Assembly: GCF_008807075.1 (NCBI RefSeq)
Contig: NZ_CP035632.1
Coordinates: forward strand, 1,922,001-1,986,000
Source of the DNA: Synechococcus sp. RSCCF101
Lineage (GTDB): Bacteria; Cyanobacteriota; Cyanobacteriia; PCC-6307; Cyanobiaceae
Direction of reading: 5' to 3'
Length of the DNA stretch: 64,000 nucleotides
The notes below the pieces were generated by a model. That model had not been told where the DNA came from. It worked only from the letters and a program-made list of their open reading frames with translations, and did no database searches. This document shows positions 1 to 64,000 of this stretch, piece after piece; position 1 is the stretch's first letter; every line of letters starts with the position of its first letter. The position numbers were made by a program, and so were the translations under genes.

Positions 1-1
1 C

Positions 2-280
2 CCCTTCCGCTTCCACTGCCGCGGCTGGCAGTTACTCAATCCGGCCCTGCGCATCCAGGCGATCCACAACCACCTCTCCGGCGTGCGCCAGTACACGAGC
101 CACTGCACCCGCCTGCTCGGCGGCGGCTGTTATGTGCACTGCAACCCGCAGCCCCGCCAGCCCAGCGATCTGGAGATGGTGGTGAGCAGCCTCTCCCCTC
201 AGCCGGTGGAGCGGATCGGGATCAACCGCCACCTGGAGCTGGTGCAGGAGCCAGGCCCATCGCCCGCTCCAGATCACTGA
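2..280 (+). CDS. C-terminal fragment of a conserved hypothetical protein
   Basis: This reading frame is open from the left edge and stops at a TGA at 278-280, so only the last 92 residues are visible. The fragment is rich in His, Cys and Arg (HCRGW, NPAL, AIHNH, GGGCYVHC). I do not recognise a named domain. The style resembles C-terminal tails of proteins encoded next to cyanobacterial glycosyltransferases, but that is an impression. Its last 59 bases overlap the 3' end of the convergent TPR gene on the minus strand. The start lies outside the window. Confidence 0.55.
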   Translation, partial: PFRFHCRGWQLLNPALRIQAIHNHLSGVRQYTSHCTRLLGGGCYVHCNPQPRQPSDLEMVVSSLSPQPVERIGINRHLELVQEPGPSPAPDH

Positions 281-1091
281 TCAGCAGCTCACTGGCCACC
301 AGCTCCCGCAGCACGCCATCCAGATCGATCTCCGGGGCATCGCTCATCGTCCAGAGGCTGCCGCGCTGCCGGGCCCGCCGCTCCTGCAGCAGATCCCAGG
401 TGCGGCGCACCCTTTGGTTCAGCCCCGCATCGCTGGGATGCGCGGCGAGCAGCGCGTCGGCCAGCAGCGCCTCCGCCGCCGCGAGATGGCCGGCATCGAG
501 GGCCTGATCCAGCGACAGCCAGCGCACCGCCTCCTGAAGGCGTTCCACGAGCTGGGTCACATCGCGATTGTCCGGAGCGCGGCGGTGGGCATCCTCCGCC
601 TCCAGCAGAGCCTGCAGCGGCTGCTGGAAATGGTCCTCCAGCAGCCGGGCCGCCTCGATCCGCGCCCAGGGGAACCCGGGCAGAAGCGAACTGGCGCGGC
701 GCAGGGCGGCGAGGGCCTCCTCGGCCCGGTCCAGCTGCAACAGCGCCTGGCCGAGGCCGTAGTGCACCCAGCCGGAGTCGGGGTCCTCCTCCAGGGCCCG
801 CTGCAGATGCTCCAGACCCCGGGCCGGCTCACCCAGCCGCAGCAGAGCCAGACCCATCACCTGATCGGACACCGGCGGCCAGAGGCCGTGCACCGTGCGG
901 GCCGTGTCGAGCAGGGCCACCAGCTCCGGCCAGCGCTGCAGCTGCTCCAGGCAGGAGCGGTAGAGCTCCAGCAAGCCTGGCTGTGCGGGCGTGGCCGCGA
1001 AGCGCTGCCGCAGCTCCGGCAGCAGGGCCTCGGCCTCGCCGGCCTCGAACCGCTGGCGCAGCTCCGCCACATCGGCCTGCGGATCGCTCAC
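222..1091 (-). CDS. TPR-repeat protein
   Basis: This 289-residue protein is built almost wholly of helical tetratricopeptide-like units. One clear unit around residues 90-135 (RGLEHLQRAL, SGWVHYGLGQALLQ, RAEEALAALRRA) shows the small/large residue spacing of TPRs. There is no signal peptide or membrane segment. TPR proteins act as protein-interaction scaffolds; the partner here cannot be told. The ATG overlaps the stop of the upstream TPR gene by 4 bases, so the two are almost certainly translated together. The C-terminus is Pro/Ala/Gly rich (APAPAPGGG). The 3' end overlaps the convergent edge gene by 59 bases. Confidence 0.75.
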   Translation of the reverse strand: MSDPQADVAELRQRFEAGEAEALLPELRQRFAATPAQPGLLELYRSCLEQLQRWPELVALLDTARTVHGLWPPVSDQVMGLALLRLGEPARGLEHLQRALEEDPDSGWVHYGLGQALLQLDRAEEALAALRRASSLLPGFPWARIEAARLLEDHFQQPLQALLEAEDAHRRAPDNRDVTQLVERLQEAVRWLSLDQALDAGHLAAAEALLADALLAAHPSDAGLNQRVRRTWDLLQERRARQRGSLWTMSDAPEIDLDGVLRELVASELLISDLERAMGLAPAPAPGGG

Positions 1092-2167
1092 GGCAGGCCG
1101 ATCTGCAGCATTTCCCGGTAGGCCTGGGCCGCTCCCTGGTAGTCGCCCCGCTGCTCGTGCGCACTGGCCAGCAGGGTGAGCAGATCGCGGCAGGGGCCGT
1201 GCTCATCGGCCAGATGGCTGAGCAACTGGGCCGCCTCCTCGTTGTGGCCCCGCTCCACCCCTTTGCGGGCGAATTCCAGCCAGCTCTCGCGCGGCAGGAC
1301 CTGGGGATCGTGCTGCAGCAGCTGATGACGCAGCTTGAGGGCGGTGCGGGGATCACCGGCCCGCACCTCCGCGGTGGCGAGGTTGCGCAGCAGGGCGCTG
1401 CGCAGGCGTTCATCAGCCGTCTCGTACTGAGCGGCGTAGGCCCGCCGCAGGCGCTGCAGTGCCGCGCCCGGGCGCTTGAGGCTGAGCTCGGCGGCGCCGG
1501 CGTTCACGGCGGCCTCCAGCAGCTCGGGATCGAGCGCCAGTGCCCCCTCCAGGAGCTCGAGGGCCGGCACGAGGCGTCCCAGCATCAGCTGGGCCTTGCC
1601 CTCCAGGGCCAGGGCCTCGGCCGGCCAGGGCTGATCGGCCTCCAGCTGGCCGCGCAGCTCCTCGACAACGCTCAGCACCGTCTCGGCGTTCTCCGGCGTG
1701 AGGCGCTCGCGCAGCTCCTGCACCTCCTCCAGCAGCTCGTCCGCGCTGAGGCGGCCCGCTTCCGATGCGGTCTCCGCAGGATCTGTGTCCTCGTTGAAAG
1801 CCTCCCCGGGCTCAGAGTCGGCACCGCTGTCGGCGCCACCCGGACCCTGGCGTTCCGGCTCGCTGAGCCGCTCGGCCTCCAGGGCCGCTTCCAGCAGACC
1901 CTGCAGGTCGCCGCTGGAGCCGAGGGCGCTGGCTTCGGTCGGGGCGGCGCCGCCCAGCTGGGCCTTGAGCTGGTCGCGTTCCGCCAGCAGCAGGGTGAGG
2001 GCCTGGCGGTAGAAGGGCACCGCCAGCTCCATCGCCCCCCGCGTGTTCATCGCCTCGGCCATGGCGTAGTAGCGGTCGGCCAGGCCGCCGTTCTCCGGCG
2101 TGCCGGGGCTGGCCTCGGCAGCCCCGCTGGCCGGGGTGGTGGGGCGGGTGCGGCGGCGACGGGGCAA
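1088..2167 (-). CDS. TPR-repeat protein with acidic linker
   Basis: This 359-residue protein starts with a basic, Pro/Thr-rich tail (MPRRRRTRPTTPAS) from a TTG codon at 2167. A TPR-like helix pair follows (DRYYAMAEAMNTRG, LAVPFYRQALTLL). Next comes an acidic low-complexity stretch around residues 100-140 (Glu/Ser/Gly/Ala), then about five more TPR-like units to the end (GDYQGAAQAYREML). No enzyme motif is visible. It is the first gene of a two-gene unit, its stop overlapping the next TPR start. It is divergent from the GT2 gene, with 69 bases between starts. The TTG start is the least certain part; later ATGs at the first TPR helix are possible. Confidence 0.7.
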   Translation of the reverse strand: MPRRRRTRPTTPASGAAEASPGTPENGGLADRYYAMAEAMNTRGAMELAVPFYRQALTLLLAERDQLKAQLGGAAPTEASALGSSGDLQGLLEAALEAERLSEPERQGPGGADSGADSEPGEAFNEDTDPAETASEAGRLSADELLEEVQELRERLTPENAETVLSVVEELRGQLEADQPWPAEALALEGKAQLMLGRLVPALELLEGALALDPELLEAAVNAGAAELSLKRPGAALQRLRRAYAAQYETADERLRSALLRNLATAEVRAGDPRTALKLRHQLLQHDPQVLPRESWLEFARKGVERGHNEEAAQLLSHLADEHGPCRDLLTLLASAHEQRGDYQGAAQAYREMLQIGLP

Positions 2168-2236
2168 GGGTCTGGTTCCGGGGGCGGTGCGTGGGTGCTG
2201 CAGACTGCTCCCAGTGCAGGGGCAGAGAGCCGCGCC

Positions 2237-3241
2237 ATGCTCGCATCACCGGTCATGTCGGTGGTGATGCCCTTCCGGAATGCCCGCCGCTGGCTGCCGC
2301 GCACCCTGGTGGCCCTGGCCGGTGAACGGAGCACACCCTTCGAGCTGGTGGCCATCGACGACGGCAGCAGCGATGGCAGCGCCGAGCTGGTGCAGCGCCT
2401 CACCCACAGCTGGGGACCGGGCCGGGTGCAGATCCACGCCACCGGCGGCATCGGCGTGTCCTCGGCCCGCAACCTGGGAGTGAACCGGGCCCGCTCGCCG
2501 CTGATCGCCTTTCTCGATGCCGACGACCCGCCGCTGCCGGGGCGGCTGGCCCAGCCCCTGGCTCGGCTCGAGCAGGAATCCGGCCTGGCCCAGGTGCTGG
2601 GCGGCTGGCGCCGCATCGACGAGCGCGGCCGGGTGATCAATGCCGTGCGGCCCTGGCAGGAGGGGGCGGGCTTCAGCCTGCTGCAGGTGTACGGCCTCAA
2701 GGCGGTGCTGCCCAGCGCCTGGACGATCCGGCGCACGGTGTTCGAGAGCGTGGGCGGCTTCGATCAACGGCTGCGCCATGCCGAGGATGTGGATCTGCTG
2801 CTGCGGCTGGCGGCCCAGCGCCACGGCGGCGCCTGGATCGAGGAGCTGCTGGTGGATTACCGGCAGCACCCGGGCGGAGCCACCCGCCGCTGGCGCGAGC
2901 AGATCGATGTGATCCTCGATGTGATGGAACGGGCCCTGCCCCTGCTGCCGGCCGACCGGCGGGGCTGGGGCCTGGAGAACGCCTACTTCACCGCCCTGTG
3001 GTGCGTGTGGAAGATCTGGTGCGAGGGCGCCCAGGACGACGGCAGCGAGCACGTGCTCTCCGTGCTCGCCCATGCCCGCCGCTTCTGCACCATGCCCCTG
3101 GTGCGGCGCATGCCCCACTTCCTGGAAACCATGGCCCGCACGGCCCGCTACGACGGTATGCCGCTCGACCGTGAGGCCTTCCTGGCCTCTCCCCTCTACC
3201 GGCGCGTCGTGGCCGTGCTCACGGAGCCGGCGGCATGCTGA
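2237..3241 (+). CDS. Family 2 glycosyltransferase
   Basis: This 334-residue enzyme has the GT-A fold signature of GT2: N-terminal SVVMPFRNA, nucleotide-binding AIDDGSSDGS around residue 40, and the metal-binding FLDADDP near residue 93. The acceptor-side motif GGFDQRLRHAEDVDLLLRL follows near residue 174, ending in the ED pair typical of the catalytic base region. It should transfer a sugar from a nucleotide donor to a growing glycan at the cytoplasmic face; donor and acceptor cannot be read. The ATG at 2237 follows a weak GAGAG; an ATG at 2255 is equally possible. The stop overlaps the start of the GT61 gene by 7 bases. The frame is open far upstream, but that part is antisense to the TPR genes. 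Confidence 0.85.
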   Translation: MLASPVMSVVMPFRNARRWLPRTLVALAGERSTPFELVAIDDGSSDGSAELVQRLTHSWGPGRVQIHATGGIGVSSARNLGVNRARSPLIAFLDADDPPLPGRLAQPLARLEQESGLAQVLGGWRRIDERGRVINAVRPWQEGAGFSLLQVYGLKAVLPSAWTIRRTVFESVGGFDQRLRHAEDVDLLLRLAAQRHGGAWIEELLVDYRQHPGGATRRWREQIDVILDVMERALPLLPADRRGWGLENAYFTALWCVWKIWCEGAQDDGSEHVLSVLAHARRFCTMPLVRRMPHFLETMARTARYDGMPLDREAFLASPLYRRVVAVLTEPAAC

Positions 3242-4854
3242 CCCGGCTCGAGCAGAAGAGCCTGCACGACCAGGCCCTCCTTGATCTGGTGATGGGCCAC
3301 CCCGTGCGTTGCCTCCGCGCCTGGCGTGAACTGCTGCTGCTGGAACCCCGCCGGGTGAAGGAGCACCTTGAGGTGGCCCGGGCGAGCCTGGATGCCGACG
3401 CCCTCGCCGGACTCCGCCAGCGGGCCATCGCACTGCTGCAGGCCCTGCTGGACGGCTCCCCGGGGGAGACCGAGGTGAACCTGCTCGGAGAGGTGCTGCG
3501 GGGCTGGGGGGATCGCTTTCTCGATGAAGCGCCGGATCGCGCCCTCGACGCCTATGAGCGCGCCTGGACCTGCGGCGACCACGAGACCCTCGCCCCGAAA
3601 CTGGCCGACCTCTACTACCGGCAGGGCATGGAGGAGGGGGCCTGGGCCCTGGCGGAGCCGAGGCCGCACCCCGGCGCCTCCCCCTGGCCCGAGCTTCCCT
3701 GCCCGGCCAGCGACTGCGGCACCTGCCAGACGCTGGTGGGACTCCAGGCCCGGGAACGTCCGGCCCCCGGTCCCCAGGCCGATCCCAGCCAGAGCTGGCC
3801 TGTGCAGGCCATCAGGGGCGGGGCCATCTGGGTGCACCGCCATCTCGATCCCTGGCGCCAGACCGGTGCCGTGGCCGTGCTCGATGCCAATGGCGAGCTG
3901 CAGCTTCCCCTCTGCCGCCTCTACCCCCACCCCTGGGCCCCCTGCCGCCAACGGCCGGCGTTCGAGCGCCACATGGCCGCCCAGCTGGTGGCCCGCACCG
4001 CCGATCCCCGCCACCCGAAGCTCCGGCGGCTGACCGGCAGCGTGCTGGCGGTGGCCGATCTCTCGGCCGAGAACTACTTCCATTGGCAGCTGGAGACCCT
4101 GCCCCGCCTCGGCCGCTGCTGGCGCCACCTGGCCCCCCGGATTCCCGATCTGCGGCTGTGGCACAACGGCGGTGCCCATCCCTGGGTGCACGAAGGGCTC
4201 ACCCGGCTCGGCATTCCCCCCGAGCGGCGACTCAACGCCGATCGGCTGCCCGCGCTCCAGGCCGACTGGCTGCTGGTGCCCGAGCCCTCACCCTTCGGCG
4301 CCCCCTGCGCCGGCAACCTGGCCTGGCTGGAGCAGTTCTGGACGGTCCCTCCGCCGCAGGCTTCTGGCATGCGCACCCTCCGGCGGCAGGACCAACCGCC
4401 GGCCGAACGGCCCGCCCACTGGATCCGCCGCGGTCTGGGGCCGCGGCGGCCCGTGCTGGGGGAGGCGGCCGTTGTGGCGCGCCTGGAGGGAGCGGCAGGC
4501 AGCAACGCAGGCGGCACCACACGCCAATCGATCCGCCGGCAGCTGCAACAGGTGGGCCGGGCCGGCATGGTGATCGCGCCCCACGGCGCCGGCATGGCCA
4601 ACCTGCTGGCCGCCGCCACCGACGCCCTGGTGGTGGAGATCGTGAATCCCGCCTACGCACCGCCCTACTTCCACTCCACCCTCCAGCGCCGCGGCTGCCG
4701 CCACCTGGCCCTGCCCGCCGCCCAGACGCCACTGCCCCTGCAGGAGCTGCTCTATGAGAGCCCCCTGGCCGCACCGATCGATCTCGGCGGCGACCACAGC
4801 CCGGCGGCCGTCTGGCTGCGGAACAACGATCTGGCCCCCTCCACCGTCGGCTGA
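3235..4854 (+). CDS. DUF563 / family 61 glycosyltransferase with helical N-terminus
   Basis: This 539-residue protein has two parts. Residues 1-140 are helical and TPR-like (RAWRELLLLEPRRVKEHLEVA, DRALDAYERAWTCGD). Residues 200-520 carry the GT61/DUF563 signature: ENYFHWQLETLPRL near residue 280 and IAPHGAGMANLLAAA near residue 447, the hallmark of the family. GT61 enzymes transfer xylose, GlcNAc or other sugars; a xylosyl role would suit the UDP-xylose synthase-like gene elsewhere in the window but is not shown. It is translated with the preceding GT2 gene (7-base overlap). The next gene starts 34 bases downstream. Confidence 0.85.
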   Translation: MLTRLEQKSLHDQALLDLVMGHPVRCLRAWRELLLLEPRRVKEHLEVARASLDADALAGLRQRAIALLQALLDGSPGETEVNLLGEVLRGWGDRFLDEAPDRALDAYERAWTCGDHETLAPKLADLYYRQGMEEGAWALAEPRPHPGASPWPELPCPASDCGTCQTLVGLQARERPAPGPQADPSQSWPVQAIRGGAIWVHRHLDPWRQTGAVAVLDANGELQLPLCRLYPHPWAPCRQRPAFERHMAAQLVARTADPRHPKLRRLTGSVLAVADLSAENYFHWQLETLPRLGRCWRHLAPRIPDLRLWHNGGAHPWVHEGLTRLGIPPERRLNADRLPALQADWLLVPEPSPFGAPCAGNLAWLEQFWTVPPPQASGMRTLRRQDQPPAERPAHWIRRGLGPRRPVLGEAAVVARLEGAAGSNAGGTTRQSIRRQLQQVGRAGMVIAPHGAGMANLLAAATDALVVEIVNPAYAPPYFHSTLQRRGCRHLALPAAQTPLPLQELLYESPLAAPIDLGGDHSPAAVWLRNNDLAPSTVG

Positions 4855-4888
4855 ACCGCCGCCCCTCTGCACCCCGTCTGCCAACCCT

Positions 4889-6177
4889 GTGGTCCAGCTC
4901 CCCACCGATCTCGCCGAGGCCCTCACCGCACTGGGCGAGGATCCGGGCCCGGCGGGCCACGATCCGGCCCTGTTCGAGCGCGTCTCCCGCTGGCGGCTTG
5001 CCTGCGGCGACTCGGTGGAGGCGGGGCGCTGGCACCTCTGGAGCCTGATGCCGCCCGAACCGGAGGCGCTGCGCCCCGCCCTGGCCGACCTCTGGCGCAA
5101 CGCGGGGGACACGACAGCCGCGGAGCGGAGCCTGGCCGGCCGGGAGACCTGGCAGACCGTGGCCCTGCTGCTGGACCAGGGCCGGCTCGATCCGGCCCGC
5201 ACCCTGCAGGAGGAGCTTCTGGCCAGCCAGGAGCCGCTGCAGGAGGCCCTTCTGATGACACTGGCGGAGCAGTGGAACAAGCAGGAGCGCCACCGCCAGG
5301 CCCTGGAGCTGCTGGAACCCCTAGAGCGCCACCACAGCACCCAGGGCAGCCCCCTGGCCCCGCCCTTCCTCAACCTGCTGGCCCACACCCACCGGCGGGC
5401 GGGCCAGCCGCTGCAGGCCCTGCAGCGCTTCCAGCGCAGCCTGGTGGCCCAGCCCCGCCAGCCCCAGGTGCGGCTGCACCTCTCCCAGATCGCGCTCGAC
5501 GAGCTGAACCGGCCCGACCTGGCCGCCCAGACCGTGCAGCAGGTGCTGGTGGACGATCCGAATCACCCCTGGGCCACCGCCCTGCTGCGCCGGGCGCTGC
5601 GGGCGATGGGGGCCTGGGGCTCGCTGCTGCTGCTGCGGCGCCAGGACGACCCGGCCGCCAGGGGCTGGTATCCATTGCCCAGGGGCACGCAGCGCCGGCG
5701 CCGGAGCTGGCTGCAGGCCCTGGAGGCCGCTGGAGCCCCGACCCCGGCCTCGCGCGTGCTGCGCAACCCACCCCGCCCCGTGTCGCCCGGGCTGCTCCCC
5801 CCAGACAGCCGCGACTGGGCTCTCTGGGGGATCCTGACGGTGCCAGCCTCGCGCTCTGGTGTCGGGCGTTGCGAGAGGGGCCGGAGGACGCACCCCGCCC
5901 GGGCAGGCTCTGGCTGCTGGGCAGCCCCGATCCCCTGCTCGCCCGGGCCAACTGCCTGGACTGGTTGGAGGGCACCGCGGTGGAGGTGCTGCTCTGGCCC
6001 GCCTGGGATGGACCGCTGCTGGAGGCCGTGGGGACCCTGGTGCTCCGCCGCTCCCTGCTCCGGCCAGCTGCCGGTCAGGCCAGCCCGGTGCCCTGGGAAC
6101 GACTCCGGCAGCAGCGGGTGACGGTGATCGGCTGGCCGCCCGGCGCGGCCGACTGGTGCCGGCTGGACGCCTCCTGA
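4889..6177 (+). CDS. TPR-like protein, frameshifted at a G5 run
   Basis: The protein begins at GTG 4889 (VQLPTDLAEALTALG) and runs about 314 residues with TPR-like helices (RHRQALELLEPLERHH, QPLQALQRFQRSLVAQP). After DSRDWALWG the first frame turns into Arg/Pro/Cys-rich sequence. The -1 frame continues sensibly (DPDGASLALWCRALREG) to a TGA at 6177. The switch falls on GGGGG at 5826-5830; one extra G would restore a single protein of about 429 residues. No catalytic motif is seen. It follows the GT61 gene and may serve the same glycan locus. The break may be a sequencing error, a real mutation or, least likely, programmed -1 slippage. Confidence 0.6.
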
Positions 6178-6250
6178 GCCCCCTGAACTGTTTCGGTCTG
6201 TGAATGCTGACCAACCGTCCACGGCCGATTTTCCTAGGCATTTCTCCGGG

Positions 6251-6256
6251 TAGTCT
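6251..6256 (+). promoter_or_regulatory. Possible -10 element for the RTX gene
   Basis: The 103-base spacer before the RTX gene is one of the few relatively AT-containing patches in the window (TTTTCCTAGGCATTT upstream). TAGTCT at 6251-6256 resembles a -10 box and would start a transcript near 6263. No good -35 box or Shine-Dalgarno motif is seen before the ATG. This is a weak call from composition and position only. Confidence 0.2.
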
Positions 6257-6280
6257 TCGCCGGCAGACAAAAGCTTTCAG

Positions 6281-6886
6281 ATGTCCACCGTCATCACTGG
6301 AACTGAAGTCACCGCCACCGACGAAGACCTCTCCGGCGACAACGGCCGCCAGGTTGAAGTGAGCGGTGGCAACGGCGACACCACCTCCCGCATTGTCGAC
6401 TTCCAGAACGTCACCGCCGGTGACCCCGTCGACACCGGCGCCGCCACGAGCGGCGGCGGCACCATCGCTTCCAACGCCCCCGCCGGCGCTCCGGTGATCG
6501 ACGGCGTTTACTTCAACTCCGGCGCCGGCAACGACGCCATCGCCGGCAGTGGCGCCAACGACTTCATCCGTGCCGGTGCTGGCGACGACATCATCAACAC
6601 CGGTGATGGCGACGACGTGGTTCGCGGAGGTTCCGGCAGCGACACCATCACCCTCGGTGGTGGTGCCGACACCGTGTACTACACGATCGACCAGCTGGAC
6701 GGCAGCACCGATACAGTCACCGACTTCAGCTCCGATGACAAGATCAGTCTCGACAGCGACGTCTCGGCCAGCATCTCCGGAAACGTCATCACCTTGACCG
6801 GTGCTGACGGCCGCACTTCCACCCTGCTCCTCCCCGAAGGCCAGGACTACGAAATTGATGATGACGGCGACATCGTCGTTGGCTGA
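6281..6886 (+). CDS. Small RTX calcium-binding protein, likely type I secreted
   Basis: This 201-residue, very acidic protein has about six hemolysin-type nonapeptides between residues 81 and 134 (GAGNDAIAG, GAGDDIINT, GDGDDVVRG, GSGSDTITL). These fold into a calcium-binding beta roll. Next comes the hydrophobic/acidic pattern common in C-termini of type I substrates (DTVTDFSSDDKISL), then an Asp-rich end (DYEIDDDGDIVVG). There is no N-terminal signal peptide and no double-glycine leader, as expected for C-terminally signalled export. The genes just downstream encode a foldase, exporter and adaptor, making this their probable cargo. A strong terminator follows, so it can be expressed apart from the machinery. 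The function outside the cell is unknown. Confidence 0.85.
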   Translation: MSTVITGTEVTATDEDLSGDNGRQVEVSGGNGDTTSRIVDFQNVTAGDPVDTGAATSGGGTIASNAPAGAPVIDGVYFNSGAGNDAIAGSGANDFIRAGAGDDIINTGDGDDVVRGGSGSDTITLGGGADTVYYTIDQLDGSTDTVTDFSSDDKISLDSDVSASISGNVITLTGADGRTSTLLLPEGQDYEIDDDGDIVVG

Positions 6887-6917
6887 TTGAGTTCGATTTC
6901 CGGCTGCAGACAGCCCC

Positions 6918-6947
6918 AGCCCGCAGGAGTCACCTGCGGGCTTTTTT
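6918..6947 (+). terminator. Rho-independent terminator after the RTX gene
   Basis: A perfect 10-bp GC-rich stem (AGCCCGCAGG / CCTGCGGGCT) closes a 5-base loop (AGTCA) and runs into six Ts. It lies 32 bases after the RTX stop and 19 bases before the next start. It separates the cargo transcript from the secretion genes, or reduces read-through so that cargo is made in excess. Confidence 0.9.
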
Positions 6948-6965
6948 CATGCTCTTGGTTCCCCT

Positions 6966-7754
6966 TTGCCCGTTCTTCACTGGCCTGATTCGGAGCTGCT
7001 GGCTCATCTGCTTCGCGCCGATCTCCTCCGAGGCTGGCTCACCCATCAGCTGCAGCACGCGCTGTGCACGGAGGCCGTTCCGGGGCTCAGCTCCGAGCCC
7101 GCCGAGATGGCCGATCCCCCTCGGCTGGCCCAACTGGGCTGCGTCAATCCGGCCGACTGGCCGGCCTGGTGTGAGGACCGAGGTCTGCCGCCTGATGTGC
7201 TAAGCGACACACAGGGCCTCCGAGGCCATCTGGCGGAGCTGAAGCGGCAGGCCTTCGCCACCGAAGCCGAGGAGCTGTTTCTGGCTGAGCGCAGCCGCTT
7301 CGCTGAGGTGCTCTTCCACGCCCTGCAGAGCGACGATGCCGGCCTCGCCCAGGAATGGTTCTTTCAGCTCAAGGATGGGGAGGCCAGCCCCAGTGATCTG
7401 GCGCCCTTGAGCACCGGGCCCTCACGCCGCACCGCCGGTCTGATCGGGCCGATCCGGATTCGCCAGCTCCAACCCCCGCTCGACACCCTGCTGCTGCGCA
7501 GCGACCCGGGCGGCATCCAGCCGCCCCTGCCGCTTCCGGATGGCGCCTGGCTGGTGCTGCAGCTGCTTGAGAAGGTTCCGGCACAATGGGACGCCGCACT
7601 GGAAGGCGAGGTGGTGGAGCAGCTCTGGAGCCGCTGGCTCGGCCGAACGGTGCGGGATCTGCTCCGGCAGGGGCCCCTCCCGGGTGAGGAGCAGCGCTTC
7701 GGCTGGCCCGGTCAGCTCGCTCCACCCACTCCTGATCGTCCGGAGGCGGCCTGA
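6966..7754 (+). CDS. Peptidyl-prolyl isomerase-like protein of the type I secretion block
   Basis: This 262-residue protein starts at a TTG just after the terminator and has no signal peptide. The N-terminal half is helical (LLAHLLRADLLRGWL). A stretch of Arg, Phe and Glu-rich helices follows (ELKRQAFATEAEELFLAERSRF), and residues 145-245 resemble the parvulin (PpiC/SurA) domain (GLIGPIRIRQLQPPLDTLL, GGIQPPLPLPDGAWLVLQLLE). The parvulin match is partial, so activity is uncertain. Such genes often sit directly before HlyB-type exporters in cyanobacteria. The stop and the next ATG share one base (TGATG), so it is translationally coupled to the exporter. It may keep the RTX cargo in an exportable state. 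Confidence 0.65.
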   Translation: MPVLHWPDSELLAHLLRADLLRGWLTHQLQHALCTEAVPGLSSEPAEMADPPRLAQLGCVNPADWPAWCEDRGLPPDVLSDTQGLRGHLAELKRQAFATEAEELFLAERSRFAEVLFHALQSDDAGLAQEWFFQLKDGEASPSDLAPLSTGPSRRTAGLIGPIRIRQLQPPLDTLLLRSDPGGIQPPLPLPDGAWLVLQLLEKVPAQWDAALEGEVVEQLWSRWLGRTVRDLLRQGPLPGEEQRFGWPGQLAPPTPDRPEAA

Positions 7755-10700
7755 TGGTGTCCTCGTCCAGCCTGCCCGCCCCGATCCTGCAGCAGTCCTG
7801 GCTGGCCCACGGCTCGGCCGATCTGCGCGAGGCGATCAAGCGCCACCTGCAGTGGGTGCGCTACCGGCCCGGCCAGACCATGCTGCAGCGCGACCGACTG
7901 CCCCATCAGGTGATGTTCATCGCCGATGGCAAGGCCCGGCTCGTTGCCGATTCCCCCCAGACCGGCCCCTTCACCCTGGCCCGCCTCGGACCGGGTGATG
8001 CCATCGGCTGGTGCGGCCTGGTGCGCGAGCAGCCCTGCGAAACGGTGCTGGCCATGGATCACACCCTGGTGGGCGCCATCCAGGCCAAGGTGTTCCTCGA
8101 TCTGCTCAAGCGCTTCGGCTCCCTGCGGCAGGACTGCCGGGCCCCCGCCCTGGCCGAGATGGCCGAGGTGCTCTTCGCCTGGCTCGAGCGGCAGCCCTTC
8201 CGTCTGGAGGATCCCACCGCCCTGCTGGAGACCCTCTGGGGCAATCACGCCGGCGGCATCGCGGTGGATGCCGAACTCGGTCCCCCCGCCGATCGCCTTG
8301 ATCCCAACCTGCTCTGGCTCTGGAGCAACCCACCGGGGCAGGATCAGGCCCCCGGCGACGAGCTCGAACGCTGGCCAAAGCGGGTCCCGCACGGCCCCAT
8401 CGGCATGGGCTGCCGGGCCCTGGGTCTGCCCCGCCAGCCGATCGAGGAAGCCCTCGAACGCAGCCGGGTCAGCTCCACGCGCCGGCAGAGCCACACCGCG
8501 CCCGAGCCCCTCTGGGACACCGCCACCGAGGCGCCGGATCTCGAGGACCCGATCGCGCCGGAGGATCTCGGCCTCACCCGGCGGGTGCGCCGGCTGCCAC
8601 CCCTGCAGGAGCGGGGCGACTCGCCCTACGCCTCGGCCATGGTGACCCTGCAGCGGCTGGCCAGCCTCTACCGCTTCCCCTTCCCGCGCGACACGGTGCA
8701 GCAGGTGCTCTTCGACTGCGAGGAGCGGCTCGGCGGCATCTCCCTGCTGCACCTGGGCCAGTTGCTCGAAAGCCTCGGGCTGGAGGTGCGGCCGCTCAGC
8801 TGCAGCGGCAGCGAGTTCCACCGGCTCGAACCCCCCGCCCTGCTGCGGCTGGATGGGCGCTTCGTGTTGCTCGAGGAAGCCGGAGCCTCCGGCATCCAGC
8901 TCTCGGACCCGGCCCAGGGCGTGCGCCTGCTGCCCCTGCGGGAGCTACGCCGCCTCTTCCCCGATCGCACCCAGCTGATGCTGGTGCGGCCGGCGGAGAC
9001 CGCCGCCGAAGACGAACGGGCCAGTCGCTTCGATCTGGCCTGGTTCTGGGAGGCCCTGGCGCCCTACCGGCCCCAGATGGCGCTGGTGTTGCTCGCCGGC
9101 TTCGTGGCCAAGGTGCTGGAGCTGGTGTTTCCGCTCTCGATCTTCCAGATCCTCGATGTCGTGGTGGGCGGCAACAATCCCGCCCTGCTGCGGCCGATCG
9201 TGCTGGTGCTGGCGGTGGTGCTGGTGGTGCTGAGCATCCTCAACTGGCTCAAGGCCATGCTGCTCGCCGATCTTTCCGACCGGATCGACACCCGCCTCGG
9301 CAGCCAGGTGGTGGGCCACCTGTTCCGCCTGCCGCTGAAGTTCTTCGACCGGCGCACGGTCGGCGACCTGAGCAGCCGCTTCAGCGACCTAACCAAGGTG
9401 CGCAAGTTCCTCACCGAAACCGCGCTGAGCACCGTGCTCGACCTGGTGATGATCCCGATCGTGGCGCTGGTGCTGTTTCTGATCAGCCCACCGCTTGCCC
9501 TGCTCATTCTGCTGCAGGTGCCCCTGCTGCTGATGCTGAACCGCGTCACCGGTCTTCCCTCCAAGCGCCTGCTCACCCGACGCAACCAGGCCTGGGGCAG
9601 AGCTCAGGGCTTCCTGGTGGAAACGCTCACGGCGATCCGCACGGTGAAGAGCCAGAACTTCGCCACCCAGGCCCGCTGGCAGTGGCTCGATCGCTATCGC
9701 CTCTACACCGCGGTGGACTTTCGCTACGGCAAGCTGCGCGTCAGCAACGCCGTGGCCACCAAAGCCATTGCCCTGGGCTTCCGCGTCGCTGTGTTTGCCA
9801 CCGCCGCCTGGATGGCCGTGGAGGGCACCGGGTCGGTGGGATCGATTGTCGTGATCTTCATCCTCGGCAGACAGCTGATTGCTCCGCTGATCAATCTCTC
9901 CACCTTCTCGGATCAGTACCGGGAGGCCAAAGCCTCGATGGATGGCCTGGCCGATGTGCTCGGTCAGGTGCCGGAGGAATCGATCGATCGGGCCGGCCTG
10001 CTGCCCTTGCCCCGCGTCAACGGTCGGGTGGACTTCGAGCGTGTGAGTTTCGGCTATGGCGTGTCCAGTGAGCCAGTGCTCGATCAGTTCTCTCTGGCCA
10101 TCGCTGCCGGCAGTTTCGTCGGCCTGGTGGGTCTGAGCGGCAGCGGCAAGAGCACCGTGGTCCAGCTGATCGATGGCCTCTACAAGCCCCTGCAGGGCCG
10201 CATCTACCTCGACGGCGTCGACATCAACAAGGTCCAGATCGGCAGCCTGCGCCGCCAGGTGGGCTTCGTGCCCCAGGAATCGATCCTCTTCGACGGCACC
10301 ATCATCGAGAACCTGCGTCTGAACATGCCCGACGCACCGTTCGATGCCGTGGTGGAGGCCGCCACCACCGCCTGCGCCCACGATTTCATCATGGCTCTAC
10401 CGGATGGCTACAACACCCGCGTGGGCGAGCGGGGCGGCGCCCTCTCCGGCGGCCAGAAGCAGCGCGTGGCGATCGCCCGCATGGTGCTCCAGAACCCCAA
10501 TCTGGTGATCCTCGACGAGGCCACCTCCGCCCTCGACACCACCACCGAACAGCTGGTGCTGCAGCGCCTGCGGCGTCGCTTCGCCGGCTGCACCCTGATC
10601 GTGGTCACCCACCGGGTGAGCACCCTGAGGGAGGCCGATCGGATCCTGCTCATGGAGGGGGGAGCCGTTCTGGAGGACGGCTCCTGGGAGGATCTGCTGC

Positions 10701-10765
10701 AGCGGGGCGGCAGCTTCGCCGGCCTGGCCACCCAGCCCGTCAACGTCGTTGTGGAGGACGCATGA
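7754..10765 (+). CDS. Type I secretion ABC exporter with cNMP-binding and degenerate C39 domains
   Basis: This is a 1003-residue inner-membrane exporter. Residues 20-130 look like a cyclic-nucleotide-binding (Crp-like) domain (YRPGQTMLQ, RLGPGDAIGW). Residues 295-410 are C39 peptidase-like. However, the usual catalytic Cys position reads YASAMVTLQ and the His position reads DGRFVLL, so it should bind rather than cut cargo, as in HlyB. Six membrane helices span about 435-700. The ATPase has Walker A GLSGSGKST (near 794), signature LSGGQKQR (near 896), Walker B LVILDEATS (near 916) and H-loop VVTHR. It overlaps both neighbours by 1-4 bases. No TolC is in the window. Confidence 0.9.
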   Translation: MVSSSSLPAPILQQSWLAHGSADLREAIKRHLQWVRYRPGQTMLQRDRLPHQVMFIADGKARLVADSPQTGPFTLARLGPGDAIGWCGLVREQPCETVLAMDHTLVGAIQAKVFLDLLKRFGSLRQDCRAPALAEMAEVLFAWLERQPFRLEDPTALLETLWGNHAGGIAVDAELGPPADRLDPNLLWLWSNPPGQDQAPGDELERWPKRVPHGPIGMGCRALGLPRQPIEEALERSRVSSTRRQSHTAPEPLWDTATEAPDLEDPIAPEDLGLTRRVRRLPPLQERGDSPYASAMVTLQRLASLYRFPFPRDTVQQVLFDCEERLGGISLLHLGQLLESLGLEVRPLSCSGSEFHRLEPPALLRLDGRFVLLEEAGASGIQLSDPAQGVRLLPLRELRRLFPDRTQLMLVRPAETAAEDERASRFDLAWFWEALAPYRPQMALVLLAGFVAKVLELVFPLSIFQILDVVVGGNNPALLRPIVLVLAVVLVVLSILNWLKAMLLADLSDRIDTRLGSQVVGHLFRLPLKFFDRRTVGDLSSRFSDLTKVRKFLTETALSTVLDLVMIPIVALVLFLISPPLALLILLQVPLLLMLNRVTGLPSKRLLTRRNQAWGRAQGFLVETLTAIRTVKSQNFATQARWQWLDRYRLYTAVDFRYGKLRVSNAVATKAIALGFRVAVFATAAWMAVEGTGSVGSIVVIFILGRQLIAPLINLSTFSDQYREAKASMDGLADVLGQVPEESIDRAGLLPLPRVNGRVDFERVSFGYGVSSEPVLDQFSLAIAAGSFVGLVGLSGSGKSTVVQLIDGLYKPLQGRIYLDGVDINKVQIGSLRRQVGFVPQESILFDGTIIENLRLNMPDAPFDAVVEAATTACAHDFIMALPDGYNTRVGERGGALSGGQKQRVAIARMVLQNPNLVILDEATSALDTTTEQLVLQRLRRRFAGCTLIVVTHRVSTLREADRILLMEGGAVLEDGSWEDLLQRGGSFAGLATQPVNVVVEDA

Positions 10766-11889
10766 GCAAGCCCGTCGTGCAGCGGGGCGCTCGGAGCCGC
10801 GGTCGGCTCAGCCTCAGCCAGCAGCAGCGCGAGGAAGAGGCCCTTCGCCTGGAGAGCCGCCCGTCACCGGTGCTGAGCTGGGTACTTGCGGGATCCCTTT
10901 CCGCCCTGGCCGCCACGGCGGCTGTGGCCGTGGCCACCGTTCAGGTGGACCAGATCGTGTCGATTCCCGGCAAGCTGGTGACCCGTCGCAGCACCCAGGA
11001 GCTCGGCACGCCCAGTGCCGGCGTGATCCAGCAGGTGCTGGTGCGCAACGGCGATCGGGTGGAGGCCGGCCAGCCCCTGCTGATCCTCGATCCCCAGGTG
11101 CAACGCTCCGATGTGACCGAGCTGCGCCTGCAGCTGGAAGCCGAAACCTCCCGCCTCGACAGCGAGGCCGACCGCCTGCGCGAACGCATCTATGGCCTGG
11201 AGCGACAGCTGGTCATCGATGAGGAGGTGCTCGCCCCCCTCAAGCAGCTGGCGGGAGCCGGCGCCGCCGCCAATCTGCAGGTGCGGCAGCAGGAGCGCGT
11301 GCTGGAGGGGACCCGCCGCGAGCTGGAGGAAGCCCGCGAAGCCCTGGAGAGCGTGCGCTTTGAGTCCGACCGCAGCCGGGCCCGCCTGCGCCAGGAACTG
11401 GCCCAGGCGGAATCCTCGCTCGAGCTCGTGACCCTGCGGGCCCCGGTCTCCGGCGTGGTGATCGACCTGCGGGCCCAGAGCGGCCAGGTGGCCTTCCCCA
11501 CCAGCCCCGAGCCTCTGCTTCAGCTGGTGCCGGACGATGACCTGCAGGCCCAGGCCTTCGCCCCGAACCAGGACCTGGCCTTCATCAGGGCCGGCCAGGA
11601 GGCCGAGATCGCCCTGTCCGCCTACGACTCCTCCCTCTACGGCCGGCTGCCGGCCACCGTGGCACTGGTGAGTCAGGATGCCCTCCCACCGGACGAGATT
11701 TACCAGTACCCCCATTTCCCGATCACGCTGGAGCTGGAGCAGCAGGTGCTCGAGCGCAACGGTCAGACCTTCGAGCTGCAACCCGGCATGGCCCTCACCG
11801 CCCAGATCAAGCTGCAGAAACGCACCCTGCTGCAGCTCTTCTTCAGCCGCTTCAACCAGGGCCTCGACGCCGTGCGCACGATGCGCTGA
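10762..11889 (+). CDS. HlyD-type membrane fusion protein of type I secretion
   Basis: This 375-residue periplasmic adaptor has a basic cytoplasmic tail, one membrane segment at about residues 34-56, and a biotinyl-lipoyl half-motif (SAGVIQQVLVRNGDRVEAGQPLLIL). A long coiled coil follows (residues 112-225), then the second lipoyl half (LRAPVSGVVIDLRAQSGQV) and a beta-barrel region. It should link the ABC exporter to an outer-membrane TolC channel. Its ATG overlaps the exporter stop by 4 bases. The coiled coil is shorter than in E. coli HlyD (478 residues overall there). Confidence 0.9.
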   Translation: MSKPVVQRGARSRGRLSLSQQQREEEALRLESRPSPVLSWVLAGSLSALAATAAVAVATVQVDQIVSIPGKLVTRRSTQELGTPSAGVIQQVLVRNGDRVEAGQPLLILDPQVQRSDVTELRLQLEAETSRLDSEADRLRERIYGLERQLVIDEEVLAPLKQLAGAGAAANLQVRQQERVLEGTRRELEEAREALESVRFESDRSRARLRQELAQAESSLELVTLRAPVSGVVIDLRAQSGQVAFPTSPEPLLQLVPDDDLQAQAFAPNQDLAFIRAGQEAEIALSAYDSSLYGRLPATVALVSQDALPPDEIYQYPHFPITLELEQQVLERNGQTFELQPGMALTAQIKLQKRTLLQLFFSRFNQGLDAVRTMR

Positions 11890-11945
11890 ATCCGCTCCCG
11901 TAGGCTGGCCCAACATGCAACAGCAACAGCCACCTTCAGTCTGAA

Positions 11946-12791
11946 ATGCCCGCCGACGCGAATAACCCGTTCATCATCTATTCCTCGGCGCGAACAGGCT
12001 CCAACCAGCTGATTCAGTGGCTGAACAGGCATCCCCTGATCCAGTGCCACTACGAGGTCTACAGCCCCAACAACGTCTACACCCTGCCGCCCCGGCCGCA
12101 GGAGATGGGCCTCCGGGATCAGGATCCCGTGGCCTTCATGCAGCGCCTGTTCACCGATGCGGCCAAACCGGTGGTGGGGTTCAAGATCTTCCCCGATCAA
12201 TGCGAGGCCGTGATCACGGCGTCCCTGCAGGATCGCTGCATCAGCAAACTGATCCTGTACCGGGCCAATGTGCTCGCCCAGCACGCCTCGATGGAGGAGG
12301 CGCTACTGCGCAATCGCTGGGTCACACTGAAATCCGATCTCCCACAATCAGCCAGCGATGAGGGTCAGGCTGAGGATACAGAGCAAGACGCCAAACCCAG
12401 CTTCGATGCCGATCGATTCGAACGCTTCGCGGCCAAGATTGCAGGCTTTTACGCCCATCTGATGGAGCAGCTGCTGATCAGTCAGCAGCCGGCCCTGGTG
12501 TTCGAATACACCCAGATCTTCAACCCGCTGCTGGTGGAGAATCTCGCCGCATCGCTGATCGCCCCCTCGCCGGCAGCCGCCTCAACAGGGCGGGTGGCCA
12601 TTGATGCCTCCAACCGACATGCGTCCGGTCATCACAAGACGGGAAGCTTCGTGATCCCCGATCGCTTCAGCAACCCCCACACGGTGCTCGATCACCTCAC
12701 CGCTACCGGCCAGATGCACTACGCCATCGAGGTGATGCAGACCTGGTCGCCGGCCCCTCAGCCCGCCACACCCAGCCGTTCGCCGCTGTAG
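11946..12791 (+). CDS. Sulfotransferase-family protein
   Basis: This 281-residue protein opens with IIYSSARTGSNQLIQWLN. It is a PAPS-binding P-loop-like motif in the SxRTGS form seen in Stf0-like and glycan sulfotransferases. PAPS would supply sulfate to a sugar or lipid hydroxyl. The 3'-phosphate-binding arginine is less clear; ISKLILYRANVLAQHASM near residue 100 is the best candidate. A hydrophilic acidic insertion lies near 135-155. It begins 56 bases after the hlyD-like gene with no terminator between, so co-transcription is possible. Its 3' end overlaps the convergent rfbB by 34 bases. Codon use looks slightly less GC-biased than its neighbours. Confidence 0.65.
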   Translation: MPADANNPFIIYSSARTGSNQLIQWLNRHPLIQCHYEVYSPNNVYTLPPRPQEMGLRDQDPVAFMQRLFTDAAKPVVGFKIFPDQCEAVITASLQDRCISKLILYRANVLAQHASMEEALLRNRWVTLKSDLPQSASDEGQAEDTEQDAKPSFDADRFERFAAKIAGFYAHLMEQLLISQQPALVFEYTQIFNPLLVENLAASLIAPSPAAASTGRVAIDASNRHASGHHKTGSFVIPDRFSNPHTVLDHLTATGQMHYAIEVMQTWSPAPQPATPSRSPL

Positions 12792-13888
12792 CCGGCCTGC
12801 TGACGCACCCGCTCGCACCAGTCGAGCTGATCCAGATACCAGCGCACCGTGGCCGCCAGCCCATCCTCGAAGCTGTGGCGCGGTTGCCAGCCCAGCTCAC
12901 TGGTGATGCGAGCCGGATCGATGGCGTAGCGCCGGTCGTGGCCGGGGCGATCATCCACCCGGGTGATCAGGCGGCTGTGGGTCGCGCCGGCGGGCCGCAG
13001 GGCATCGAGCTGGGCGCAGATGGCCTCCACCACCTGCCGGTTGGTGCGCTCACCGTGACCGCCCACGCAGTAGCTGCGGCCCAGCTGGCCCCGGGTGGCC
13101 GCCAGCAGCAGCGCATCCACGTGATCCTCCACATAGAGCCAGTCGCGCACGTTGGCGCCATCGCCGTAGAGGGGAATCGGCTCACCGGCCGCCGCCTTGA
13201 GGATCACCACGGGAATCAGCTTCTCGGGGAACTGCCAGGGGCCGTAGTTGTTGCTGCAGTTGGTGAGCACCACCGGCAGCCCATAGGTGTGATGCCAGGC
13301 CTGCACCAGGTGATCGCTGGCCGCCTTGCTGGCGGAATAGGGACTGCGCGGGTCGTAGGGCGTGGTTTCCGAGAAGCGCCCCTCCGGCCCGAGCGAGCCG
13401 AACACCTCATCGGTGCTGATGTGGTGCATGCGGAAGCGCTCCCGCCGCGCCCCGCTCAGACCCTGCCAGTGCTGCCGCACCGCCTGCAGCAGATGGAAGG
13501 TGCCGCTGATGTTGCTGCTGATGAAGGCGCCGGGCCCTTCGATCGAGCGATCCACATGGCTCTCGGCCGCCAGGTGCATCACCAGGTCGGGATCGGCCTC
13601 CCGCACCGCGGCATCCACCGCCTCCGCATCGGCCAGATCCACCCGCAGCAGCCGGTGGCGGTTCCCCTCAGGCCCACCGCCCGCCTCGGCCAGCTCCCGC
13701 TCCACCGCCTCAATGCTGGTCAGATCGCTGGCGTAGCCGCACTTGTCGAGCGTGATCACCTGAGCTCGGCTCTCCCGCAGCAGCCGGCGCACCACCGCCC
13801 CGCCGATGAAGCCGGCGCCGCCGGTCACCAGCACCCGCTCGATGCCCTCCGGCAGGCAGGACCCGGCAGGGAAGGGAAGAGACGTCAT
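12758..13888 (-). CDS. rfbB: dTDP-glucose 4,6-dehydratase
   Basis: This 376-residue enzyme is an extended short-chain dehydrogenase that converts dTDP-glucose to dTDP-4-keto-6-deoxyglucose, the second step to dTDP-L-rhamnose. The NAD motif is TGGAGFIG near residue 22. The family motif HISTDEVFGSLG and the catalytic YSASKAASDHL are present, as is the conserved NCSNNYGPWQFPEKLIP. The ATG at 13888 gives 16 residues before the beta-strand, slightly longer than usual. It is the last gene of the rfbA-C-D-B operon, 43 bases after rfbD. The frame is open further upstream, but that part is antisense to rfbD. Confidence 0.95.
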   Translation of the reverse strand: MTSLPFPAGSCLPEGIERVLVTGGAGFIGGAVVRRLLRESRAQVITLDKCGYASDLTSIEAVERELAEAGGGPEGNRHRLLRVDLADAEAVDAAVREADPDLVMHLAAESHVDRSIEGPGAFISSNISGTFHLLQAVRQHWQGLSGARRERFRMHHISTDEVFGSLGPEGRFSETTPYDPRSPYSASKAASDHLVQAWHHTYGLPVVLTNCSNNYGPWQFPEKLIPVVILKAAAGEPIPLYGDGANVRDWLYVEDHVDALLLAATRGQLGRSYCVGGHGERTNRQVVEAICAQLDALRPAGATHSRLITRVDDRPGHDRRYAIDPARITSELGWQPRHSFEDGLAATVRWYLDQLDWCERVRQQAGYSGERLGVAG

Positions 13889-13931
13889 CGGAACACGCGA
13901 AAGGGGAAGAACTCGATCGGGCCTGGGGCAC

Positions 13932-14825
13932 TCAGGGCTGCACCTGAGCCAGCACCTGGCGCAGGCGCTCACGCCAGTGCACCGGCTCCAACTGCAGCCG
14001 GCGGTAACTGGCTGCGCTGGCGAGAAGGGAATAGGCCGGTCGCTCGGCCGGGGTGGGGTACTCGGCCGTGCTGATCGGCCGGACCCGGGCGGAGCGCTCC
14101 AGCAGGCCCGCCGCAACCCCCAGCTCGCCGATGGCCACCGCGAAGTCGTACCAGCTGGCGGCACCGGCATCGCTGATCTGCTGGATGCCGCCGACCCCAC
14201 GCCCGATCACCGCCCAGCAGGCCTCGGCCAGGCTGAGGGTGCTGGTGGGGCAGCCCACATGATCGGCCACCACCCCGAGCGGCTCCCCGGCCTCCGCCTT
14301 GCTGCGGTGCAGGCGCAGCATCGTGAGGCAGAAGTTGCGCCCCACCGGGCCGTACACCCAGCTGGTGCGCAGCACGCAGGCCCGCTCCGGGCCGAGCGCC
14401 TCCAGCACCCCCGCTTCACCGCTGGCCTTGCTGGCCCCGTACACCCCCAGCGGCGCCACGGGCTGATCGGGCTGGTACGGGTGACCCTGGCGGCCGTTGA
14501 ACACGAAATCGGTGCTCACCTGCAGCATCCGCGCCCCGCAGGCGGCAGCGGCCTCCGCCAGGGCCCGCGGTGCGGCCCCGTTCACCCGTTGGGCCAGATC
14601 CGGCTCCTGCTCGGCCCGATCCACCGCGGTGTAGGCGCCGGCATTGAGGATCCAGTCGGGCCGGTGGGTCGCCACGGCCGCCCGGCAGGCCTCGGCATCC
14701 GCCAGATCCAGCTCGGAGCGGCCCGTGGCCAGCAGCTGCAGCGGTTCGCCCGCCAGGCGCTCGGGAACGGAAGCCACCAGCTGCTGCCCCAGCTGACCGC
14801 CGGCACCGGTGAGCAACACCTTCAC
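13932..14825 (-). CDS. rfbD: dTDP-4-dehydrorhamnose reductase
   Basis: This 297-residue NAD(P)H-dependent reductase makes dTDP-L-rhamnose, the last step of the pathway. The N-terminal [16 protein letters not shown] is the Rossmann motif. AYTAVDRAEQEP, STDFVFNGRQGHPY and the catalytic GVYGASKASGE are family hallmarks, followed by RTSWVYGPVGRNF. The ATG overlaps the rfbC stop by 4 bases. Length matches the family. Confidence 0.95.
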   Translation of the reverse strand: MKVLLTGAGGQLGQQLVASVPERLAGEPLQLLATGRSELDLADAEACRAAVATHRPDWILNAGAYTAVDRAEQEPDLAQRVNGAAPRALAEAAAACGARMLQVSTDFVFNGRQGHPYQPDQPVAPLGVYGASKASGEAGVLEALGPERACVLRTSWVYGPVGRNFCLTMLRLHRSKAEAGEPLGVVADHVGCPTSTLSLAEACWAVIGRGVGGIQQISDAGAASWYDFAVAIGELGVAAGLLERSARVRPISTAEYPTPAERPAYSLLASAASYRRLQLEPVHWRERLRQVLAQVQP

Positions 14826-15451
14826 GCGAACACCTCCCCGGCGGCCAGGGCCTCGGCCAGGCTGGGAGCGGCGGCATCCTTCTCAGCCAGGATCGGCTCC
14901 GCCCGGGCCTGCTCAGAACCGAGCGCCTCGAGGGGCCAGGCGATGGCCAGGTCCGGGTCATCCCAGCGCAGGGATCGCTCGCAGCTGCGGTTCCAGAAGC
15001 CGCTCGCCTTGTACTGCACCTCCGCCACCTCGCTCAGGCTGAGGAAGCCGTGCCCGAAGCCCACCGGCACCCAGAGCTGCTGGTGGTTCTCCTCGCTCAG
15101 ATGGGCCCCCACCCACTGCCCGAAGGTGGGGGAACTGCGGCGCAGGTCCACCGCCACATCGAACACCGCACCCACACTGCAACGCACCAGCTTGCCCTGG
15201 GGTTCCGGCTCGAGCTGATAGTGCAGGCCCCGCAGCACACCCCGCGTCGAGCGGGAGTGGTTGTCCTGCCGGAACACGATCGCCGCGGCCTCCGCGTCGC
15301 TCCAGCCGGCCTGCGTGAGGGCCGCCTGAAAGCTGCGGGCGTTCCAGCTCTCGTAGAAAAAACCCCGGTCATCGCCGAACACCCGTGGCGTGAGCAGCAC
15401 CGGGCCTGCCACCACGGCACCGGAGCGGCTGCGGAGCGGCTCAGCCTGCAT
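14822..15451 (-). CDS. rfbC: dTDP-4-dehydrorhamnose 3,5-epimerase
   Basis: This 209-residue cupin-fold epimerase inverts C3 and C5 of dTDP-4-keto-6-deoxyglucose. Motifs seen are [34 protein letters not shown] with the catalytic His region, [11 protein letters not shown], and [17 protein letters not shown]. The C-terminus (residues 175-209) is an Ala/Glu-rich extension beyond the usual end near 185. The start overlaps rfbA by 11 bases and the stop overlaps rfbD by 4. Confidence 0.95.
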
Positions 15452-16388
15452 GGCTCACCTCCCGGGCGGTGCCGGCCACCGGCGGCTGCAGGGCCGCCCC
15501 ATCGCCGGGGCTCTCCTTGAGCAGATCCAGCAGGTAGGCGCCGTAGCCGCTCTTGGTCTGGGGCAGGGCCAGCCGCTCGAGCTGGCCGGCATCGATCCAG
15601 CCGAGGCGATAGGCCACCTCCTCAGGGCAGCCCACCTTGAGGCCCTGCCGGTGCTCCAGGGTGCGGATGTAGCTGCCGGCTTCGTGCAGGGAGTCGCAGG
15701 TGCCGGTGTCGAGCCAGGCCATGCCGCGGCCCATCAGCTCCACCTGCAGCTGGCCCTGCTCCAGGTAGAGGGCGTTGAGGTCGGTGATCTCCAGCTCACC
15801 ACGGGCCGAGGGCTGTACCGAGCGGGCCCGCTCCACCACCCGATCGTCGTAGAAGTAGAGCCCCGTCACGGCGTAGCGGCTGCGGGGCCGAGCCGGCTTC
15901 TCCTCGATGCTCAGCACCCGGCCGCTGTCGTTGAACTCCACCACGCCGTAGCGCTCGGGATCACGCACGGGGTAGGCGAACACCGTGGCTCCCTCGGCCC
16001 GGCCGTTGGCCCCCAGGAGCTGGGGGATCAGGTCGTGGCCGTGGAAGAGGTTGTCGCCCAGCACCAGAGCCGCCGGGGCGCCATCCAGGAAGCCAGCGCC
16101 GATCAGGAAGGCCTGGGCCAGGCCGTCCGGGCTGGGCTGCACGGCGTACTCCAGCCGCATGCCCCAGGCGCTGCCGTCCCCCAGCAGCCGCTCGAAGGAG
16201 TCCCGGTCGTGCGGGGTGGTGATGATCAGCACCTCCCGGATCCCAGCCAGCATCAGCGTGGTGAGGGGGTAGTAGATCATCGGCTTGTCGAACACCGGCA
16301 TCAGCTGCTTGCTGACGGCGGTGGTGAGCGGGGCCAGCCGGGTGCCACTTCCCCCGGCCAGCACGATGCCCCTGCGGGCGGCACCCAT
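15441..16388 (-). CDS. rfbA: Glucose-1-phosphate thymidylyltransferase
   Basis: This 315-residue nucleotidyltransferase makes dTDP-glucose from dTTP and glucose-1-phosphate. It opens with [18 protein letters not shown], the nucleotide-binding loop with the catalytic Arg. [45 protein letters not shown] and [11 protein letters not shown] follow in the order of RmlA. The ATG at 16388 leaves a normal N-terminus. It is the first gene of the rhamnose operon. A divergent 126-base spacer separates it from the oxygenase-like gene, so the operon promoter should lie there. Confidence 0.95.
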
Positions 16389-16415
16389 ACGCGAAAAAGC
16401 CTCAGGTTGTGTGAC

Positions 16416-16428
16416 AGCATTCCATGCT
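16416..16428. promoter_or_regulatory. Short inverted repeat in the rfbA / oxygenase divergent spacer
   Basis: AGCAT-TCC-ATGCT is a perfect 5-bp inverted repeat with a 3-base centre, 28 bases before the rfbA start. It could be an operator or a chance palindrome. The rest of the 126-base spacer shows no convincing -35/-10 pair. Confidence 0.2.
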
Positions 16429-16514
16429 TGCCTCCCCGTGGGCTGGTGTGCTGACAGCCACCGCGGTGGTGGAGTCCTGGAAGCGACCACGCCGGGCGGC
16501 CCGCCGGCAGGGGG

Positions 16515-17261
16515 ATGGCGCATAATCACGTCTCATCAGATCGGCGAAGTGCCGGGAGTGTGTGCACGGTGAGCGCCTCAGCGGAAGCCGATGCCCGCGC
16601 CTTCCGCGCTGAACTCCATCTGAGGCGCCTCTCGGCCAACCCCTACAGCCGTGCCCTGGTGCAGCACGCCGCCGCAGTGGTGGAGCACACCCGGAACGGG
16701 CCCGACGCCGACCACCGCGCCTATCCCCTGTTTCAGCCCGGGCGCGACCAGCACACGCCGTATCACCGCGCCTTCTACGCGCATCACCCCGACGTGGCCA
16801 GCACCTTTGCGGACCTCTGCCGCCAGGTGCTGCGGGACCTGATCGGGGAGCCGGCCTACGTGCAGGTGATCCCCACCTATCGCATCGGCTTTCCGGACAA
16901 CCGCTGGGTGGGCAGCTTCCACCGCGACTCCGATTTCGGCCACTCCCCCTACGAGCTCAACGTGGTCTGCGGCCTCACGCCGATGCACGACACCGCCGCC
17001 CTGCACGTGGAGAACCGGGCCGGCTCCCGCGACTTCGAGCCGATGAACCTCGAGGCCGGCGAGCTGGTGATGTTCGACCATATCGACCGCCTGCACGGCT
17101 GCCCGATCAACAAGGAGAACACAGTGGTGGCCAGCATCGATTTCCGCTTCGTGCCGCTGCGCTTCGCCGAGCCGGCCTTTGCGGCGGCGGCCCGCAGCAT
17201 CAACGCCGCCGTGGCCTTCCTGCCGGGCCAGTACTTCAGCCCGGAGCCCCTCACTCCCTGA
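16515..17261 (+). CDS. 2OG-Fe(II) oxygenase-like protein
   Basis: This 248-residue protein carries a plausible iron-binding facial triad: His and Asp in [11 protein letters not shown] and a distal His in [12 protein letters not shown]. Downstream Arg in ASIDFRFVP could bind 2-oxoglutarate. This pattern is shared by StrG-like/phytanoyl-dioxygenase-like proteins found in sugar clusters. The reaction is unknown; hydroxylation of a sugar, lipid or peptide is possible. Two starts fit: ATG 16515, right behind a GGCAGGGGG run, or GTG 16569, preceded by GGGAG. The homologous region begins near residue 26, so either is possible. It is 1 base from the downstream RgpF-like gene and divergent from rfbA. 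Confidence 0.65.
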
Positions 17262-17262
17262 C

Positions 17263-18339
17263 ATGGGCCTGAGAAGTCGGGGCCGCAAGGTGGGCAAATC
17301 CCTGCTCAAGCAGCTGCTGCTCGAGTCCGCGCAGCTGCGGGAACGGCTCATGCGACCGGTGCTGGCCCGCCGGCGTCGCCGCTGGCTGGAGGCCATCCGC
17401 CGCCTGGAGCGGGTGGAGGAGCTGCAGTGGCATCCGGGAACCGAGCCGGCGCCGCATCCGCTCGTGCTGCTCTCCCACTACGCCCCTGGCGGCCATCTGC
17501 AGCGGGCGATCCGCCGCCTGATCGCCCACCTGCGCGATCAGGGCTGGCAGGTGCTGATCCTCACCACAGCCCTCAACGACACGGCCCGCCGCTGGTGCAG
17601 CGAGCGGAGCGTGCACTGGCTGATCCGCCGCAACGAGGGGCGTGATTTCGGCGCCTTCCAGGACGGCTGGCTCACCCTGCAGCAGCGCGGCCTCGCCGAG
17701 GCCTGCAGCCGCATCCTGCTGCTCAACGACAGCAGCCTGCCGGTGGCCGACCTGGCCGGCTCCAGCCTGCCCCGTCTGCTGGAGGGCGACGACGACGCGA
17801 TCGTGGGCCTCACCGATTCCTTCCAGAACGGCTACCACCTGCAGAGCTACGCGCTCAACTGCCCGGAAACTGTTATCCGCAGCGCCTGGTGGCACGGCTT
17901 CTGGTGGAGCTTCCCGGGCTGGTCCGGCACCGCCGGCATCATCCGCGATGGCGAGATCGGCCTCTCGCGCCAGGCCCTGCAGGCCGGCCACCCGCTGCGG
18001 GCCCTGCATCCGGTGTCGCGGCTGCGCACGGTGGGCGGGCAGGAGGAGTTCCTGCGCCGGCTGCAGGAGCGCTGCGGCTACTCGCGCCATGCCGCCCAGC
18101 TGCTGCAGGAGGCCGTGCTCGAGCAGGCCCGCGATGCCTTCGCCACCATGAATCCCACCCATGATCTGGTCCTGCCTCTGCTGCTGGAGGGGTGTCCCCT
18201 GATCAAGCGCGATCTGCTCGAGAGCAATCCCTGCGACTGCCTCGATCCCTCCCTGATCGCCTTCGGGGAACCGCCGCTGATCGACCCCCTCGATCTGGTG
18301 GACTTCCTGCGCCCGCCCCTGATCGGGTTCAAGCAGTAA
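17263..18339 (+). CDS. RgpF-like rhamnan-synthesis family protein
   Basis: This 358-residue protein has the features of the rhamnan synthesis protein F family. LLSHYAPGGHLQRAIRRLI suits an N-terminal glycosyltransferase-like fold. RRNEGRDFGAFQDGW and ILLLNDSSLPV are family hallmarks, and GLTDSFQNGYHLQSYAL follows. In streptococci RgpF adds rhamnose to a polysaccharide backbone. Here the neighbouring rhamnose operon and ABC exporter agree with a role in a rhamnose-containing glycan. The ATG at 17263 is next to the oxygenase stop. The gene is convergent with the permease gene (38 bases apart). Confidence 0.8.
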   Translation: MGLRSRGRKVGKSLLKQLLLESAQLRERLMRPVLARRRRRWLEAIRRLERVEELQWHPGTEPAPHPLVLLSHYAPGGHLQRAIRRLIAHLRDQGWQVLILTTALNDTARRWCSERSVHWLIRRNEGRDFGAFQDGWLTLQQRGLAEACSRILLLNDSSLPVADLAGSSLPRLLEGDDDAIVGLTDSFQNGYHLQSYALNCPETVIRSAWWHGFWWSFPGWSGTAGIIRDGEIGLSRQALQAGHPLRALHPVSRLRTVGGQEEFLRRLQERCGYSRHAAQLLQEAVLEQARDAFATMNPTHDLVLPLLLEGCPLIKRDLLESNPCDCLDPSLIAFGEPPLIDPLDLVDFLRPPLIGFKQ

Positions 18340-18377
18340 GCCGATCCGACCAGTGAGCCGATCGGGCGCGGTGCCGC

Positions 18378-19199
18378 CTAAAGCCAGCGCAGGATCCGCA
18401 TCCGCTGGCGGTCGAGCCGCAGCAGCAACAGCAGAGCCAGCGGGATCTGAACGGCCAGGGCGACCAGCTGCGCGCCCCAGGCCATCTCACCGGTGAGCGG
18501 AGCCCGCAGCAACTGGACCATGGCATAGAGAGGATTGAAGCCGGCCACCCATTGCAGGGGGCCCAGGCTGCGGGAATAGAACAGGATCGGCGAGGAGAGA
18601 AAGGCGATCTGCAGCAGGATCGGCATGATCTGGGGCAGATCCGCCAGCCGGGCCGAGAGGGGCGCCAGCAGCATCGCGATCCAGAGGCAGGCCAGCAGCA
18701 GATTGGCCAGGCCCAGCCAGCCACCGGCGAGGAAGTGCAGCAGCACCAGCGGCTGGATCAGCGCCAGCAGGGCCAGGCCCACCGCCAGGCTGATCAGGGC
18801 TCCCAGGCAGATGGTGAGCCACTCCTCGATCACCGTCAGCCCGGGTGGGAAGGGCTGATTGAGCAGCCGCTCGCGCGAGCGCTCCATCAGGGTGCAGCTG
18901 CCGGTGATGGCGGTGGAGAGGGTGTTCCAGGCGATCAGCCCCACCGCCACGTACACGGCGTAGCTGGGCCAGTCGCGGATGCCGGTGAGGTTGCCGTAGA
19001 TCGTGCCGAGGATCGCGGCACTGAGCACCGTGGAGATTCCGATCCAGCGGCTGCCGAGTCGGGTGCGGGAGAACTGCACGATCAGCCGCAGCCGGGCTCC
19101 GTAGAGCACCGCGGGCAGCAGCCGCAGGTACAGCCTCAGGCCGGCGGGAAGCGCCAGCCGGCGAGCCGCCGGCGCGGGGGGAGATGGGATGTCGCTCAT
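18378..19199 (-). CDS. ABC-2 type polysaccharide export permease (Wzm/TagG-like)
   Basis: This 273-residue integral membrane protein has six predicted helices. The cytoplasmic start LIVQFSRTRLGSRWIG is the conserved entry of Wzm/KpsM/TagG permeases. SSPILFYSRSLGPLQWVAGFNPLYAM near residue 205 is the characteristic C-terminal loop. It should form the channel for a lipid-linked or nascent polysaccharide across the inner membrane, powered by the ATPase encoded just upstream. The ATG overlaps the ATPase stop by 4 bases. Confidence 0.9.
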   Translation of the reverse strand: MSDIPSPPAPAARRLALPAGLRLYLRLLPAVLYGARLRLIVQFSRTRLGSRWIGISTVLSAAILGTIYGNLTGIRDWPSYAVYVAVGLIAWNTLSTAITGSCTLMERSRERLLNQPFPPGLTVIEEWLTICLGALISLAVGLALLALIQPLVLLHFLAGGWLGLANLLLACLWIAMLLAPLSARLADLPQIMPILLQIAFLSSPILFYSRSLGPLQWVAGFNPLYAMVQLLRAPLTGEMAWGAQLVALAVQIPLALLLLLRLDRQRMRILRWL

Positions 19200-20896
19200 G
19201 CGGCCATACCCTTGTAGAGCTGCAGAGCCCGGAACAGCGTGCCCTCGAAACGGATGCGGCCCTGCTCGAGGATGATTCCGCGGCTGCAGTAGCGCTGCAG
19301 CAGCACATTGGAGTGGGAGGCCAGCACGAGGGTGCCGGCCCGGTCGATGAAGGCATCGAGCTGGCGCCGGGCCTTGCGCTGGAACCACTGATCCCCGGCG
19401 CCCAGCCCCTCGTCCAGGGCCAGGCCCTGCACCCGGCGGCCTGTGGTGAGGGCGAAGGACAGCCGCGTCTGCATGCCCAGCGACCAGGTCTTCAGGGGCG
19501 TGGCAAGCGCCTCCCCCAGCTCGGTGAACTCCTGCACCCGGGCCAGGAAGGCGGGCCACTCCACCTGATCGGCCAGGTGCAGCAGGTGGTAGTGGCGGCA
19601 GCACTGCAGGCCGGTGAGCTCACGACTGTAGCCCAGGCTCTGGTCGATGATCGGGGCCAGCGGTTCCCCGTGGCGGCTGAGGGTCCCGCCGGTGGGCTGG
19701 TAGATGCCGCTCAGCAGCCGCAGCAGGCTGGTCTTGCCGCTGCCGTTGTGCCCCAGCAGCCCCACCCGCTGACCGCCGCTGATGGTGAGCGTGATGTCGC
19801 TCAGCACGGCACGGGGTTCGCCGGTGCCCGGCTCACGGCCGCCGCGCTCACGTCCCGCCCGGCCGCGCAGCCGCAGCTGCACCCCATCCAGGTGATGGAA
19901 GGGCACGTCGTCGCGGCGCCACTGGGCCAGCTGCTCCGCGCTTGCGTGCTGACGCGGCCCCTCCAGCCCGGCCAGCTCGGCCTCATCGAGCTCCGGGGCC
20001 AGCAGCTGGGCCCGCCCCCGCTCCTCGGCCAGGGCATCGCCCAGGGCGTGGCGCCGCCGACTCTCCAGAGCCAGCAACTGCTGCAGGAGATGGGGATCCC
20101 CGTTCACCGACGCCTCCACATCCTGCAGCAGCCCCTCTCGCACCGCTCCGGCGCGATCGGCCTCGCTCAGCCCCCGATGGAACCGCAGCGCCAGGGCCTG
20201 CAGGTCCGGCGGCACCTCCTCCACCCGCTCCGGGCAGCGCGGCAGCTCCCGCCGCTGGAACAGGGGCTCGCCGTGCCATGCCAGGTGCTCCAGCCGCGCC
20301 AGCTCAGCGCCGGCATCGACCACCAGCCGCTCGAAGCTCACGATCGGCCAGGCCAGACCTTCCCGCCGCAGATAGCCGATCAGCTCCAGGTTGTGCCGCA
20401 ACCAGAGCGAGAGCGCCTTCACCGCAGGCATGTCATCGCGGTACCCGATCGACTGCACCACGGCCAGCGGATGGCGCACGATCGCCACCCCGGCGGCCAT
20501 CCGTGCCGGCCCCAGAAGCCGGTGCCAGAACGGCAGCGTGCGGCAGAGACGCGGATCCTTCAGGGCGAGTGGTCCATCGCCCTCCATCCAGCGCCGAATC
20601 AGGCCCTCGGCCTCCATCTCGAGGCTGGGGCTCAGGCTGGTCCGGCGGCAGGGGTCCATCGCCCAGCTGGCATCCCACGGGCTCTCCTGCAGGGCCAGGA
20701 TCGATTCGTTCACCGCCACGAAATCGGCCGACTCCTGAAATCCCTCCGGGTTGTCGGCGGTGGGGGGCAGCAGATTGGGCGGTAGCCGCACCCCCGCTGG
20801 CAGCAGGCAGCGGGTCAGCAGGGAGGTGCCGCTGCGGTGCATGCCGGCAACCCAGAGCAGCGATGACTGCGGTGCACCTGAGGCCGAGCGACCCAT
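19196..20896 (-). CDS. Sulfotransferase fused to Wzt-type ABC exporter ATPase
   Basis: This 566-residue protein is one uninterrupted frame with two enzyme domains. Residues 10-300 are a sulfotransferase: VAGMHRSGTSLLTR (residues 16-29) is the PAPS 5'-phosphosulfate loop and VAIVRHPLAVVQSI (137-150) the 3'-phosphate motif. Residues 310-566 are a polysaccharide-exporter ATPase: Walker A GHNGSGKTS near residue 380, signature TWSLGMQTRLSFA, Walker B LALDEGLGAGDQWFQ and H-loop ASHS. The SLGM signature and the GAGD motif are typical of Wzt/TagH-type subunits. It is coupled to the Wzm-like permease by a 4-base overlap. The inference is a transporter that sulfates glycans as they are exported. The C-terminal carbohydrate-binding domain of some Wzt proteins is absent. 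Confidence 0.85.
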   Translation of the reverse strand: MGRSASGAPQSSLLWVAGMHRSGTSLLTRCLLPAGVRLPPNLLPPTADNPEGFQESADFVAVNESILALQESPWDASWAMDPCRRTSLSPSLEMEAEGLIRRWMEGDGPLALKDPRLCRTLPFWHRLLGPARMAAGVAIVRHPLAVVQSIGYRDDMPAVKALSLWLRHNLELIGYLRREGLAWPIVSFERLVVDAGAELARLEHLAWHGEPLFQRRELPRCPERVEEVPPDLQALALRFHRGLSEADRAGAVREGLLQDVEASVNGDPHLLQQLLALESRRRHALGDALAEERGRAQLLAPELDEAELAGLEGPRQHASAEQLAQWRRDDVPFHHLDGVQLRLRGRAGRERGGREPGTGEPRAVLSDITLTISGGQRVGLLGHNGSGKTSLLRLLSGIYQPTGGTLSRHGEPLAPIIDQSLGYSRELTGLQCCRHYHLLHLADQVEWPAFLARVQEFTELGEALATPLKTWSLGMQTRLSFALTTGRRVQGLALDEGLGAGDQWFQRKARRQLDAFIDRAGTLVLASHSNVLLQRYCSRGIILEQGRIRFEGTLFRALQLYKGMAA

Positions 20897-20981
20897 TCCG
20901 GCTCCTGGACGGGGCAATCCTGACAGGGCCAGCGGCGGCGGGGACCGGCCATAGGCTCGTCGACAGCGATGCTGCGCTGCC

Positions 20982-22091
20982 TTGGCCACGGTTCTGATCA
21001 CCGGTGGGGCCGGCTTCATCGGCAGCCACACCTGCCTGGTGCTGCTGCAGGCGGGCCACCGGCTGGTGATCCTCGACGACTTCAGCAACAGCTCGCCCCG
21101 GGCCGTGGAGCGGCTGGCCGAGCTGGCCGGCCTGATCCCCACCGGGCCGGGCAGCTGGGGCGACGCGCTGCGGCTCGTGCAGGGCGACATCCGCCACGAC
21201 CACAGCCTCGACCTCGCCTTCGCGGCGGCCCAGAGCAGCGGCCCGGCCGGCCTGGACGCACCGGTGGAGGCGGTGATCCACTTCGCCGGGCTCAAGGCGG
21301 TGGGGGAATCGGTGGCCGAACCCCTGCGCTACTGGGACGTGAACCTCCACGGCAGCCGGACGCTGCTGGAGGCAATGGAGCGCCACAGCTGCCGCTGCCT
21401 CGTGTTCAGCAGCAGCGCCACCCTCTACGGCTACCCGGAGACGGTGCCGATCCCCGAGACCGCGCCGGTGCAGCCAATCAACCCCTACGGCCACACCAAG
21501 GCGGCCGTGGAGATGCTGCTGGCCGACGTGGCCGGCTGCGGCGCGGGGGCCACCGCCGAGATGGAGAGCCCCAACGGCTGGCGCATCGCCCGGCTGCGCT
21601 ACTTCAACCCGGTGGGTGCCCACCCCAGCGGCCAGATCGGGGAAGACCCCGACGGCATCCCCAACAACCTCTTCCCCTTCGTGAGCCAGGTGGCCGTGGG
21701 GCGCCGTCCGAGCCTGCGGGTGTTCGGCTCCGACTGGCCCACCCCCGACGGCACCGGCGTGCGCGACTACATCCACGTGATGGATCTGGCGGAGGGTCAC
21801 CGCATGGCCCTGGAGGCCCTGCTGGCGGAGGAGCCCCAGCTGCTGACGCTGAACCTGGGCAGTGGCCGCGGCATCTCGGTGCTCGAGGTGGCCCGGGCCT
21901 TCGAGGCCGCCAGCGGCCGCCCGATCCCGGTGGAGCTGGTGGCGCGCCGGCCGGGCGATGCGGCCGTCACGGTGGCCGATCCGGCCCTGGCGGCCCGGCG
22001 CCTCGGCTGGCGCACCCAGCTGGGACTGGACGCCATCTGCCGCGACGGCTGGGCCTGGCAGAGCGCCAACCCCCACGGCTACGCGGCGTGA
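20982..22091 (+). CDS. galE: UDP-glucose 4-epimerase
   Basis: This 369-residue extended SDR enzyme interconverts UDP-glucose and UDP-galactose. It starts at a TTG (TTG GCC ACG GTT) directly before ATVLITGGAGFIGSHT. Other motifs are VIHFAGLKAVGESV, FSSSATLYGYPE, the catalytic NPYGHTKAAVEM, RYFNPVGAHPSGQIGEDP and RDYIHVMDLAEGH. An insertion near residue 185 (GAGATAEMESPNGW) is not in E. coli GalE. The 85-base spacer to the divergent sulfotransferase-ATPase gene shows no clear promoter. The stop overlaps the selD-fusion start by 4 bases. Confidence 0.95.
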   Translation: MATVLITGGAGFIGSHTCLVLLQAGHRLVILDDFSNSSPRAVERLAELAGLIPTGPGSWGDALRLVQGDIRHDHSLDLAFAAAQSSGPAGLDAPVEAVIHFAGLKAVGESVAEPLRYWDVNLHGSRTLLEAMERHSCRCLVFSSSATLYGYPETVPIPETAPVQPINPYGHTKAAVEMLLADVAGCGAGATAEMESPNGWRIARLRYFNPVGAHPSGQIGEDPDGIPNNLFPFVSQVAVGRRPSLRVFGSDWPTPDGTGVRDYIHVMDLAEGHRMALEALLAEEPQLLTLNLGSGRGISVLEVARAFEAASGRPIPVELVARRPGDAAVTVADPALAARRLGWRTQLGLDAICRDGWAWQSANPHGYAA

Positions 22092-24406
22092 GCTCCGGCG
22101 CGGGGCCGCTGCTGCTGGCCGGCGGCGGCCACAGCCACGCCCTGCTGCTGAAGCACTGGTGCATGTGGCCCCGGCAGCGACCGGCCGGCTGGATCGCCCT
22201 GGTGAACCGCCGGCCCACCGCCCTCTATTCCGGCCTGGTGCCGGCCCTGATCGCCGGCGACGCCGCCCTCGAGGACTGCCGGATCGACCTGCGCCGCCTC
22301 TGCGAGCAGGCCCAGGTGAGCTTCATCGAGGCCGAGATCACCGGGCTCGATCCGGCCGAGCGGCGGTTGAGCCTGCAAGGCCGCCCGGCGCTGGCCTGGG
22401 AGCGCATCAGCCTCGATGTGGGCGCGGTGAGTCGGCCCCTGGCTCCTCAGGCGACCGGCGGGGGCCGCGCTGGATCACGGCCGGAGGCGACGGGAGACGA
22501 GGTTTGTTTGCGGCTCGAGGGCCCTCTCCTGCCGATCAAGCCACTGGAGCCCTTCCTGGACTGGCTGATGGCCGAGGACACGCGCCTGCCCACAGCAGCG
22601 GAACGTCGCCGCGCGCCGCTGCTGACAGTGGTAGGAAGCGGCCTGGCGGGGGTGGAGGTGGCCCTGGCCCTGCGGCAGCGCTGGCCGGAGCGGCGGCTGG
22701 CGCTGCTGGCCCGCCCGGGCCGCCCATCCGGACCGCTGCGCCGCTGCCTGGCGCGGGCGGGGGTGGAGCGGGTGGAGCGGTGGCCAGCTGATTCCGCAGG
22801 CCCCGTAATCGCCTGCACTGGGAGCCGGGCGCCGGCCTGGCTGGCGGAGTCGGGTCTGCCGGTGCAGGCCGACGGCCGCGTGCTCACCGACGCCAACCTG
22901 CAGGTGCAGGGCCATCCTGTGATCCTGGCGGCCGGCGACTGCGCCGTGGTGGCCGATCGGCCCCGGCCGCCCTCGGGGGTCTGGGCGGTGCGGGCGGCGC
23001 CCGTGCTGGCCTGGAATCTGGCGGCGCTGCAGGGTGCTGGTGCGAGTCGCGCGGGGCGTGGGAACCGCAGCAAACGCAGCAGGCTTCGGTGCTGGAGACC
23101 CCAGAGCCGGGCCCTGCAGCTGCTGGGAGCCGGTGGCGCCAGCCGGGGGCTCGCGGCGGGCGGGCGCGAGGCCCTGGCCCTGTGGGGTCCGCTGCAGATC
23201 GGGCCGCAGCCGCTGATCTGGCGCTGGAAGCAGCGGCTCGATCGCTCCTTCATGGAGGGCTTCCAGCGGGCGGGCGCGATGGCAGCTCCGAGCGGAGACG
23301 GCGAGGCGGCCGGCTCAGCGCTCGCCATGGCCTGCCGGGGCTGTGCCGCCAAGCTGCCGGCCGCCTCGCTGCGGCGGGCGCTACAGGGGGCCGGTCTGGA
23401 CGGGCCGGCCGAGGACGCCCACGCCATTGGCGAAGGCTCCCCCGGCTGGCTGCAGAGCGTGGACGGCTTCCCCGCCCTGCTGGCCGACCCCTGGCGCAAT
23501 GCCCGCCTCACCGCCTGGCATGCCTGCTCCGACCTCTGGGCCTGCGGCGCCCGGGTGCACAGCGCCCAGGCCGTGGTGACCCTGCCGGCGGTGGCCCCGG
23601 CCGTGCAGGAGGAGCTGCTGCGCCAGGTGCTGGCCGGACTACGAGCCGCCCTGGAGCCGATGGGAGCGACTCTGATCGGCGGCCACAGCCTGGAATCCCG
23701 ATCCGAGCCACCCGCCTGCCCCGCCCTCGGCCTGGAGATCGCCCTCACGGTGAACGGGGTGCCCGGACCCCAGGGCCCCTGGCCCAAGGGCGGTCTGCAG
23801 GAGGGCGATGGTCTGATCCTCAGCCGCGGCCTCGGCAGCGGCGTGCTGCTGGCGGCGGCGATGGCCGGAGCCGTGCCGCCCGACGCTCTGAGCGCGGCCC
23901 TGCAGGAGATGGAGACCTCCCAGGCGGCGCTGCCGGAGCTGATGGACGGGCTGACCGTGCACGCCGCCACCGACATCACGGGCTTTGGGCTGCTGGGCCA
24001 CCTGGGCGAGATGCTCAGCGCCGGCGCGGCGCAGCGCAGCGTGCGGCTGGAGGCCGCGGCCATTCCCGCTCTGCCCGGGGCGATCGAGCAACTGGCAAAG
24101 GGCCGGGCCAGCAGCCTGGCGCCGGCCAACCGGGAGGCCTGGGCTTGGCTGGAACCCGGCTCTGGGGCACCAGCGCGGGTGCTGCTGGAGGGGTCCGGCC
24201 CAAACGCTGACACTGAAGCCAGAGAGCAAGGCGAGGCCGGTCTCGGGGGTCCGTCACCAACGACAGTGCTGCACGAGCTTCTGGTGGACCCCCAGACCTG
24301 CGGCCCCCTGCTGCTGGCGCTGCCGCAGCACCAGGTGGAAACGGCCCTGCAGCGGCTGCAGGAGGCCGGCTTCGATCAGGCCTGTCGCATCGGCACCGTG
24401 CTCTGA
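22088..24406 (+). CDS. selD: Bifunctional NADH dehydrogenase-like / selenide, water dikinase
   Basis: This 772-residue protein starts at GTG 22088, overlapping the galE stop. Residues 5-400 are a pyridine-nucleotide-disulfide oxidoreductase (LLLAGGGHSHALLLKHW, TVVGSGLAGVEVALAL, ILAAGDCAVV). Residues 415-772 are SelD, which makes selenophosphate from selenide and ATP. CRGCAAKLPAASL holds the Cys and Lys that match Cys17 and Lys20 of E. coli SelD. AHAIGEGSPGWLQSVDGFPAL, LIGGHSLE and TDITGFGLLGHLGEM follow. The catalytic position is Cys, not Sec. The fusion is known in cyanobacteria. No selA, selB or tRNA-Sec is in the window, so selenium for tRNA modification is one possible use. Confidence 0.9.
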   Translation: MSSGAGPLLLAGGGHSHALLLKHWCMWPRQRPAGWIALVNRRPTALYSGLVPALIAGDAALEDCRIDLRRLCEQAQVSFIEAEITGLDPAERRLSLQGRPALAWERISLDVGAVSRPLAPQATGGGRAGSRPEATGDEVCLRLEGPLLPIKPLEPFLDWLMAEDTRLPTAAERRRAPLLTVVGSGLAGVEVALALRQRWPERRLALLARPGRPSGPLRRCLARAGVERVERWPADSAGPVIACTGSRAPAWLAESGLPVQADGRVLTDANLQVQGHPVILAAGDCAVVADRPRPPSGVWAVRAAPVLAWNLAALQGAGASRAGRGNRSKRSRLRCWRPQSRALQLLGAGGASRGLAAGGREALALWGPLQIGPQPLIWRWKQRLDRSFMEGFQRAGAMAAPSGDGEAAGSALAMACRGCAAKLPAASLRRALQGAGLDGPAEDAHAIGEGSPGWLQSVDGFPALLADPWRNARLTAWHACSDLWACGARVHSAQAVVTLPAVAPAVQEELLRQVLAGLRAALEPMGATLIGGHSLESRSEPPACPALGLEIALTVNGVPGPQGPWPKGGLQEGDGLILSRGLGSGVLLAAAMAGAVPPDALSAALQEMETSQAALPELMDGLTVHAATDITGFGLLGHLGEMLSAGAAQRSVRLEAAAIPALPGAIEQLAKGRASSLAPANREAWAWLEPGSGAPARVLLEGSGPNADTEAREQGEAGLGGPSPTTVLHELLVDPQTCGPLLLALPQHQVETALQRLQEAGFDQACRIGTVL

Positions 24407-24410
24407 GCCC

Positions 24411-25928
24411 TCACGGCCGGCGACACTCCAGCAGCATCGACCCGATCGGCATCCCCGGCTCCTCCGCGCAGGCGTAGCCGGCCTGCTCGGCGATCGCCTC
24501 CAGATCCTCCAGGCGCCGTTGCGCGGCGCGGGGCTTGCCGGTGGCCGCCAGCCAGAGCCGGGATGGTCGGTCGGCGGCGGGAACGGCCAGGGCGCGGCGC
24601 AGATCCTCGGCGCCGTCCCAGTCGCCCAGGGGCGGGGCCAGGCGACCCGCCGCCGCCTGCATCCGGTCGCTGGCGCGCATCAGTTCCGGGCGGGCGGCGT
24701 ATCGATCGGTTTCGCCCGCCAGCCGCAGCGACAGGCTGCGGAAGTCGTTGCTCTCGCGCCACCACACCCCCGCGGGCGGCTCGATCGCCAGGAAGGCCTG
24801 CCGCCAGCTCAGGCTGAGGGCCAGCGCCACCGCGATCAGGGCCAGCCGCTCGCCCCGGCGGCTCAGGCGCCAGTCGGCAGCGGCCGCCGCCAGCGCGGGA
24901 ACCACCGCCGGCACCAGCACGAAGAAGTAGCGGTAGAAGGCCAGCGGCCGCACGAACGACACCAGCACCACCAGGAGCACCATCAGCAGCGACGGGCTGA
25001 CGCCGCTGCGATCCAGCAGCTCTGGCCAGGGCAGGCCGGAGTGTTCCGCCGCCAGTCCGTTGGCTCCGGCTGCCTCCGAGGTCGGACCGTTCCTTCGTCC
25101 GGGCGTGCACCAACGGCGCAGGCCCCAGACCACAACCAGGATCAGGCCCAGCTTGGGCAGGGGCCAGGGGCCGAGGGCTCGGGCCAGGGTGTCCTCCAGC
25201 AGGGCGAACTCGGGCCGGCCGATCCAGTCGGCGGTGGCGCCGCTGCTCAGGTACTCGAACGACACGCCGATCCAGAGCAGGGAGGGCAGCAGCGCCAGCG
25301 CCGCCGTGCGGGCCAGCGGCCAGCGCCGCCGCCAGCCATCCCAGAGCACCGTGCTGCCGAAGAGGAAGAGGCCGTAGTAATGCGTGAGCCCCGCGGCGGC
25401 CACGCTCAGGCCGTAGGCCCAGGCGCAGCGGCGGCCGGCCAGCCAGCGGGCCCGCCAGACCAGGGCCAGCACCACCCAGAGGGCCAGCAAGGCGTAGCCC
25501 TTGCCCTCGATCGCGAAGCGCACCGGGAAGGGAGAGCAGAAGGCCGCCAGGGCCGCCAGAGCGGCGGCGCGGCGGGGCCGGACGGCCAGCGCCGCGGCCT
25601 GCAGGGCCATCAGGCCGCCGCCGATTCCATAGGCCAGCCAGGAGAACAGCCGCAGGCTGAGGGCGCTCTGGCCCACCGCCGCCCCCCACAGCCAGACCAG
25701 CACGTAGTAAAGAGGCGGGTGGGTATCGCGGCTGAGCTGGCGGAACAGATCCGGCAGGGAGGGCTGGAACGACTTGATCACCGTGCGCAGCTCGTCGTTC
25801 CAGAGGCTGGTGCGATCGATCAGCACCAGGCCCTTGATCGCGAAGGCCGCGCACACCAGCACCACCAGCACGGCAGCCAATGGCGGCCTGGGGGTGGGGG
25901 CCGGGGATTCAGACGTGGTCATGGGCAT
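24411..25928 (-). CDS. GT39-like integral membrane glycosyltransferase
   Basis: This 505-residue protein has about ten hydrophobic segments. The first loop after helix 1 has WNDELRTVIKS, the Asp-Glu signature of GT-C enzymes of the PMT/ArnT group. RDTHPPLYYVLVWLWG follows in the next loop. Such enzymes use a polyprenyl-phosphate sugar and glycosylate lipid or protein in the periplasm. A soluble C-terminal domain (residues 385-505) lacks a known motif. Start codons ATG 25928 and 25922 both fit; the first overlaps the upstream CCA-type gene by 20 bases. The gene is convergent with selD, 4 bases apart. Confidence 0.8.
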   Translation of the reverse strand: MPMTTSESPAPTPRPPLAAVLVVLVCAAFAIKGLVLIDRTSLWNDELRTVIKSFQPSLPDLFRQLSRDTHPPLYYVLVWLWGAAVGQSALSLRLFSWLAYGIGGGLMALQAAALAVRPRRAAALAALAAFCSPFPVRFAIEGKGYALLALWVVLALVWRARWLAGRRCAWAYGLSVAAAGLTHYYGLFLFGSTVLWDGWRRRWPLARTAALALLPSLLWIGVSFEYLSSGATADWIGRPEFALLEDTLARALGPWPLPKLGLILVVVWGLRRWCTPGRRNGPTSEAAGANGLAAEHSGLPWPELLDRSGVSPSLLMVLLVVLVSFVRPLAFYRYFFVLVPAVVPALAAAAADWRLSRRGERLALIAVALALSLSWRQAFLAIEPPAGVWWRESNDFRSLSLRLAGETDRYAARPELMRASDRMQAAAGRLAPPLGDWDGAEDLRRALAVPAADRPSRLWLAATGKPRAAQRRLEDLEAIAEQAGYACAEEPGMPIGSMLLECRRP

Positions 25929-27174
25929 CCAGGTGCTCGGCCCGCAGCTGGCGCAGACGGGCGCCCAGAGCCGGACCGGGCGGCAGGCCGGCCGCGATCA
26001 GCTCACGGGCGCTGACCGGGGGGGTGGCGTGCCGCCAGCGGCCGCACCAGCGCAGCAGCGGCCGTCGGGGCGTCAGCCCGCAGGCCAGCGCCAGGCGCAC
26101 GGCCTCCTCGCCCCAGCCCTGGCCCTCCAGCGCCGCGCACCAGGCCGAGGGGCTGACCGGGCCGCGTGCGGCCACGGCCCGCACCGCCGGCAGCGCCTCG
26201 AGCCAGGCGAGCTGGCGGGCGGGGATCTGCAGCCGGCGGCCTGCCGCCGCCGGATCGGCGGCCCCGGCCAGCAGAGCCGGAAGCAGGGGCAGCTCCAGAC
26301 GCCGGGCCCAGTGCAGCCGGCGGCGCCAGCCGCGATCGCCGCTCAGGGACGGATCGATCAGGGCCAGCGCGCCCCAGGCCTCCAGATGGCGGAGGGCCTG
26401 CGGCCAGGGCTCCCGCTGCAGCAGCAGATCCAGCTCCATCCTCAGCCGTACGGCCAGCGCCGGTGGGGCGGCCTCGGCCGGGTCCCCTGGCCGCCAGGCC
26501 CAGGGCCAGTCCGCCAGGGTGCGGCGGATCTGGCCGAGGGCCTCCGCGCCGGGCTCGAAGCCCAGCCGGGCCGCGTAACGGGCCGCCCGCAGCACCCGGC
26601 TGGGGTCATCGCGCACGCTGCCGTCGTGCAGGAAGGCGAGCTGGCGCTGCTCCAGGGCCGACTGGCCGGCGTGGGGATCGAGCAGCTGCCAGCGGCCCGA
26701 TCCCTCCTCGCCCAGCACCAGGGCCATGGCGTTGAGGCTGAAGTCGCGCCGGGCCAGATCCGCCTCCAGATCGGCGAAGGCCACCTCGGGGTTCAGGCCG
26801 GGAGCGCTGTAGACCTCGCGCCGGGCCGTGGCCAGATCGAGCCACACCCCATCCAGCTCCAGCTCCACCGTGCCGTAGGCGGCGTGGAAGCAGTGGGACC
26901 CCACGGCCTCCGGATGCTCCCGGATCAGCCGGTGGGCCAGGGCGTGGGCGGCCGGCTCGCCGCAGGAGCCCGCCCCGGGGCTCCCCTCCACCACCAGATC
27001 CAGATCCAGGAGACCGCGCCAGGGATCCCGGTGCACCCGGTGCAGCAGCAGATCCCGCACGGCGCCGCCCACCAGGGCCACCCGGGCCGGGGCAGCGGCC
27101 CGGCGGAGGCGATCGAGCAGGGAGTCGGGCACGCCGGGCAACGCCAGCTCCATGGGCACGTGGCGGGCATGCAT
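25909..27174 (-). CDS. tRNA nucleotidyltransferase / poly(A) polymerase family protein
   Basis: This 421-residue protein is a class II nucleotidyltransferase. ALVGGAVRDLLLHR is the GGxVRD nucleotide-binding motif and DLDLVVEGSP holds the metal-binding DxD. RRDFSLNAMAL and DDPSRVLRAARYAARLGF complete the catalytic and recognition set. The C-terminal half is helical. It adds CCA to tRNA 3' ends, or just A or CC if this is a split-type enzyme; the sequence cannot decide. Starts at ATG 27174 or 27153 (MELALPGVP) both fit. It is divergent from kdsD with 32 bases between starts. Confidence 0.9.
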   Translation of the reverse strand: MHARHVPMELALPGVPDSLLDRLRRAAAPARVALVGGAVRDLLLHRVHRDPWRGLLDLDLVVEGSPGAGSCGEPAAHALAHRLIREHPEAVGSHCFHAAYGTVELELDGVWLDLATARREVYSAPGLNPEVAFADLEADLARRDFSLNAMALVLGEEGSGRWQLLDPHAGQSALEQRQLAFLHDGSVRDDPSRVLRAARYAARLGFEPGAEALGQIRRTLADWPWAWRPGDPAEAAPPALAVRLRMELDLLLQREPWPQALRHLEAWGALALIDPSLSGDRGWRRRLHWARRLELPLLPALLAGAADPAAAGRRLQIPARQLAWLEALPAVRAVAARGPVSPSAWCAALEGQGWGEEAVRLALACGLTPRRPLLRWCGRWRHATPPVSARELIAAGLPPGPALGARLRQLRAEHLDAHDHV

Positions 27175-27194
27175 GAGAATCTGGCCACCATCAT

Positions 27195-27203
27195 GGAGGG
27201 AGG
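27195..27203 (+). promoter_or_regulatory. Strong Shine-Dalgarno for kdsD
   Basis: GGAGGGAGG ends 3 bases before the ATG at 27207, with the first GGAGG at a usable distance of about 7 bases. It fixes the start at 27207 rather than the out-of-frame ATG at 27193. Such clear ribosome sites are rare in this window. Confidence 0.6.
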
Positions 27204-27206
27204 TCC

Positions 27207-28193
27207 ATGTCTGCCCTGAGCCGCTGTCTGCGGGAGGAGGCGGGCGCCATCAGCCTGGCGGCCGAGCGCCTCGGGCACGGCGCGGTGGAGAAGGCCCTCG
27301 GCCTGCTGGAGCGCTGCGCCGATCAGCGGGCCAAGCTGGTGATCACCGGGGTGGGCAAGAGCGGCATCGTGGCCCGCAAGATCGCCGCCACCTTCTCCTC
27401 GGTGGGGCTGATGGCCCTGTATCTCAACCCCCTCGATGCCCTGCACGGCGATCTGGGGGTGGTGGCGCCCGAGGATGTGGCCCTGCTGCTCTCCAACAGC
27501 GGTGAGACCGAGGAGCTGCTGGCGGTGCTGCCCCACCTGAAGCGGCGCGGCACGGCCCGCATCGCCCTGGTGGGCCGGGCGGACTCCAGCCTCGGGCGCG
27601 GCAGCGATGTGGTGCTGGAGGCCAGCGTGGACCGGGAGGTGTGCCCCCTGAATCTGGCCCCCACCGCCAGCACGGCGGTGGCCATGGCCATCGGCGATGC
27701 CCTGGCGGCGGTGTGGATGGAGCGGCGCGGCATCTCACCGGCCGATTTCGCCCTGAACCACCCGGCCGGCTCCCTCGGCAAGCAGCTCACCCTCACCGCC
27801 GCCGACCTGATGGTGCCGGCAGCCCAGCTGGAGCCGGTGGCGCCTGATGCCCCGCTCGATGCCGTGATCACCCTGCTCACCCGCGGCGCCATCGGCAGCG
27901 GCTGGGTGGAAGACCCCCACAGCGCTGGCCGCCTGCATGGCCTGATCACCGACGGCGACCTGCGCCGCGCCCTGCGCGACCACAGCAGCGAGGAGTGGTC
28001 CGCGCTGCGGGCCCGCGATCTGATGACCGGCGATCCGATCACCGCCGAACCGGATCAGCTGGCGGTGCAGGCACTGGAGCGGATGGAGCGCAACCGCCGC
28101 AAGCCCATTTCGGTGCTGCCGGTGGTGAGCCCCACCCGAGAAATGCTGGGTCTGCTGCGGTTGCACGATCTGGTCCAGGCCGGCCTGGCATGA
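27207..28193 (+). CDS. kdsD: Arabinose-5-phosphate isomerase (KdsD/KpsF)
   Basis: This 328-residue enzyme converts ribulose-5-phosphate to arabinose-5-phosphate, the first step towards Kdo. The SIS domain (residues 15-185) has TGVGKSGIVARKIAATFSS, LSNSGETEELLAVLPHLK and LAPTASTAVAMAIGDALA. Two CBS domains fill residues 205-328 (DLMVPAAQLEPVAPDAPLD, GLITDGDLRRALRDH, DLMTGDPITAEPDQLA). Length and order match E. coli KdsD (328 residues). Its stop overlaps the start of kdsC (ATGA). Confidence 0.95.
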   Translation: MSALSRCLREEAGAISLAAERLGHGAVEKALGLLERCADQRAKLVITGVGKSGIVARKIAATFSSVGLMALYLNPLDALHGDLGVVAPEDVALLLSNSGETEELLAVLPHLKRRGTARIALVGRADSSLGRGSDVVLEASVDREVCPLNLAPTASTAVAMAIGDALAAVWMERRGISPADFALNHPAGSLGKQLTLTAADLMVPAAQLEPVAPDAPLDAVITLLTRGAIGSGWVEDPHSAGRLHGLITDGDLRRALRDHSSEEWSALRARDLMTGDPITAEPDQLAVQALERMERNRRKPISVLPVVSPTREMLGLLRLHDLVQAGLA

Positions 28194-28783
28194 GCGCCCC
28201 GGCCCTGCCCCTGGCCCACCCGCGTCGCTGGAGCCGGGAGTGGCGCTGGCGCCGTCTGCGGCCCGCCCTGCGCCAGCTCGCGCTGCTGGTGCTGGATGTG
28301 GACGGCGTGCTCACCGACGGCGGCCTCTGGCTCGATCCGGCCGGCGCCCTGCAGAAGCGCTTCGATGTACGCGACGGGCTCGGTCTCAAGCTGCTGCAGC
28401 GGTCGGGCCTGGAGCTGGCCCTGCTCAGCGGCGGCCAGGGGGGCGCCACCGAGGCGCGGGCCCGGCACCTGGGCATCCGCCACTGCCTGGTGGGCATCCG
28501 CGACAAACCCGCCGCCCTCAGGGCACTCCAGGCCAGCCTGGAGTGCCCGCCGGAGCAGACGGCCCTGGTGGGCGACGATCTGAACGACCTGGCGGTGCGC
28601 CCCGTGGTGGGCCTGCTGCTGGCCCCGGCGGATGCCTGCCGGCCGCTCCGGCATCAGGCCGATGCGGTGCTGCAGCGCCGCGGCGGCCACGGCGCCGTGC
28701 GCGAACTGGCGGAGCGGATCCTGCAGGCCCGCGGCGACTGGCAGGCCCTGCGGCGCGGCGGCTGGCGCGACCGCAACGATTGA
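28190..28783 (+). CDS. kdsC: 3-deoxy-D-manno-octulosonate 8-phosphate phosphatase
   Basis: This 197-residue HAD phosphatase removes phosphate from Kdo-8-phosphate. The nucleophile motif is LLVLDVDGVLTDGGLWL near residue 32. RFDVRDGLGLKLLQRSGLELALLSGG is the typical KdsC segment, and VGDDLNDLAV the acidic metal motif. The first 25 residues are an Arg/Trp-rich tail not needed for the fold. ATG 28190 overlaps the kdsD stop by 4 bases. A convergent kdsB follows 29 bases later, so the Kdo genes meet here from both strands. Confidence 0.93.
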   Translation: MSAPALPLAHPRRWSREWRWRRLRPALRQLALLVLDVDGVLTDGGLWLDPAGALQKRFDVRDGLGLKLLQRSGLELALLSGGQGGATEARARHLGIRHCLVGIRDKPAALRALQASLECPPEQTALVGDDLNDLAVRPVVGLLLAPADACRPLRHQADAVLQRRGGHGAVRELAERILQARGDWQALRRGGWRDRND

Positions 28784-28812
28784 ACGCCACGACGACTGAC
28801 GCCGGAACTCGC

Positions 28813-29646
28813 TCAGGCCCCTGCCGGGCTCTCTGCTGACGCCAGGCGGCGCGCCTCCTCCAGCTGCTCGGCCGTGTCCACCGACAGCGAGCTGCCCTCC
28901 ACCCGGAAGGTGGCCACGGTGTGGCCTGCTTCGATCAGCCGCAGCTGCTCCAGGCGTTCCAGATCCTCCAGGGGTGAGGGGGGCAGAGCGCGCCAGCCGG
29001 CGAGCACATCACCGCGGAAGCCGTACATGCCCACGTGGCCCCAGTAGGTGGTGTGGTGATGCCAGTCGGCCGGATCCACATCGCGCACGTGCGGGATCGC
29101 CGAGCGGGAGAAGTAGAGCGCGCGGCCGTCGTGGGCGAGGAGCGTCTTGACCACGGCCGGGTTGTGGATCGTGTCGGGCTTGAGCGGGTACACCGGCGTG
29201 ATCACCGCCGGTACCGGTGTGCGCCGCAGGAACTCGGCATGCATCGCGCTCACCACAGCGGGATCGAGGAACGGCTGATCGCCCTGCACGTTGATCACGG
29301 CCGTGCGGCAGAGGCGATCACCACAGGACCCCGGCTCCTCCCCCCAGGCCAGGGCCACCAGGGCGTCGGCCACCGAGGCCAGCCGGTCGCTGCCGGAGCT
29401 GCAGTCGGCCGAGGTGAGCAGCGCCGGCACACCCCACTGGCGACCCAGATCGGCAAGCTCCTCACTGTCGGTGCAGAGCACCACGGCCGCCGGGCCCTGC
29501 GCCTGGCGGCAGCGTTCCAGCACCCGCTGCAGCATCGGCCGGCCGCCGATCTCGGCCAGCACCTTGTTGGGGAGGCGCGAGGAGGCCAGGCGGGCCGGCA
29601 CGGCCACCACGCTGCGGGCGATGCCGGCCGGCTCGTTCAATCCCAC
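28813..29646 (-). CDS. kdsB: 3-deoxy-manno-octulosonate cytidylyltransferase
   Basis: This 277-residue enzyme activates Kdo as CMP-Kdo. AVPARLASSRLPNKVLAEIGGRP is split here by its two key parts: the CTP loop PARLASSRLP and the following Lys. VLCTDSEELAD, SSGSDRLASV, VINVQGDQPFLDP and YWGHVGMYGFR are all diagnostic. The family is usually near 250 residues; the extra length is in a loop near residue 105 (EEPGSCGDRLC). The start overlaps the upstream GT8-like gene by 10 bases, so the two are one transcription unit. Confidence 0.95.
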   Translation of the reverse strand: MGLNEPAGIARSVVAVPARLASSRLPNKVLAEIGGRPMLQRVLERCRQAQGPAAVVLCTDSEELADLGRQWGVPALLTSADCSSGSDRLASVADALVALAWGEEPGSCGDRLCRTAVINVQGDQPFLDPAVVSAMHAEFLRRTPVPAVITPVYPLKPDTIHNPAVVKTLLAHDGRALYFSRSAIPHVRDVDPADWHHHTTYWGHVGMYGFRGDVLAGWRALPPSPLEDLERLEQLRLIEAGHTVATFRVEGSSLSVDTAEQLEEARRLASAESPAGA

Positions 29647-30383
29647 AGCCGCATCGCGTCATCGCGGGCGGCGAACCATTCGGCCGCCAGCACACCACCC
29701 ATGCCGCGTTGCTCGCGGAACCAGGGTCCACCGAGCGTCCAATGCAGCAGCGGCGGGGCGGCGGCGGCCTCCTCACCGTGGCCGCTCTCCGGCGGCGGCT
29801 GCACGGCCACCAGATGGTTCCAGCCGCCCTCGATGGCACCGATCTCGTGATCGCCCTCAAGCCAGTGGAAGCGATGCAGCTCCAGGCCGCTGGCGCTGTT
29901 CACGTACTCCGGCGTGAGGGCGGTGCAGCGGTCGCACTGCATCAGCATCAGCGAGCTCCAGTTCTTCTTCGGGTAGGGGCTCTGCACCTCACCCAGGAAC
30001 TTGCGCGTCTCCGAGGGCACGTGCTCGTGCTGCACGCACATCACGGCGTAGCGGGGATCGCGCTGGGACCAGAGCGCCGCGATGTCCGCTCGGCAGAGCA
30101 TGTCGCAGTCCATGAAGATCGCCCAGCCCTGGAAGCCCATCAGGTGGGGCACCAGAAAGCGGGTGAAGGAGAAGGCCGTGCTCTGCTTCGGGTCGCGCGG
30201 GCGGTTGAAGAGACCGCCGACCTCCAACTGCGGGGTCACCAGGGGGGTGATCGCCAGCGGCAGCGAGCTGTGCTGATAGAGGCTGTCGATCAACACGTTG
30301 GTGGCAGCCCGCTCGCGCGGGTCGTAGCCGATGAAGATCGGGATCGGCCGCTCGGCCGGCGGCGCGGTGGCAGGGCTCATCAA
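29637..30383 (-). CDS. GT8-like glycosyltransferase coupled to kdsB
   Basis: This 248-residue protein starts with a disordered tail, then IPIFIGYDPRERAATNVLID, a Rossmann-like first strand. WAIFMDCDMLC carries a DxD-type metal motif (residues near 90), as in GT8 and related GT-A enzymes. HRFHWLEGDHEIGAIEGGWNHLV and LLHWTLGGPWF resemble the C-terminal GT8 region where a His helps bind Mn. The donor is unknown. The 10-base overlap with kdsB suggests, but does not prove, use in a Kdo-containing glycan. Confidence 0.7.
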   Translation of the reverse strand: MMSPATAPPAERPIPIFIGYDPRERAATNVLIDSLYQHSSLPLAITPLVTPQLEVGGLFNRPRDPKQSTAFSFTRFLVPHLMGFQGWAIFMDCDMLCRADIAALWSQRDPRYAVMCVQHEHVPSETRKFLGEVQSPYPKKNWSSLMLMQCDRCTALTPEYVNSASGLELHRFHWLEGDHEIGAIEGGWNHLVAVQPPPESGHGEEAAAAPPLLHWTLGGPWFREQRGMGGVLAAEWFAARDDAMRLWD

Positions 30384-30403
30384 TCGAGATTACGGCGGCC
30401 CGC

Positions 30404-32827
30404 TCAGGCCTCCGGCGCGGCGGGCAGGGGCTCGATTGGGGCCAGGCGCGGATCGAGGATCTTGGGGCCCATGCCCTCGAATTTCACCGCCAGCGAGATG
30501 CGCTCACCGCTCCCGAAGAGGTGGGTGATGAAGCCCTCGCCGAAGCTGCTGTGGCGCACCCGATCGCCCACCGCCCAGCTGCGACCGGGGGCCGGGGCCG
30601 CGGAGCGGCGGCGCATCGCATTGGCCGGAACACCGGCCGAGCCACCCCGGGCCACCCGGCGCGACTCCTCCCGGTCGACCCGGGTGAGGCGATCGAGCCG
30701 CTCGCTGCGGCGCAGGGCGGCGCCGCCGCTGCGCGGCACATCCCCCTGCAGGTGCTCCTGCGGCAGCTCGGAGAGAAACACCGAGGGCACGGCCGGTTCA
30801 CGCATGCCGCCCCAGAGGCGCCGCTCGCTGGCATGGGAGAGGAACAGACGCTCCTTCGCCCGGGTGATGCCCACGTAGCAGAGGCGGCGCTCCTCCTCGA
30901 GCGAGGCCGGATCATCGAGGGAGCGGTAGCTGGGGAACAGGCCCTGCTCCAGGCCCACCAGGCACACCACCGGAAACTCCAGCCCCTTGCTGCTGTGCAG
31001 CGTCATCAGGGTGACGCGATCGGCGCTGGTGTCCTTGTTGTCCGCATCGCTGGCCAGGGCGGCGGTGGCCAGGAAGCGCTCCAGATCGGCCTCCTCGTTC
31101 TCCTCCTGGAACTGCAGCGCCGCATTCACCAGCTCCTGCAGGTTGCGGCGGCGCTCTTCGGCCTCGTCGCTGGCATCGGCGATCAGCTCGCGCACGTAGC
31201 CGCTCTGCTCCATCACCCGCTGCACCAGCTCGGCCGGTGGCGCGTCCTGCACGCGGCGCCTGAGGTCGTGGATCAGCTCGCAGAACTGCAGCAACCCCTT
31301 GGCCGAGCGGCCCGCCAGGGAGCGCACCGCCTCGGGGTCGCTCACCACATCCCAGAGCGGGATGCCGAGCTGGTCGGCCGCATCGGTGAGGCGCTGGATG
31401 GTCGTTTTGCCGATGCCGCGGCGGGGCACATTGATCACCCGCAGCAGGCTGACGCTGTCGGCCGGATTCACCAGCAGGCGCAGGTAGGCCAGGATGTCCT
31501 TGATCTCGCGCCGGTCGTAGAAGCGCAGGCCGCCCACCACCACATAGGGGATGCCCCAGCGCACCAGGGATTCCTCCAGCGCCCGCGACTGGGCATTGGT
31601 GCGGTAGAGCACGGCCATGTCGCGCCAGCTGAGCTCGGGGTGGGCGGCCTCCAGCAGCCGCAGCCGGTGCACCACGGCCTCCGCCTCGGCGATCTCGTCG
31701 TCGCAGCGGGTGAGCAGGATCGGCTCGCCCTCGCCGCGGGTGGGGCGCAGCACCTTGTCGATCCGCTCGCTGTTGTTGGCGATCAGGGCGTTGGCCGCCT
31801 CCAGGATCGTGGCGGTGGAGCGGTAGTTCTCCTCCAGCTTCACCATCGTGCGGGTGCTGTCGTCCGGCGCCCGATCGCCGAAGTCGTCCTGGAAGCCCAT
31901 CAGGATGCGGAAGTCGGCCGCCCGGAAGCTGTAGATGCTCTGGTCGGCATCGCCCACCACGAACACCGAGCGGTCCTGCCACGTGCCGATCGTGCCCGGG
32001 TCAGCGCCGTCGGCCACCAGCAGCTTGATCAGCTCGTACTGGGTGCGGTTGGTGTCCTGGTATTCGTCCACCAGCACATGGCGGAAGCGACGGTGCCAGT
32101 AGGACCGCACCGTGTCGTTCTGGCGCAGCAGCTGCACGGGCAGCAGCAGAAGGTCATCGAAATCGAGGGCGTTGTTCGCCGCCAGGGCGCGGCGGTAGAG
32201 GCGGTAGGCCTCGGCCTCGCGCTTGCCGCGCACCCCCTCGGCGGCGGCCTCCATCTGATCCGGCAGCCAGCCCTGGTTCTTGGCGTTGCTGATGGCCCAG
32301 CGCACCTTCTTGGGCTCGAAGCGCTTCGGGTCCAGCTTCATCTCCTGAACCACGATCTCCTTCATCAGGCTGAGCACATCGCTCTCGTCGTAGATGGAGA
32401 ACTGACGCGTCCAGCTGAGCCGGTCCGGGTCCTGGTACTTATCGATGTCGAAGCGCAACAGGCGCGCGAACAGGGCGTGGAAGGTGCCGATCCACAGCTC
32501 CCGGCTCACCTCCCGGTACACCTGGCTGCGCAGCTGGCGCTGGTCCACCGCCGCCAGGGTGCTCCAGGGCTGGGCGTGGAGGCTCTGGGCCAGGCGCTGG
32601 GCCAGCAGCAGCTCCAGCCGTTCCTTCATCTCGCGGGCGGCCTTGTTGGTGAAGGTCACCGCCAGCAGCTGGCCCGGGTCCACGCCGTGGTGGCCGATCA
32701 GGTGAGCGATCCGGTGGGTGAGGGCGCGGGTCTTGCCGCTGCCGGCTCCCGCCACCACCAGCAGGGGACCGTCCCGGTGCTCCACCGCCCGCCGCTGGGC
32801 GTCGTTGAGGCCGGCCAGAACACTCAT
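30404..32827 (-). CDS. pcrA: UvrD/PcrA-family DNA helicase
   Basis: This 807-residue SF1A helicase has all family motifs in order: VVAGAGSGKTRALTHRI (motif I), LAVTFTNKAAREMKERL (Ia), IGTFHALFARLLR, VLVDEYQDTNRTQYELI (II), VVGDADQSIYSFRAAD (III), LEENYRSTATILEAAN (IV), TLMTLHSSKGLEFPVV (V) and YVGITRAKERLFL (VI). It unwinds DNA 3' to 5' in nucleotide excision and mismatch repair or clears blocked forks. The last 100 residues hold the Tudor-like end (VGDRVRHSSFGEGFI). It is a housekeeping gene set amid glycan genes. Opposite-strand open frames here are antisense shadows. Confidence 0.95.
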   Translation of the reverse strand: MSVLAGLNDAQRRAVEHRDGPLLVVAGAGSGKTRALTHRIAHLIGHHGVDPGQLLAVTFTNKAAREMKERLELLLAQRLAQSLHAQPWSTLAAVDQRQLRSQVYREVSRELWIGTFHALFARLLRFDIDKYQDPDRLSWTRQFSIYDESDVLSLMKEIVVQEMKLDPKRFEPKKVRWAISNAKNQGWLPDQMEAAAEGVRGKREAEAYRLYRRALAANNALDFDDLLLLPVQLLRQNDTVRSYWHRRFRHVLVDEYQDTNRTQYELIKLLVADGADPGTIGTWQDRSVFVVGDADQSIYSFRAADFRILMGFQDDFGDRAPDDSTRTMVKLEENYRSTATILEAANALIANNSERIDKVLRPTRGEGEPILLTRCDDEIAEAEAVVHRLRLLEAAHPELSWRDMAVLYRTNAQSRALEESLVRWGIPYVVVGGLRFYDRREIKDILAYLRLLVNPADSVSLLRVINVPRRGIGKTTIQRLTDAADQLGIPLWDVVSDPEAVRSLAGRSAKGLLQFCELIHDLRRRVQDAPPAELVQRVMEQSGYVRELIADASDEAEERRRNLQELVNAALQFQEENEEADLERFLATAALASDADNKDTSADRVTLMTLHSSKGLEFPVVCLVGLEQGLFPSYRSLDDPASLEEERRLCYVGITRAKERLFLSHASERRLWGGMREPAVPSVFLSELPQEHLQGDVPRSGGAALRRSERLDRLTRVDREESRRVARGGSAGVPANAMRRRSAAPAPGRSWAVGDRVRHSSFGEGFITHLFGSGERISLAVKFEGMGPKILDPRLAPIEPLPAAPEA

Positions 32828-32873
32828 GGCGCGAGGCTAAGGCCCGGCTCCGGCAGGGGTGGCCCCAGGGCGA

Positions 32874-33853
32874 CTACAGCCGCAGAGCCCCCACGGAGCG
32901 CTGGGCACGGAAGTCCTGCACCGTGCGCTGCAGGCCCTCCCGCAGGGGGATGCGGGCCGTCCAGCCCAGGGCCCGCATCCGGCTCACATCGAGCTGTTTC
33001 CTGGGTGTGCCGTCCGGCTTGCTGCTGTCCCAGGTGATCTGGCCCTGGAAGCCCGTGGCCTCGGCCACCTGCTCGGCCAGCTCGCGGATCGTCAGGTCCA
33101 CCCCGGTGCCCACATTGAGGTGATGGATCGGGTCCTCGGCCTCCGGCCGCCAGTGCTCAAGAGCGAACACACAGGCCTCACCCAGATCATCGGCATGCAG
33201 GAACTCCCGCAGCGGTGAGCCCGTGCCCCAGCACATCACCTCGTTGCTGCCGGCATCGGCGGCCTCCTGGAAGCGGCGGATCAGGGCCGGCAGCACATGG
33301 GAGCCGGTGGGGTGGTAGTTGTCGCCCGGCCCGTAGAGGTTGGTGGGCATCAGGCTGATCGCATCGAAGCCGTGCTGACGCCGCAGGGCCTGGCAGAGCT
33401 TGAGGCCGGCGATCTTGGCGATGGCGTACCACTCGTTCGTGGGCTCGAGGGCCCCGGTGAGCAGGGCCTCCTCCCGGATGGGCTGCTCAGCGAACTTGGG
33501 GTAGATGCAGCTGCTGCCGAGGAAGAGCAGCCGGCGGCAGTCGTGGCGCCAGGCCGCCTCGATCACATTGGTCTGCAGGCGCAGGTTGTCGAGCAGGAAA
33601 TCGGCCGGCTGGCTCGCATTGGCCTGGATGCCGCCCACCTTTGCTGCCGCCAGCACCACCACATCGGGCTGATGGGCGCTGAACCAGCGCTCCACGGCGG
33701 GACCATCACCCAGATCGAGCTCGGCGCGGCTGGCCGTGACGAGCTGGCCGTAGCCGTGCCGCTGGAAAGCGCGCTGGATGGCGCTGCCGGCCATGCCGCG
33801 ATGGCCCGCCACGAAGATCCGGTCGTCCGGCTGGATCCGACGGGAGGAGGCAC

Positions 33854-33857
<4 letters not shown>
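32874..33857 (-). CDS. fcl: GDP-L-fucose synthase
   Basis: This 327-residue SDR epimerase-reductase converts GDP-4-keto-6-deoxymannose to GDP-L-fucose. [18 protein letters not shown] is the NADP motif. [30 protein letters not shown], the catalytic [16 protein letters not shown] and [14 protein letters not shown] are diagnostic. The ATG at 33857 overlaps the gmd stop by 4 bases. The frame is open upstream only as an antisense-like extension over gmd in another frame. Confidence 0.95.
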
Positions 33858-35385
<1,528 letters not shown>

Positions 35386-36327
35386 ATGCGCAACCTCGTC
35401 ACCGGCGGTGCCGGCTTCCTCGGTTCCCACCTCGTCGACCGGCTGATGGAGGTCGGCGAGGAGGTGCTCTGCCTCGACAACACCTTCACCGGCCGCAAGG
35501 CCAATGTGCGCCAGTGGTGGAACCACCCCCGCTTCGAGTTCATCCGCCACGACGTGACCGATCCGATCCGCCTCGAGGTGGACCGGATCTGGCACCTGGC
35601 CTGCCCGGCCTCACCCATCCACTACCAGCACAACCCGGTCAAGACCGCCAAGACCAGCTTTCTAGGCACCTACAACATGCTCGGCCTGGCCACCCGGGTG
35701 AAGGCGCGTCTGCTGCTGGCCAGCACCAGCGAGGTCTATGGCGACCCCGAGGTGCATCCCCAGCCGGAGAGTTACCGCGGCTGCGTCAACACCCACGGCA
35801 TCCGCGCCTGCTACGACGAAGGCAAGCGCATCGCCGAGACCCTCTGCTTCGACTACCGCCGCATGCACGGCACGGAGATCCGGGTGGCCCGCATCTTCAA
35901 CACCTACGGGCCACGCATGCTTCCCGACGACGGCCGGGTGGTGAGCAACTTCATCGTTCAGGCGCTCCGCGGCCAGCCCCTCACCCTCTACGGCGACGGC
36001 AGCCAGACCCGCAGCTTCTGTTACGTGGACGATCTGGTGGAGGGCCTGATCCGGTTGATGAACGGCAACCACACCGGCCCGATCAACCTGGGCAATCCGG
36101 GCGAATTCACCATCCGCCAGCTGGCCGAACAGGTGCGCGACCGGATCAACCCAGAGCTGGAGCTGATCTGCCGGCCCCTTCCCCAGGACGACCCCCTGCA
36201 GCGCCAGCCCGTGATCGACCTGGCGCGCAGTGAGCTGAACTGGCAGCCCAGCGTGAGCCTTGAAGACGGCCTGGAGCGCACCATCACCTACTTCCGCCAG
36301 GAGCTGGAAGGCACCACCGCCCCTTAG
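35386..36327 (+). CDS. UDP-glucuronate decarboxylase-like (UDP-xylose synthase) SDR
   Basis: This 313-residue extended SDR enzyme starts at ATG 35386 with [19 protein letters not shown]. The motifs [38 protein letters not shown], the catalytic [18 protein letters not shown] and [11 protein letters not shown] match UDP-xylose synthases, which oxidise and decarboxylate UDP-glucuronate. [19 protein letters not shown] follows. The frame is open 81 bases upstream but lacks sense there. No UDP-glucose dehydrogenase is in the window to supply UDP-glucuronate. The 3' end overlaps the convergent DUF1501 gene by 4 bases. Confidence 0.9.
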
Positions 36328-37433
36328 AGGGAGCCATCCAGCACACGTCGGTAGAGCGCCGGCGGAGCCAGGGAGGGGATCAGGTCACCGCGCGGATCCA
36401 GCCTGCCCAGGCTGGGATACGAGCCGATCAGCCGCTGCCCGAGACCATCCCCCGCCAGCAGAGCCACCGAGGCGCTGCCGTGATCGGTTCCCCCGGAGGC
36501 GTTCTCCCGCAGTCGGCGTCCGAACTCACTGGTCACCAGCACCGTCACGGGCGGGCGGCTGCGCAGTCGGCGCAGACCGCCATCAAATCCCGCCAGCGCT
36601 TCGGCGAGTTGGGAGAGCAGGCGCTGGTGGCGCCCCAGCTGGTGGGCATGGGTGTCGTAGCCGGCCTGCTCAAGCGCGATCACGGCCGGCGGTTCGGGTG
36701 AGGCGATCAACCGCAGGGCCAGCCGCAGCTGGCCGCCGAGGCCGGTGGCGGGGATCGCGGTGCCTGAAGGGAGTGGCGCCAGGTCCTGTCGCAGCCGCGC
36801 AACGGTCTCTCCGGCGTCTCGCTCCAGCTCGAGCATCCGTTGCAGGAGCGGATTGCCGGCGGCAGTGGCCGGGACCGGCGGGGGAGGGGTACCGCTCCGG
36901 AGATCGGCTCCGGAGAGCTGCAGCGCCAGAGCAGTGCCCCCTTCGATGGCGGCGGTGCCGGTTCGACCCAGCGCGATGAGGGGAGTGGGCCTCCCGAAGC
37001 GGCCGCGATCCATCGCCTCAGCCAGCCAGCCGGGGCCCTGGCCCGAAGCGCGGCCACTGGCCCATTGGTCGGTGGCCTGGAAGTGGCTGCGACTGGGGGC
37101 GCTCCAACCCAGACCGAGCACCAGAGACAGCCGCTCGCTGTCCCAGAGCCGCTGGAGCGGAGCGAGGGCCGGGTGGAGCGCGAGGGTGTCGGTGAGGGGC
37201 AGCGGGTCGCGGATCGCCAGACGCGGCCGGGCCTGGCGGTAGCGGGGATCGCGGTGGGGGATCACCGTGTTGAGGCCGTCGTTGCCGCCACGCAACTCCA
37301 GCCAGACCAGCACCCGCTCCCCGGAGCGAACGCGAGCCGCGGCCGGCGACCACAGCCCCCGAACACGGGACCCCGAAACCAGAGCACCCCCTGCGCCCAG
37401 CAGGCCCAGGGCCATCAGATCGCGGCGCTTCAT
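36324..37433 (-). CDS. DUF1501 protein with twin-arginine-like signal
   Basis: This 369-residue protein starts [19 protein letters not shown], a short twin-arginine-type signal followed by a hydrophobic stretch, so export as a folded protein is likely. [45 protein letters not shown] and the closing LIGSYPSL are hallmarks of DUF1501, an alkaline-phosphatase-superfamily group. The TDHG motif would bind metal. Function is unknown. The ATG overlaps the stop of the DUF1800 gene by 4 bases; these two families commonly travel together. Confidence 0.85.
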
Positions 37434-38590
37434 GCCGGAGCCTCCTCCTGGGCGAGCGCCGGCAGCGGGCCCGCGAATTGCCAGACCGGATCGCTGAACA
37501 GCTGCGCCAGGGTCTCGCGGGAGGTGCGCACCGGAAGACGCAGGCCGAGAGGCGGGATCGGGGTCAGCTCCGGCTGCAGCACCGGCGGAGGCGCACTGCT
37601 CTCCCAGATCTCCTCATGGGCGAGCAGGGCGGCAAGGCCCCGGCGGCGAGCCTGCAGGGCCCGCACCTCGAGCCAGTCGCCATTTTCCGGCCAGCCCTCC
37701 ACCGACGGCGGTTCGAAGGGAGCCTGGCCCATCAGACGGAGCTGCCGCACCATCAGCGGGTAGACCTCCCGATGCGCGGGCCGCAGCAGCCGCAGGCTGC
37801 GGATCACCACGGGAATCGGATCCAGCAGCTTGAGTCCATGCCGACGGGCCAGGGCGGCCTCGGGCCGAGCCTGCAGGGTGCGCATCAGCCAGGGGAGGGA
37901 GAGTCCTGTCGCCTGCCAGGCCGAGGCGAGCTCCTGCAGAGCGCCGGCCGGCGGCGGCCCGCCCAGCACCTGCCGCCAGACCCGGCCGGCGATGGTGCGG
38001 GCCGTGGCGGGCTGATCGCAGAGCCAGCGCACCAGCGAGCGGGCCCCGAACCGCTCCCGGCGCCCCAGGATCGTCTTGGCGCGCGGGTCGTGGCGACGAG
38101 GACGGAAGACCAGGGCATTGCGCCGGTCCACCACGAATCCCGTGAGAGCCCTGGCGGCGTCGCGCACATCGGCCTCGCTGAACGATCCCTGGCCGAGGGA
38201 GAACAGCTCCAGCAGTTCGCGGGCGAGGTTCTCGTTGGGTCGCCGGCGCTGGTTGGCGGGACCGTTGAGGGACACCTGAACCGCAGGATTCAGCACCATC
38301 GCCGTCAGCAGATCGACGTAGTGGCCGTCGAGATGACGCTCGATCGCCGACACCTGGGCCTGCAGGTGGGCCGGCTCGGGCAGCTGCCGCCAGCTCACGG
38401 CAAACACTCCCAGCCAGAGCTGAACCAGCTCCAGGCGCCCGAGCTCCGCAGGAGCGGCCAGGGTCAGCCGGGCCAGCCAGTGCTCCTGAAGCGCAGCCGC
38501 CTTGGTGCGCCGGCATCGCTGACGGGCCGCTCCCTGCGGCTGCTGCCGGCACGGCCGGCCCGGAATCGGAGACAGACCGCTGCTGAGCAT
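37430..38590 (-). CDS. DUF1800 protein
   Basis: This 386-residue protein shows the DUF1800 signature NENLARELLELFSLGQGSFSE near residue 120. DVRDAARALTGFVVD and QAPFEPPSVEGWPENGDWL follow. It is shorter than many family members (often 450-550 residues), lacking the usual N-terminal AGFG region. No clear signal peptide is visible from the ATG at 38590. The 87-base spacer to the divergent acyltransferase has no clear promoter. The function is unknown; partnership with the downstream DUF1501 protein at the cell envelope is inferred from pairing. Confidence 0.8.
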   Translation of the reverse strand: MLSSGLSPIPGRPCRQQPQGAARQRCRRTKAAALQEHWLARLTLAAPAELGRLELVQLWLGVFAVSWRQLPEPAHLQAQVSAIERHLDGHYVDLLTAMVLNPAVQVSLNGPANQRRRPNENLARELLELFSLGQGSFSEADVRDAARALTGFVVDRRNALVFRPRRHDPRAKTILGRRERFGARSLVRWLCDQPATARTIAGRVWRQVLGGPPPAGALQELASAWQATGLSLPWLMRTLQARPEAALARRHGLKLLDPIPVVIRSLRLLRPAHREVYPLMVRQLRLMGQAPFEPPSVEGWPENGDWLEVRALQARRRGLAALLAHEEIWESSAPPPVLQPELTPIPPLGLRLPVRTSRETLAQLFSDPVWQFAGPLPALAQEEAPA

Positions 38591-38677
38591 GACGGGATTG
38601 GCCGCGGGAACCGGACAGGCCTGGGCTCACGATCGCACCGACGCTCATGCAGTGTGTGGACCAGCGACGTCCTGCTG

Positions 38678-39739
38678 ATGCCCGACCACCCGGCCCCGGC
38701 ACCAGAACCCAGGACCGGAAGCCCCGGACGAAACGCCGCGATCGAGTGGCTGCGCGCCCTCTCGATCCTCTACATCGTGGCCTACTGGCATCTGCTCGGC
38801 TACGCACCGGCCATTCGGGACTTCAAGAACCCCGTCAACAGCCGCATCACGGTGGTGGTGCTGGCCCTGTTCCTGTTCGTGTCGGGCCATCTGATCGGCA
38901 GAGGCCTGCAGCGCTCACCCGGCGTGCGGCGCTTCTACCAGCGCCGCCTGGTGCGGATCTACCCCCCCTATCTGCTGGCCCTGCTGTTGTTCGAGGCCAG
39001 CGGCCTGCTCTGGCGCAACCAGTTCCTCGAATCGGCCGTGCTGATCTCGGCCCTCACCGGCGATCCGCCCCTCACCCTCTGGTTCATCACGGTGCTGATG
39101 GTGGATGTGCTGCTGGCCCCCTGGTTGCTGCTGCTGCGCCGGAGGGTCAATCCGGCGGGGAGCCGCTCCGGCGATGGCTGGCTGCTGCTGGCGCTGCTGG
39201 TGCTGCCGTTGCTGCTGGCCTGGCTGGTGCAGGGGCCCGACCCGCGCCTGTTCTTCTATTTCCCGGCCTTCGCCGCCGGTCTGCTGGCACCGCTGCCGGG
39301 CCCGGGCGACAACCGGGCCGGGCGGCTGGCCCTGCTGGGCACTGCGGCGGGGCTGGCCGGCGGGCTGGTGCTCTCGATCTCGGCCGGGGGGGTGAGCGAG
39401 TCGAACATGGCCCACATGCCCCTCACCCTGTTCGGGGCCTGGTTCCTGGTGCTCGCGACCAACCGGCTGCTGGCCGGTCGGCGCACCCCCTGGCTGATCG
39501 CCCAGCTGGGGCTGGCCAGCTACTTCATGTACCTCTTCCACCGGCCCCTGTTCAAGCTGTTCACCGGCTGGTTCATGCCCGGCAGTGCCGGCGCTCAGCT
39601 CGCCTGGCTGCTGCTCGGCTGCGTTCCCCTGATCGCCCTGATCTCCTGGGCCGGCCAAATCGGTTACGACGCCCTGGTGACCCGCCTGCAGACGGCCGGA
39701 CGGCCCGATCCGGCAGCGACCGCAGCCCCTGACCGATGA
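38678..39739 (+). CDS. Acyltransferase-3 family membrane protein
   Basis: This 353-residue integral membrane enzyme starts with [22 protein letters not shown], the entry of acyltransferase-3 proteins with an essential helix-1 His. [21 protein letters not shown] carries the R-x10-ish loop motif before helix 3. About ten helices follow. The family O-acetylates or O-acylates sugars of LPS, capsules and exopolysaccharides using acyl-CoA. ATG 38678 is chosen; GTG 38654 in frame is possible. The stop overlaps kdsA by 4 bases, tying acylation to the Kdo operon. Confidence 0.85.
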
Positions 39740-40593
39740 TCGGCCGCGTCGCCACCCCAGCCGCCGTGCCCCGCCCCCTCACGCTCATCGCCGGCCCGTG
39801 CGTGATCGAGAGCCCGGAGCTGGTGCAGGAGGTGGCCGAGCGGGTGCAGGCCATCTGCGCTCCGCTCGGCATCGATTACATCTTCAAGGCCAGCTTCGAC
39901 AAGGCCAACCGCAGTTCCGGCGCCTCCTTCCGCGGCCCCGGCATGGAGAAGGGGCTGGAGATCCTGGCGGGGCTGCGCCAGCGGCTCGGGGTGAAGCTGC
40001 TCACCGACATCCACGAATCACACCAGGCCGAAACTGTGGCCGAGGTGGTGGATGTGCTGCAGATCCCGGCTTTCCTCTGCCGCCAGACCGACCTGCTCCT
40101 GGCCGCCGCCTCGGCCGCCCTGGCCCACGGCCGCATCCTGAACATCAAGAAGGGCCAGTTCCTCGCCCCCTGGGACATGGCCCAGGTGGTGGCCAAGCTG
40201 GGCGAGGCGGGCCTGGGGGCGGACAGCGGCCGGCTCTGGCTGACCGAGCGGGGCAACAGCTTCGGGTACAACACACTGGTGGTGGATTTCCGCGGCCTGC
40301 CGCAGCTGGCTGACCTGGGCTGCCCGGTGATCTTCGATGCCACCCACTCGGTGCAACAGCCCGGCGGCAGGGGCAGCAGCAGCGGTGGCCAGCGGGAGTT
40401 CGCCGCCCCCCTGGCCCGGGCCGCCGTGGCCGTGGGTGTGGACGGGCTGTTCATGGAGGTGCATCCCGATCCGGACCGGGGCCTCAGCGACGGGCCCAAC
40501 ATGATTCCGCTACATCGGCTCGGGCCCCTGCTGGAGCAGCTGCAGGCGATCCGCGCCGCCGTGGGCGACAGCCCCGCCACCAGCAGCCTGTGA
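39736..40593 (+). CDS. kdsA: 3-deoxy-8-phosphooctulonate synthase
   Basis: This 285-residue TIM-barrel enzyme condenses arabinose-5-phosphate with phosphoenolpyruvate to Kdo-8-phosphate. [78 protein letters not shown] and [14 protein letters not shown] are all diagnostic. Cys in AGPCVIES and DATHS residues are the metal-site positions where class I and II enzymes differ; assignment is not attempted. It is coupled on both sides by 4-base overlaps. Confidence 0.96.
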
Positions 40594-41675
40594 GCCGGGC
40601 CTCCGCCCTGCGGGACGACCTGGGCTGGTGGCGGCGCGGCTGGCTGCGGGAGTGGCTGCAAGGGCGCGTCGATCCGGCCGAGTGGCAGGCCCTGGCGGCC
40701 TACCGGGGCCTGCTGATGCAGGCCTTCGATCAGCGCCCGTTTCACCCCGAGCTGGTGCCCCGCCTCTGGCTGAAGGGCGAGTGGATCCCCCCGGCGGAAC
40801 TCAAACCCTTCTTCTCGCCCTCGCGCCGCGAACGGGACAACGCCTCCCACCACTACGGCCACGACGTGCAGCTCAAGCGCCACGCCGGGCTGCCCCTGGT
40901 GGGCCGGGCCATGCCGTTCCTGCTGGAACACGGGCTCAAGGTGTCGCGCGAGGCGAGCTTCGAAGCGCCGCGGCCCTGGAGCCGCGGCTACCTCTGCATG
41001 GGACCGTTGCGGGCCCAGTGGCTGCGGGAACGCCACGGCCTGCCCGCTCATGCCATCGGCCCCTGGATCCACTACGCCCGGCCGGTGCTCGACCCCGAGC
41101 CCCTGGCGGAGCTGCGCCGGCAGCTGGGGCCCACCCTGCTGGTGGTGCTGGCCCACAGCTGGGACCTGGTGGAGCGCCAGAACGATCTGCCCGCCGCCAT
41201 CGCCGGAATCCGTGAGATCGTTGCCCGCAGCGGCTACCGCCGGGTGATCTGGCTGCGGCACTGGAAGGACCCCGCCTCCCTGCCCCTGCCGGAGGACTGG
41301 ATTCTGGCCTGCAACGGCCACCGCTCCAACCCCTGGTTCCTCGATGCGATGCGTACCCTGCTCGAACTCGCCGATGGCATGGCCAGCAACGCCTTCGGCA
41401 CCCATCTGGGCTACGCGGTGCACCTCGGCCGGGGCCTGCACTGGCTGGGCTCGGACGCCGAGCAGGACCTCTCGGGCCTGACCGGCCCCCAGGCCGAGCG
41501 GGAGCGGATCGAATGGCAGCGCCGCAACGCCCTGAGCGATGAGCTGGCCGCCCGCCTCGCCGAAGGCGACCCGGAGCCGGTGCGGCAGCTGCTCGAGCCC
41601 TACTGGGGCTTCGACCACAGCCGCAGCCCCGCCGCCCTGCGCGGCCTGCTCCGCTCCGGCCGAGCGAACGGTTGA
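40590..41675 (+). CDS. Unknown protein coupled to kdsA, possible glycosyltransferase
   Basis: This 361-residue soluble protein starts at GTG 40590, overlapping the kdsA stop. I do not recognise the family with certainty. Visible features are an N-terminal Trp/Arg-rich part, [38 protein letters not shown], an Ile/Val strand [26 protein letters not shown], and [20 protein letters not shown] near residue 265. The last pattern resembles the donor-side end of GT-B enzymes of the capsule and sialyltransferase-like groups. Because kdsA makes a CMP-activated sugar precursor, a Kdo transferase is a reasonable guess but only a guess. Confidence 0.55.
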
Positions 41676-42910
41676 TGACGGTCCTGATCCCCGACCTGCT
41701 CGCAACGAGCAGCTTCCCGGAGGAGGCGCCCTATCGGGTCACCGAGATGATGACCAGGCCGGGGCTGATGCTGGCGCTGGCCATCGTGCAGCTGGTCATG
41801 GCCGGCCTGATGAGCCGCTGGACGCGGCCCCGACCCTGGTGGGCAGCCGCGGGAGTACTGCTGGCCATCGCGGCGGTGTTCTTCGCGCTGGCCAACTGGG
41901 GCACCAGCGACATCGCCCGCTTCAACCACTTTCTCGGCGTCGATCCCACCCGGGTGCTCGACGAGCCCTTCTGGCTGCTGCTGGCCCCCCTGATCGTGGC
42001 CCTGCCCTACCGGATGGCTTCCGTGCAGGGCCTGGTGGCCGCCGGCTATGCCCTGGTGCCCATGCTGCTGGCCCGCAGCTGGGGCGTGGCCCGCTGGGGC
42101 GGCTGGTGGGCGCTGGGGCTGATCTGGAGTCCGCTGCTACGCAACTTCCTCCAGAACGGCGTCACCCGCCAGGCGCTGGCCACCGTGCTGATCACCCCGG
42201 TGCTGGTGCGCGCCGCCGGCTGGGCCAGGCCGGCCTGGCCCTGGCTGGCAGGATCGGTGCTGGCCAGCGCCCTGGCCCACCACAGCCTGCCGGGCACCCT
42301 GGCCCTGGCCCTGCTGCCGGCCCTGCTGCGGCCCGGCCTGCTGCGTGAGGGTCCGCGGCTGCCCCTGGCCCTGGAGGGCCGGGCCCGCTGGATCGCCGGG
42401 CTGCTGCTGCTGGCCGGTGCCGCGGTTGTGCTGGCCCTGATCGGCCCCCTGGTGCTCGACAAGGTCGAGTTCTATTTCACGCGCTCGTCGTACTTCAACT
42501 CCTATGCCCTCAAGGGCGCCGTGTTCTGGATGGAGGCCGCCTCGTTCGTCACGGTGCTGCTCACCATCTGGCGAGCCCGGCTGCGCCGCTGTGATCTGGC
42601 CGGCTGCCACGAGAGCCGCACCGTGCTGGTGTTCACCCTGCTGCTGGTGGCGGTTCAAATCACCGTCTGGCAGGACTGGGGCGCCCCGATCACCAGCCGC
42701 TTCCTCGATCCGGTGGGCCTGATCTGGATGCTCTCCCTGATGGCCTTCACCCGCCGCCACGGTTGCCCCTGGGCCCTGATCCCGGTGCTGCTGGTGAGCG
42801 GCGTGTACTTCATCGACGACCGCATCATTTTCTCCGGCACGATCCGCTGCCATGTCGACGACCAGTTCCTCTGCCTGCCGGACCGCCCGCCCTGGGCGGT
42901 GACCCACTGA
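41675..42910 (+). CDS. Wzy/EpsG-like polymerase, copy 1
   Basis: This 411-residue membrane protein has about ten hydrophobic segments. It is a paralogue of the protein at 51167-52435. They share the segment WGTSDIARFNHFLGVDP / WGTSDITKLNHYLAVDP, the RNFLQN / RGFIQN and TRQALAT segments, and the ending DDQFLCLPDRPP / DDDFLCIPDRWP. EpsG/Wzy-like proteins polymerise lipid-linked repeat units in the periplasm; the pattern of alternating helices and TRQALA loop agrees. ATG 41675 shares its A with the upstream stop (TGATG). The next gene starts with the same overlap. Confidence 0.6.
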   Translation: MTVLIPDLLATSSFPEEAPYRVTEMMTRPGLMLALAIVQLVMAGLMSRWTRPRPWWAAAGVLLAIAAVFFALANWGTSDIARFNHFLGVDPTRVLDEPFWLLLAPLIVALPYRMASVQGLVAAGYALVPMLLARSWGVARWGGWWALGLIWSPLLRNFLQNGVTRQALATVLITPVLVRAAGWARPAWPWLAGSVLASALAHHSLPGTLALALLPALLRPGLLREGPRLPLALEGRARWIAGLLLLAGAAVVLALIGPLVLDKVEFYFTRSSYFNSYALKGAVFWMEAASFVTVLLTIWRARLRRCDLAGCHESRTVLVFTLLLVAVQITVWQDWGAPITSRFLDPVGLIWMLSLMAFTRRHGCPWALIPVLLVSGVYFIDDRIIFSGTIRCHVDDQFLCLPDRPPWAVTH

Positions 42911-43989
42911 TGGCCGCCGCGGCGGCCGCCGCCGCCGGCATGACCCCACCCGGACCGGAGGCGCCCCTGAGCATCCTCACGGTCTGCATGAACCGGAGCC
43001 ACCACCTGCAGCGCAGCGCTGTGGAGGTGGCCCGCTGGCCCCACCACCAGGAGCATCTGGTGGTGGACTGGAGCAGCCGCGAGCCCCTGCGGCGCCAGGA
43101 CCTGCCCGCCGACTGGCGCCTGCGGCTGATCCGGGTGGAGGGGGAGCGGCGCTGGAACCCGTCGCGGGCCTACAACTTCGCCGCCGCCCGGGCCCGTGGC
43201 GTCTGGCTGATGCGCATGGATGCCGACTGCTGGCCCACAGGCCGCTGCCGCCCGGCGGAGCTGCTGGCGCAGGCCGCCCTCTGGGTGGGCTGCGGCGGCG
43301 AGGGGCGCTACGGCCAGTTCCTGATGCCGCGCCGCTGCTTCGAGCGGGTGGGCGGCTTCAACGAGGCCATGGCCGGCTGGGGCTTCGAGGACAAGGACCT
43401 GCGGGCCCGCCTGCAGGTGCAGCAGCAGCTGCCGCTCGCCCTGCTGGACACGGCGGCGATCGGGGTGATCGAGCACAGCGATGCCGAGCGGGTCGGCCAG
43501 AGCGGCCGCCTGCAGGCCATGGCCCGGCAGCAGGCCCTGGCCGCCCTGCGGGCCTCCCGGCTGCACAACCGGCTCGTGGCCGCCCACCACCCCTGGGGGC
43601 AGGCCACCCCGGCCAGCCGCTACAGCCGCCTGCCACCGCCGGCCGGGGCGGGCGGGCCGCAGGGTGTCGGTGAACGCTGGCAGCTGCAGGCCGGAACCCT
43701 GCCGGCGCTGCCCGGGCCCCTGGCCGCCAGCCTGCGCCAGACGCGGCGGCGCCTGTTCTGGAGCACCCTGCTGGCGATCCCCGACGTGGCGGTGGAGGTG
43801 CTGCCCGAGAAGCTGCTGCCCGCTGATCGGGACGGCCGCTGGACGCTGCGCTGGTGGCACCGCCTCTACTGGCTGACCGTCCGGCCGCTGCTCTGGGCGC
43901 CGGTGGCCCTGCTCGGCCTCAGCCGCGGGCTGCGCGAGCGGTGTCTTGGATCAGCTGCCGCAGAGCCGCCAGGTGATGGGCCACCGTGA
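42910..43989 (+). CDS. GT2-type glycosyltransferase, CMNR family, copy 1
   Basis: This 359-residue enzyme starts with an Ala-rich tail, then SILTVCMNRSHHLQRSAVEV, a GT-A first strand. LVVDWSSREPL, AYNFAAARARGVWLMRMDADCW (holding the DxD metal motif MDAD) and GGFNEAMAGWGFEDKDLRARL follow; the GWGFEDKD segment is typical of galactosyltransferase-type C-terminal domains. A paralogue lies at 46193-47992. The C-terminal 130 residues are less conserved, with a possible membrane-associated helix near 330. Start is ATG 42910 (TGATG overlap). Its last 71 bases overlap the convergent GT4 gene. Confidence 0.82.
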   Translation: MAAAAAAAAGMTPPGPEAPLSILTVCMNRSHHLQRSAVEVARWPHHQEHLVVDWSSREPLRRQDLPADWRLRLIRVEGERRWNPSRAYNFAAARARGVWLMRMDADCWPTGRCRPAELLAQAALWVGCGGEGRYGQFLMPRRCFERVGGFNEAMAGWGFEDKDLRARLQVQQQLPLALLDTAAIGVIEHSDAERVGQSGRLQAMARQQALAALRASRLHNRLVAAHHPWGQATPASRYSRLPPPAGAGGPQGVGERWQLQAGTLPALPGPLAASLRQTRRRLFWSTLLAIPDVAVEVLPEKLLPADRDGRWTLRWWHRLYWLTVRPLLWAPVALLGLSRGLRERCLGSAAAEPPGDGPP

Positions 43990-45064
43990 AGTGCGCCAGG
44001 GCCCGCTCGCGCCCGCAGGCACCCATGGCCGCCGCCGCCGCCGGATCGTCGGCCAGCTGAGCGATCGCCATGGCCATGGCGGCCACGTCGCCCTCCGCCA
44101 CCAGGTGGCCGCTGCGCCCATCGAGCACCACCTCGGGAATGCCGGCATGGCGGGTCGCCACCACCGGCAGCCCGCTGAGCTGAGCCTCCATCACCACCAC
44201 CGGTGAGCCCTCCTGGTCCCCGTCCGGTGCGGTGAGCGAGTGCTGCAGCAGGGCGCGGCTGCGCCGCATGCGCTCGGCGATCCGCCCGGGCGGTTCCACG
44301 CCGGCGAAGCTCACCCGACCGGCCACCCCCAGGGCCTCGGCCCGCTCCCGGCAGCGGGGCAGCAGCGGGCCATCGCCCACCATCACCAGCCGCAGCGCGG
44401 GCCGGCTGGCCGCGGCCTGCGCGAAGGCCTCCAGGGTCTGCAGCGGCCCCTTCTTGGCCACGAACCGGCCCACGGCCAGAAACGTGGGCGGCGCCGCGGC
44501 CGGGCTGCCACCGTGAAACAGCTCCGGATCGGCGCCGGAGGGGCTCACCAGCACCCGCAGCCGGCCCGCCTCCGGGCCCGCCAGCGCCAGCAGCCGCTCC
44601 CGCATCGGCTCCGACTTGACCACGATCGCCGCCGCCAGCTGGAACAGGCGCCGGTAGCGCCCGGCCAGGGCCTGGAAATGGCGGCGGGAGGAGGCATCCG
44701 AGCCCCGGAAATGCACGATCAGCGGCAACCCCGTGCGCGGCACCAGCTCCATCAGCCGCACGGCATGGAATCCGAATTCCGCCAGCACCACCTCGGGCCG
44801 TTCCCGCCGGCAGAGGCGCACGGCCACCGGGCTGACCACCGCCGTGGCCAGCCGGTGCAGCCCCAGGCGCGAGCAGGCCTTGCTCACCAGCACCGCCAGG
44901 CCGTAGAGCAGCCGCAGTCGGTCCCCGCGCCAGGGCCGCTCATCGCCGCAGACCACCACCGCCTGCTCGCCGAGACCGCGCAGGTTGGCGCGGATGAAGG
45001 TTTCGCTGGCCCGCCGGCGCGTGGGCACAAACAGCAGCAGCCGCGGCAGCGGGGACTCGCTCAT
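43919..45064 (-). CDS. Family 4 glycosyltransferase (GT-B)
   Basis: This 381-residue enzyme starts with LLLFVPTRRRASETFIRANL, a GT-B N-terminal domain. PLIVHFRGSDASSR and the donor-side TFLAVGRFVAKKGPLQTLEAF, GDGPLLPRCRERA and EGSPVVVMEAQLSGLPVVATRHAGIPEVV are GT4 motifs; the EGSPVVVMEA segment holds the EX7E acidic pair. It likely transfers a nucleotide-activated hexose. ATG 45064 overlaps the upstream GT4 stop by 4 bases. The 71-base convergent overlap with the GT2 gene is real in both frames. Confidence 0.88.
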   Translation of the reverse strand: MSESPLPRLLLFVPTRRRASETFIRANLRGLGEQAVVVCGDERPWRGDRLRLLYGLAVLVSKACSRLGLHRLATAVVSPVAVRLCRRERPEVVLAEFGFHAVRLMELVPRTGLPLIVHFRGSDASSRRHFQALAGRYRRLFQLAAAIVVKSEPMRERLLALAGPEAGRLRVLVSPSGADPELFHGGSPAAAPPTFLAVGRFVAKKGPLQTLEAFAQAAASRPALRLVMVGDGPLLPRCRERAEALGVAGRVSFAGVEPPGRIAERMRRSRALLQHSLTAPDGDQEGSPVVVMEAQLSGLPVVATRHAGIPEVVLDGRSGHLVAEGDVAAMAMAIAQLADDPAAAAAMGACGRERALAHFTVAHHLAALRQLIQDTARAARG

Positions 45065-46188
45065 GGCTGGCGGGCCGGCGGCGGCGGCGGTGCAGGCAGC
45101 CAGGGGTCGAGGGCATCGAGCAGGAGCTGCCGCACCCGGGCCGGATCCAGCCGCTGGTGCACCTCGAGAGCGGCCTGCCCCAGCCGCTGCCGCAGCGGCG
45201 CATCGGCCATGAGCCGCGCCAGCGCCTCCGCCAGAGCCTCCACAGCCGCCGGCTCGTCCTCGCCGGCCGGCACCAGCCAGCCGCTGCGGCCGGGGTCGAT
45301 CAGCTCGGCCGGACCGCTGGGGCAGTCGGCTGCCAGGCAGGCCGTGCCGCTGGCCATGGCCTCCAGCAGCACGTTGGGAAAGCCCTCGTAGCGGGAGCTG
45401 AGCACGAACAGATCGGCCCGGTCATACCAGTCGGCCATGTTGCCCACCGGCCCCACCAGCAGCGGCCGCAGCGCCGCCTCGGCCGGCAGGGGCCAGTCCG
45501 GCGGCCAGGCCCCGGGCGGCAGCCCCGCGATCACCAGGCGCCAGCCCGGCAGGCGCGGCCCCACCGCCGCGAAGGCGGCCACCAGCCGATCGAACCCCTT
45601 CTGGTGCGGCTTGGTGCCAGCCGCCAGCAGCAGCCGCTCACCCTCCGCCAGCACGTTGCCTGGATCCACCGCAGGGCTGTGGCGGGGCAGGGGCCACTGC
45701 AGGGCGTTGGGCACCACGGCGACCCCGCCAGAGCGGGAGAGCAGCCGGCGGCGCCGCAGCCAGGCGGCGATCGAGTCCGTCTGCACCAGATGCCGGGCCG
45801 CGCGGGGATAGGTGAGACGCCGCAGCAGCCGCCAGAGGGGCGGCAGGGGCTTGAGGGCCGGATGGTTGCGCTCGGCCACCAGCACCGGGATGCCGGTGCC
45901 CCAGGCGGCCAGCAGCATCCGGATCGCCGGACGGGTGGTGATGGCCAGCACCAGATCGGGCCGGTCCGCCCGCAGCAGTCGGCGCAGCCGCAGCAGCGTC
46001 AGGGGCGGCCCCGGCTCCCGCCGGCGGACCAGACCCGGCGGCAACGCGTACACATCGGGCCGGGCGCCATGGCCCACCAGCACCTCCACCCGGTGGCCCT
46101 CCGCCAGCAGCCAGCCGGCCCACTGCAGCGCCACCCGCTCCGCCCCGCCCAGGCCGAGCGCGTGAATGCTGATCAGCACCCGGGCCAT
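45061..46188 (-). CDS. Family 4 glycosyltransferase (GT-B)
   Basis: This 375-residue GT-B enzyme starts at ATG 46188 with VLISIHALGLGGAERVALQWAG, the LGxGGAE motif of GT4 donors. LLAAGTKPHQKGFDRLVAAFA and SRYEGFPNVLLEAMASGTACL with the EX7E pair follow. A Pro-rich tail ends the protein. An Arg-rich stretch (AAWLRRRRLLSRSGG) near 180 may contact the membrane. It is 4 bases from the upstream GT gene. Donor and acceptor are unknown. Confidence 0.9.
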   Translation of the reverse strand: MARVLISIHALGLGGAERVALQWAGWLLAEGHRVEVLVGHGARPDVYALPPGLVRRREPGPPLTLLRLRRLLRADRPDLVLAITTRPAIRMLLAAWGTGIPVLVAERNHPALKPLPPLWRLLRRLTYPRAARHLVQTDSIAAWLRRRRLLSRSGGVAVVPNALQWPLPRHSPAVDPGNVLAEGERLLLAAGTKPHQKGFDRLVAAFAAVGPRLPGWRLVIAGLPPGAWPPDWPLPAEAALRPLLVGPVGNMADWYDRADLFVLSSRYEGFPNVLLEAMASGTACLAADCPSGPAELIDPGRSGWLVPAGEDEPAAVEALAEALARLMADAPLRQRLGQAALEVHQRLDPARVRQLLLDALDPWLPAPPPPPARQP

Positions 46189-46192
46189 GGCC

Positions 46193-47992
46193 TCAGCTCC
46201 AGAGGGCCCGCAGGCCGGAGCGCAGCTGGGGGGTGTCGGCATTGAGGGCCGCCAGGGCGAAGGCCGGCGGCTCACCGCGGCCGGTTGCCGCTCCGGCCTC
46301 GCACCAGGCCGACACCCCATCCAGCAGCTCCTGCACCAGGGCCCGGTGGTCCTCCTTCGGGCGGCAGACGGCGTAGCGCGGCTGCTGCAGCTCGTCGCGC
46401 AGGGCGGTGAGGTCCGCCCGCAGCGGCTCGGGCCGGGCCGGAGCCTGCAGCACCAGGCAGCGGCAGAGGTTGCTGCTCAGGCGCAGCATCACATCGGCGG
46501 GGATCCGCTGCGGCTCCAGCCGCTGCCAGAGCTGATGGGCCGCCTCCCCCTGGGCGGGGAGCGCGTCGATCTGCCTCAGCATCAGCCGCAGATGGGCCAG
46601 GGCGCTCCAGCTGGAGATCAGCCGCTTGAGCCGGTTCTCCCGGTTGCGGCGGCGGCAGCGCCACGTGGAGGGCTGGGCGGCCAGCGCCGCGGCCGAGCGC
46701 TCCAGGGCCCCACAGAGCACAGCGGCGCGGTCGCGGTCGCCCTCGCGCACCGCCCACCAGGCCAGGGCGACGCGGGCATAGGCCCGCTGGTGCTCCGCCA
46801 GACCCGGCATCTCAGCCAGTCCTTCGAGCAGGTGGGCCTCATCGCCGGGGTCCGCCGGCCGCAGCGCCCGGCGGAAGAGCAGCTGCTCCACCAGGGCCGT
46901 GCGGCGGCGGCCCGGCCCCATCACCTCGAGGGCCGCCAGGGCAGCGGGTCCATCACCGGCGTCCAGCGCCCCAACCACCGCCTCGGCATCAGCGACGGCG
47001 CCAGCGCCACCGGAGCGCCAGCGCTGCACGGTGAGCAACAGCAGCAGGGGCCAGGCCCAGAGCGGCCGCAGCAGCCACCAGCTCCAGCGGTGGCGGCGCT
47101 GCAGGCGGAAGCGGCCCTGCCGATCGGCCGGCAGCAACCCCACGGGCAGCCGCAGCACCAGCTCCTCCGGCAGGGCCAGGAACAGACCCCAGAACACGCG
47201 CCGGCGCAGGCCGCGCACCTCCTCCTGCACCTCCACGCCCGGATCGGGCACGCTGGCCTCGATCACCCGCAGCGCCCCGGTGTCCGGATCCGCCGCATAG
47301 CGGCTGCGGGGGCTGCGGGCCGACCAGGGGCAGCGGGCGGCGAGGCTGCGGTTCGCCAGGGCCGTGGCCCGCTTCTGGGCCCGCGCCTGACAGAGGGCCA
47401 GCGGGCTCTCCCGGCCGGGAGACGCGCTGGCCGCCTCGATCCGGTCATCAGCCCGCAGCACGGCCGAGTGGCGGATCACCCCGAGGCTGCGGGCCGGCAA
47501 CACGCCGGGAGGCTGCGGCAGGGCGGCGGTGATGCGGGCCTTCAGGTCCTTGTCGTCGAAGCCGTAACCGAGCAGGTGCTCGTTGTAAGCCCCCACCGCC
47601 TCGATCAGGGTCCGATCCATCAGCCACTGGCCGATGCGCCCGTCCGGCCCGCTGCCGAAGGCGCAGAGGGCGTCATCCCCGGCGAGCCGATCCGGATGGG
47701 GCAGATCGATCGGCCAGCAATCGGCATCGAGCTTGAACAGGCAGCTACCGCTGGCCAGGCTCAGGGCCAGGTTGTAGGCCCGGCACAGATGCCAGTGCCG
47801 CTCCCCCTCCACCCGCACCAGCCGCAGCCGTGGGTCGGTTGGCAGATCCTGCCGCTGCAGCGGCACCCGGCTGCTCCAGTCGAGGATCAGGTGCTCCCCG
47901 TGGTGGGGCCAGCGGGCCACGGCGGCGGCTGTCTGCAGCAGGTGGGCCCGCCGGTTCATGCACACGGTCACCACGCTGACACTGCGGGGCAT
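46193..47992 (-). CDS. GT2-type glycosyltransferase, CMNR family, copy 2, with helical tail
   Basis: This 599-residue protein has residues 1-340 paralogous to the GT at 42910-43989: VSVVTVCMNRRAHLLQTAAA, LILDWSSRVPLQRQDLP, FKLDADCWPIDLPH and YGFDDKDLKARI. The remaining 260 residues are purely helical and Leu/Arg/Ala-rich with TPR-like spacing (RAYARVALAWWAVREGDRD, LKRLISSWSALAHLRLML). A hydrophobic stretch near 315-335 (WSWWLLRPLWAWPLLLLL) could anchor it in the membrane. ATG 47992 is chosen; the frame runs further upstream only antisense to or out of phase with the next gene. It lies 5 bases from its upstream neighbour. Confidence 0.8.
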   Translation of the reverse strand: MPRSVSVVTVCMNRRAHLLQTAAAVARWPHHGEHLILDWSSRVPLQRQDLPTDPRLRLVRVEGERHWHLCRAYNLALSLASGSCLFKLDADCWPIDLPHPDRLAGDDALCAFGSGPDGRIGQWLMDRTLIEAVGAYNEHLLGYGFDDKDLKARITAALPQPPGVLPARSLGVIRHSAVLRADDRIEAASASPGRESPLALCQARAQKRATALANRSLAARCPWSARSPRSRYAADPDTGALRVIEASVPDPGVEVQEEVRGLRRRVFWGLFLALPEELVLRLPVGLLPADRQGRFRLQRRHRWSWWLLRPLWAWPLLLLLTVQRWRSGGAGAVADAEAVVGALDAGDGPAALAALEVMGPGRRRTALVEQLLFRRALRPADPGDEAHLLEGLAEMPGLAEHQRAYARVALAWWAVREGDRDRAAVLCGALERSAAALAAQPSTWRCRRRNRENRLKRLISSWSALAHLRLMLRQIDALPAQGEAAHQLWQRLEPQRIPADVMLRLSSNLCRCLVLQAPARPEPLRADLTALRDELQQPRYAVCRPKEDHRALVQELLDGVSAWCEAGAATGRGEPPAFALAALNADTPQLRSGLRALWS

Positions 47993-47997
47993 GGGCG

Positions 47998-49173
47998 TCA
48001 GGCCGCTGTTCCGGTCAGCCGGGCCACATCCGCCAGCATGGCGCCGGTCCGGGTCCGGTAGGTGTGGGCTCCGGCCACCGCCAGCCGCCGGTCGAGGGGG
48101 GGCACGTCGCCATCGAGGCAGCGGCGGATCGCGGCTGCGAAGCTGGCCGGATCCGGCGGGCTCAGCCGGGCCACATCGGCATGGGGGGCGAGGGTCTCGA
48201 TGGCCGTGGCCACCACCGGCACCCCGGCCGCCAGGTACTCGAAGAACTTCATCGGGAACATGGCCCGGGTGTAGGCATTGCGCCGCACCGGCAGCAGGGC
48301 CACATCCATCCCCTTCAGCCAGGCCGGCAGCGCCCGGTAGGGCTGGGGCCCGGCGAAGACCACGTTGGCCAGCCCCTTCAGCTCGGAGACGTCCGTCTCC
48401 GGATCCCCCTCGCCCACCGGACCGATCAGCACCAGAGTCCACTCGGGCTGCTGGCGGGCCAGGGCCGCCAGCAGGGGCAGATCCAGCTTGTAGCCGCTGA
48501 TGGCACCGATGAAGCCCAGGCGGGGCCGGGGCAGCACCGCCAGCTCGGGCGGTTCGGGCAGGGAGGCCTCCAGGGCCCGGCCGAAGTGGTCGGCATCGGC
48601 CACGTTGCCGTAGAAGCGGCAGGCGGGATTGAAGCGCCGGTGGCGCTCCAGCAGCTGGGGGGAGGTGACGAACACCGCATCGGCCGCCCGGCTCAGGCGC
48701 TCCTCCCACAGATCGATCGTCCGGGCCGGCATGCCGGGCTGCTCCTGGATCGCATCCACGCAGTGATAGATCAGCAGCCCGTGGCGGCTCGTGTCGAACA
48801 GCTGCAGCGTCAGGGGGTTGTAGGTCCAGAGCCAGTCCCGCCGCAGCCGCAGCAGCCCTCGGCAGGCCGCCAGCCCGAGCCGCAGCACGAGGCGGTTGAG
48901 CCGCAGGCCCCAGGGGGAGCTGGCGGCGGGCAGCACCAGCGGCGACCAGACCCAGAGATTGGGGCGCACCCGCCGCGGCCCTTGCAGCCCGTGCCGCAGC
49001 CGCCGGATCAGCCGGGAGCGATCAGCCGCACCGGGGCGGGGTGGCCTCAGGCCGATGGATTCCACGTAGAGCACCCGGTGGCCGCGTTCTGCCAGCTGGC
49101 AGGCGACGTGCTGCTTGTTGGTCCAGAGCGGGTGGTCCCAGTCGGCGGTGGCCAGCAGGGTGATGTCAGCCAT
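47998..49173 (-). CDS. Family 4-like glycosyltransferase
   Basis: This 391-residue protein starts at ATG 49173 with DITLLATADWDHPLWTNKQH, then RGHRVLYVESIGLRPP. LLIYHCVDAIQEQPG, VFVTSPQLLERHRRFNP and YGNVADADHFGRALE are typical of cyanobacterial GT4-type enzymes of the TuaH group. LGFIGAISGYKLDLPLLAAL and MFPMKFFEYLAAGVPVVATA complete the donor-binding domain with the acidic pair. The start overlaps the ABC exporter stop by 8 bases. Confidence 0.85.
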   Translation of the reverse strand: MADITLLATADWDHPLWTNKQHVACQLAERGHRVLYVESIGLRPPRPGAADRSRLIRRLRHGLQGPRRVRPNLWVWSPLVLPAASSPWGLRLNRLVLRLGLAACRGLLRLRRDWLWTYNPLTLQLFDTSRHGLLIYHCVDAIQEQPGMPARTIDLWEERLSRAADAVFVTSPQLLERHRRFNPACRFYGNVADADHFGRALEASLPEPPELAVLPRPRLGFIGAISGYKLDLPLLAALARQQPEWTLVLIGPVGEGDPETDVSELKGLANVVFAGPQPYRALPAWLKGMDVALLPVRRNAYTRAMFPMKFFEYLAAGVPVVATAIETLAPHADVARLSPPDPASFAAAIRRCLDGDVPPLDRRLAVAGAHTYRTRTGAMLADVARLTGTAA

Positions 49174-51055
49174 CCTGGAGGGCCACCAGCTCCCGGAAGC
49201 TCTCGGAGGCTCCCTGAAGGGCGCGGTAGTCACCGGAGGCCTTGATCCGGCCGCCATCGAACTCGTAGATGCGGTCGCAGTAGCGGATGGTGGAGAGGCG
49301 GTGGGCCACCACGATCGTGGTGCAGCGGCGGCCGACCAGCTCCAGCGCCTCGAGCACGTCGCTCTCGGTCTTGTTGTCGAGGGCGCTGGTGGCCTCATCC
49401 AGGATCAGCACCCGCGCCTGCTTGTAGAAGGCCCGCGCCAGGGCCAGGCGCTGGCGCTGTCCGCCCGACAGGCGCATCCCGTCTTCGCCGACCACGGTGT
49501 AGACGCCGTAGGGCAGCTCGCTGACGAAGTCGGCCAGCTGGGCCATCTCCAGGGCCTCCCAGACCCGCGCATCATCGATGGCGTCGTCGTTGATGCCGAA
49601 GGCCACGTTGTCGCGCACGCTGGCGTTGAGCAGCACGATGTTCTGGGGCACGATCGCGCAGCAGGCCTGCCAGGCCGGCAGCTCCTCCGGCTTGAGCGGA
49701 ATGCCGTCCAGCAGGAGGGAGCCGCGCTGGGGCGTGAGCAGACCGAGCAGCACATGGGCGGCCGTGGACTTGCCCCCGCCCGTGCGCCCCACGAAGGCGA
49801 TGCGGGAGCCCACCGGCACGCTCAGGTCCACATCGTCCAGCACCCAACGGTCCGACTGGGGGTAGCGGTAGCCCACACCCTCCAGGCGGATCTGCCGGTT
49901 GGGCATCACGCCGGCCGGGGAGGGCACCTCCTCGGAGGCCATGGTGATGCGCCCGGGCCGCAGGCGCAGCAGGGTGAGGGCGTCCTCGATGTCGGGCAGG
50001 CCGCCGCGCAGCTTGTTGACCGAGCGGAAGATGGCCTGGATCGGCGCTGACAGCCGCAGGCCGGCGAACATGATCGCGGCCAGGGTGGGGATGGCATCGC
50101 GCACCGAATCCACCGGGTCCGAACTGAGGAACGACGGCAGCAGCCCCACCAGGAAGAGCACCGTGATGCCGGCCGGTTCCACGATGTAGCGGGGCACCTC
50201 CGGCAGGGTCTTGGAGATGCGATCGAAGGTCTTGCCGCGCTGGCCGATGCGGCGGAAGGAGGCCTGGAAGTGGGGCTCGGCTCCGTAGAGCTGCACATCC
50301 CGGATCGAGCGTGTCGACTCCATCAACAGGGTGTTGATGTTCAGCGAGAAGATCAGCTTCTGCCGGGTGGCGAAGCGCAGCATCGGCGTGATCAGCACCG
50401 AGGCGAAGCTGTAGGCCAGCAGCAGGAAGGCGAAGATCAGGAAGGCCTGCCAGCCGAAGGCCACGATCACGCCCACCGAGAGCACCGCCGCCGACACGCC
50501 GTTGGAGACGGCCGTGAGCAGGGGCAGCACGATGCTGTCGGAGATGCGGCCGAAGATCCGGTTGAGGCGGGCCAGCAGATGGGCCGTGGTCTGGCCCTGG
50601 AAATAGTCGTAGGGCTGCAGCAGCACGTTGCCGTAGATCCGTTCGCCGTAATCGCTCCAGATCTGGGCCGTCAGCCAGCCCTGCAGGCCGAGGGCGGCCA
50701 GCTTGATCGTGGTGGCCAGCCAGACCAGCGCAATCAGGATGCCCGCCACCCAGAAGCCCTGGTTGATGGCGTCGCCGCCGAACACGAAGATGTTCGGGAT
50801 CTTGTCGGCCAGCCGGGCGCCGCTCAAGGTGCCCACCAGCCGGGCCAGCAGGCCGACGAACACCAGATCGAGCACCCCGATCAGCACCGACAGGCCCAGC
50901 AGCAGCCACAGCCCCCGCAGCCGGCGAGCGGGCAGGTAGGAGAACAGCGTCCAGAGCCGGGCGATCGTTTCGCTGTTGAGCCGCTTGCGGGGCTGCTGGT
51001 CGGGCCGGCCCGGCCGGTGGCCTGTCCTGTCCGGCGCTCCGGCGCCTTGTGCCAT
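49166..51055 (-). CDS. ABC exporter, lipid-linked oligosaccharide flippase-like
   Basis: This 629-residue half-transporter has a soluble N-tail, six membrane helices (residues 45-350) and one ATPase domain. Walker A is FVGRTGGGKST, the signature RLSGGQRQRLALA, Walker B VLILDEATSAL and H-loop VVAHRLS. The loop after helix 2 contains YGNVLLQPYDYFQGQTTAHL. It fits the MsbA/PglK exporter group rather than type I secretion, since no cargo-protease domain is present. Its place between glycosyltransferases and a Wzy-like gene suggests it flips a lipid-linked sugar. GTG 51058 precedes ATG 51055; either may be used. Confidence 0.85.
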   Translation of the reverse strand: MAQGAGAPDRTGHRPGRPDQQPRKRLNSETIARLWTLFSYLPARRLRGLWLLLGLSVLIGVLDLVFVGLLARLVGTLSGARLADKIPNIFVFGGDAINQGFWVAGILIALVWLATTIKLAALGLQGWLTAQIWSDYGERIYGNVLLQPYDYFQGQTTAHLLARLNRIFGRISDSIVLPLLTAVSNGVSAAVLSVGVIVAFGWQAFLIFAFLLLAYSFASVLITPMLRFATRQKLIFSLNINTLLMESTRSIRDVQLYGAEPHFQASFRRIGQRGKTFDRISKTLPEVPRYIVEPAGITVLFLVGLLPSFLSSDPVDSVRDAIPTLAAIMFAGLRLSAPIQAIFRSVNKLRGGLPDIEDALTLLRLRPGRITMASEEVPSPAGVMPNRQIRLEGVGYRYPQSDRWVLDDVDLSVPVGSRIAFVGRTGGGKSTAAHVLLGLLTPQRGSLLLDGIPLKPEELPAWQACCAIVPQNIVLLNASVRDNVAFGINDDAIDDARVWEALEMAQLADFVSELPYGVYTVVGEDGMRLSGGQRQRLALARAFYKQARVLILDEATSALDNKTESDVLEALELVGRRCTTIVVAHRLSTIRYCDRIYEFDGGRIKASGDYRALQGASESFRELVALQDG

Positions 51056-51166
51056 CACGGACAGAACAGGGCCTTCATCGCTGGAGCGAATGTAGTTGTG
51101 GGCTCAGAAGCCCACGCCGGCACGGGGCCAGCCACTCAACCGATCGGCTGCCGGCGATCGGCCGCT

Positions 51167-52435
51167 TCAATAGACAACCTGATCGGGCCAGCGGTCGGGG
51201 ATGCAGAGGAAGTCGTCGTCTTCGCCGCAGCGCAGCTTCGGCTCGGGCCGCCAGACCTTGTTCACGCCCCAGTCGCCGAGGCAGGTGATCAGGGCGGGGA
51301 GCAGCATCCAGAGGCTGTCGTGGGTGCGGAACCAGGCCAGGGCCGTGATCAGCAGGAACAGGCCCACCGCATCGCCCATGCGGAAGGCGATCTGGGGCAG
51401 CCATTCGTGCAGCACGGCCAGCTGGATCAGGCCGTAGAGGGCGGTGAACAGCAGCAGCACCCGGCTCACGGAACAGGCCGAGAGCTCCCGCCAGCCCAGC
51501 CGGCGCCGCAGGCAGGTGAGCACGAAGCCGATCGCCAGGGCCCGCTGCAGCTCCAGCACCTCGAAGCGCAGCGGATAGGTGCTGAAGAAGCTGGCCTTGA
51601 ACAGGTAGGCATGCAGCTTCACCCCCACCGTGTCGATCAGGGTGGGCAGCAGCGCGATCAGCAGGGCCAGCCCGAGCAGCAGCAGGGGCAGCCGGCGCCG
51701 GCGCGACGGGCCCCGCACCAGGTCCAGCCCCCGCCGGGGCAGCCGCCAGAGCTCCGCGGCCGCACCGGTGCGCACCAGGGCCGGCAGCAGGGCGATCAGC
51801 AGAGTGGCGGGAGCCGTGGCGTGCACCGCCAGCGACAGGGCCGCGGCCGGCCAGCTCCAGCGCCGGGCCACCGGCAACAGCCGGGCGCTGGCCAGCATCA
51901 GGGGCACGATCAGGGCCGTCGCCAGGGCCTGACGGGTGTGGGAATTCTGGATGAAGCCCCGCAGCATCGGGCTGGTGAGGATCAGCAGCGCCCACCAGCC
52001 GCCCCAGCCCGGTCGGGCCCACCCCCGCGCCAGGCCGAGGCCGATCCAGCTGTAGACCACGGCGGTGAGGCCGTGCACCGCGGCCATCCGGTACGGCAGC
52101 TGCACGATCCAGGGCGCCAGGCTCCACCAGAGCGGCTCCCCGGCCAGAAAGCCGCGCGGATCCACCGCCAGGTAGTGGTTCAGCTTGGTGATGTCGCTCG
52201 TGCCCCAGCAGGCCAGGGTGAAGAACACGAGCGTCACGGCCGAGAACAGGGCCGCCACCAGCCACCAGACGCCGCGGCGATCCGGGCTCCGGACGCCGGC
52301 GAAGGCCGCGGCCAGAGCGATCTGAGCCAGGAACAGGGCGGTCATCAGGCCGGGGGCCTGGCGCACCTGATCGACCCGGAACGGGGCCTCGCTGGGGAAG
52401 GCCGCCGGCAGCAGCGGCAGCAACTCGGCCGGCAT
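51167..52435 (-). CDS. Wzy/EpsG-like polymerase, copy 2
   Basis: This 422-residue membrane protein has about ten hydrophobic segments and is the paralogue of the protein at 41675-42910. Shared landmarks are EAPFRVDQVRQAPGLM, FFTLACWGTSDITKLNHYL, RGFIQNSHTRQALATALI and the C-terminal DDDFLCIPDRWP. No catalytic residues can be assigned from sequence alone. Its start shares one base with the upstream GT stop (TGATG-type overlap at 52435). A polymerase role for the glycan built by the adjacent transferases is inferred. Confidence 0.6.
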   Translation of the reverse strand: MPAELLPLLPAAFPSEAPFRVDQVRQAPGLMTALFLAQIALAAAFAGVRSPDRRGVWWLVAALFSAVTLVFFTLACWGTSDITKLNHYLAVDPRGFLAGEPLWWSLAPWIVQLPYRMAAVHGLTAVVYSWIGLGLARGWARPGWGGWWALLILTSPMLRGFIQNSHTRQALATALIVPLMLASARLLPVARRWSWPAAALSLAVHATAPATLLIALLPALVRTGAAAELWRLPRRGLDLVRGPSRRRRLPLLLLGLALLIALLPTLIDTVGVKLHAYLFKASFFSTYPLRFEVLELQRALAIGFVLTCLRRRLGWRELSACSVSRVLLLFTALYGLIQLAVLHEWLPQIAFRMGDAVGLFLLITALAWFRTHDSLWMLLPALITCLGDWGVNKVWRPEPKLRCGEDDDFLCIPDRWPDQVVY

Positions 52436-53493
52436 CAGGCCGCGCCCCCTCCCGGCCCTAGCAACCGGCGGGCCAGTCGCCCGACGAGCGTGCGGGCCGA
52501 TCGCCAGCGTTGCCCTGCCCGCAGGCGCCAGATGGGCGGTGAGCGCAGCACCCCACCGGCACCGGCCGAGGACTCGACGGTGGCGAACCAGCCGGCGAGC
52601 TGACTCAGCACCTGCCGCCAGCGCTCCGCCAGGGCCGCCTCGCTGTGGCGGTGCAGCAGCGGCTCCAGCAGATCGGCCGGCGGCCGCTGGCTCCAGGGGT
52701 CTCGCGCTGCGGCGCGGATCCGCTCCACATCCCAGGCCAGGGTGCCGCAGCCGATCTGATGGCCGCAGAGGCCGGGCTCGAACAGATCGGCCAGGGCGTG
52801 ATTGAGGCTGCTGAACACCACGCAGCCACAGGCCATCGCTTCCAGGGGCGGGAGGCCGAAGCCTTCGCTCACCCCCCGCCCGCGCCAGTACTCGGCCGAG
52901 TCGTAGAGGTACACCGCGGCGGAGTTGAACAGAGCCACCAGATCGTCCACCCAGCCGTCCTGAACCGTGACCCGCAGGCCGGCGCGGCGCAGAGCCGGCA
53001 CCAGCTGGCGCAGAACGTAGCCGCTGCTCTTGCGCGCCTGCACCAGCACATCCACCGGCCGCTCGAGCTCAGCGCCCGATCGCCCGGGTCGGGCGCCCCG
53101 CTCCAGCCAGGCCGGCTCCAGGGCGTTGGGCACCAGGAAGAGCGGATTGCGGGGGGCCCGATCGCCCCAGTAGCCCAGCGTGTTGCGGCTCGCCGCCAGC
53201 ACGGGCACCCCGGCGGGCAGATCGAAGCCGTAGCCGCTGCTGTGGGCGTGATACGCCACCCGCCGGCCCCGCAGGCGCCGCAGCAACGCCGGCACATCGA
53301 AGCCCCAGCTCACCACCCAGAGGCCGGCAGCATCCGGGGGTTCGGAGGCCAGGAGATCGTCGAGGTGAGGCCGGTCCGATTCGCGCTGGCGGTAGGTGAC
53401 GACCTCCGCCGCACACAGGCCGGCGACCAGGCGGGCGGTCTGCAGTTCCACCGCCAGGCCGCCGCTGCGGAAGCGGCGGCCCGTGCCGGGCAC
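52435..53493 (-). CDS. GT4-like glycosyltransferase
   Basis: This 352-residue protein from GTG 53493 reads PGTGRRFRSGGLAVELQTARL, the start of a GT-B N-terminal domain, and later SEGFGLPPLEAMACGCVVFSS, with the acidic pair of GT4. YLYDSAEYWRGRG precedes it. The true start may be a few codons upstream: the frame is open there (PAPVRFLV) but offers no ATG or GTG before the heme oxygenase stop, so CTG or the internal GTG must serve. An Arg-rich amphipathic C-terminus ends the protein. Confidence 0.8.
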   Translation of the reverse strand: MPGTGRRFRSGGLAVELQTARLVAGLCAAEVVTYRQRESDRPHLDDLLASEPPDAAGLWVVSWGFDVPALLRRLRGRRVAYHAHSSGYGFDLPAGVPVLAASRNTLGYWGDRAPRNPLFLVPNALEPAWLERGARPGRSGAELERPVDVLVQARKSSGYVLRQLVPALRRAGLRVTVQDGWVDDLVALFNSAAVYLYDSAEYWRGRGVSEGFGLPPLEAMACGCVVFSSLNHALADLFEPGLCGHQIGCGTLAWDVERIRAAARDPWSQRPPADLLEPLLHRHSEAALAERWRQVLSQLAGWFATVESSAGAGGVLRSPPIWRLRAGQRWRSARTLVGRLARRLLGPGGGAA

Positions 53494-53540
53494 CAGGAAG
53501 CGGACGGGAGCCGGCAGGGGCGGCGGGGTCGTGGGGGAGC

Positions 53541-54257
53541 TCAGGCGGCGACGGGCTGCTCGGTGCTGCCGCTGCGCTGACGGCGGGTCAGGAACCCGAA
53601 GAGCACCTTGCCGATGGCGGCCACCAGGTTGCCCTCCAGCTCCTTGAACATCTCCATGTTCAGGCGGAAGGCCTCGTTGGCCTCCTCCACGATCCGGTCG
53701 GCCGTGGCCTGATCGATCGGCAGCTGATCCAGCGTGGCGCGGTAGTTGACCTTGAAGGCCTTCTCGTCGTCGATGGCGGCGAACTCATAGAAGGCCAGGC
53801 CGCTGTCGCCCTGGAGGTTCATCGCCTTCTGGGCGATCGTCTTGAGGATCTGGCCGCCGGAGAGATCACCCAGATAGCGGGTGTAGTGGTGGCCCACCAG
53901 CAGTTCCGGGGCGCTGGCGGCCACCTCGCGGATGCGGGCCACGTAGGTGGCGGCGGAGGGGGTGGGCTGCAGCTGGTTCTGCCAGCCGCTGCCGAAGTAA
54001 TAGGAGAGGTCGGTCTCCAGGGCCTCGCGGCGGTTGAGCTGGCTGAAGGCGATCGGGCCCACCACCGGATGGTCGCGCAGCCTGCCGATCTCCTCCTCCA
54101 TGGCGGAGTACACGAAATAGAGGTCGGCCACCAGGGTGCGGTAGCTGGTCTTGTCCACCACTCCCTTGAGGAAGCAGCTCACGAAGCCGGTGTTCTCGGC
54201 CATCGTGTGGGACTTCCTGGTGCCTTCCCGCAGTTGGGTCGCAAGGGCTACGGACAT
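53541..54257 (-). CDS. ho1: Heme oxygenase (phycobilin pathway)
   Basis: This 238-residue enzyme opens heme to biliverdin, the first step to phycobilins, with CO and iron released. RKSHTMAENTGFVSCFLKGV carries the heme-ligating His. GHHYTRYLGDLSGGQIL is the distal-helix signature. The C-terminal FLTRRQRSGSTEQ tail is variable. ATG 54257 (SVALATQLREGTRKSH) is chosen over the ATG at 54281 because a GAGGA ribosome site sits 9 bases before it. It marks a photosynthetic cyanobacterium. Confidence 0.96.
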   Translation of the reverse strand: MSVALATQLREGTRKSHTMAENTGFVSCFLKGVVDKTSYRTLVADLYFVYSAMEEEIGRLRDHPVVGPIAFSQLNRREALETDLSYYFGSGWQNQLQPTPSAATYVARIREVAASAPELLVGHHYTRYLGDLSGGQILKTIAQKAMNLQGDSGLAFYEFAAIDDEKAFKVNYRATLDQLPIDQATADRIVEEANEAFRLNMEMFKELEGNLVAAIGKVLFGFLTRRQRSGSTEQPVAA

Positions 54258-54266
54258 GAATCGGAT

Positions 54267-54271
54267 TCCTC
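54267..54271 (-). promoter_or_regulatory. Shine-Dalgarno that sets the heme oxygenase start
   Basis: GAGGA on the minus strand ends 9 bases before ATG 54257. The longer start at 54281 has no such site and would add residues absent from the family. Confidence 0.5.
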
Positions 54272-54374
54272 GTGGCGGCAAACGTAGGAGTTGTGCGAGC
54301 GACGGAGCCGGCTTGATTGCAAACGGTTACGCCAGGCCGGCGGCATCCCGGAGCCGGCGGGCCGCAGGGCGCCC

Positions 54375-54848
54375 TCAGGCCGCCAGGCGGTCACTGGGGT
54401 AGAGCTCGAACAGCTGGCGGCAGAGCCCCTGCAGCCGCTCCACGTGCTCGGGCTGGGGCAGGTGCGGTCCGCTCGGATGCCAGTCACCCACGGTGGCCAG
54501 CCGCCAGCGCTCGCCGTCGTAGGTCATGCCGCGCATCAGCACCCCCATCAGTCGGGGGCGGGAGCGGGGGGCCTGCTCGTCGGCCTCCGCCGCGGAGGAT
54601 GGAGCGCCGGCGGCGGCAGCGAGCCGCAGCTGCAGCAGCAGGCTGCGGCACTGAAGCCGCGGGCTCCAGCCGGGGAAATGAAAGGCCAGGTCCAGCGTCT
54701 CCTCCTCGCTGAAGCGCCGCGTCAGCGGGTCATCGCGCCAGGGGGTGAGGTTGGCCCGCGCCGCCGGGAACTCGCGCCGGAACAGATCGACCACGGCGGC
54801 CACCGCCCTGGCCTGATCGATGCTGCGGACCGTCTCGGCTGCATTCAT
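54375..54848 (-). CDS. Conserved hypothetical protein
   Basis: This 157-residue soluble protein starts MNAAETVRSIDQARAVAAVV. Features are RREFPAARANLTPWRDDPLT, a hydrophobic core FHFPGWSPRLQCRSLLLQL, and RLMGVLMRGMTYDGERWRL. It is the sort of small cyanobacterial protein that is widely kept but unnamed. There is no signal peptide. It is divergent from the nucleosidase gene. Function unknown. Confidence 0.65.
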   Translation of the reverse strand: MNAAETVRSIDQARAVAAVVDLFRREFPAARANLTPWRDDPLTRRFSEEETLDLAFHFPGWSPRLQCRSLLLQLRLAAAAGAPSSAAEADEQAPRSRPRLMGVLMRGMTYDGERWRLATVGDWHPSGPHLPQPEHVERLQGLCRQLFELYPSDRLAA

Positions 54849-54933
54849 CGGCCCATCCTGCTGAGATCGCCCCGGAGATGCCAGGTACGGTTGCGGCCTC
54901 CTGGCATGACGACGGAGTGACGGAGGAGTGACG

Positions 54934-55734
54934 GTGGCCGACGGCACAGGCAGTGGACGCCACATCGCCCTGCTCGGAGCCATGCCGGAGGAGGTGGGGG
55001 CGTTCCGCAGCCACCTGAGCGACCCGGGCGAACAGCAGCACGGCGATCTGACCCTGCATCGGGGTCGGGTCGGCCCGCACCGGGTCAGCCTCGCCTGGTC
55101 CGGCTGGGGCAAGGTGGCAGCGGCCCGGGCGGCCACGCGGCTGCTGGCCGCGGCCGAAGCCAGCGACCCCGTCGACCTGCTGCTGTTCACGGGCGTGGCG
55201 GGCGGCGCCGCACCGCAGCTGCGCCAGTGGGATGTGCTGCTGGCCGATCCGGCCATCCAGCACGACATGGATGCCAGCCCGCTCGTGCCCCGCTTCACCC
55301 TGCCGCCCCTGAACATCGACCGGCTCCATCCGACCGGCCCGCTGCGGGACTGGGCCCTGCGGAGCCTGCAGCAGGCGGCCGCCGCCGGTGCACTCGACGG
55401 TTTCGGCACGATCCGCAGCGGCCTGGTGGGCACGGGCGATCGCTTCATCGCCGCCCGCAGCTCCCTGGATCGGCTGCGGGAGGATCTGCCGGATCTGCAG
55501 GCGGTGGAGATGGAGGGGGCCGCCGTGGCCCAGGTGGCGGTGCAGGAGGGCGTGCCCTGGCTGGTGGTGCGGGTGATCTCCGACGGCGCCGACGACGGCG
55601 CGGCCGCCAGCTTCAGCGATTTCGTGGCGGCCTACGACGCCCGGGCCTGGCGGATCATCGAGGCCCTGCTGCAGCGACTCGACGCAGCGCCCCTGCGTCA
55701 GGAGAGCGCAGACGGCACCGGTCGCGGCGCATAA
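54934..55734 (+). CDS. MTA/SAH nucleosidase-like protein
   Basis: This protein of about 266 residues belongs to the nucleoside phosphorylase superfamily. HIALLGAMPEEVGAF carries the catalytic-type Glu. GVAGGAAPQLRQWDVLLAD, VEMEGAAVAQVA (substrate-binding Met-Glu) and RVISDGADDGAAASFSDF (catalytic Asp) match MTA/SAH nucleosidase, which recycles methylthioadenosine and S-adenosylhomocysteine. GTG 54934 is preferred because GGAGG (54922-54926) lies 7 bases upstream; GTG 54928 is too close to it. It is 49 bases upstream of icd. Confidence 0.85.
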   Translation: MADGTGSGRHIALLGAMPEEVGAFRSHLSDPGEQQHGDLTLHRGRVGPHRVSLAWSGWGKVAAARAATRLLAAAEASDPVDLLLFTGVAGGAAPQLRQWDVLLADPAIQHDMDASPLVPRFTLPPLNIDRLHPTGPLRDWALRSLQQAAAAGALDGFGTIRSGLVGTGDRFIAARSSLDRLREDLPDLQAVEMEGAAVAQVAVQEGVPWLVVRVISDGADDGAAASFSDFVAAYDARAWRIIEALLQRLDAAPLRQESADGTGRGA

Positions 55735-55783
55735 GCTCCCGGCAGAACCCCTCTCGCCGGGCCGCTTCAGCCGCCCGACCCGC

Positions 55784-57207
<1,424 letters not shown>

Positions 57208-57224
57208 ACCCCTCGGCCGCAGCT

Positions 57225-58568
57225 ATGAGCGGAGGATCCCCACCAGCGGCCGGCCTGGCGGCCGGCGCCGCCGATCCCTGCGTCCACTGCGGCTTCTGCC
57301 TGCCCACCTGCGCCAGCTACCGGGTGCTGGGCACCGAGATGGATTCGCCGCGGGGGCGGATCCACATGCTCAAGGCGATCGAGGCCGGTGAGCTGAGCCT
57401 GGATGCCACGGTGGCCTCCCATTTCGACAGCTGCCTGGGCTGCTTCGCCTGCGTCAGCGCCTGCCCCTCGGGGGTGCGCTACGACCAGCTGATCGAGGAG
57501 GCCCGGCCCCGGCTCAACGCCGCCGAACTGCGCAGCCCCTGGCAGCAGAGCCTGCGGCGCCTGCTGCTGGCCCTGCTGCCCTACCCCCAGCGGCTGCGGG
57601 CCCTGCTCCAGCCGATGCGGCTCTACAGCGGCTCCGGCCTGCAGCGCCTGGTGCGCGGTCGCGGCCTGATGCGCCTGTTCGGGCCGGAGCTCACCGCCCT
57701 GGAAGCCCTGCTGCCCCCGCTGGCGGCCGAGGGGTTCCAGGACAGCTGGCCCGTTGTGGCTCCGGCCGAGGGGCCCCGCCGCCACCGGGTGGGTCTGGTG
57801 CTGGGCTGCGTGCAGCGCAGCTTCGATCCCGCAGTGAACCGGGCCGTGCTGGCCGTGCTCAACGCCAACGGCATCGAGGTGGTGATCCCGCCACAGCAGG
57901 GCTGCTGCGGTGCCGTGAGCCATCACCAGGGAGCGATGGAGCAGACCCGGTCCCTGGCGGGGGATCTGGTGGCGGCCTTCGACGCCGTGCTGGGCCCCGG
58001 CCGGCCCGCGGGCCCGGAACCGCTCGATGCGGTGCTGGTGGCCGCCTCCGGCTGCGGCCACACCCTGAAGAGCTACGACCGCCTGATCGGACGGAGTTTT
58101 GCCGCCCCCGTGGCGGACGTGCACGAGTTCCTCGACCGGGTGGGTCTCAGCGCCGCCTTCCGCCAGCGGCTGCGGCCGCTGGCCGCGCCTGACGGAGCCC
58201 CGGCCACCGCCGAGGCTCCGCGCGCTGTGGCGTACCACGACGCCTGCCACATGATCCATGGCCAGGGCCTTCAGGCGGAGCCGCGGCGCCTGCTGAGTGC
58301 CATCCCGCATCTGCAGCTGCGGGAAGCGGTGGAGGCCGGGGTCTGCTGCGGCAGCGCCGGCATCTACAACCTGGTGCAGCCGCGCGAGGCCGAGGAGCTG
58401 GGCCGGCTCAAGGCGGCCGATCTGCGCGGCACCGGCGCGGAGCTGATCGCCAGCGCCAACATCGGCTGCACCCTGCAGCTGCGGCGCCACCTGGAGCCCT
58501 CCGAGGGCGCGATGGTGCGCCATCCGATGGAGCTGCTGGCCCTCAGCGCCGGTCTGCTGCCGGCCTGA
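57225..58568 (+). CDS. glcF: Glycolate dehydrogenase iron-sulfur subunit
   Basis: This 447-residue protein has two ferredoxin-type clusters, CVHCGFCLPTC and CLGCFACVSACPSG. It then has the duplicated CCG-type cysteine motifs QGCCGAVSHHQG and VCCGSAGIYNL together with DACHMIHGQG. This is the layout of GlcF, which passes electrons from glycolate oxidation to the respiratory chain in photorespiration. Start ATG 57225 (MSGGSPPAAGLAAG) adds a Gly/Ala tail. It is 17 bases from icd; its 3' end overlaps the convergent kinase by 26 bases. glcD is not in the window. Confidence 0.93.
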   Translation: MSGGSPPAAGLAAGAADPCVHCGFCLPTCASYRVLGTEMDSPRGRIHMLKAIEAGELSLDATVASHFDSCLGCFACVSACPSGVRYDQLIEEARPRLNAAELRSPWQQSLRRLLLALLPYPQRLRALLQPMRLYSGSGLQRLVRGRGLMRLFGPELTALEALLPPLAAEGFQDSWPVVAPAEGPRRHRVGLVLGCVQRSFDPAVNRAVLAVLNANGIEVVIPPQQGCCGAVSHHQGAMEQTRSLAGDLVAAFDAVLGPGRPAGPEPLDAVLVAASGCGHTLKSYDRLIGRSFAAPVADVHEFLDRVGLSAAFRQRLRPLAAPDGAPATAEAPRAVAYHDACHMIHGQGLQAEPRRLLSAIPHLQLREAVEAGVCCGSAGIYNLVQPREAEELGRLKAADLRGTGAELIASANIGCTLQLRRHLEPSEGAMVRHPMELLALSAGLLPA

Positions 58569-59952
58569 GCGATCCGGCCGCCTCCATCAGCCGCCAGGCC
58601 TGCCGCAAGCTGCCGGCGTCGCCGAGGTTGCCGGGGAAGGTGAGCACGGGCAGGCCCTCGATCGCCGCAGCACAGCCCGCGGGAGGCCGCACCAGGGAGA
58701 GGCCGGGCAGCAGCTGCCCCTCGAGGTCCACCCGTCCCAGGCCGAGGCCATCGGCCAGCAGGGTGTGGCTGGTGATGCCGCCCTTGCTGATCAGGTAGCC
58801 CAGCTCGCCGGCCACGGACGCCGCCAGCCGCCCCATCAGCCGGGCCAGGGCCTCGCCGATGCGCAGGCGCTCCGCCAGGCTGCCGCAGACCAGCTCGCCG
58901 CGGCTGCTGTGCAGCACCGGCGTGGCGCCATCCCGGAGCGCGGCCCGCAGATCAGCGCTCCAGCCCGCTTCCAGATCGGCCAGCAGCAGCTCGGGCAGCG
59001 GCCCCTCGACCACCCGCGCCAGGCGCGGCACCGGCAGTTCGATGGGCCGGCAGGCCGGCTCCTCCAGCAGGCAGGCCAGCTGGGCATCGGCCAGGGGCAC
59101 GTGGGAGCCCACCATCACCAGGCCCGGCCGCAGCCGGCCGGGCCCATCCCGCCGCCGCAGCCCGGCCAGGGCCGCGGGCGAGCGGGGCGGCGGCGGCAGC
59201 GCCGCCAGGCCATTGAGCAGGCTGGCGGCGCTGCGGAAGAGCAGACGCCGGGGTGGGTCCCGGCGCGCCAGGGTGCGGGCCGCGGCCCCCAGAGCCTGCA
59301 GGTGCCGGGGCGCGCTGGCATCCACCGCCACCTGGCGGTTGCCGCTGAGGGCCGCCAGCCAGTCACACAGATCGGCCGCGGGCCCCTCCAGCTGTTGGAG
59401 GGTCAGATGCGCCACCGACGCGGCGGGGATGCGGCCGCCGCTCTTCTCCTCCAGCCAGGGGGCCAGGGCGCTGTGGCGGTAGCCGAACTGCCGGTCGCGG
59501 GCGAAGGGGGTCTCGGCCACGGGCACCCCGTTGAGCCGGTGCACCCCGTCCACGGTGGTGCGGCCGCCCTCCAGAAAGGCCGGCACGTGCAGGGTGGCGG
59601 CGAAGGGGCCCAGCTCCGCGTCGATCGCGTCGGTCTCCAGCGGCACATGGCCGCGCAGGGTGGAATCGCCGCGGCTGACGATCAGCCAGCGCCGCCAGGC
59701 GCCCTCGCCGTCCCGCTCCTCCACGGCCGAGCGGAAGCCCCGGCAGATCCGGCGCACGGTGGCCTCCGCCCGGGCCGGGTCCATGGCGCGGCTGTTGGCG
59801 AGCACGAACAGCAGCGGCGAGGGGTGGGCCAGGCCCTGCCGCCAGCTGGCCGGATCGGTGCGCAGCAGCAGCGGACAGCTGTGGACCGTCTGGGAGCCGG
59901 TGGGGTCATCGTCGATGACCAGGATGCGGGGCGGGCCGGCTGATGCGTCCAT
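58543..59952 (-). CDS. Four-carbon acid sugar kinase-family protein (DUF1537)
   Basis: This 469-residue protein belongs to the four-carbon acid sugar kinase superfamily. VIDDDPTGSQTVHSCPLLLR is the N-terminal DDxTGS motif. SRGDSTLRGHVPLETDAI and FLEGGRTTVDGVHRLNG follow, and the nucleotide-binding C-terminus has GYLISKGGITSHTLLADGLG. These kinases phosphorylate threonate, erythronate or related acids, but the substrate here is not clear. It sits between and opposite glcF and glcE. A link to photorespiratory acids is only a guess. Confidence 0.85.
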   Translation of the reverse strand: MDASAGPPRILVIDDDPTGSQTVHSCPLLLRTDPASWRQGLAHPSPLLFVLANSRAMDPARAEATVRRICRGFRSAVEERDGEGAWRRWLIVSRGDSTLRGHVPLETDAIDAELGPFAATLHVPAFLEGGRTTVDGVHRLNGVPVAETPFARDRQFGYRHSALAPWLEEKSGGRIPAASVAHLTLQQLEGPAADLCDWLAALSGNRQVAVDASAPRHLQALGAAARTLARRDPPRRLLFRSAASLLNGLAALPPPPRSPAALAGLRRRDGPGRLRPGLVMVGSHVPLADAQLACLLEEPACRPIELPVPRLARVVEGPLPELLLADLEAGWSADLRAALRDGATPVLHSSRGELVCGSLAERLRIGEALARLMGRLAASVAGELGYLISKGGITSHTLLADGLGLGRVDLEGQLLPGLSLVRPPAGCAAAIEGLPVLTFPGNLGDAGSLRQAWRLMEAAGSLRPAADRR

Positions 59953-59966
59953 GGGACCATCGTGGC

Positions 59967-61157
59967 GTGAGCACGCGCACCCCTTCCGGCCCGCCCCGAC
60001 GACGGCTGACCCCGGCGCCGGCGGAGCTGGCCGCCGCGGTGGCTGATCTGCACGCCAGCGCCACGCCCTGGCTGCCCTGCGGCCTGGGCAGTCGGCTGCA
60101 CTGGGGGCCGGCCGTGCACGCCACCGGGCTGGAGCTCAGCAGCGCCGCCCACGACCGCATCCTCCAGCACGCCCGCGACGACTTCACCGTGACCGTGCAG
60201 GCCGGCATGCCGCTGGCGGCGCTGGAGAGCGAGCTGGCCCGCTGGGGCCAGTGGCTGGCGATCGACCCGCCGCTCCTCGGCGGGGGAGCGGCCAGCAGCA
60301 TCGGTGGTGTGGTGGCCCGGGGCCTGAGCGGCGGGCTGAGCCTGCGCTACATGGGCGTGCGGGACCGGCTGGTGGGCATCGGCCTGATGCGCAGCGACGG
60401 CACCGCCGCCCATGCCGGCGGCCGGGTGGTGAAGAACGTGGCCGGTTATGACCTGATGCGGCTGCTCTGCGGCAGCTGGGGGTCCCTGGCTCTGATCACC
60501 GAGCTGACCCTGCGCACCTACCCGATCCCGCCGGTGCGGCGTCTGCAGGTGCTGCAGGCCCCGGAACCCCACCTGGCCGGGGGCCTGGAGGCGCTGCGCC
60601 GCTGGCTGCTGAGCGGCACCCTCACCCCCGAGGCGATCGACTGGTGGCAGACGCCCGGCCAGACGCCCCGCCTGCTGATCCGGCTGGGCAGCGTCAGCGC
60701 CGAGGCGGTGCAGGAGCAGCAGGCGGCCATCGCCGGGCAGGCGGGGTCCCTGGGCCTGCAGGCCAAATCCGACCCGGAGGCCGTCCTGCCCTGGCAGGGT
60801 CTGAGCCGGGAACCCACCTGGCTGGCGCGGCTGGCCGTGCCCGCCGGCCGCGCCGAGGCCCTGCTCAGCGATGCGGCCGTCGCCGGCTGGAGCCTGCGGC
60901 TGGGGGCCGCCAGCGGCATCGGCGAGGCCAGCTCGGACACAGCCGATGTCCGCTCGGCCGGTGCCCTGCGCCAGCTTTGCGAGCAGCTGGGGGGCTACCT
61001 GACCCTGCTGGTGCAACCGGCCGACGGGGGTCTGCCGGCCTGGGAGGACGCGCCGGGGCGGGAGGTGATCCTGGCCCTCAAGCGCCGCTTCGATCCGCTG
61101 CAGCAGCTGGCCCGCGGCCGGCTGCCCGGGGTGCTCGACCGGGTCGCATCAGGCTGA
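59967..61157 (+). CDS. glcE: Glycolate dehydrogenase FAD-binding subunit GlcE-like
   Basis: This protein of 396 residues belongs to the FAD-binding PCMH group. LPCGLGSRLHWG, DDFTVTVQAGMPLAALE, GGGAASSIGGVVARGLSGG and MGVRDRLVGIGLMRSDG are FAD motifs, and GGRVVKNVAGYDLMRLLCGSWG is diagnostic for GlcE. GTG 59967 is preferred; ATG 59943 would run into the divergent kinase start. GlcE works with GlcD and GlcF in glycolate oxidation. Its end overlaps the convergent epimerase-like gene by 9 bases. Confidence 0.88.
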   Translation: MSTRTPSGPPRRRLTPAPAELAAAVADLHASATPWLPCGLGSRLHWGPAVHATGLELSSAAHDRILQHARDDFTVTVQAGMPLAALESELARWGQWLAIDPPLLGGGAASSIGGVVARGLSGGLSLRYMGVRDRLVGIGLMRSDGTAAHAGGRVVKNVAGYDLMRLLCGSWGSLALITELTLRTYPIPPVRRLQVLQAPEPHLAGGLEALRRWLLSGTLTPEAIDWWQTPGQTPRLLIRLGSVSAEAVQEQQAAIAGQAGSLGLQAKSDPEAVLPWQGLSREPTWLARLAVPAGRAEALLSDAAVAGWSLRLGAASGIGEASSDTADVRSAGALRQLCEQLGGYLTLLVQPADGGLPAWEDAPGREVILALKRRFDPLQQLARGRLPGVLDRVASG

Positions 61158-62039
61158 GGGCCCCGTGGCTGGCAGTGTCACGGTGTAGCGGCAGTGGAGG
61201 CTGTGCGCTTCACCGGGCGCGAGCTCCAGGCGCCGCTCGCCGCTGATCAGGGCCTGACGCGGGGCCGTCCAGGCCTCCAGGCAGACCATCGGCCGGGGCG
61301 GCTCGCTCCAGATCACGGCCTGATCCAGGGGGGTCCGAGTCTGCATCGTCACCGTCAGGTCGGCGGCGGGGTCGCTGAGGTGCACCGCGCCAGGGCTCGG
61401 AGCCAGCAGATCCACCCCGGCTCCGAGCCGCTGCAGCTGGGCCGCCGTGTCGGTCTCCGCCATCTGCAGGTGATCGAAGCAGCGCGGCGGCAGCCCCTCC
61501 AGAAGGGCCGTCGCCGGATCGCTCACTCGGAAGTAGGGATGCAGGCCGAGGCTGTAGGGCATCGGACCGGAGCCGGGCTCGCCCGGAGCGAGATGGGCGA
61601 CGCTGACAGCGATCGCCAGGCCCCCCGGCTCGAGGGTCAGGTCCAGCTGCAGCCGGAAGCGGAACGGATAGTGCTGCAGCGTGGCGCTGTTGTGTTCCAG
61701 CACCATCCGCACGCCGCTGCCATCGGCCGCACTCTCCAGGCTCCAGGGCTGATCGCGGGCAAAGCCGTGCTGCGGCAGATGGAACTCGCCCTGGGGCAGC
61801 GGCAGGCGGTCGCCCGGAAGATTGCCGCAGATGGGGAAGAGAATCGGCATGCCGCCCCGCACGCTCTTGGCGGGATCGGCGAAGCGCTCGCGATCGAAAT
61901 AGAGGATCTCGCGGCCGCCGCAGCGCCATTCGCTCAGCAGCCCGCCCCGCTCGGGCACCAGCCGCAGCCGATCGCCGCTGGGGGTCTCGAAGGCCCAGTG
62001 GGGGTAGGGATCCTGATGGCGTGTGAGGCTGGACGGCAT
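61149..62039 (-). CDS. Aldose 1-epimerase family protein
   Basis: This 296-residue protein has the galactose mutarotase fold. RLVPERGGLLSEWRCGGREIL is the first strand set, MPILFPICGNLPGDRLPL and QHGFARDQPWSLE a conserved block with a catalytic-type His, and YSLGLHPYFRV the second His. It should interconvert anomers of a sugar or sugar phosphate, possibly glucose-6-phosphate as in YeaD. ATG 62039 is next to the hydrolase stop, so the two are likely one unit. Confidence 0.85.
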   Translation of the reverse strand: MPSSLTRHQDPYPHWAFETPSGDRLRLVPERGGLLSEWRCGGREILYFDRERFADPAKSVRGGMPILFPICGNLPGDRLPLPQGEFHLPQHGFARDQPWSLESAADGSGVRMVLEHNSATLQHYPFRFRLQLDLTLEPGGLAIAVSVAHLAPGEPGSGPMPYSLGLHPYFRVSDPATALLEGLPPRCFDHLQMAETDTAAQLQRLGAGVDLLAPSPGAVHLSDPAADLTVTMQTRTPLDQAVIWSEPPRPMVCLEAWTAPRQALISGERRLELAPGEAHSLHCRYTVTLPATGPSA

Positions 62040-62041
62040 GG

Positions 62042-62992
62042 TCAGGCGCTGGCCGCGATGGAGGGCTGGGGGAGGCCCGCCAGCCACTCCAGCAGAGCGC
62101 CGTTCACCTGGTCGGGCACCTCGTCGTGCGGGCAATGCCCCGCCTCGAGCACCACCTCGGTGGTGGCCGCCGGGGCATGGCGCTGGAAGCGGGAGCGGCG
62201 GCGTTCGGCATCGATCCAGGGATCCCGGATGCCCCAGAGCAGCAGCAGCGGTGAGGCCAGGCCGGAGAGAAGGCCATCGAGGGGCTCGCCGCGGGGAATG
62301 TCGAACACGGTGCGGAACACCCCGAAGGCCCCCGGATCGCGGGAGGGCCGCAGGATCGCCTCCACCAGCTCGTCGTCGACGTTGCGGCGATCGATGTACA
62401 CCTGATTCAGGGTGCGGCGCACGCTGGCGGGACGGCGCAGGTTCTCGAACAGGAGACGCTGCAGCAGAGGGTTGCGCAGCAGCCCCCGGATCAGGTTGCG
62501 GCGTGCCGCAGCCGCCCAGCCGACCGGCTGCTGCAGCTCGTCGCTGAAGGGGCCGGCCGCATTGAGCAGCACCACACCGGCCGCGGTCTCGCCCAGTGCG
62601 GCACCGGCGGCGAGGGAGGCGAATCCGCCCAGGGAATTGCCCACCAGCACGGTGGGCCGGCCGATGCGCTCCTGCACATAGGCGATCAGCTGATCCCGCC
62701 AGAGCGCCCCGCCGTAGGCCAGCCCCTGCGGCTTGGCGCTGCGCCCGAAGCCGAGCAGATCGATGGCGTGCACCTCGTGCCGTTCCGCCAGCACCGGAAT
62801 GTTGAAGCGCCAGTGGTCGGTGGAGGCACCGAAACCGTGCACCAGCAGCACCGCCGGACCACTGGCCTCAGCCGCCCCGGACGGCGGGCCCGCCTGAACG
62901 GTGTGCACCGGGTGGCCCTGGAAGGACCAGGTGTCGCTGCGGCAGACCATTGCCGGTGCAGCCGCTGCCGAAGGGCTGGCGTGAGCCGTCAT
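62042..62992 (-). CDS. Alpha/beta hydrolase
   Basis: This 316-residue protein is an alpha/beta hydrolase. LLVHGFGASTDHWR is the oxyanion-hole motif, VLVGNSLGGFASLA the nucleophile elbow with catalytic Ser, LLWGIRDPWID the acid and EAGHCPHDE the His. AIDLLGFGRSAKP is common to cyanobacterial and plant pheophytinase-like hydrolases. Substrate unknown. ATG 62992 is preceded by an in-frame TTG 62995. Confidence 0.9.
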   Translation of the reverse strand: MTAHASPSAAAAPAMVCRSDTWSFQGHPVHTVQAGPPSGAAEASGPAVLLVHGFGASTDHWRFNIPVLAERHEVHAIDLLGFGRSAKPQGLAYGGALWRDQLIAYVQERIGRPTVLVGNSLGGFASLAAGAALGETAAGVVLLNAAGPFSDELQQPVGWAAAARRNLIRGLLRNPLLQRLLFENLRRPASVRRTLNQVYIDRRNVDDELVEAILRPSRDPGAFGVFRTVFDIPRGEPLDGLLSGLASPLLLLWGIRDPWIDAERRRSRFQRHAPAATTEVVLEAGHCPHDEVPDQVNGALLEWLAGLPQPSIAASA

Positions 62993-63046
62993 CAACCGTC
63001 GCGCTCGAGGTGGTCCAGGCTAGGGAGCACAGACGTAGGCATCGGA

Positions 63047-63343
63047 GTGATCGACGGGTCGGGGCTGATCACGGGCAGTGCGCTCTGGGCCCTGGCCCTC
63101 TATCTGCCCCTCTCTCTGCCGCTGGCACGCTTCGAGGCGGCCCTGAGCGAGGGGCCCCTGCCGCCCCAGCTGCAGACCGTGTGCCTGGTGCTGAGCAGCC
63201 TGCTGCTGGCCCTGGCCGTGGGCGTGATCACGCACCTGGGGATCGGCTGGGCCCTGGGGCCCGGCTGGTCCAGCAGCATGGCGGTGATCGCCCTGGTCAG
63301 CTCCGTCTTTCTCAGCCTGGCCAGCCGGGCCGATCCGGACTGA
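63047..63343 (+). CDS. Small membrane protein, unknown
   Basis: This 98-residue protein starts at GTG 63047 (VIDGSGLITGS) after CGGAG-like sequence. It has three hydrophobic segments: LWALALYLPLSLPLARF, TVCLVLSSLLLALAVGVI and SMAVIALVSSVFLSLA. The ending SLASRADPD is hydrophilic. No family is recognised. It is divergent from the hydrolase gene and convergent with the last gene. Confidence 0.6.
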   Translation: MIDGSGLITGSALWALALYLPLSLPLARFEAALSEGPLPPQLQTVCLVLSSLLLALAVGVITHLGIGWALGPGWSSSMAVIALVSSVFLSLASRADPD

Positions 63344-63385
63344 GCGGTTTCAGACTCGGCGGATTCGGTCTGAGCGGCCGGGCGC

Positions 63386-63988
63386 TCAGCAGCGCCAGTC
63401 GAGGCCGGCGAACCGCGGCACGATCGCCGGGGTGCGGGCCCGGTAGGCCCCGTACTCCGGATGCAGGGCCAGCAGCCGCGACTCCTCCCGCCGCGCCTTG
63501 CCTCGGAGCACCAGCGCGAGCGCGATCAGGAGGCCCAGATGCAGCAGGCTCCCCAGAGCCAGCGTCACCCCCAGCCCGCACACCAGCACCGCCTGATAGA
63601 GCGGATGGCGGCAGCGCCGGTACGGACCCGCGGTGATCAGGGCCGCACCGGGCTTGGGTTCGGGCAGGGGCGAGAGACTCGCGCCGAGACCGAGGAAGCC
63701 CTGCAGCGCGAGCAGCAGACCGAGGCCGAAGCAACCCCAGCCGATCAGTTGCAGCGCCAATGGCCAGCTGAGGCCGAGGCTCGAAGGCGCCGGTGTCGCC
63801 GGGAGCGCATTGAGCAGGATCAGCACCGCCTGGGCCAGCAGCCACCACTCGCCCCGGGCGTTGCTGCGCCAGCCCTGCCAGCTGAAGCCCCAGCCGGAGA
63901 GCGCCGCGGGCAGGCTCTGCCCAGCGGCGTTGACTAGAGCAGGCTCAGGCGGTGAGCTGGGCTTCGGGCTGGGGGGTGCTGCTGCCAT
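63386..63988 (-). CDS. Isoprenylcysteine carboxylmethyltransferase-like membrane methyltransferase
   Basis: This 200-residue membrane protein has about four helices, and GPYRRCRHPLYQAVLVCGLG is the SAM-binding motif of the ICMT/PEMT (NnrU-like) group. EESRLLALHPEYGAYRARTP is the typical C-terminal signature. It would methylate a lipid, quinone or isoprenoid substrate in the membrane. The N-terminus is Pro/Ser rich. ATG 63988 is chosen, but the window ends 12 bases later, so an upstream start cannot be excluded. Confidence 0.75.
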   Translation of the reverse strand: MAAAPPSPKPSSPPEPALVNAAGQSLPAALSGWGFSWQGWRSNARGEWWLLAQAVLILLNALPATPAPSSLGLSWPLALQLIGWGCFGLGLLLALQGFLGLGASLSPLPEPKPGAALITAGPYRRCRHPLYQAVLVCGLGVTLALGSLLHLGLLIALALVLRGKARREESRLLALHPEYGAYRARTPAIVPRFAGLDWRC

Positions 63989-64000
63989 CGCCGGAGTCCG

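Follow-up and report, generated by a model that had tools for sequence, protein, structure and literature searches.

The locus raises the question whether a sulfotransferase and the ATPase of a polysaccharide exporter are encoded by one gene and, if so, whether sulfation of a surface glycan is tied to its export. How glycan modification is kept in step with export is understood for a few systems only, and little is known of sulfated surface glycan synthesis in picocyanobacteria; with the sulfating enzyme and the exporter motor in a single gene, the question can be put to the test on one protein, which can be split, mutated or swapped. The window is the whole stretch of 64,000 nucleotides analysed here, from Synechococcus sp. 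RSCCF101. The gene and its partner were found to be arranged as follows.

19196..20896, minus strand: fused sulfotransferase-Wzt ATPase (P0001), an uninterrupted frame of 566 aa, stop codon within the coordinates
20282..20866, minus strand: predicted sulfotransferase core, residues ~11-205 (30-row alignment A8, AF2 model, Foldseek and VIA)
19892..20281, minus strand: linker, residues ~206-335, partly helical (alignment and codon-position analysis)
19199..19891, minus strand: Wzt-type NBD, residues ~336-566 (Pfam ABC_tran; NF050108; PDB RfbE and TagH profiles; motif survey)
18378..19199, minus strand: Wzm-like permease, 273 aa (ABC2_membrane 1e-9 in Pfam; galactan_ABC_perm 3e-19 as best NCBIfam)

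A sequence-only reading had proposed a single intact frame of 566 residues without naming its strand. The frame was borne out on the minus strand (20896..19196), and the plus strand at 19196..20896 was found not to encode the fusion. The SGTS loop claimed at residues 22-25 was present as HRSGTS (20-25) within GMHRSGTS (18-25), and the claimed ATPase motifs were all located, with Walker A GHNGSGK at 382-388 followed by the SLGM signature at 472-475 and DEGLGAGD at 495-502. The reported 4-base overlap with the Wzm-like permease was also seen, the ATPase stop and the permease start sharing ATGA at 19199-19196. The central claim of that reading, a sulfotransferase and a Wzt-like ATPase in one gene adjoining a Wzm-like permease, was supported, and the fusion was found to be kept in four lineages.

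Full-length orthologues with 53-55% identity were found in three other genomes among the 400 family genomes sampled (G104, G149/AG-412-I05 and G294), spanning two other genera. The search of one genome per species (84,980 species) yielded AG-412-I05 (L040), a full-length relative that is 49% identical in its best segment; it comes from a single cell and is catalogued as Prochlorococcus sp., and G149 and L040 are one and the same contig. The four fusion proteins were found to align end to end, with all indels in frame. Identity to the window copy was 50% in the sulfotransferase part, followed by 39-42% in residues 216-300, 25-27% in residues 301-360 and 64-66% in the ATPase. The linker of ~130 residues (~206-335) was 25-42% identical across the four fusions, and its codon positions were found to change mostly in a coding pattern, with third positions the most variable, except in residues 301-360 of the window copy, where the second codon positions were unusually divergent (0.54-0.63). 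An assembly error can be dismissed, because three other genomes encode the fusion at full length, their indels all keep the frame and substitutions fall mostly in third positions; the reality of the fusion beyond chance or misassembly is confirmed. A frameshift or missed stop at residues 290-320, which had been named as a possible separation of two genes, was ruled out by the frame held across the linker in the three other genomes and by the mostly third-position change. Nor were the homologues consistently two proteins, since full-length fusions exist; separate proteins are nonetheless commoner.

The fusion was contained in 4 of ~400 genomes within the family, and a redrawn family sample gave no additional one. 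The genera of G104 and G149 were found to contain it in 2/31 and 1/5 genomes, respectively, with none beyond those already found, and 390 genomes drawn from the class yielded no fusion outside the family. From the divergence of the orthologues and the sparse hits in the family and class samples, the fusion is an old one, rare and patchily distributed. The fused proteins formed one clade (100/99) in the ATPase tree, beside solo ATPases, so that one origin is the simplest reading of the sequences. The sulfotransferase tree repeated the order of the ATPase tree among the four fusions (window copy, then AG-412-I05, then G104 with G294), as expected if both halves have travelled together since one fusion.

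Some further candidates were rejected. The Wzt of G035, G037, G105, G186 and G272 were not accepted as fusions, as their long N-terminal frames look like out-of-frame read-through of GC-rich upstream DNA. Viral contigs contained no match to the whole fusion or to the fused-sulfotransferase profile, and an anti-phage role was set aside, the PADLOC matches being confined to the ATPase region. A sulfotransferase-Wzt fusion was described nowhere in the open-access literature searched.

In the sulfotransferase half, G18, H20, R21, T24, E55, K113, P115, R116, R141 and S149 were found to be invariant in the 30 rows of alignment A8. The 5′-PSB loop GMHRSGTS (18-25) contained a conserved Arg of the RxG type, and the K113-D114-P115-R116 segment was found within the core. 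At the 3′-phosphate site, R141 and S149 are 8 residues apart, which is the spacing of the PF00685 motif RXXXDXXXS (PMC11625862), with the Asp of the motif absent (A145). The RHP triplet noted earlier at 141-143 was present, with its His found to be variable (H/N/D), whereas R141 and S149 were conserved. The PSB Arg, the PB Ser and a Glu/His between them are described as essential in PAPS sulfotransferases (PMC6637879, PMC11625862), and all three residue types were invariant in the 30 relatives; we infer that E55, between the two PAPS motifs, is the candidate catalytic base.

The family assignment of this half required deeper comparisons. Sulfotransfer_3 (PF13469) was matched by the G104 orthologue (L064) at 30.2 bits against a cut-off of 27, with the window copy below the cut-off, and the Pfam search of the window copy at 0.01 found no sulfotransferase, a null that taken alone would have been misleading. 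The fused-sulfotransferase profile alone gave no match in the PDB, followed by matches of a deeper profile to tyrosylprotein sulfotransferases at 1e-7 to 1e-5; a broader profile drew 41 viral sulfotransferase relatives, which were used solely to deepen the model alignment. The AF2 model of the domain had a mean pLDDT of 76, with >85 over most of residues 11-200, and the model of the full-length fusion (pLDDT 44) was too poor for use. The best matches of the domain model (Foldseek, VIA) were TPST1/2 at Z 14.5-13.7 (TPST1 with rmsd 4.2 and 209 aligned), followed by the olefin-synthase (OLS-ST) and curacin sulfotransferases at Z 13 and the heparan 3-O-sulfotransferases (HS 3-OST) at ~Z 11-11.5. 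With general P-loop kinases at Z 10-11, the TPST rows lead by a moderate margin, and it is sequence and motifs that settle the assignment. The fold and the PSB and PB motifs are common to the fusion and to Sulfotransfer_3, tyrosylprotein and heparan sulfotransferases and NodH, which, unlike the window protein, have no ABC ATPase fused. Residues ~11-205 are apparently a competent PAPS-type sulfotransferase, as judged from motifs and model, and an APS kinase is encoded in the genome, so that PAPS can be made.

The ATPase half was found to contain the Walker A, signature and Walker B Glu of a Wzt-type NBD and to group with ~46 Wzt of the family, with a cognate ABC-2 permease in the operon. The window copy matched ABC_tran in Pfam at 6e-16 over residues 365-496, and its best families were galactan Wzt/RfbE (NF050108) and TagH with scores well below the cut-offs; RfbE and TagH were also the best solved relatives by profile (PDB). 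Viral NBD rows, mostly ABC-F-like and misaligned, were excluded from the alignment. A C-terminal Wzt_C domain was sought in the fusion and was absent, the protein ending with the NBD. The earlier statement that known Wzt carry a C-terminal carbohydrate-binding domain (CBD) is true of one class only; by its sequence, the ATPase half is Wzt-type and of the class naturally without this domain. As this class is CBD-less and a separate Wzt_C-bearing paralogue is present in the genome, there is no visible sign that the sulfotransferase took the place of a CBD. The paralogue is a classical Wzt with a C-terminal Wzt_C at L002:1246-2853 (G000:C1:1824799 region).

Among known systems, the CBD-less Wzm-Wzt exporters (galactan Wzt/RfbE NF050108, PDB 9qfx/9qhw; K. 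pneumoniae O1/O2a; TagGH/TarGH) gave the best profile for both ATPase and permease and are, like the fusion, without a C-terminal CBD; the fusion scores far below the cut-offs of these families, and the window copy is without their gate-helix segment. We know of no CBD-less exporter with an enzyme fused to its ATPase, and none turned up in the open-access papers searched. In E. coli O9a/K. pneumoniae O3 (Wzt-WbdD) and O12 (WbbB), terminal modification is tied to export (PMC11231755), as it may be in the fusion, but the CBD reader is there on Wzt and the modifier is separate with a coiled-coil ruler, whereas in the fusion the modifier is on Wzt and no CBD was seen. The synechan xss cluster of Synechocystis (XssA, XssE) is also cyanobacterial and contains dedicated sulfotransferases for a sulfated polysaccharide (PMC8205485); unlike the fusion, it has Wzx/Wzy-dependent export and free-standing sulfotransferases. 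According to published work, most cyanobacterial sulfotransferases lie in polysaccharide clusters, among them ABC-type ones (PMC8205485).

The fusion suggests a coupling of sulfation to export, which is a reasonable reading. In its specific form, favoured here at somewhat better than even confidence, the protein is a bifunctional ABC-exporter subunit by which cytosolic sulfation of a lipid-linked glycan is physically tied to export. The linker of ~130 residues would join a PAPS-dependent sulfotransferase to a CBD-less Wzt ATPase with the adjacent Wzm-like permease as partner, and the Wzm dimer would carry two copies on its cytosolic side. The sulfotransferase would draw on PAPS synthesised in the cytosol, and the lipid-linked glycan, as a chain or at its growing end, would be sulfated before or while entering the channel. 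The tether would raise the local concentration and help to ensure sulfate on the exported chains. In favour of this reading are the intact frame and the fusion kept in four lineages, the matching trees of the two halves, the invariant sulfotransferase residues, the fold match to TPST and HS sulfotransferases, the APS kinase, the kinship of ATPase and permease to galactan exporters, the placement of cyanobacterial sulfotransferases in polysaccharide clusters, and the occurrence of the sulfotransferase domain near 10/17 unfused Wzt loci and, in G083, directly upstream of the ATPase gene; the tyrosine acceptors of the nearest solved enzymes, the type I secretion system with an RTX protein in the locus and the missing gate-helix segment of the window copy speak against it. 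Decoration or optional capping is expected rather than length-setting or obligatory termination, as neither a CBD that could read a cap nor a long coiled-coil ruler was seen; a ruler was looked for, and the linker contained one predicted helix of ~30 residues (268-298) at low confidence (AF2). In K. pneumoniae O1/O2a, the CBD-less system studied best, the coupling of synthesis to export is obligatory without a cap-reading domain and the terminal pyruvate merely diversifies the chain (PMC11231755), which also makes decoration or optional capping likelier here than obligatory termination. What appears to be new, from the sequences, is that in a few marine-type picocyanobacteria an apparently competent sulfotransferase is built into an ABC exporter of polysaccharide. 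A stronger form, in which the enzyme sits at the mouth of the channel on its cytosolic side, export is confined wholly or mainly to sulfated chains, and the domain is both modifier and selector in place of a CBD, is possible, though we would lean against it.

A plain operon fusion of neighbouring glycan-cluster genes without functional coupling, the sulfotransferase working no differently from a free one and the tether merely fixing stoichiometry, is rather unlikely. The ATPase part alone was matched strongly in ~96/400 family genomes, mostly in frames of 250-300 residues, and G104 and G294 each hold a solo ATPase paralogue besides the fusion. At 10/17 unfused Wzt loci, a sulfotransferase domain of the same kind was found within ~10 kb, in most cases as part of a large protein of glycosyltransferase type (ST-GT2) and otherwise free-standing. 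The ST-GT2 proteins contain a related N-terminal sulfotransferase in a like cluster, but the partner is a glycosyltransferase and not an ATPase. G083 shows the unfused arrangement, in which a free sulfotransferase gene ends ~25 bp upstream of the co-directional ATPase gene. These separate adjacent genes, the many relatives that keep both apart in one cluster, the poor conservation of the linker and the DUF4214 on Prochlorococcus-like Wzt, by which the ATPase N-terminus is seen to tolerate additions, are consistent with mere joining; yet none of the four lineages has split the fusion, despite a deep divergence that leaves 50% identity in the sulfotransferase part.

Near solo Wzt, proteins of 790-944 residues were found to contain an N-terminal sulfotransferase domain (L067:5779-8340, L068:5588-8107, L069:3046-5880, L073, L074, L075, L081 and L082); in the members checked, L067-L069, the domain was fused to a C-terminal GT2 glycosyltransferase. 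The free-standing sulfotransferases L071:10120-11166 (minus strand) and L083:4893-5930 (plus strand) contained, by eye, a coiled-coil-like stretch followed by a basic hydrophobic tail, an architecture that recalls membrane-bound chain terminators such as WbdD. The Prochlorococcus-like Wzt relatives of genus g83 (L080:9741-11099 and L059:1468-2823, both minus strand) were extended at the N-terminus by ~213 residues of another kind, which in L080 pass the Pfam cut-off for DUF4214; frames of similar length were found in ~30 genomes. The N-terminus of this Wzt lineage acquires extra domains, a sulfotransferase in the fusions and DUF4214 in the Prochlorococcus-like relatives.

The window copy itself was found to differ from the other fusions at the gate helix, which lies between the first two NBD strands (beta-1/beta-2) of Wzt and is the presumed binding site of the lipid-linked substrate (PMC6379404). 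The RSLKxxL segment was contained in the other three fusions and was kept, with small variations, by nearly all of the ~46 unfused family members, and the motif survey found it absent from the window copy. The site was occupied by the Arg/Gly-rich RAGRERGGREPGTGEP at residues ~346-360 (window 19820-19865, minus strand), and the second-codon-position divergence of residues 301-360 covers the same stretch. The exporter of the window strain may, on this sequence, be altered, specialised or impaired, and with the gate segment gone, functional conclusions are safer from G104 or G294. That the exporter is impaired or decaying, which would be compatible with the other readings, is suggested by the loss of RSLKxxL in this copy alone among the fusions and by its second-position divergence (0.54-0.63); it is improbable against the intact overall frame, Walker and signature motifs, sulfotransferase residues and permease frame.

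The remaining readings concern the acceptor and the activity of the sulfotransferase half, for which the neighbouring genes in the window are as follows.

983..6121, plus strand: GT2 (983-3241), GT61-like (3235-4854) and TPR protein (4754-6121) (Pfam; synteny with L064, L066)
6281..6886, plus strand: small RTX repeat protein, likely secretion substrate (HemolysinCabind 1e-10, Pfam)
6966..7754, plus strand: PpiC-like protein of the secretion unit (TIGR04500 2e-8, below cut-off; four of four loci)
7754..10765, plus strand: type I secretion ABC transporter with cNMP-binding, C39-like, membrane and ATPase domains (Pfam)
10762..11889, plus strand: HlyD-type membrane-fusion protein of the type I secretion unit (Pfam HlyD_3 4e-20; synteny)
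11946..12791, plus strand: possible second sulfotransferase gene, 281 aa (sub-threshold Sulfotransfer_3, E 0.02, residues 8-49)
16515..17261, plus strand: 2OG-Fe(II)-oxygenase-like protein, 'sporadic carbohydrate cluster' type (TIGR04324 8e-8, below cut-off; four of four loci)
17179..18339, plus strand: RgpF-like (rhamnan synthesis F) putative glycosyltransferase, beside all four fusions; start may be downstream

The four fusion loci were found to have in common the permease, the RgpF-like, 2OG-oxygenase-like, RTX and PpiC-like genes and the type I secretion ABC/HlyD pair. The RgpF match was weak (21.8 bits in the L065 orthologue and 12.4 in the window copy, cut-off 25) and is supported by synteny and alignment A5. 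The RTX orthologue was found directly upstream of the fusion at the other three loci, where the copies of the type I secretion ABC transporter were 56-61% identical. The GT2, GT61-like and TPR gene group was common to the window, G104 and G294 loci, and an rml (dTDP-rhamnose) set, named by eye and by synteny, was contained inside the window cluster.

As tyrosine is the target of the sulfotransferases nearest to it among solved structures, and as the locus contains a type I secretion unit with RTX, the acceptor may not be a glycan. The sulfotransferase half would then modify a protein, such as the RTX protein or a tyrosine of a secreted polypeptide, as RaxST beside RaxAB; raxX-raxSTAB is a precedent for a sulfotransferase beside a secretion pair (PMC6637879). 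A RaxST-type system would have, next to RaxAB, a sulfated peptide with a double-glycine leader; of this pattern, the secretion unit is seen at the locus. Tyrosylprotein sulfotransferases as the closest solved folds, the secretion unit with a small RTX gene at all four fusion loci and the TPR-sulfotransferase gene of G104 agree with a protein acceptor. It is nevertheless quite improbable, as the fusion partner is a polysaccharide-type ATPase and not a secretion ABC protein and the same domain family is elsewhere in these genomes fused to GT2 glycosyltransferases; heparan sulfotransferases also have the same fold.

That the fold is a non-catalytic module binding the glycan end in lieu of the missing C-terminal CBD, as the CBD-less ATPase and the function of a separately supplied CBD in other systems (PMC6379404) might suggest, is very improbable, the PAPS-binding and candidate catalytic residues being invariant and CBD-less Wzt of the same class functioning without such a module.

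The sulfotransferase gene of G104 mentioned above encodes a TPR protein with a Sulfotransfer_1 domain (L064:12073-13590, minus strand) in the fusion locus; relatives were found at the fusion loci of G149 and G294 and at several of the unfused ones, with none found in the window. The PpiC-like, type I secretion ABC and HlyD genes (window 6966-11889) were also found to adjoin polysaccharide exporters at the unfused loci L068, L073, L076, L079 and L081. The presence of a polysaccharide exporter together with type I secretion suggests that the two export routes are durably linked.
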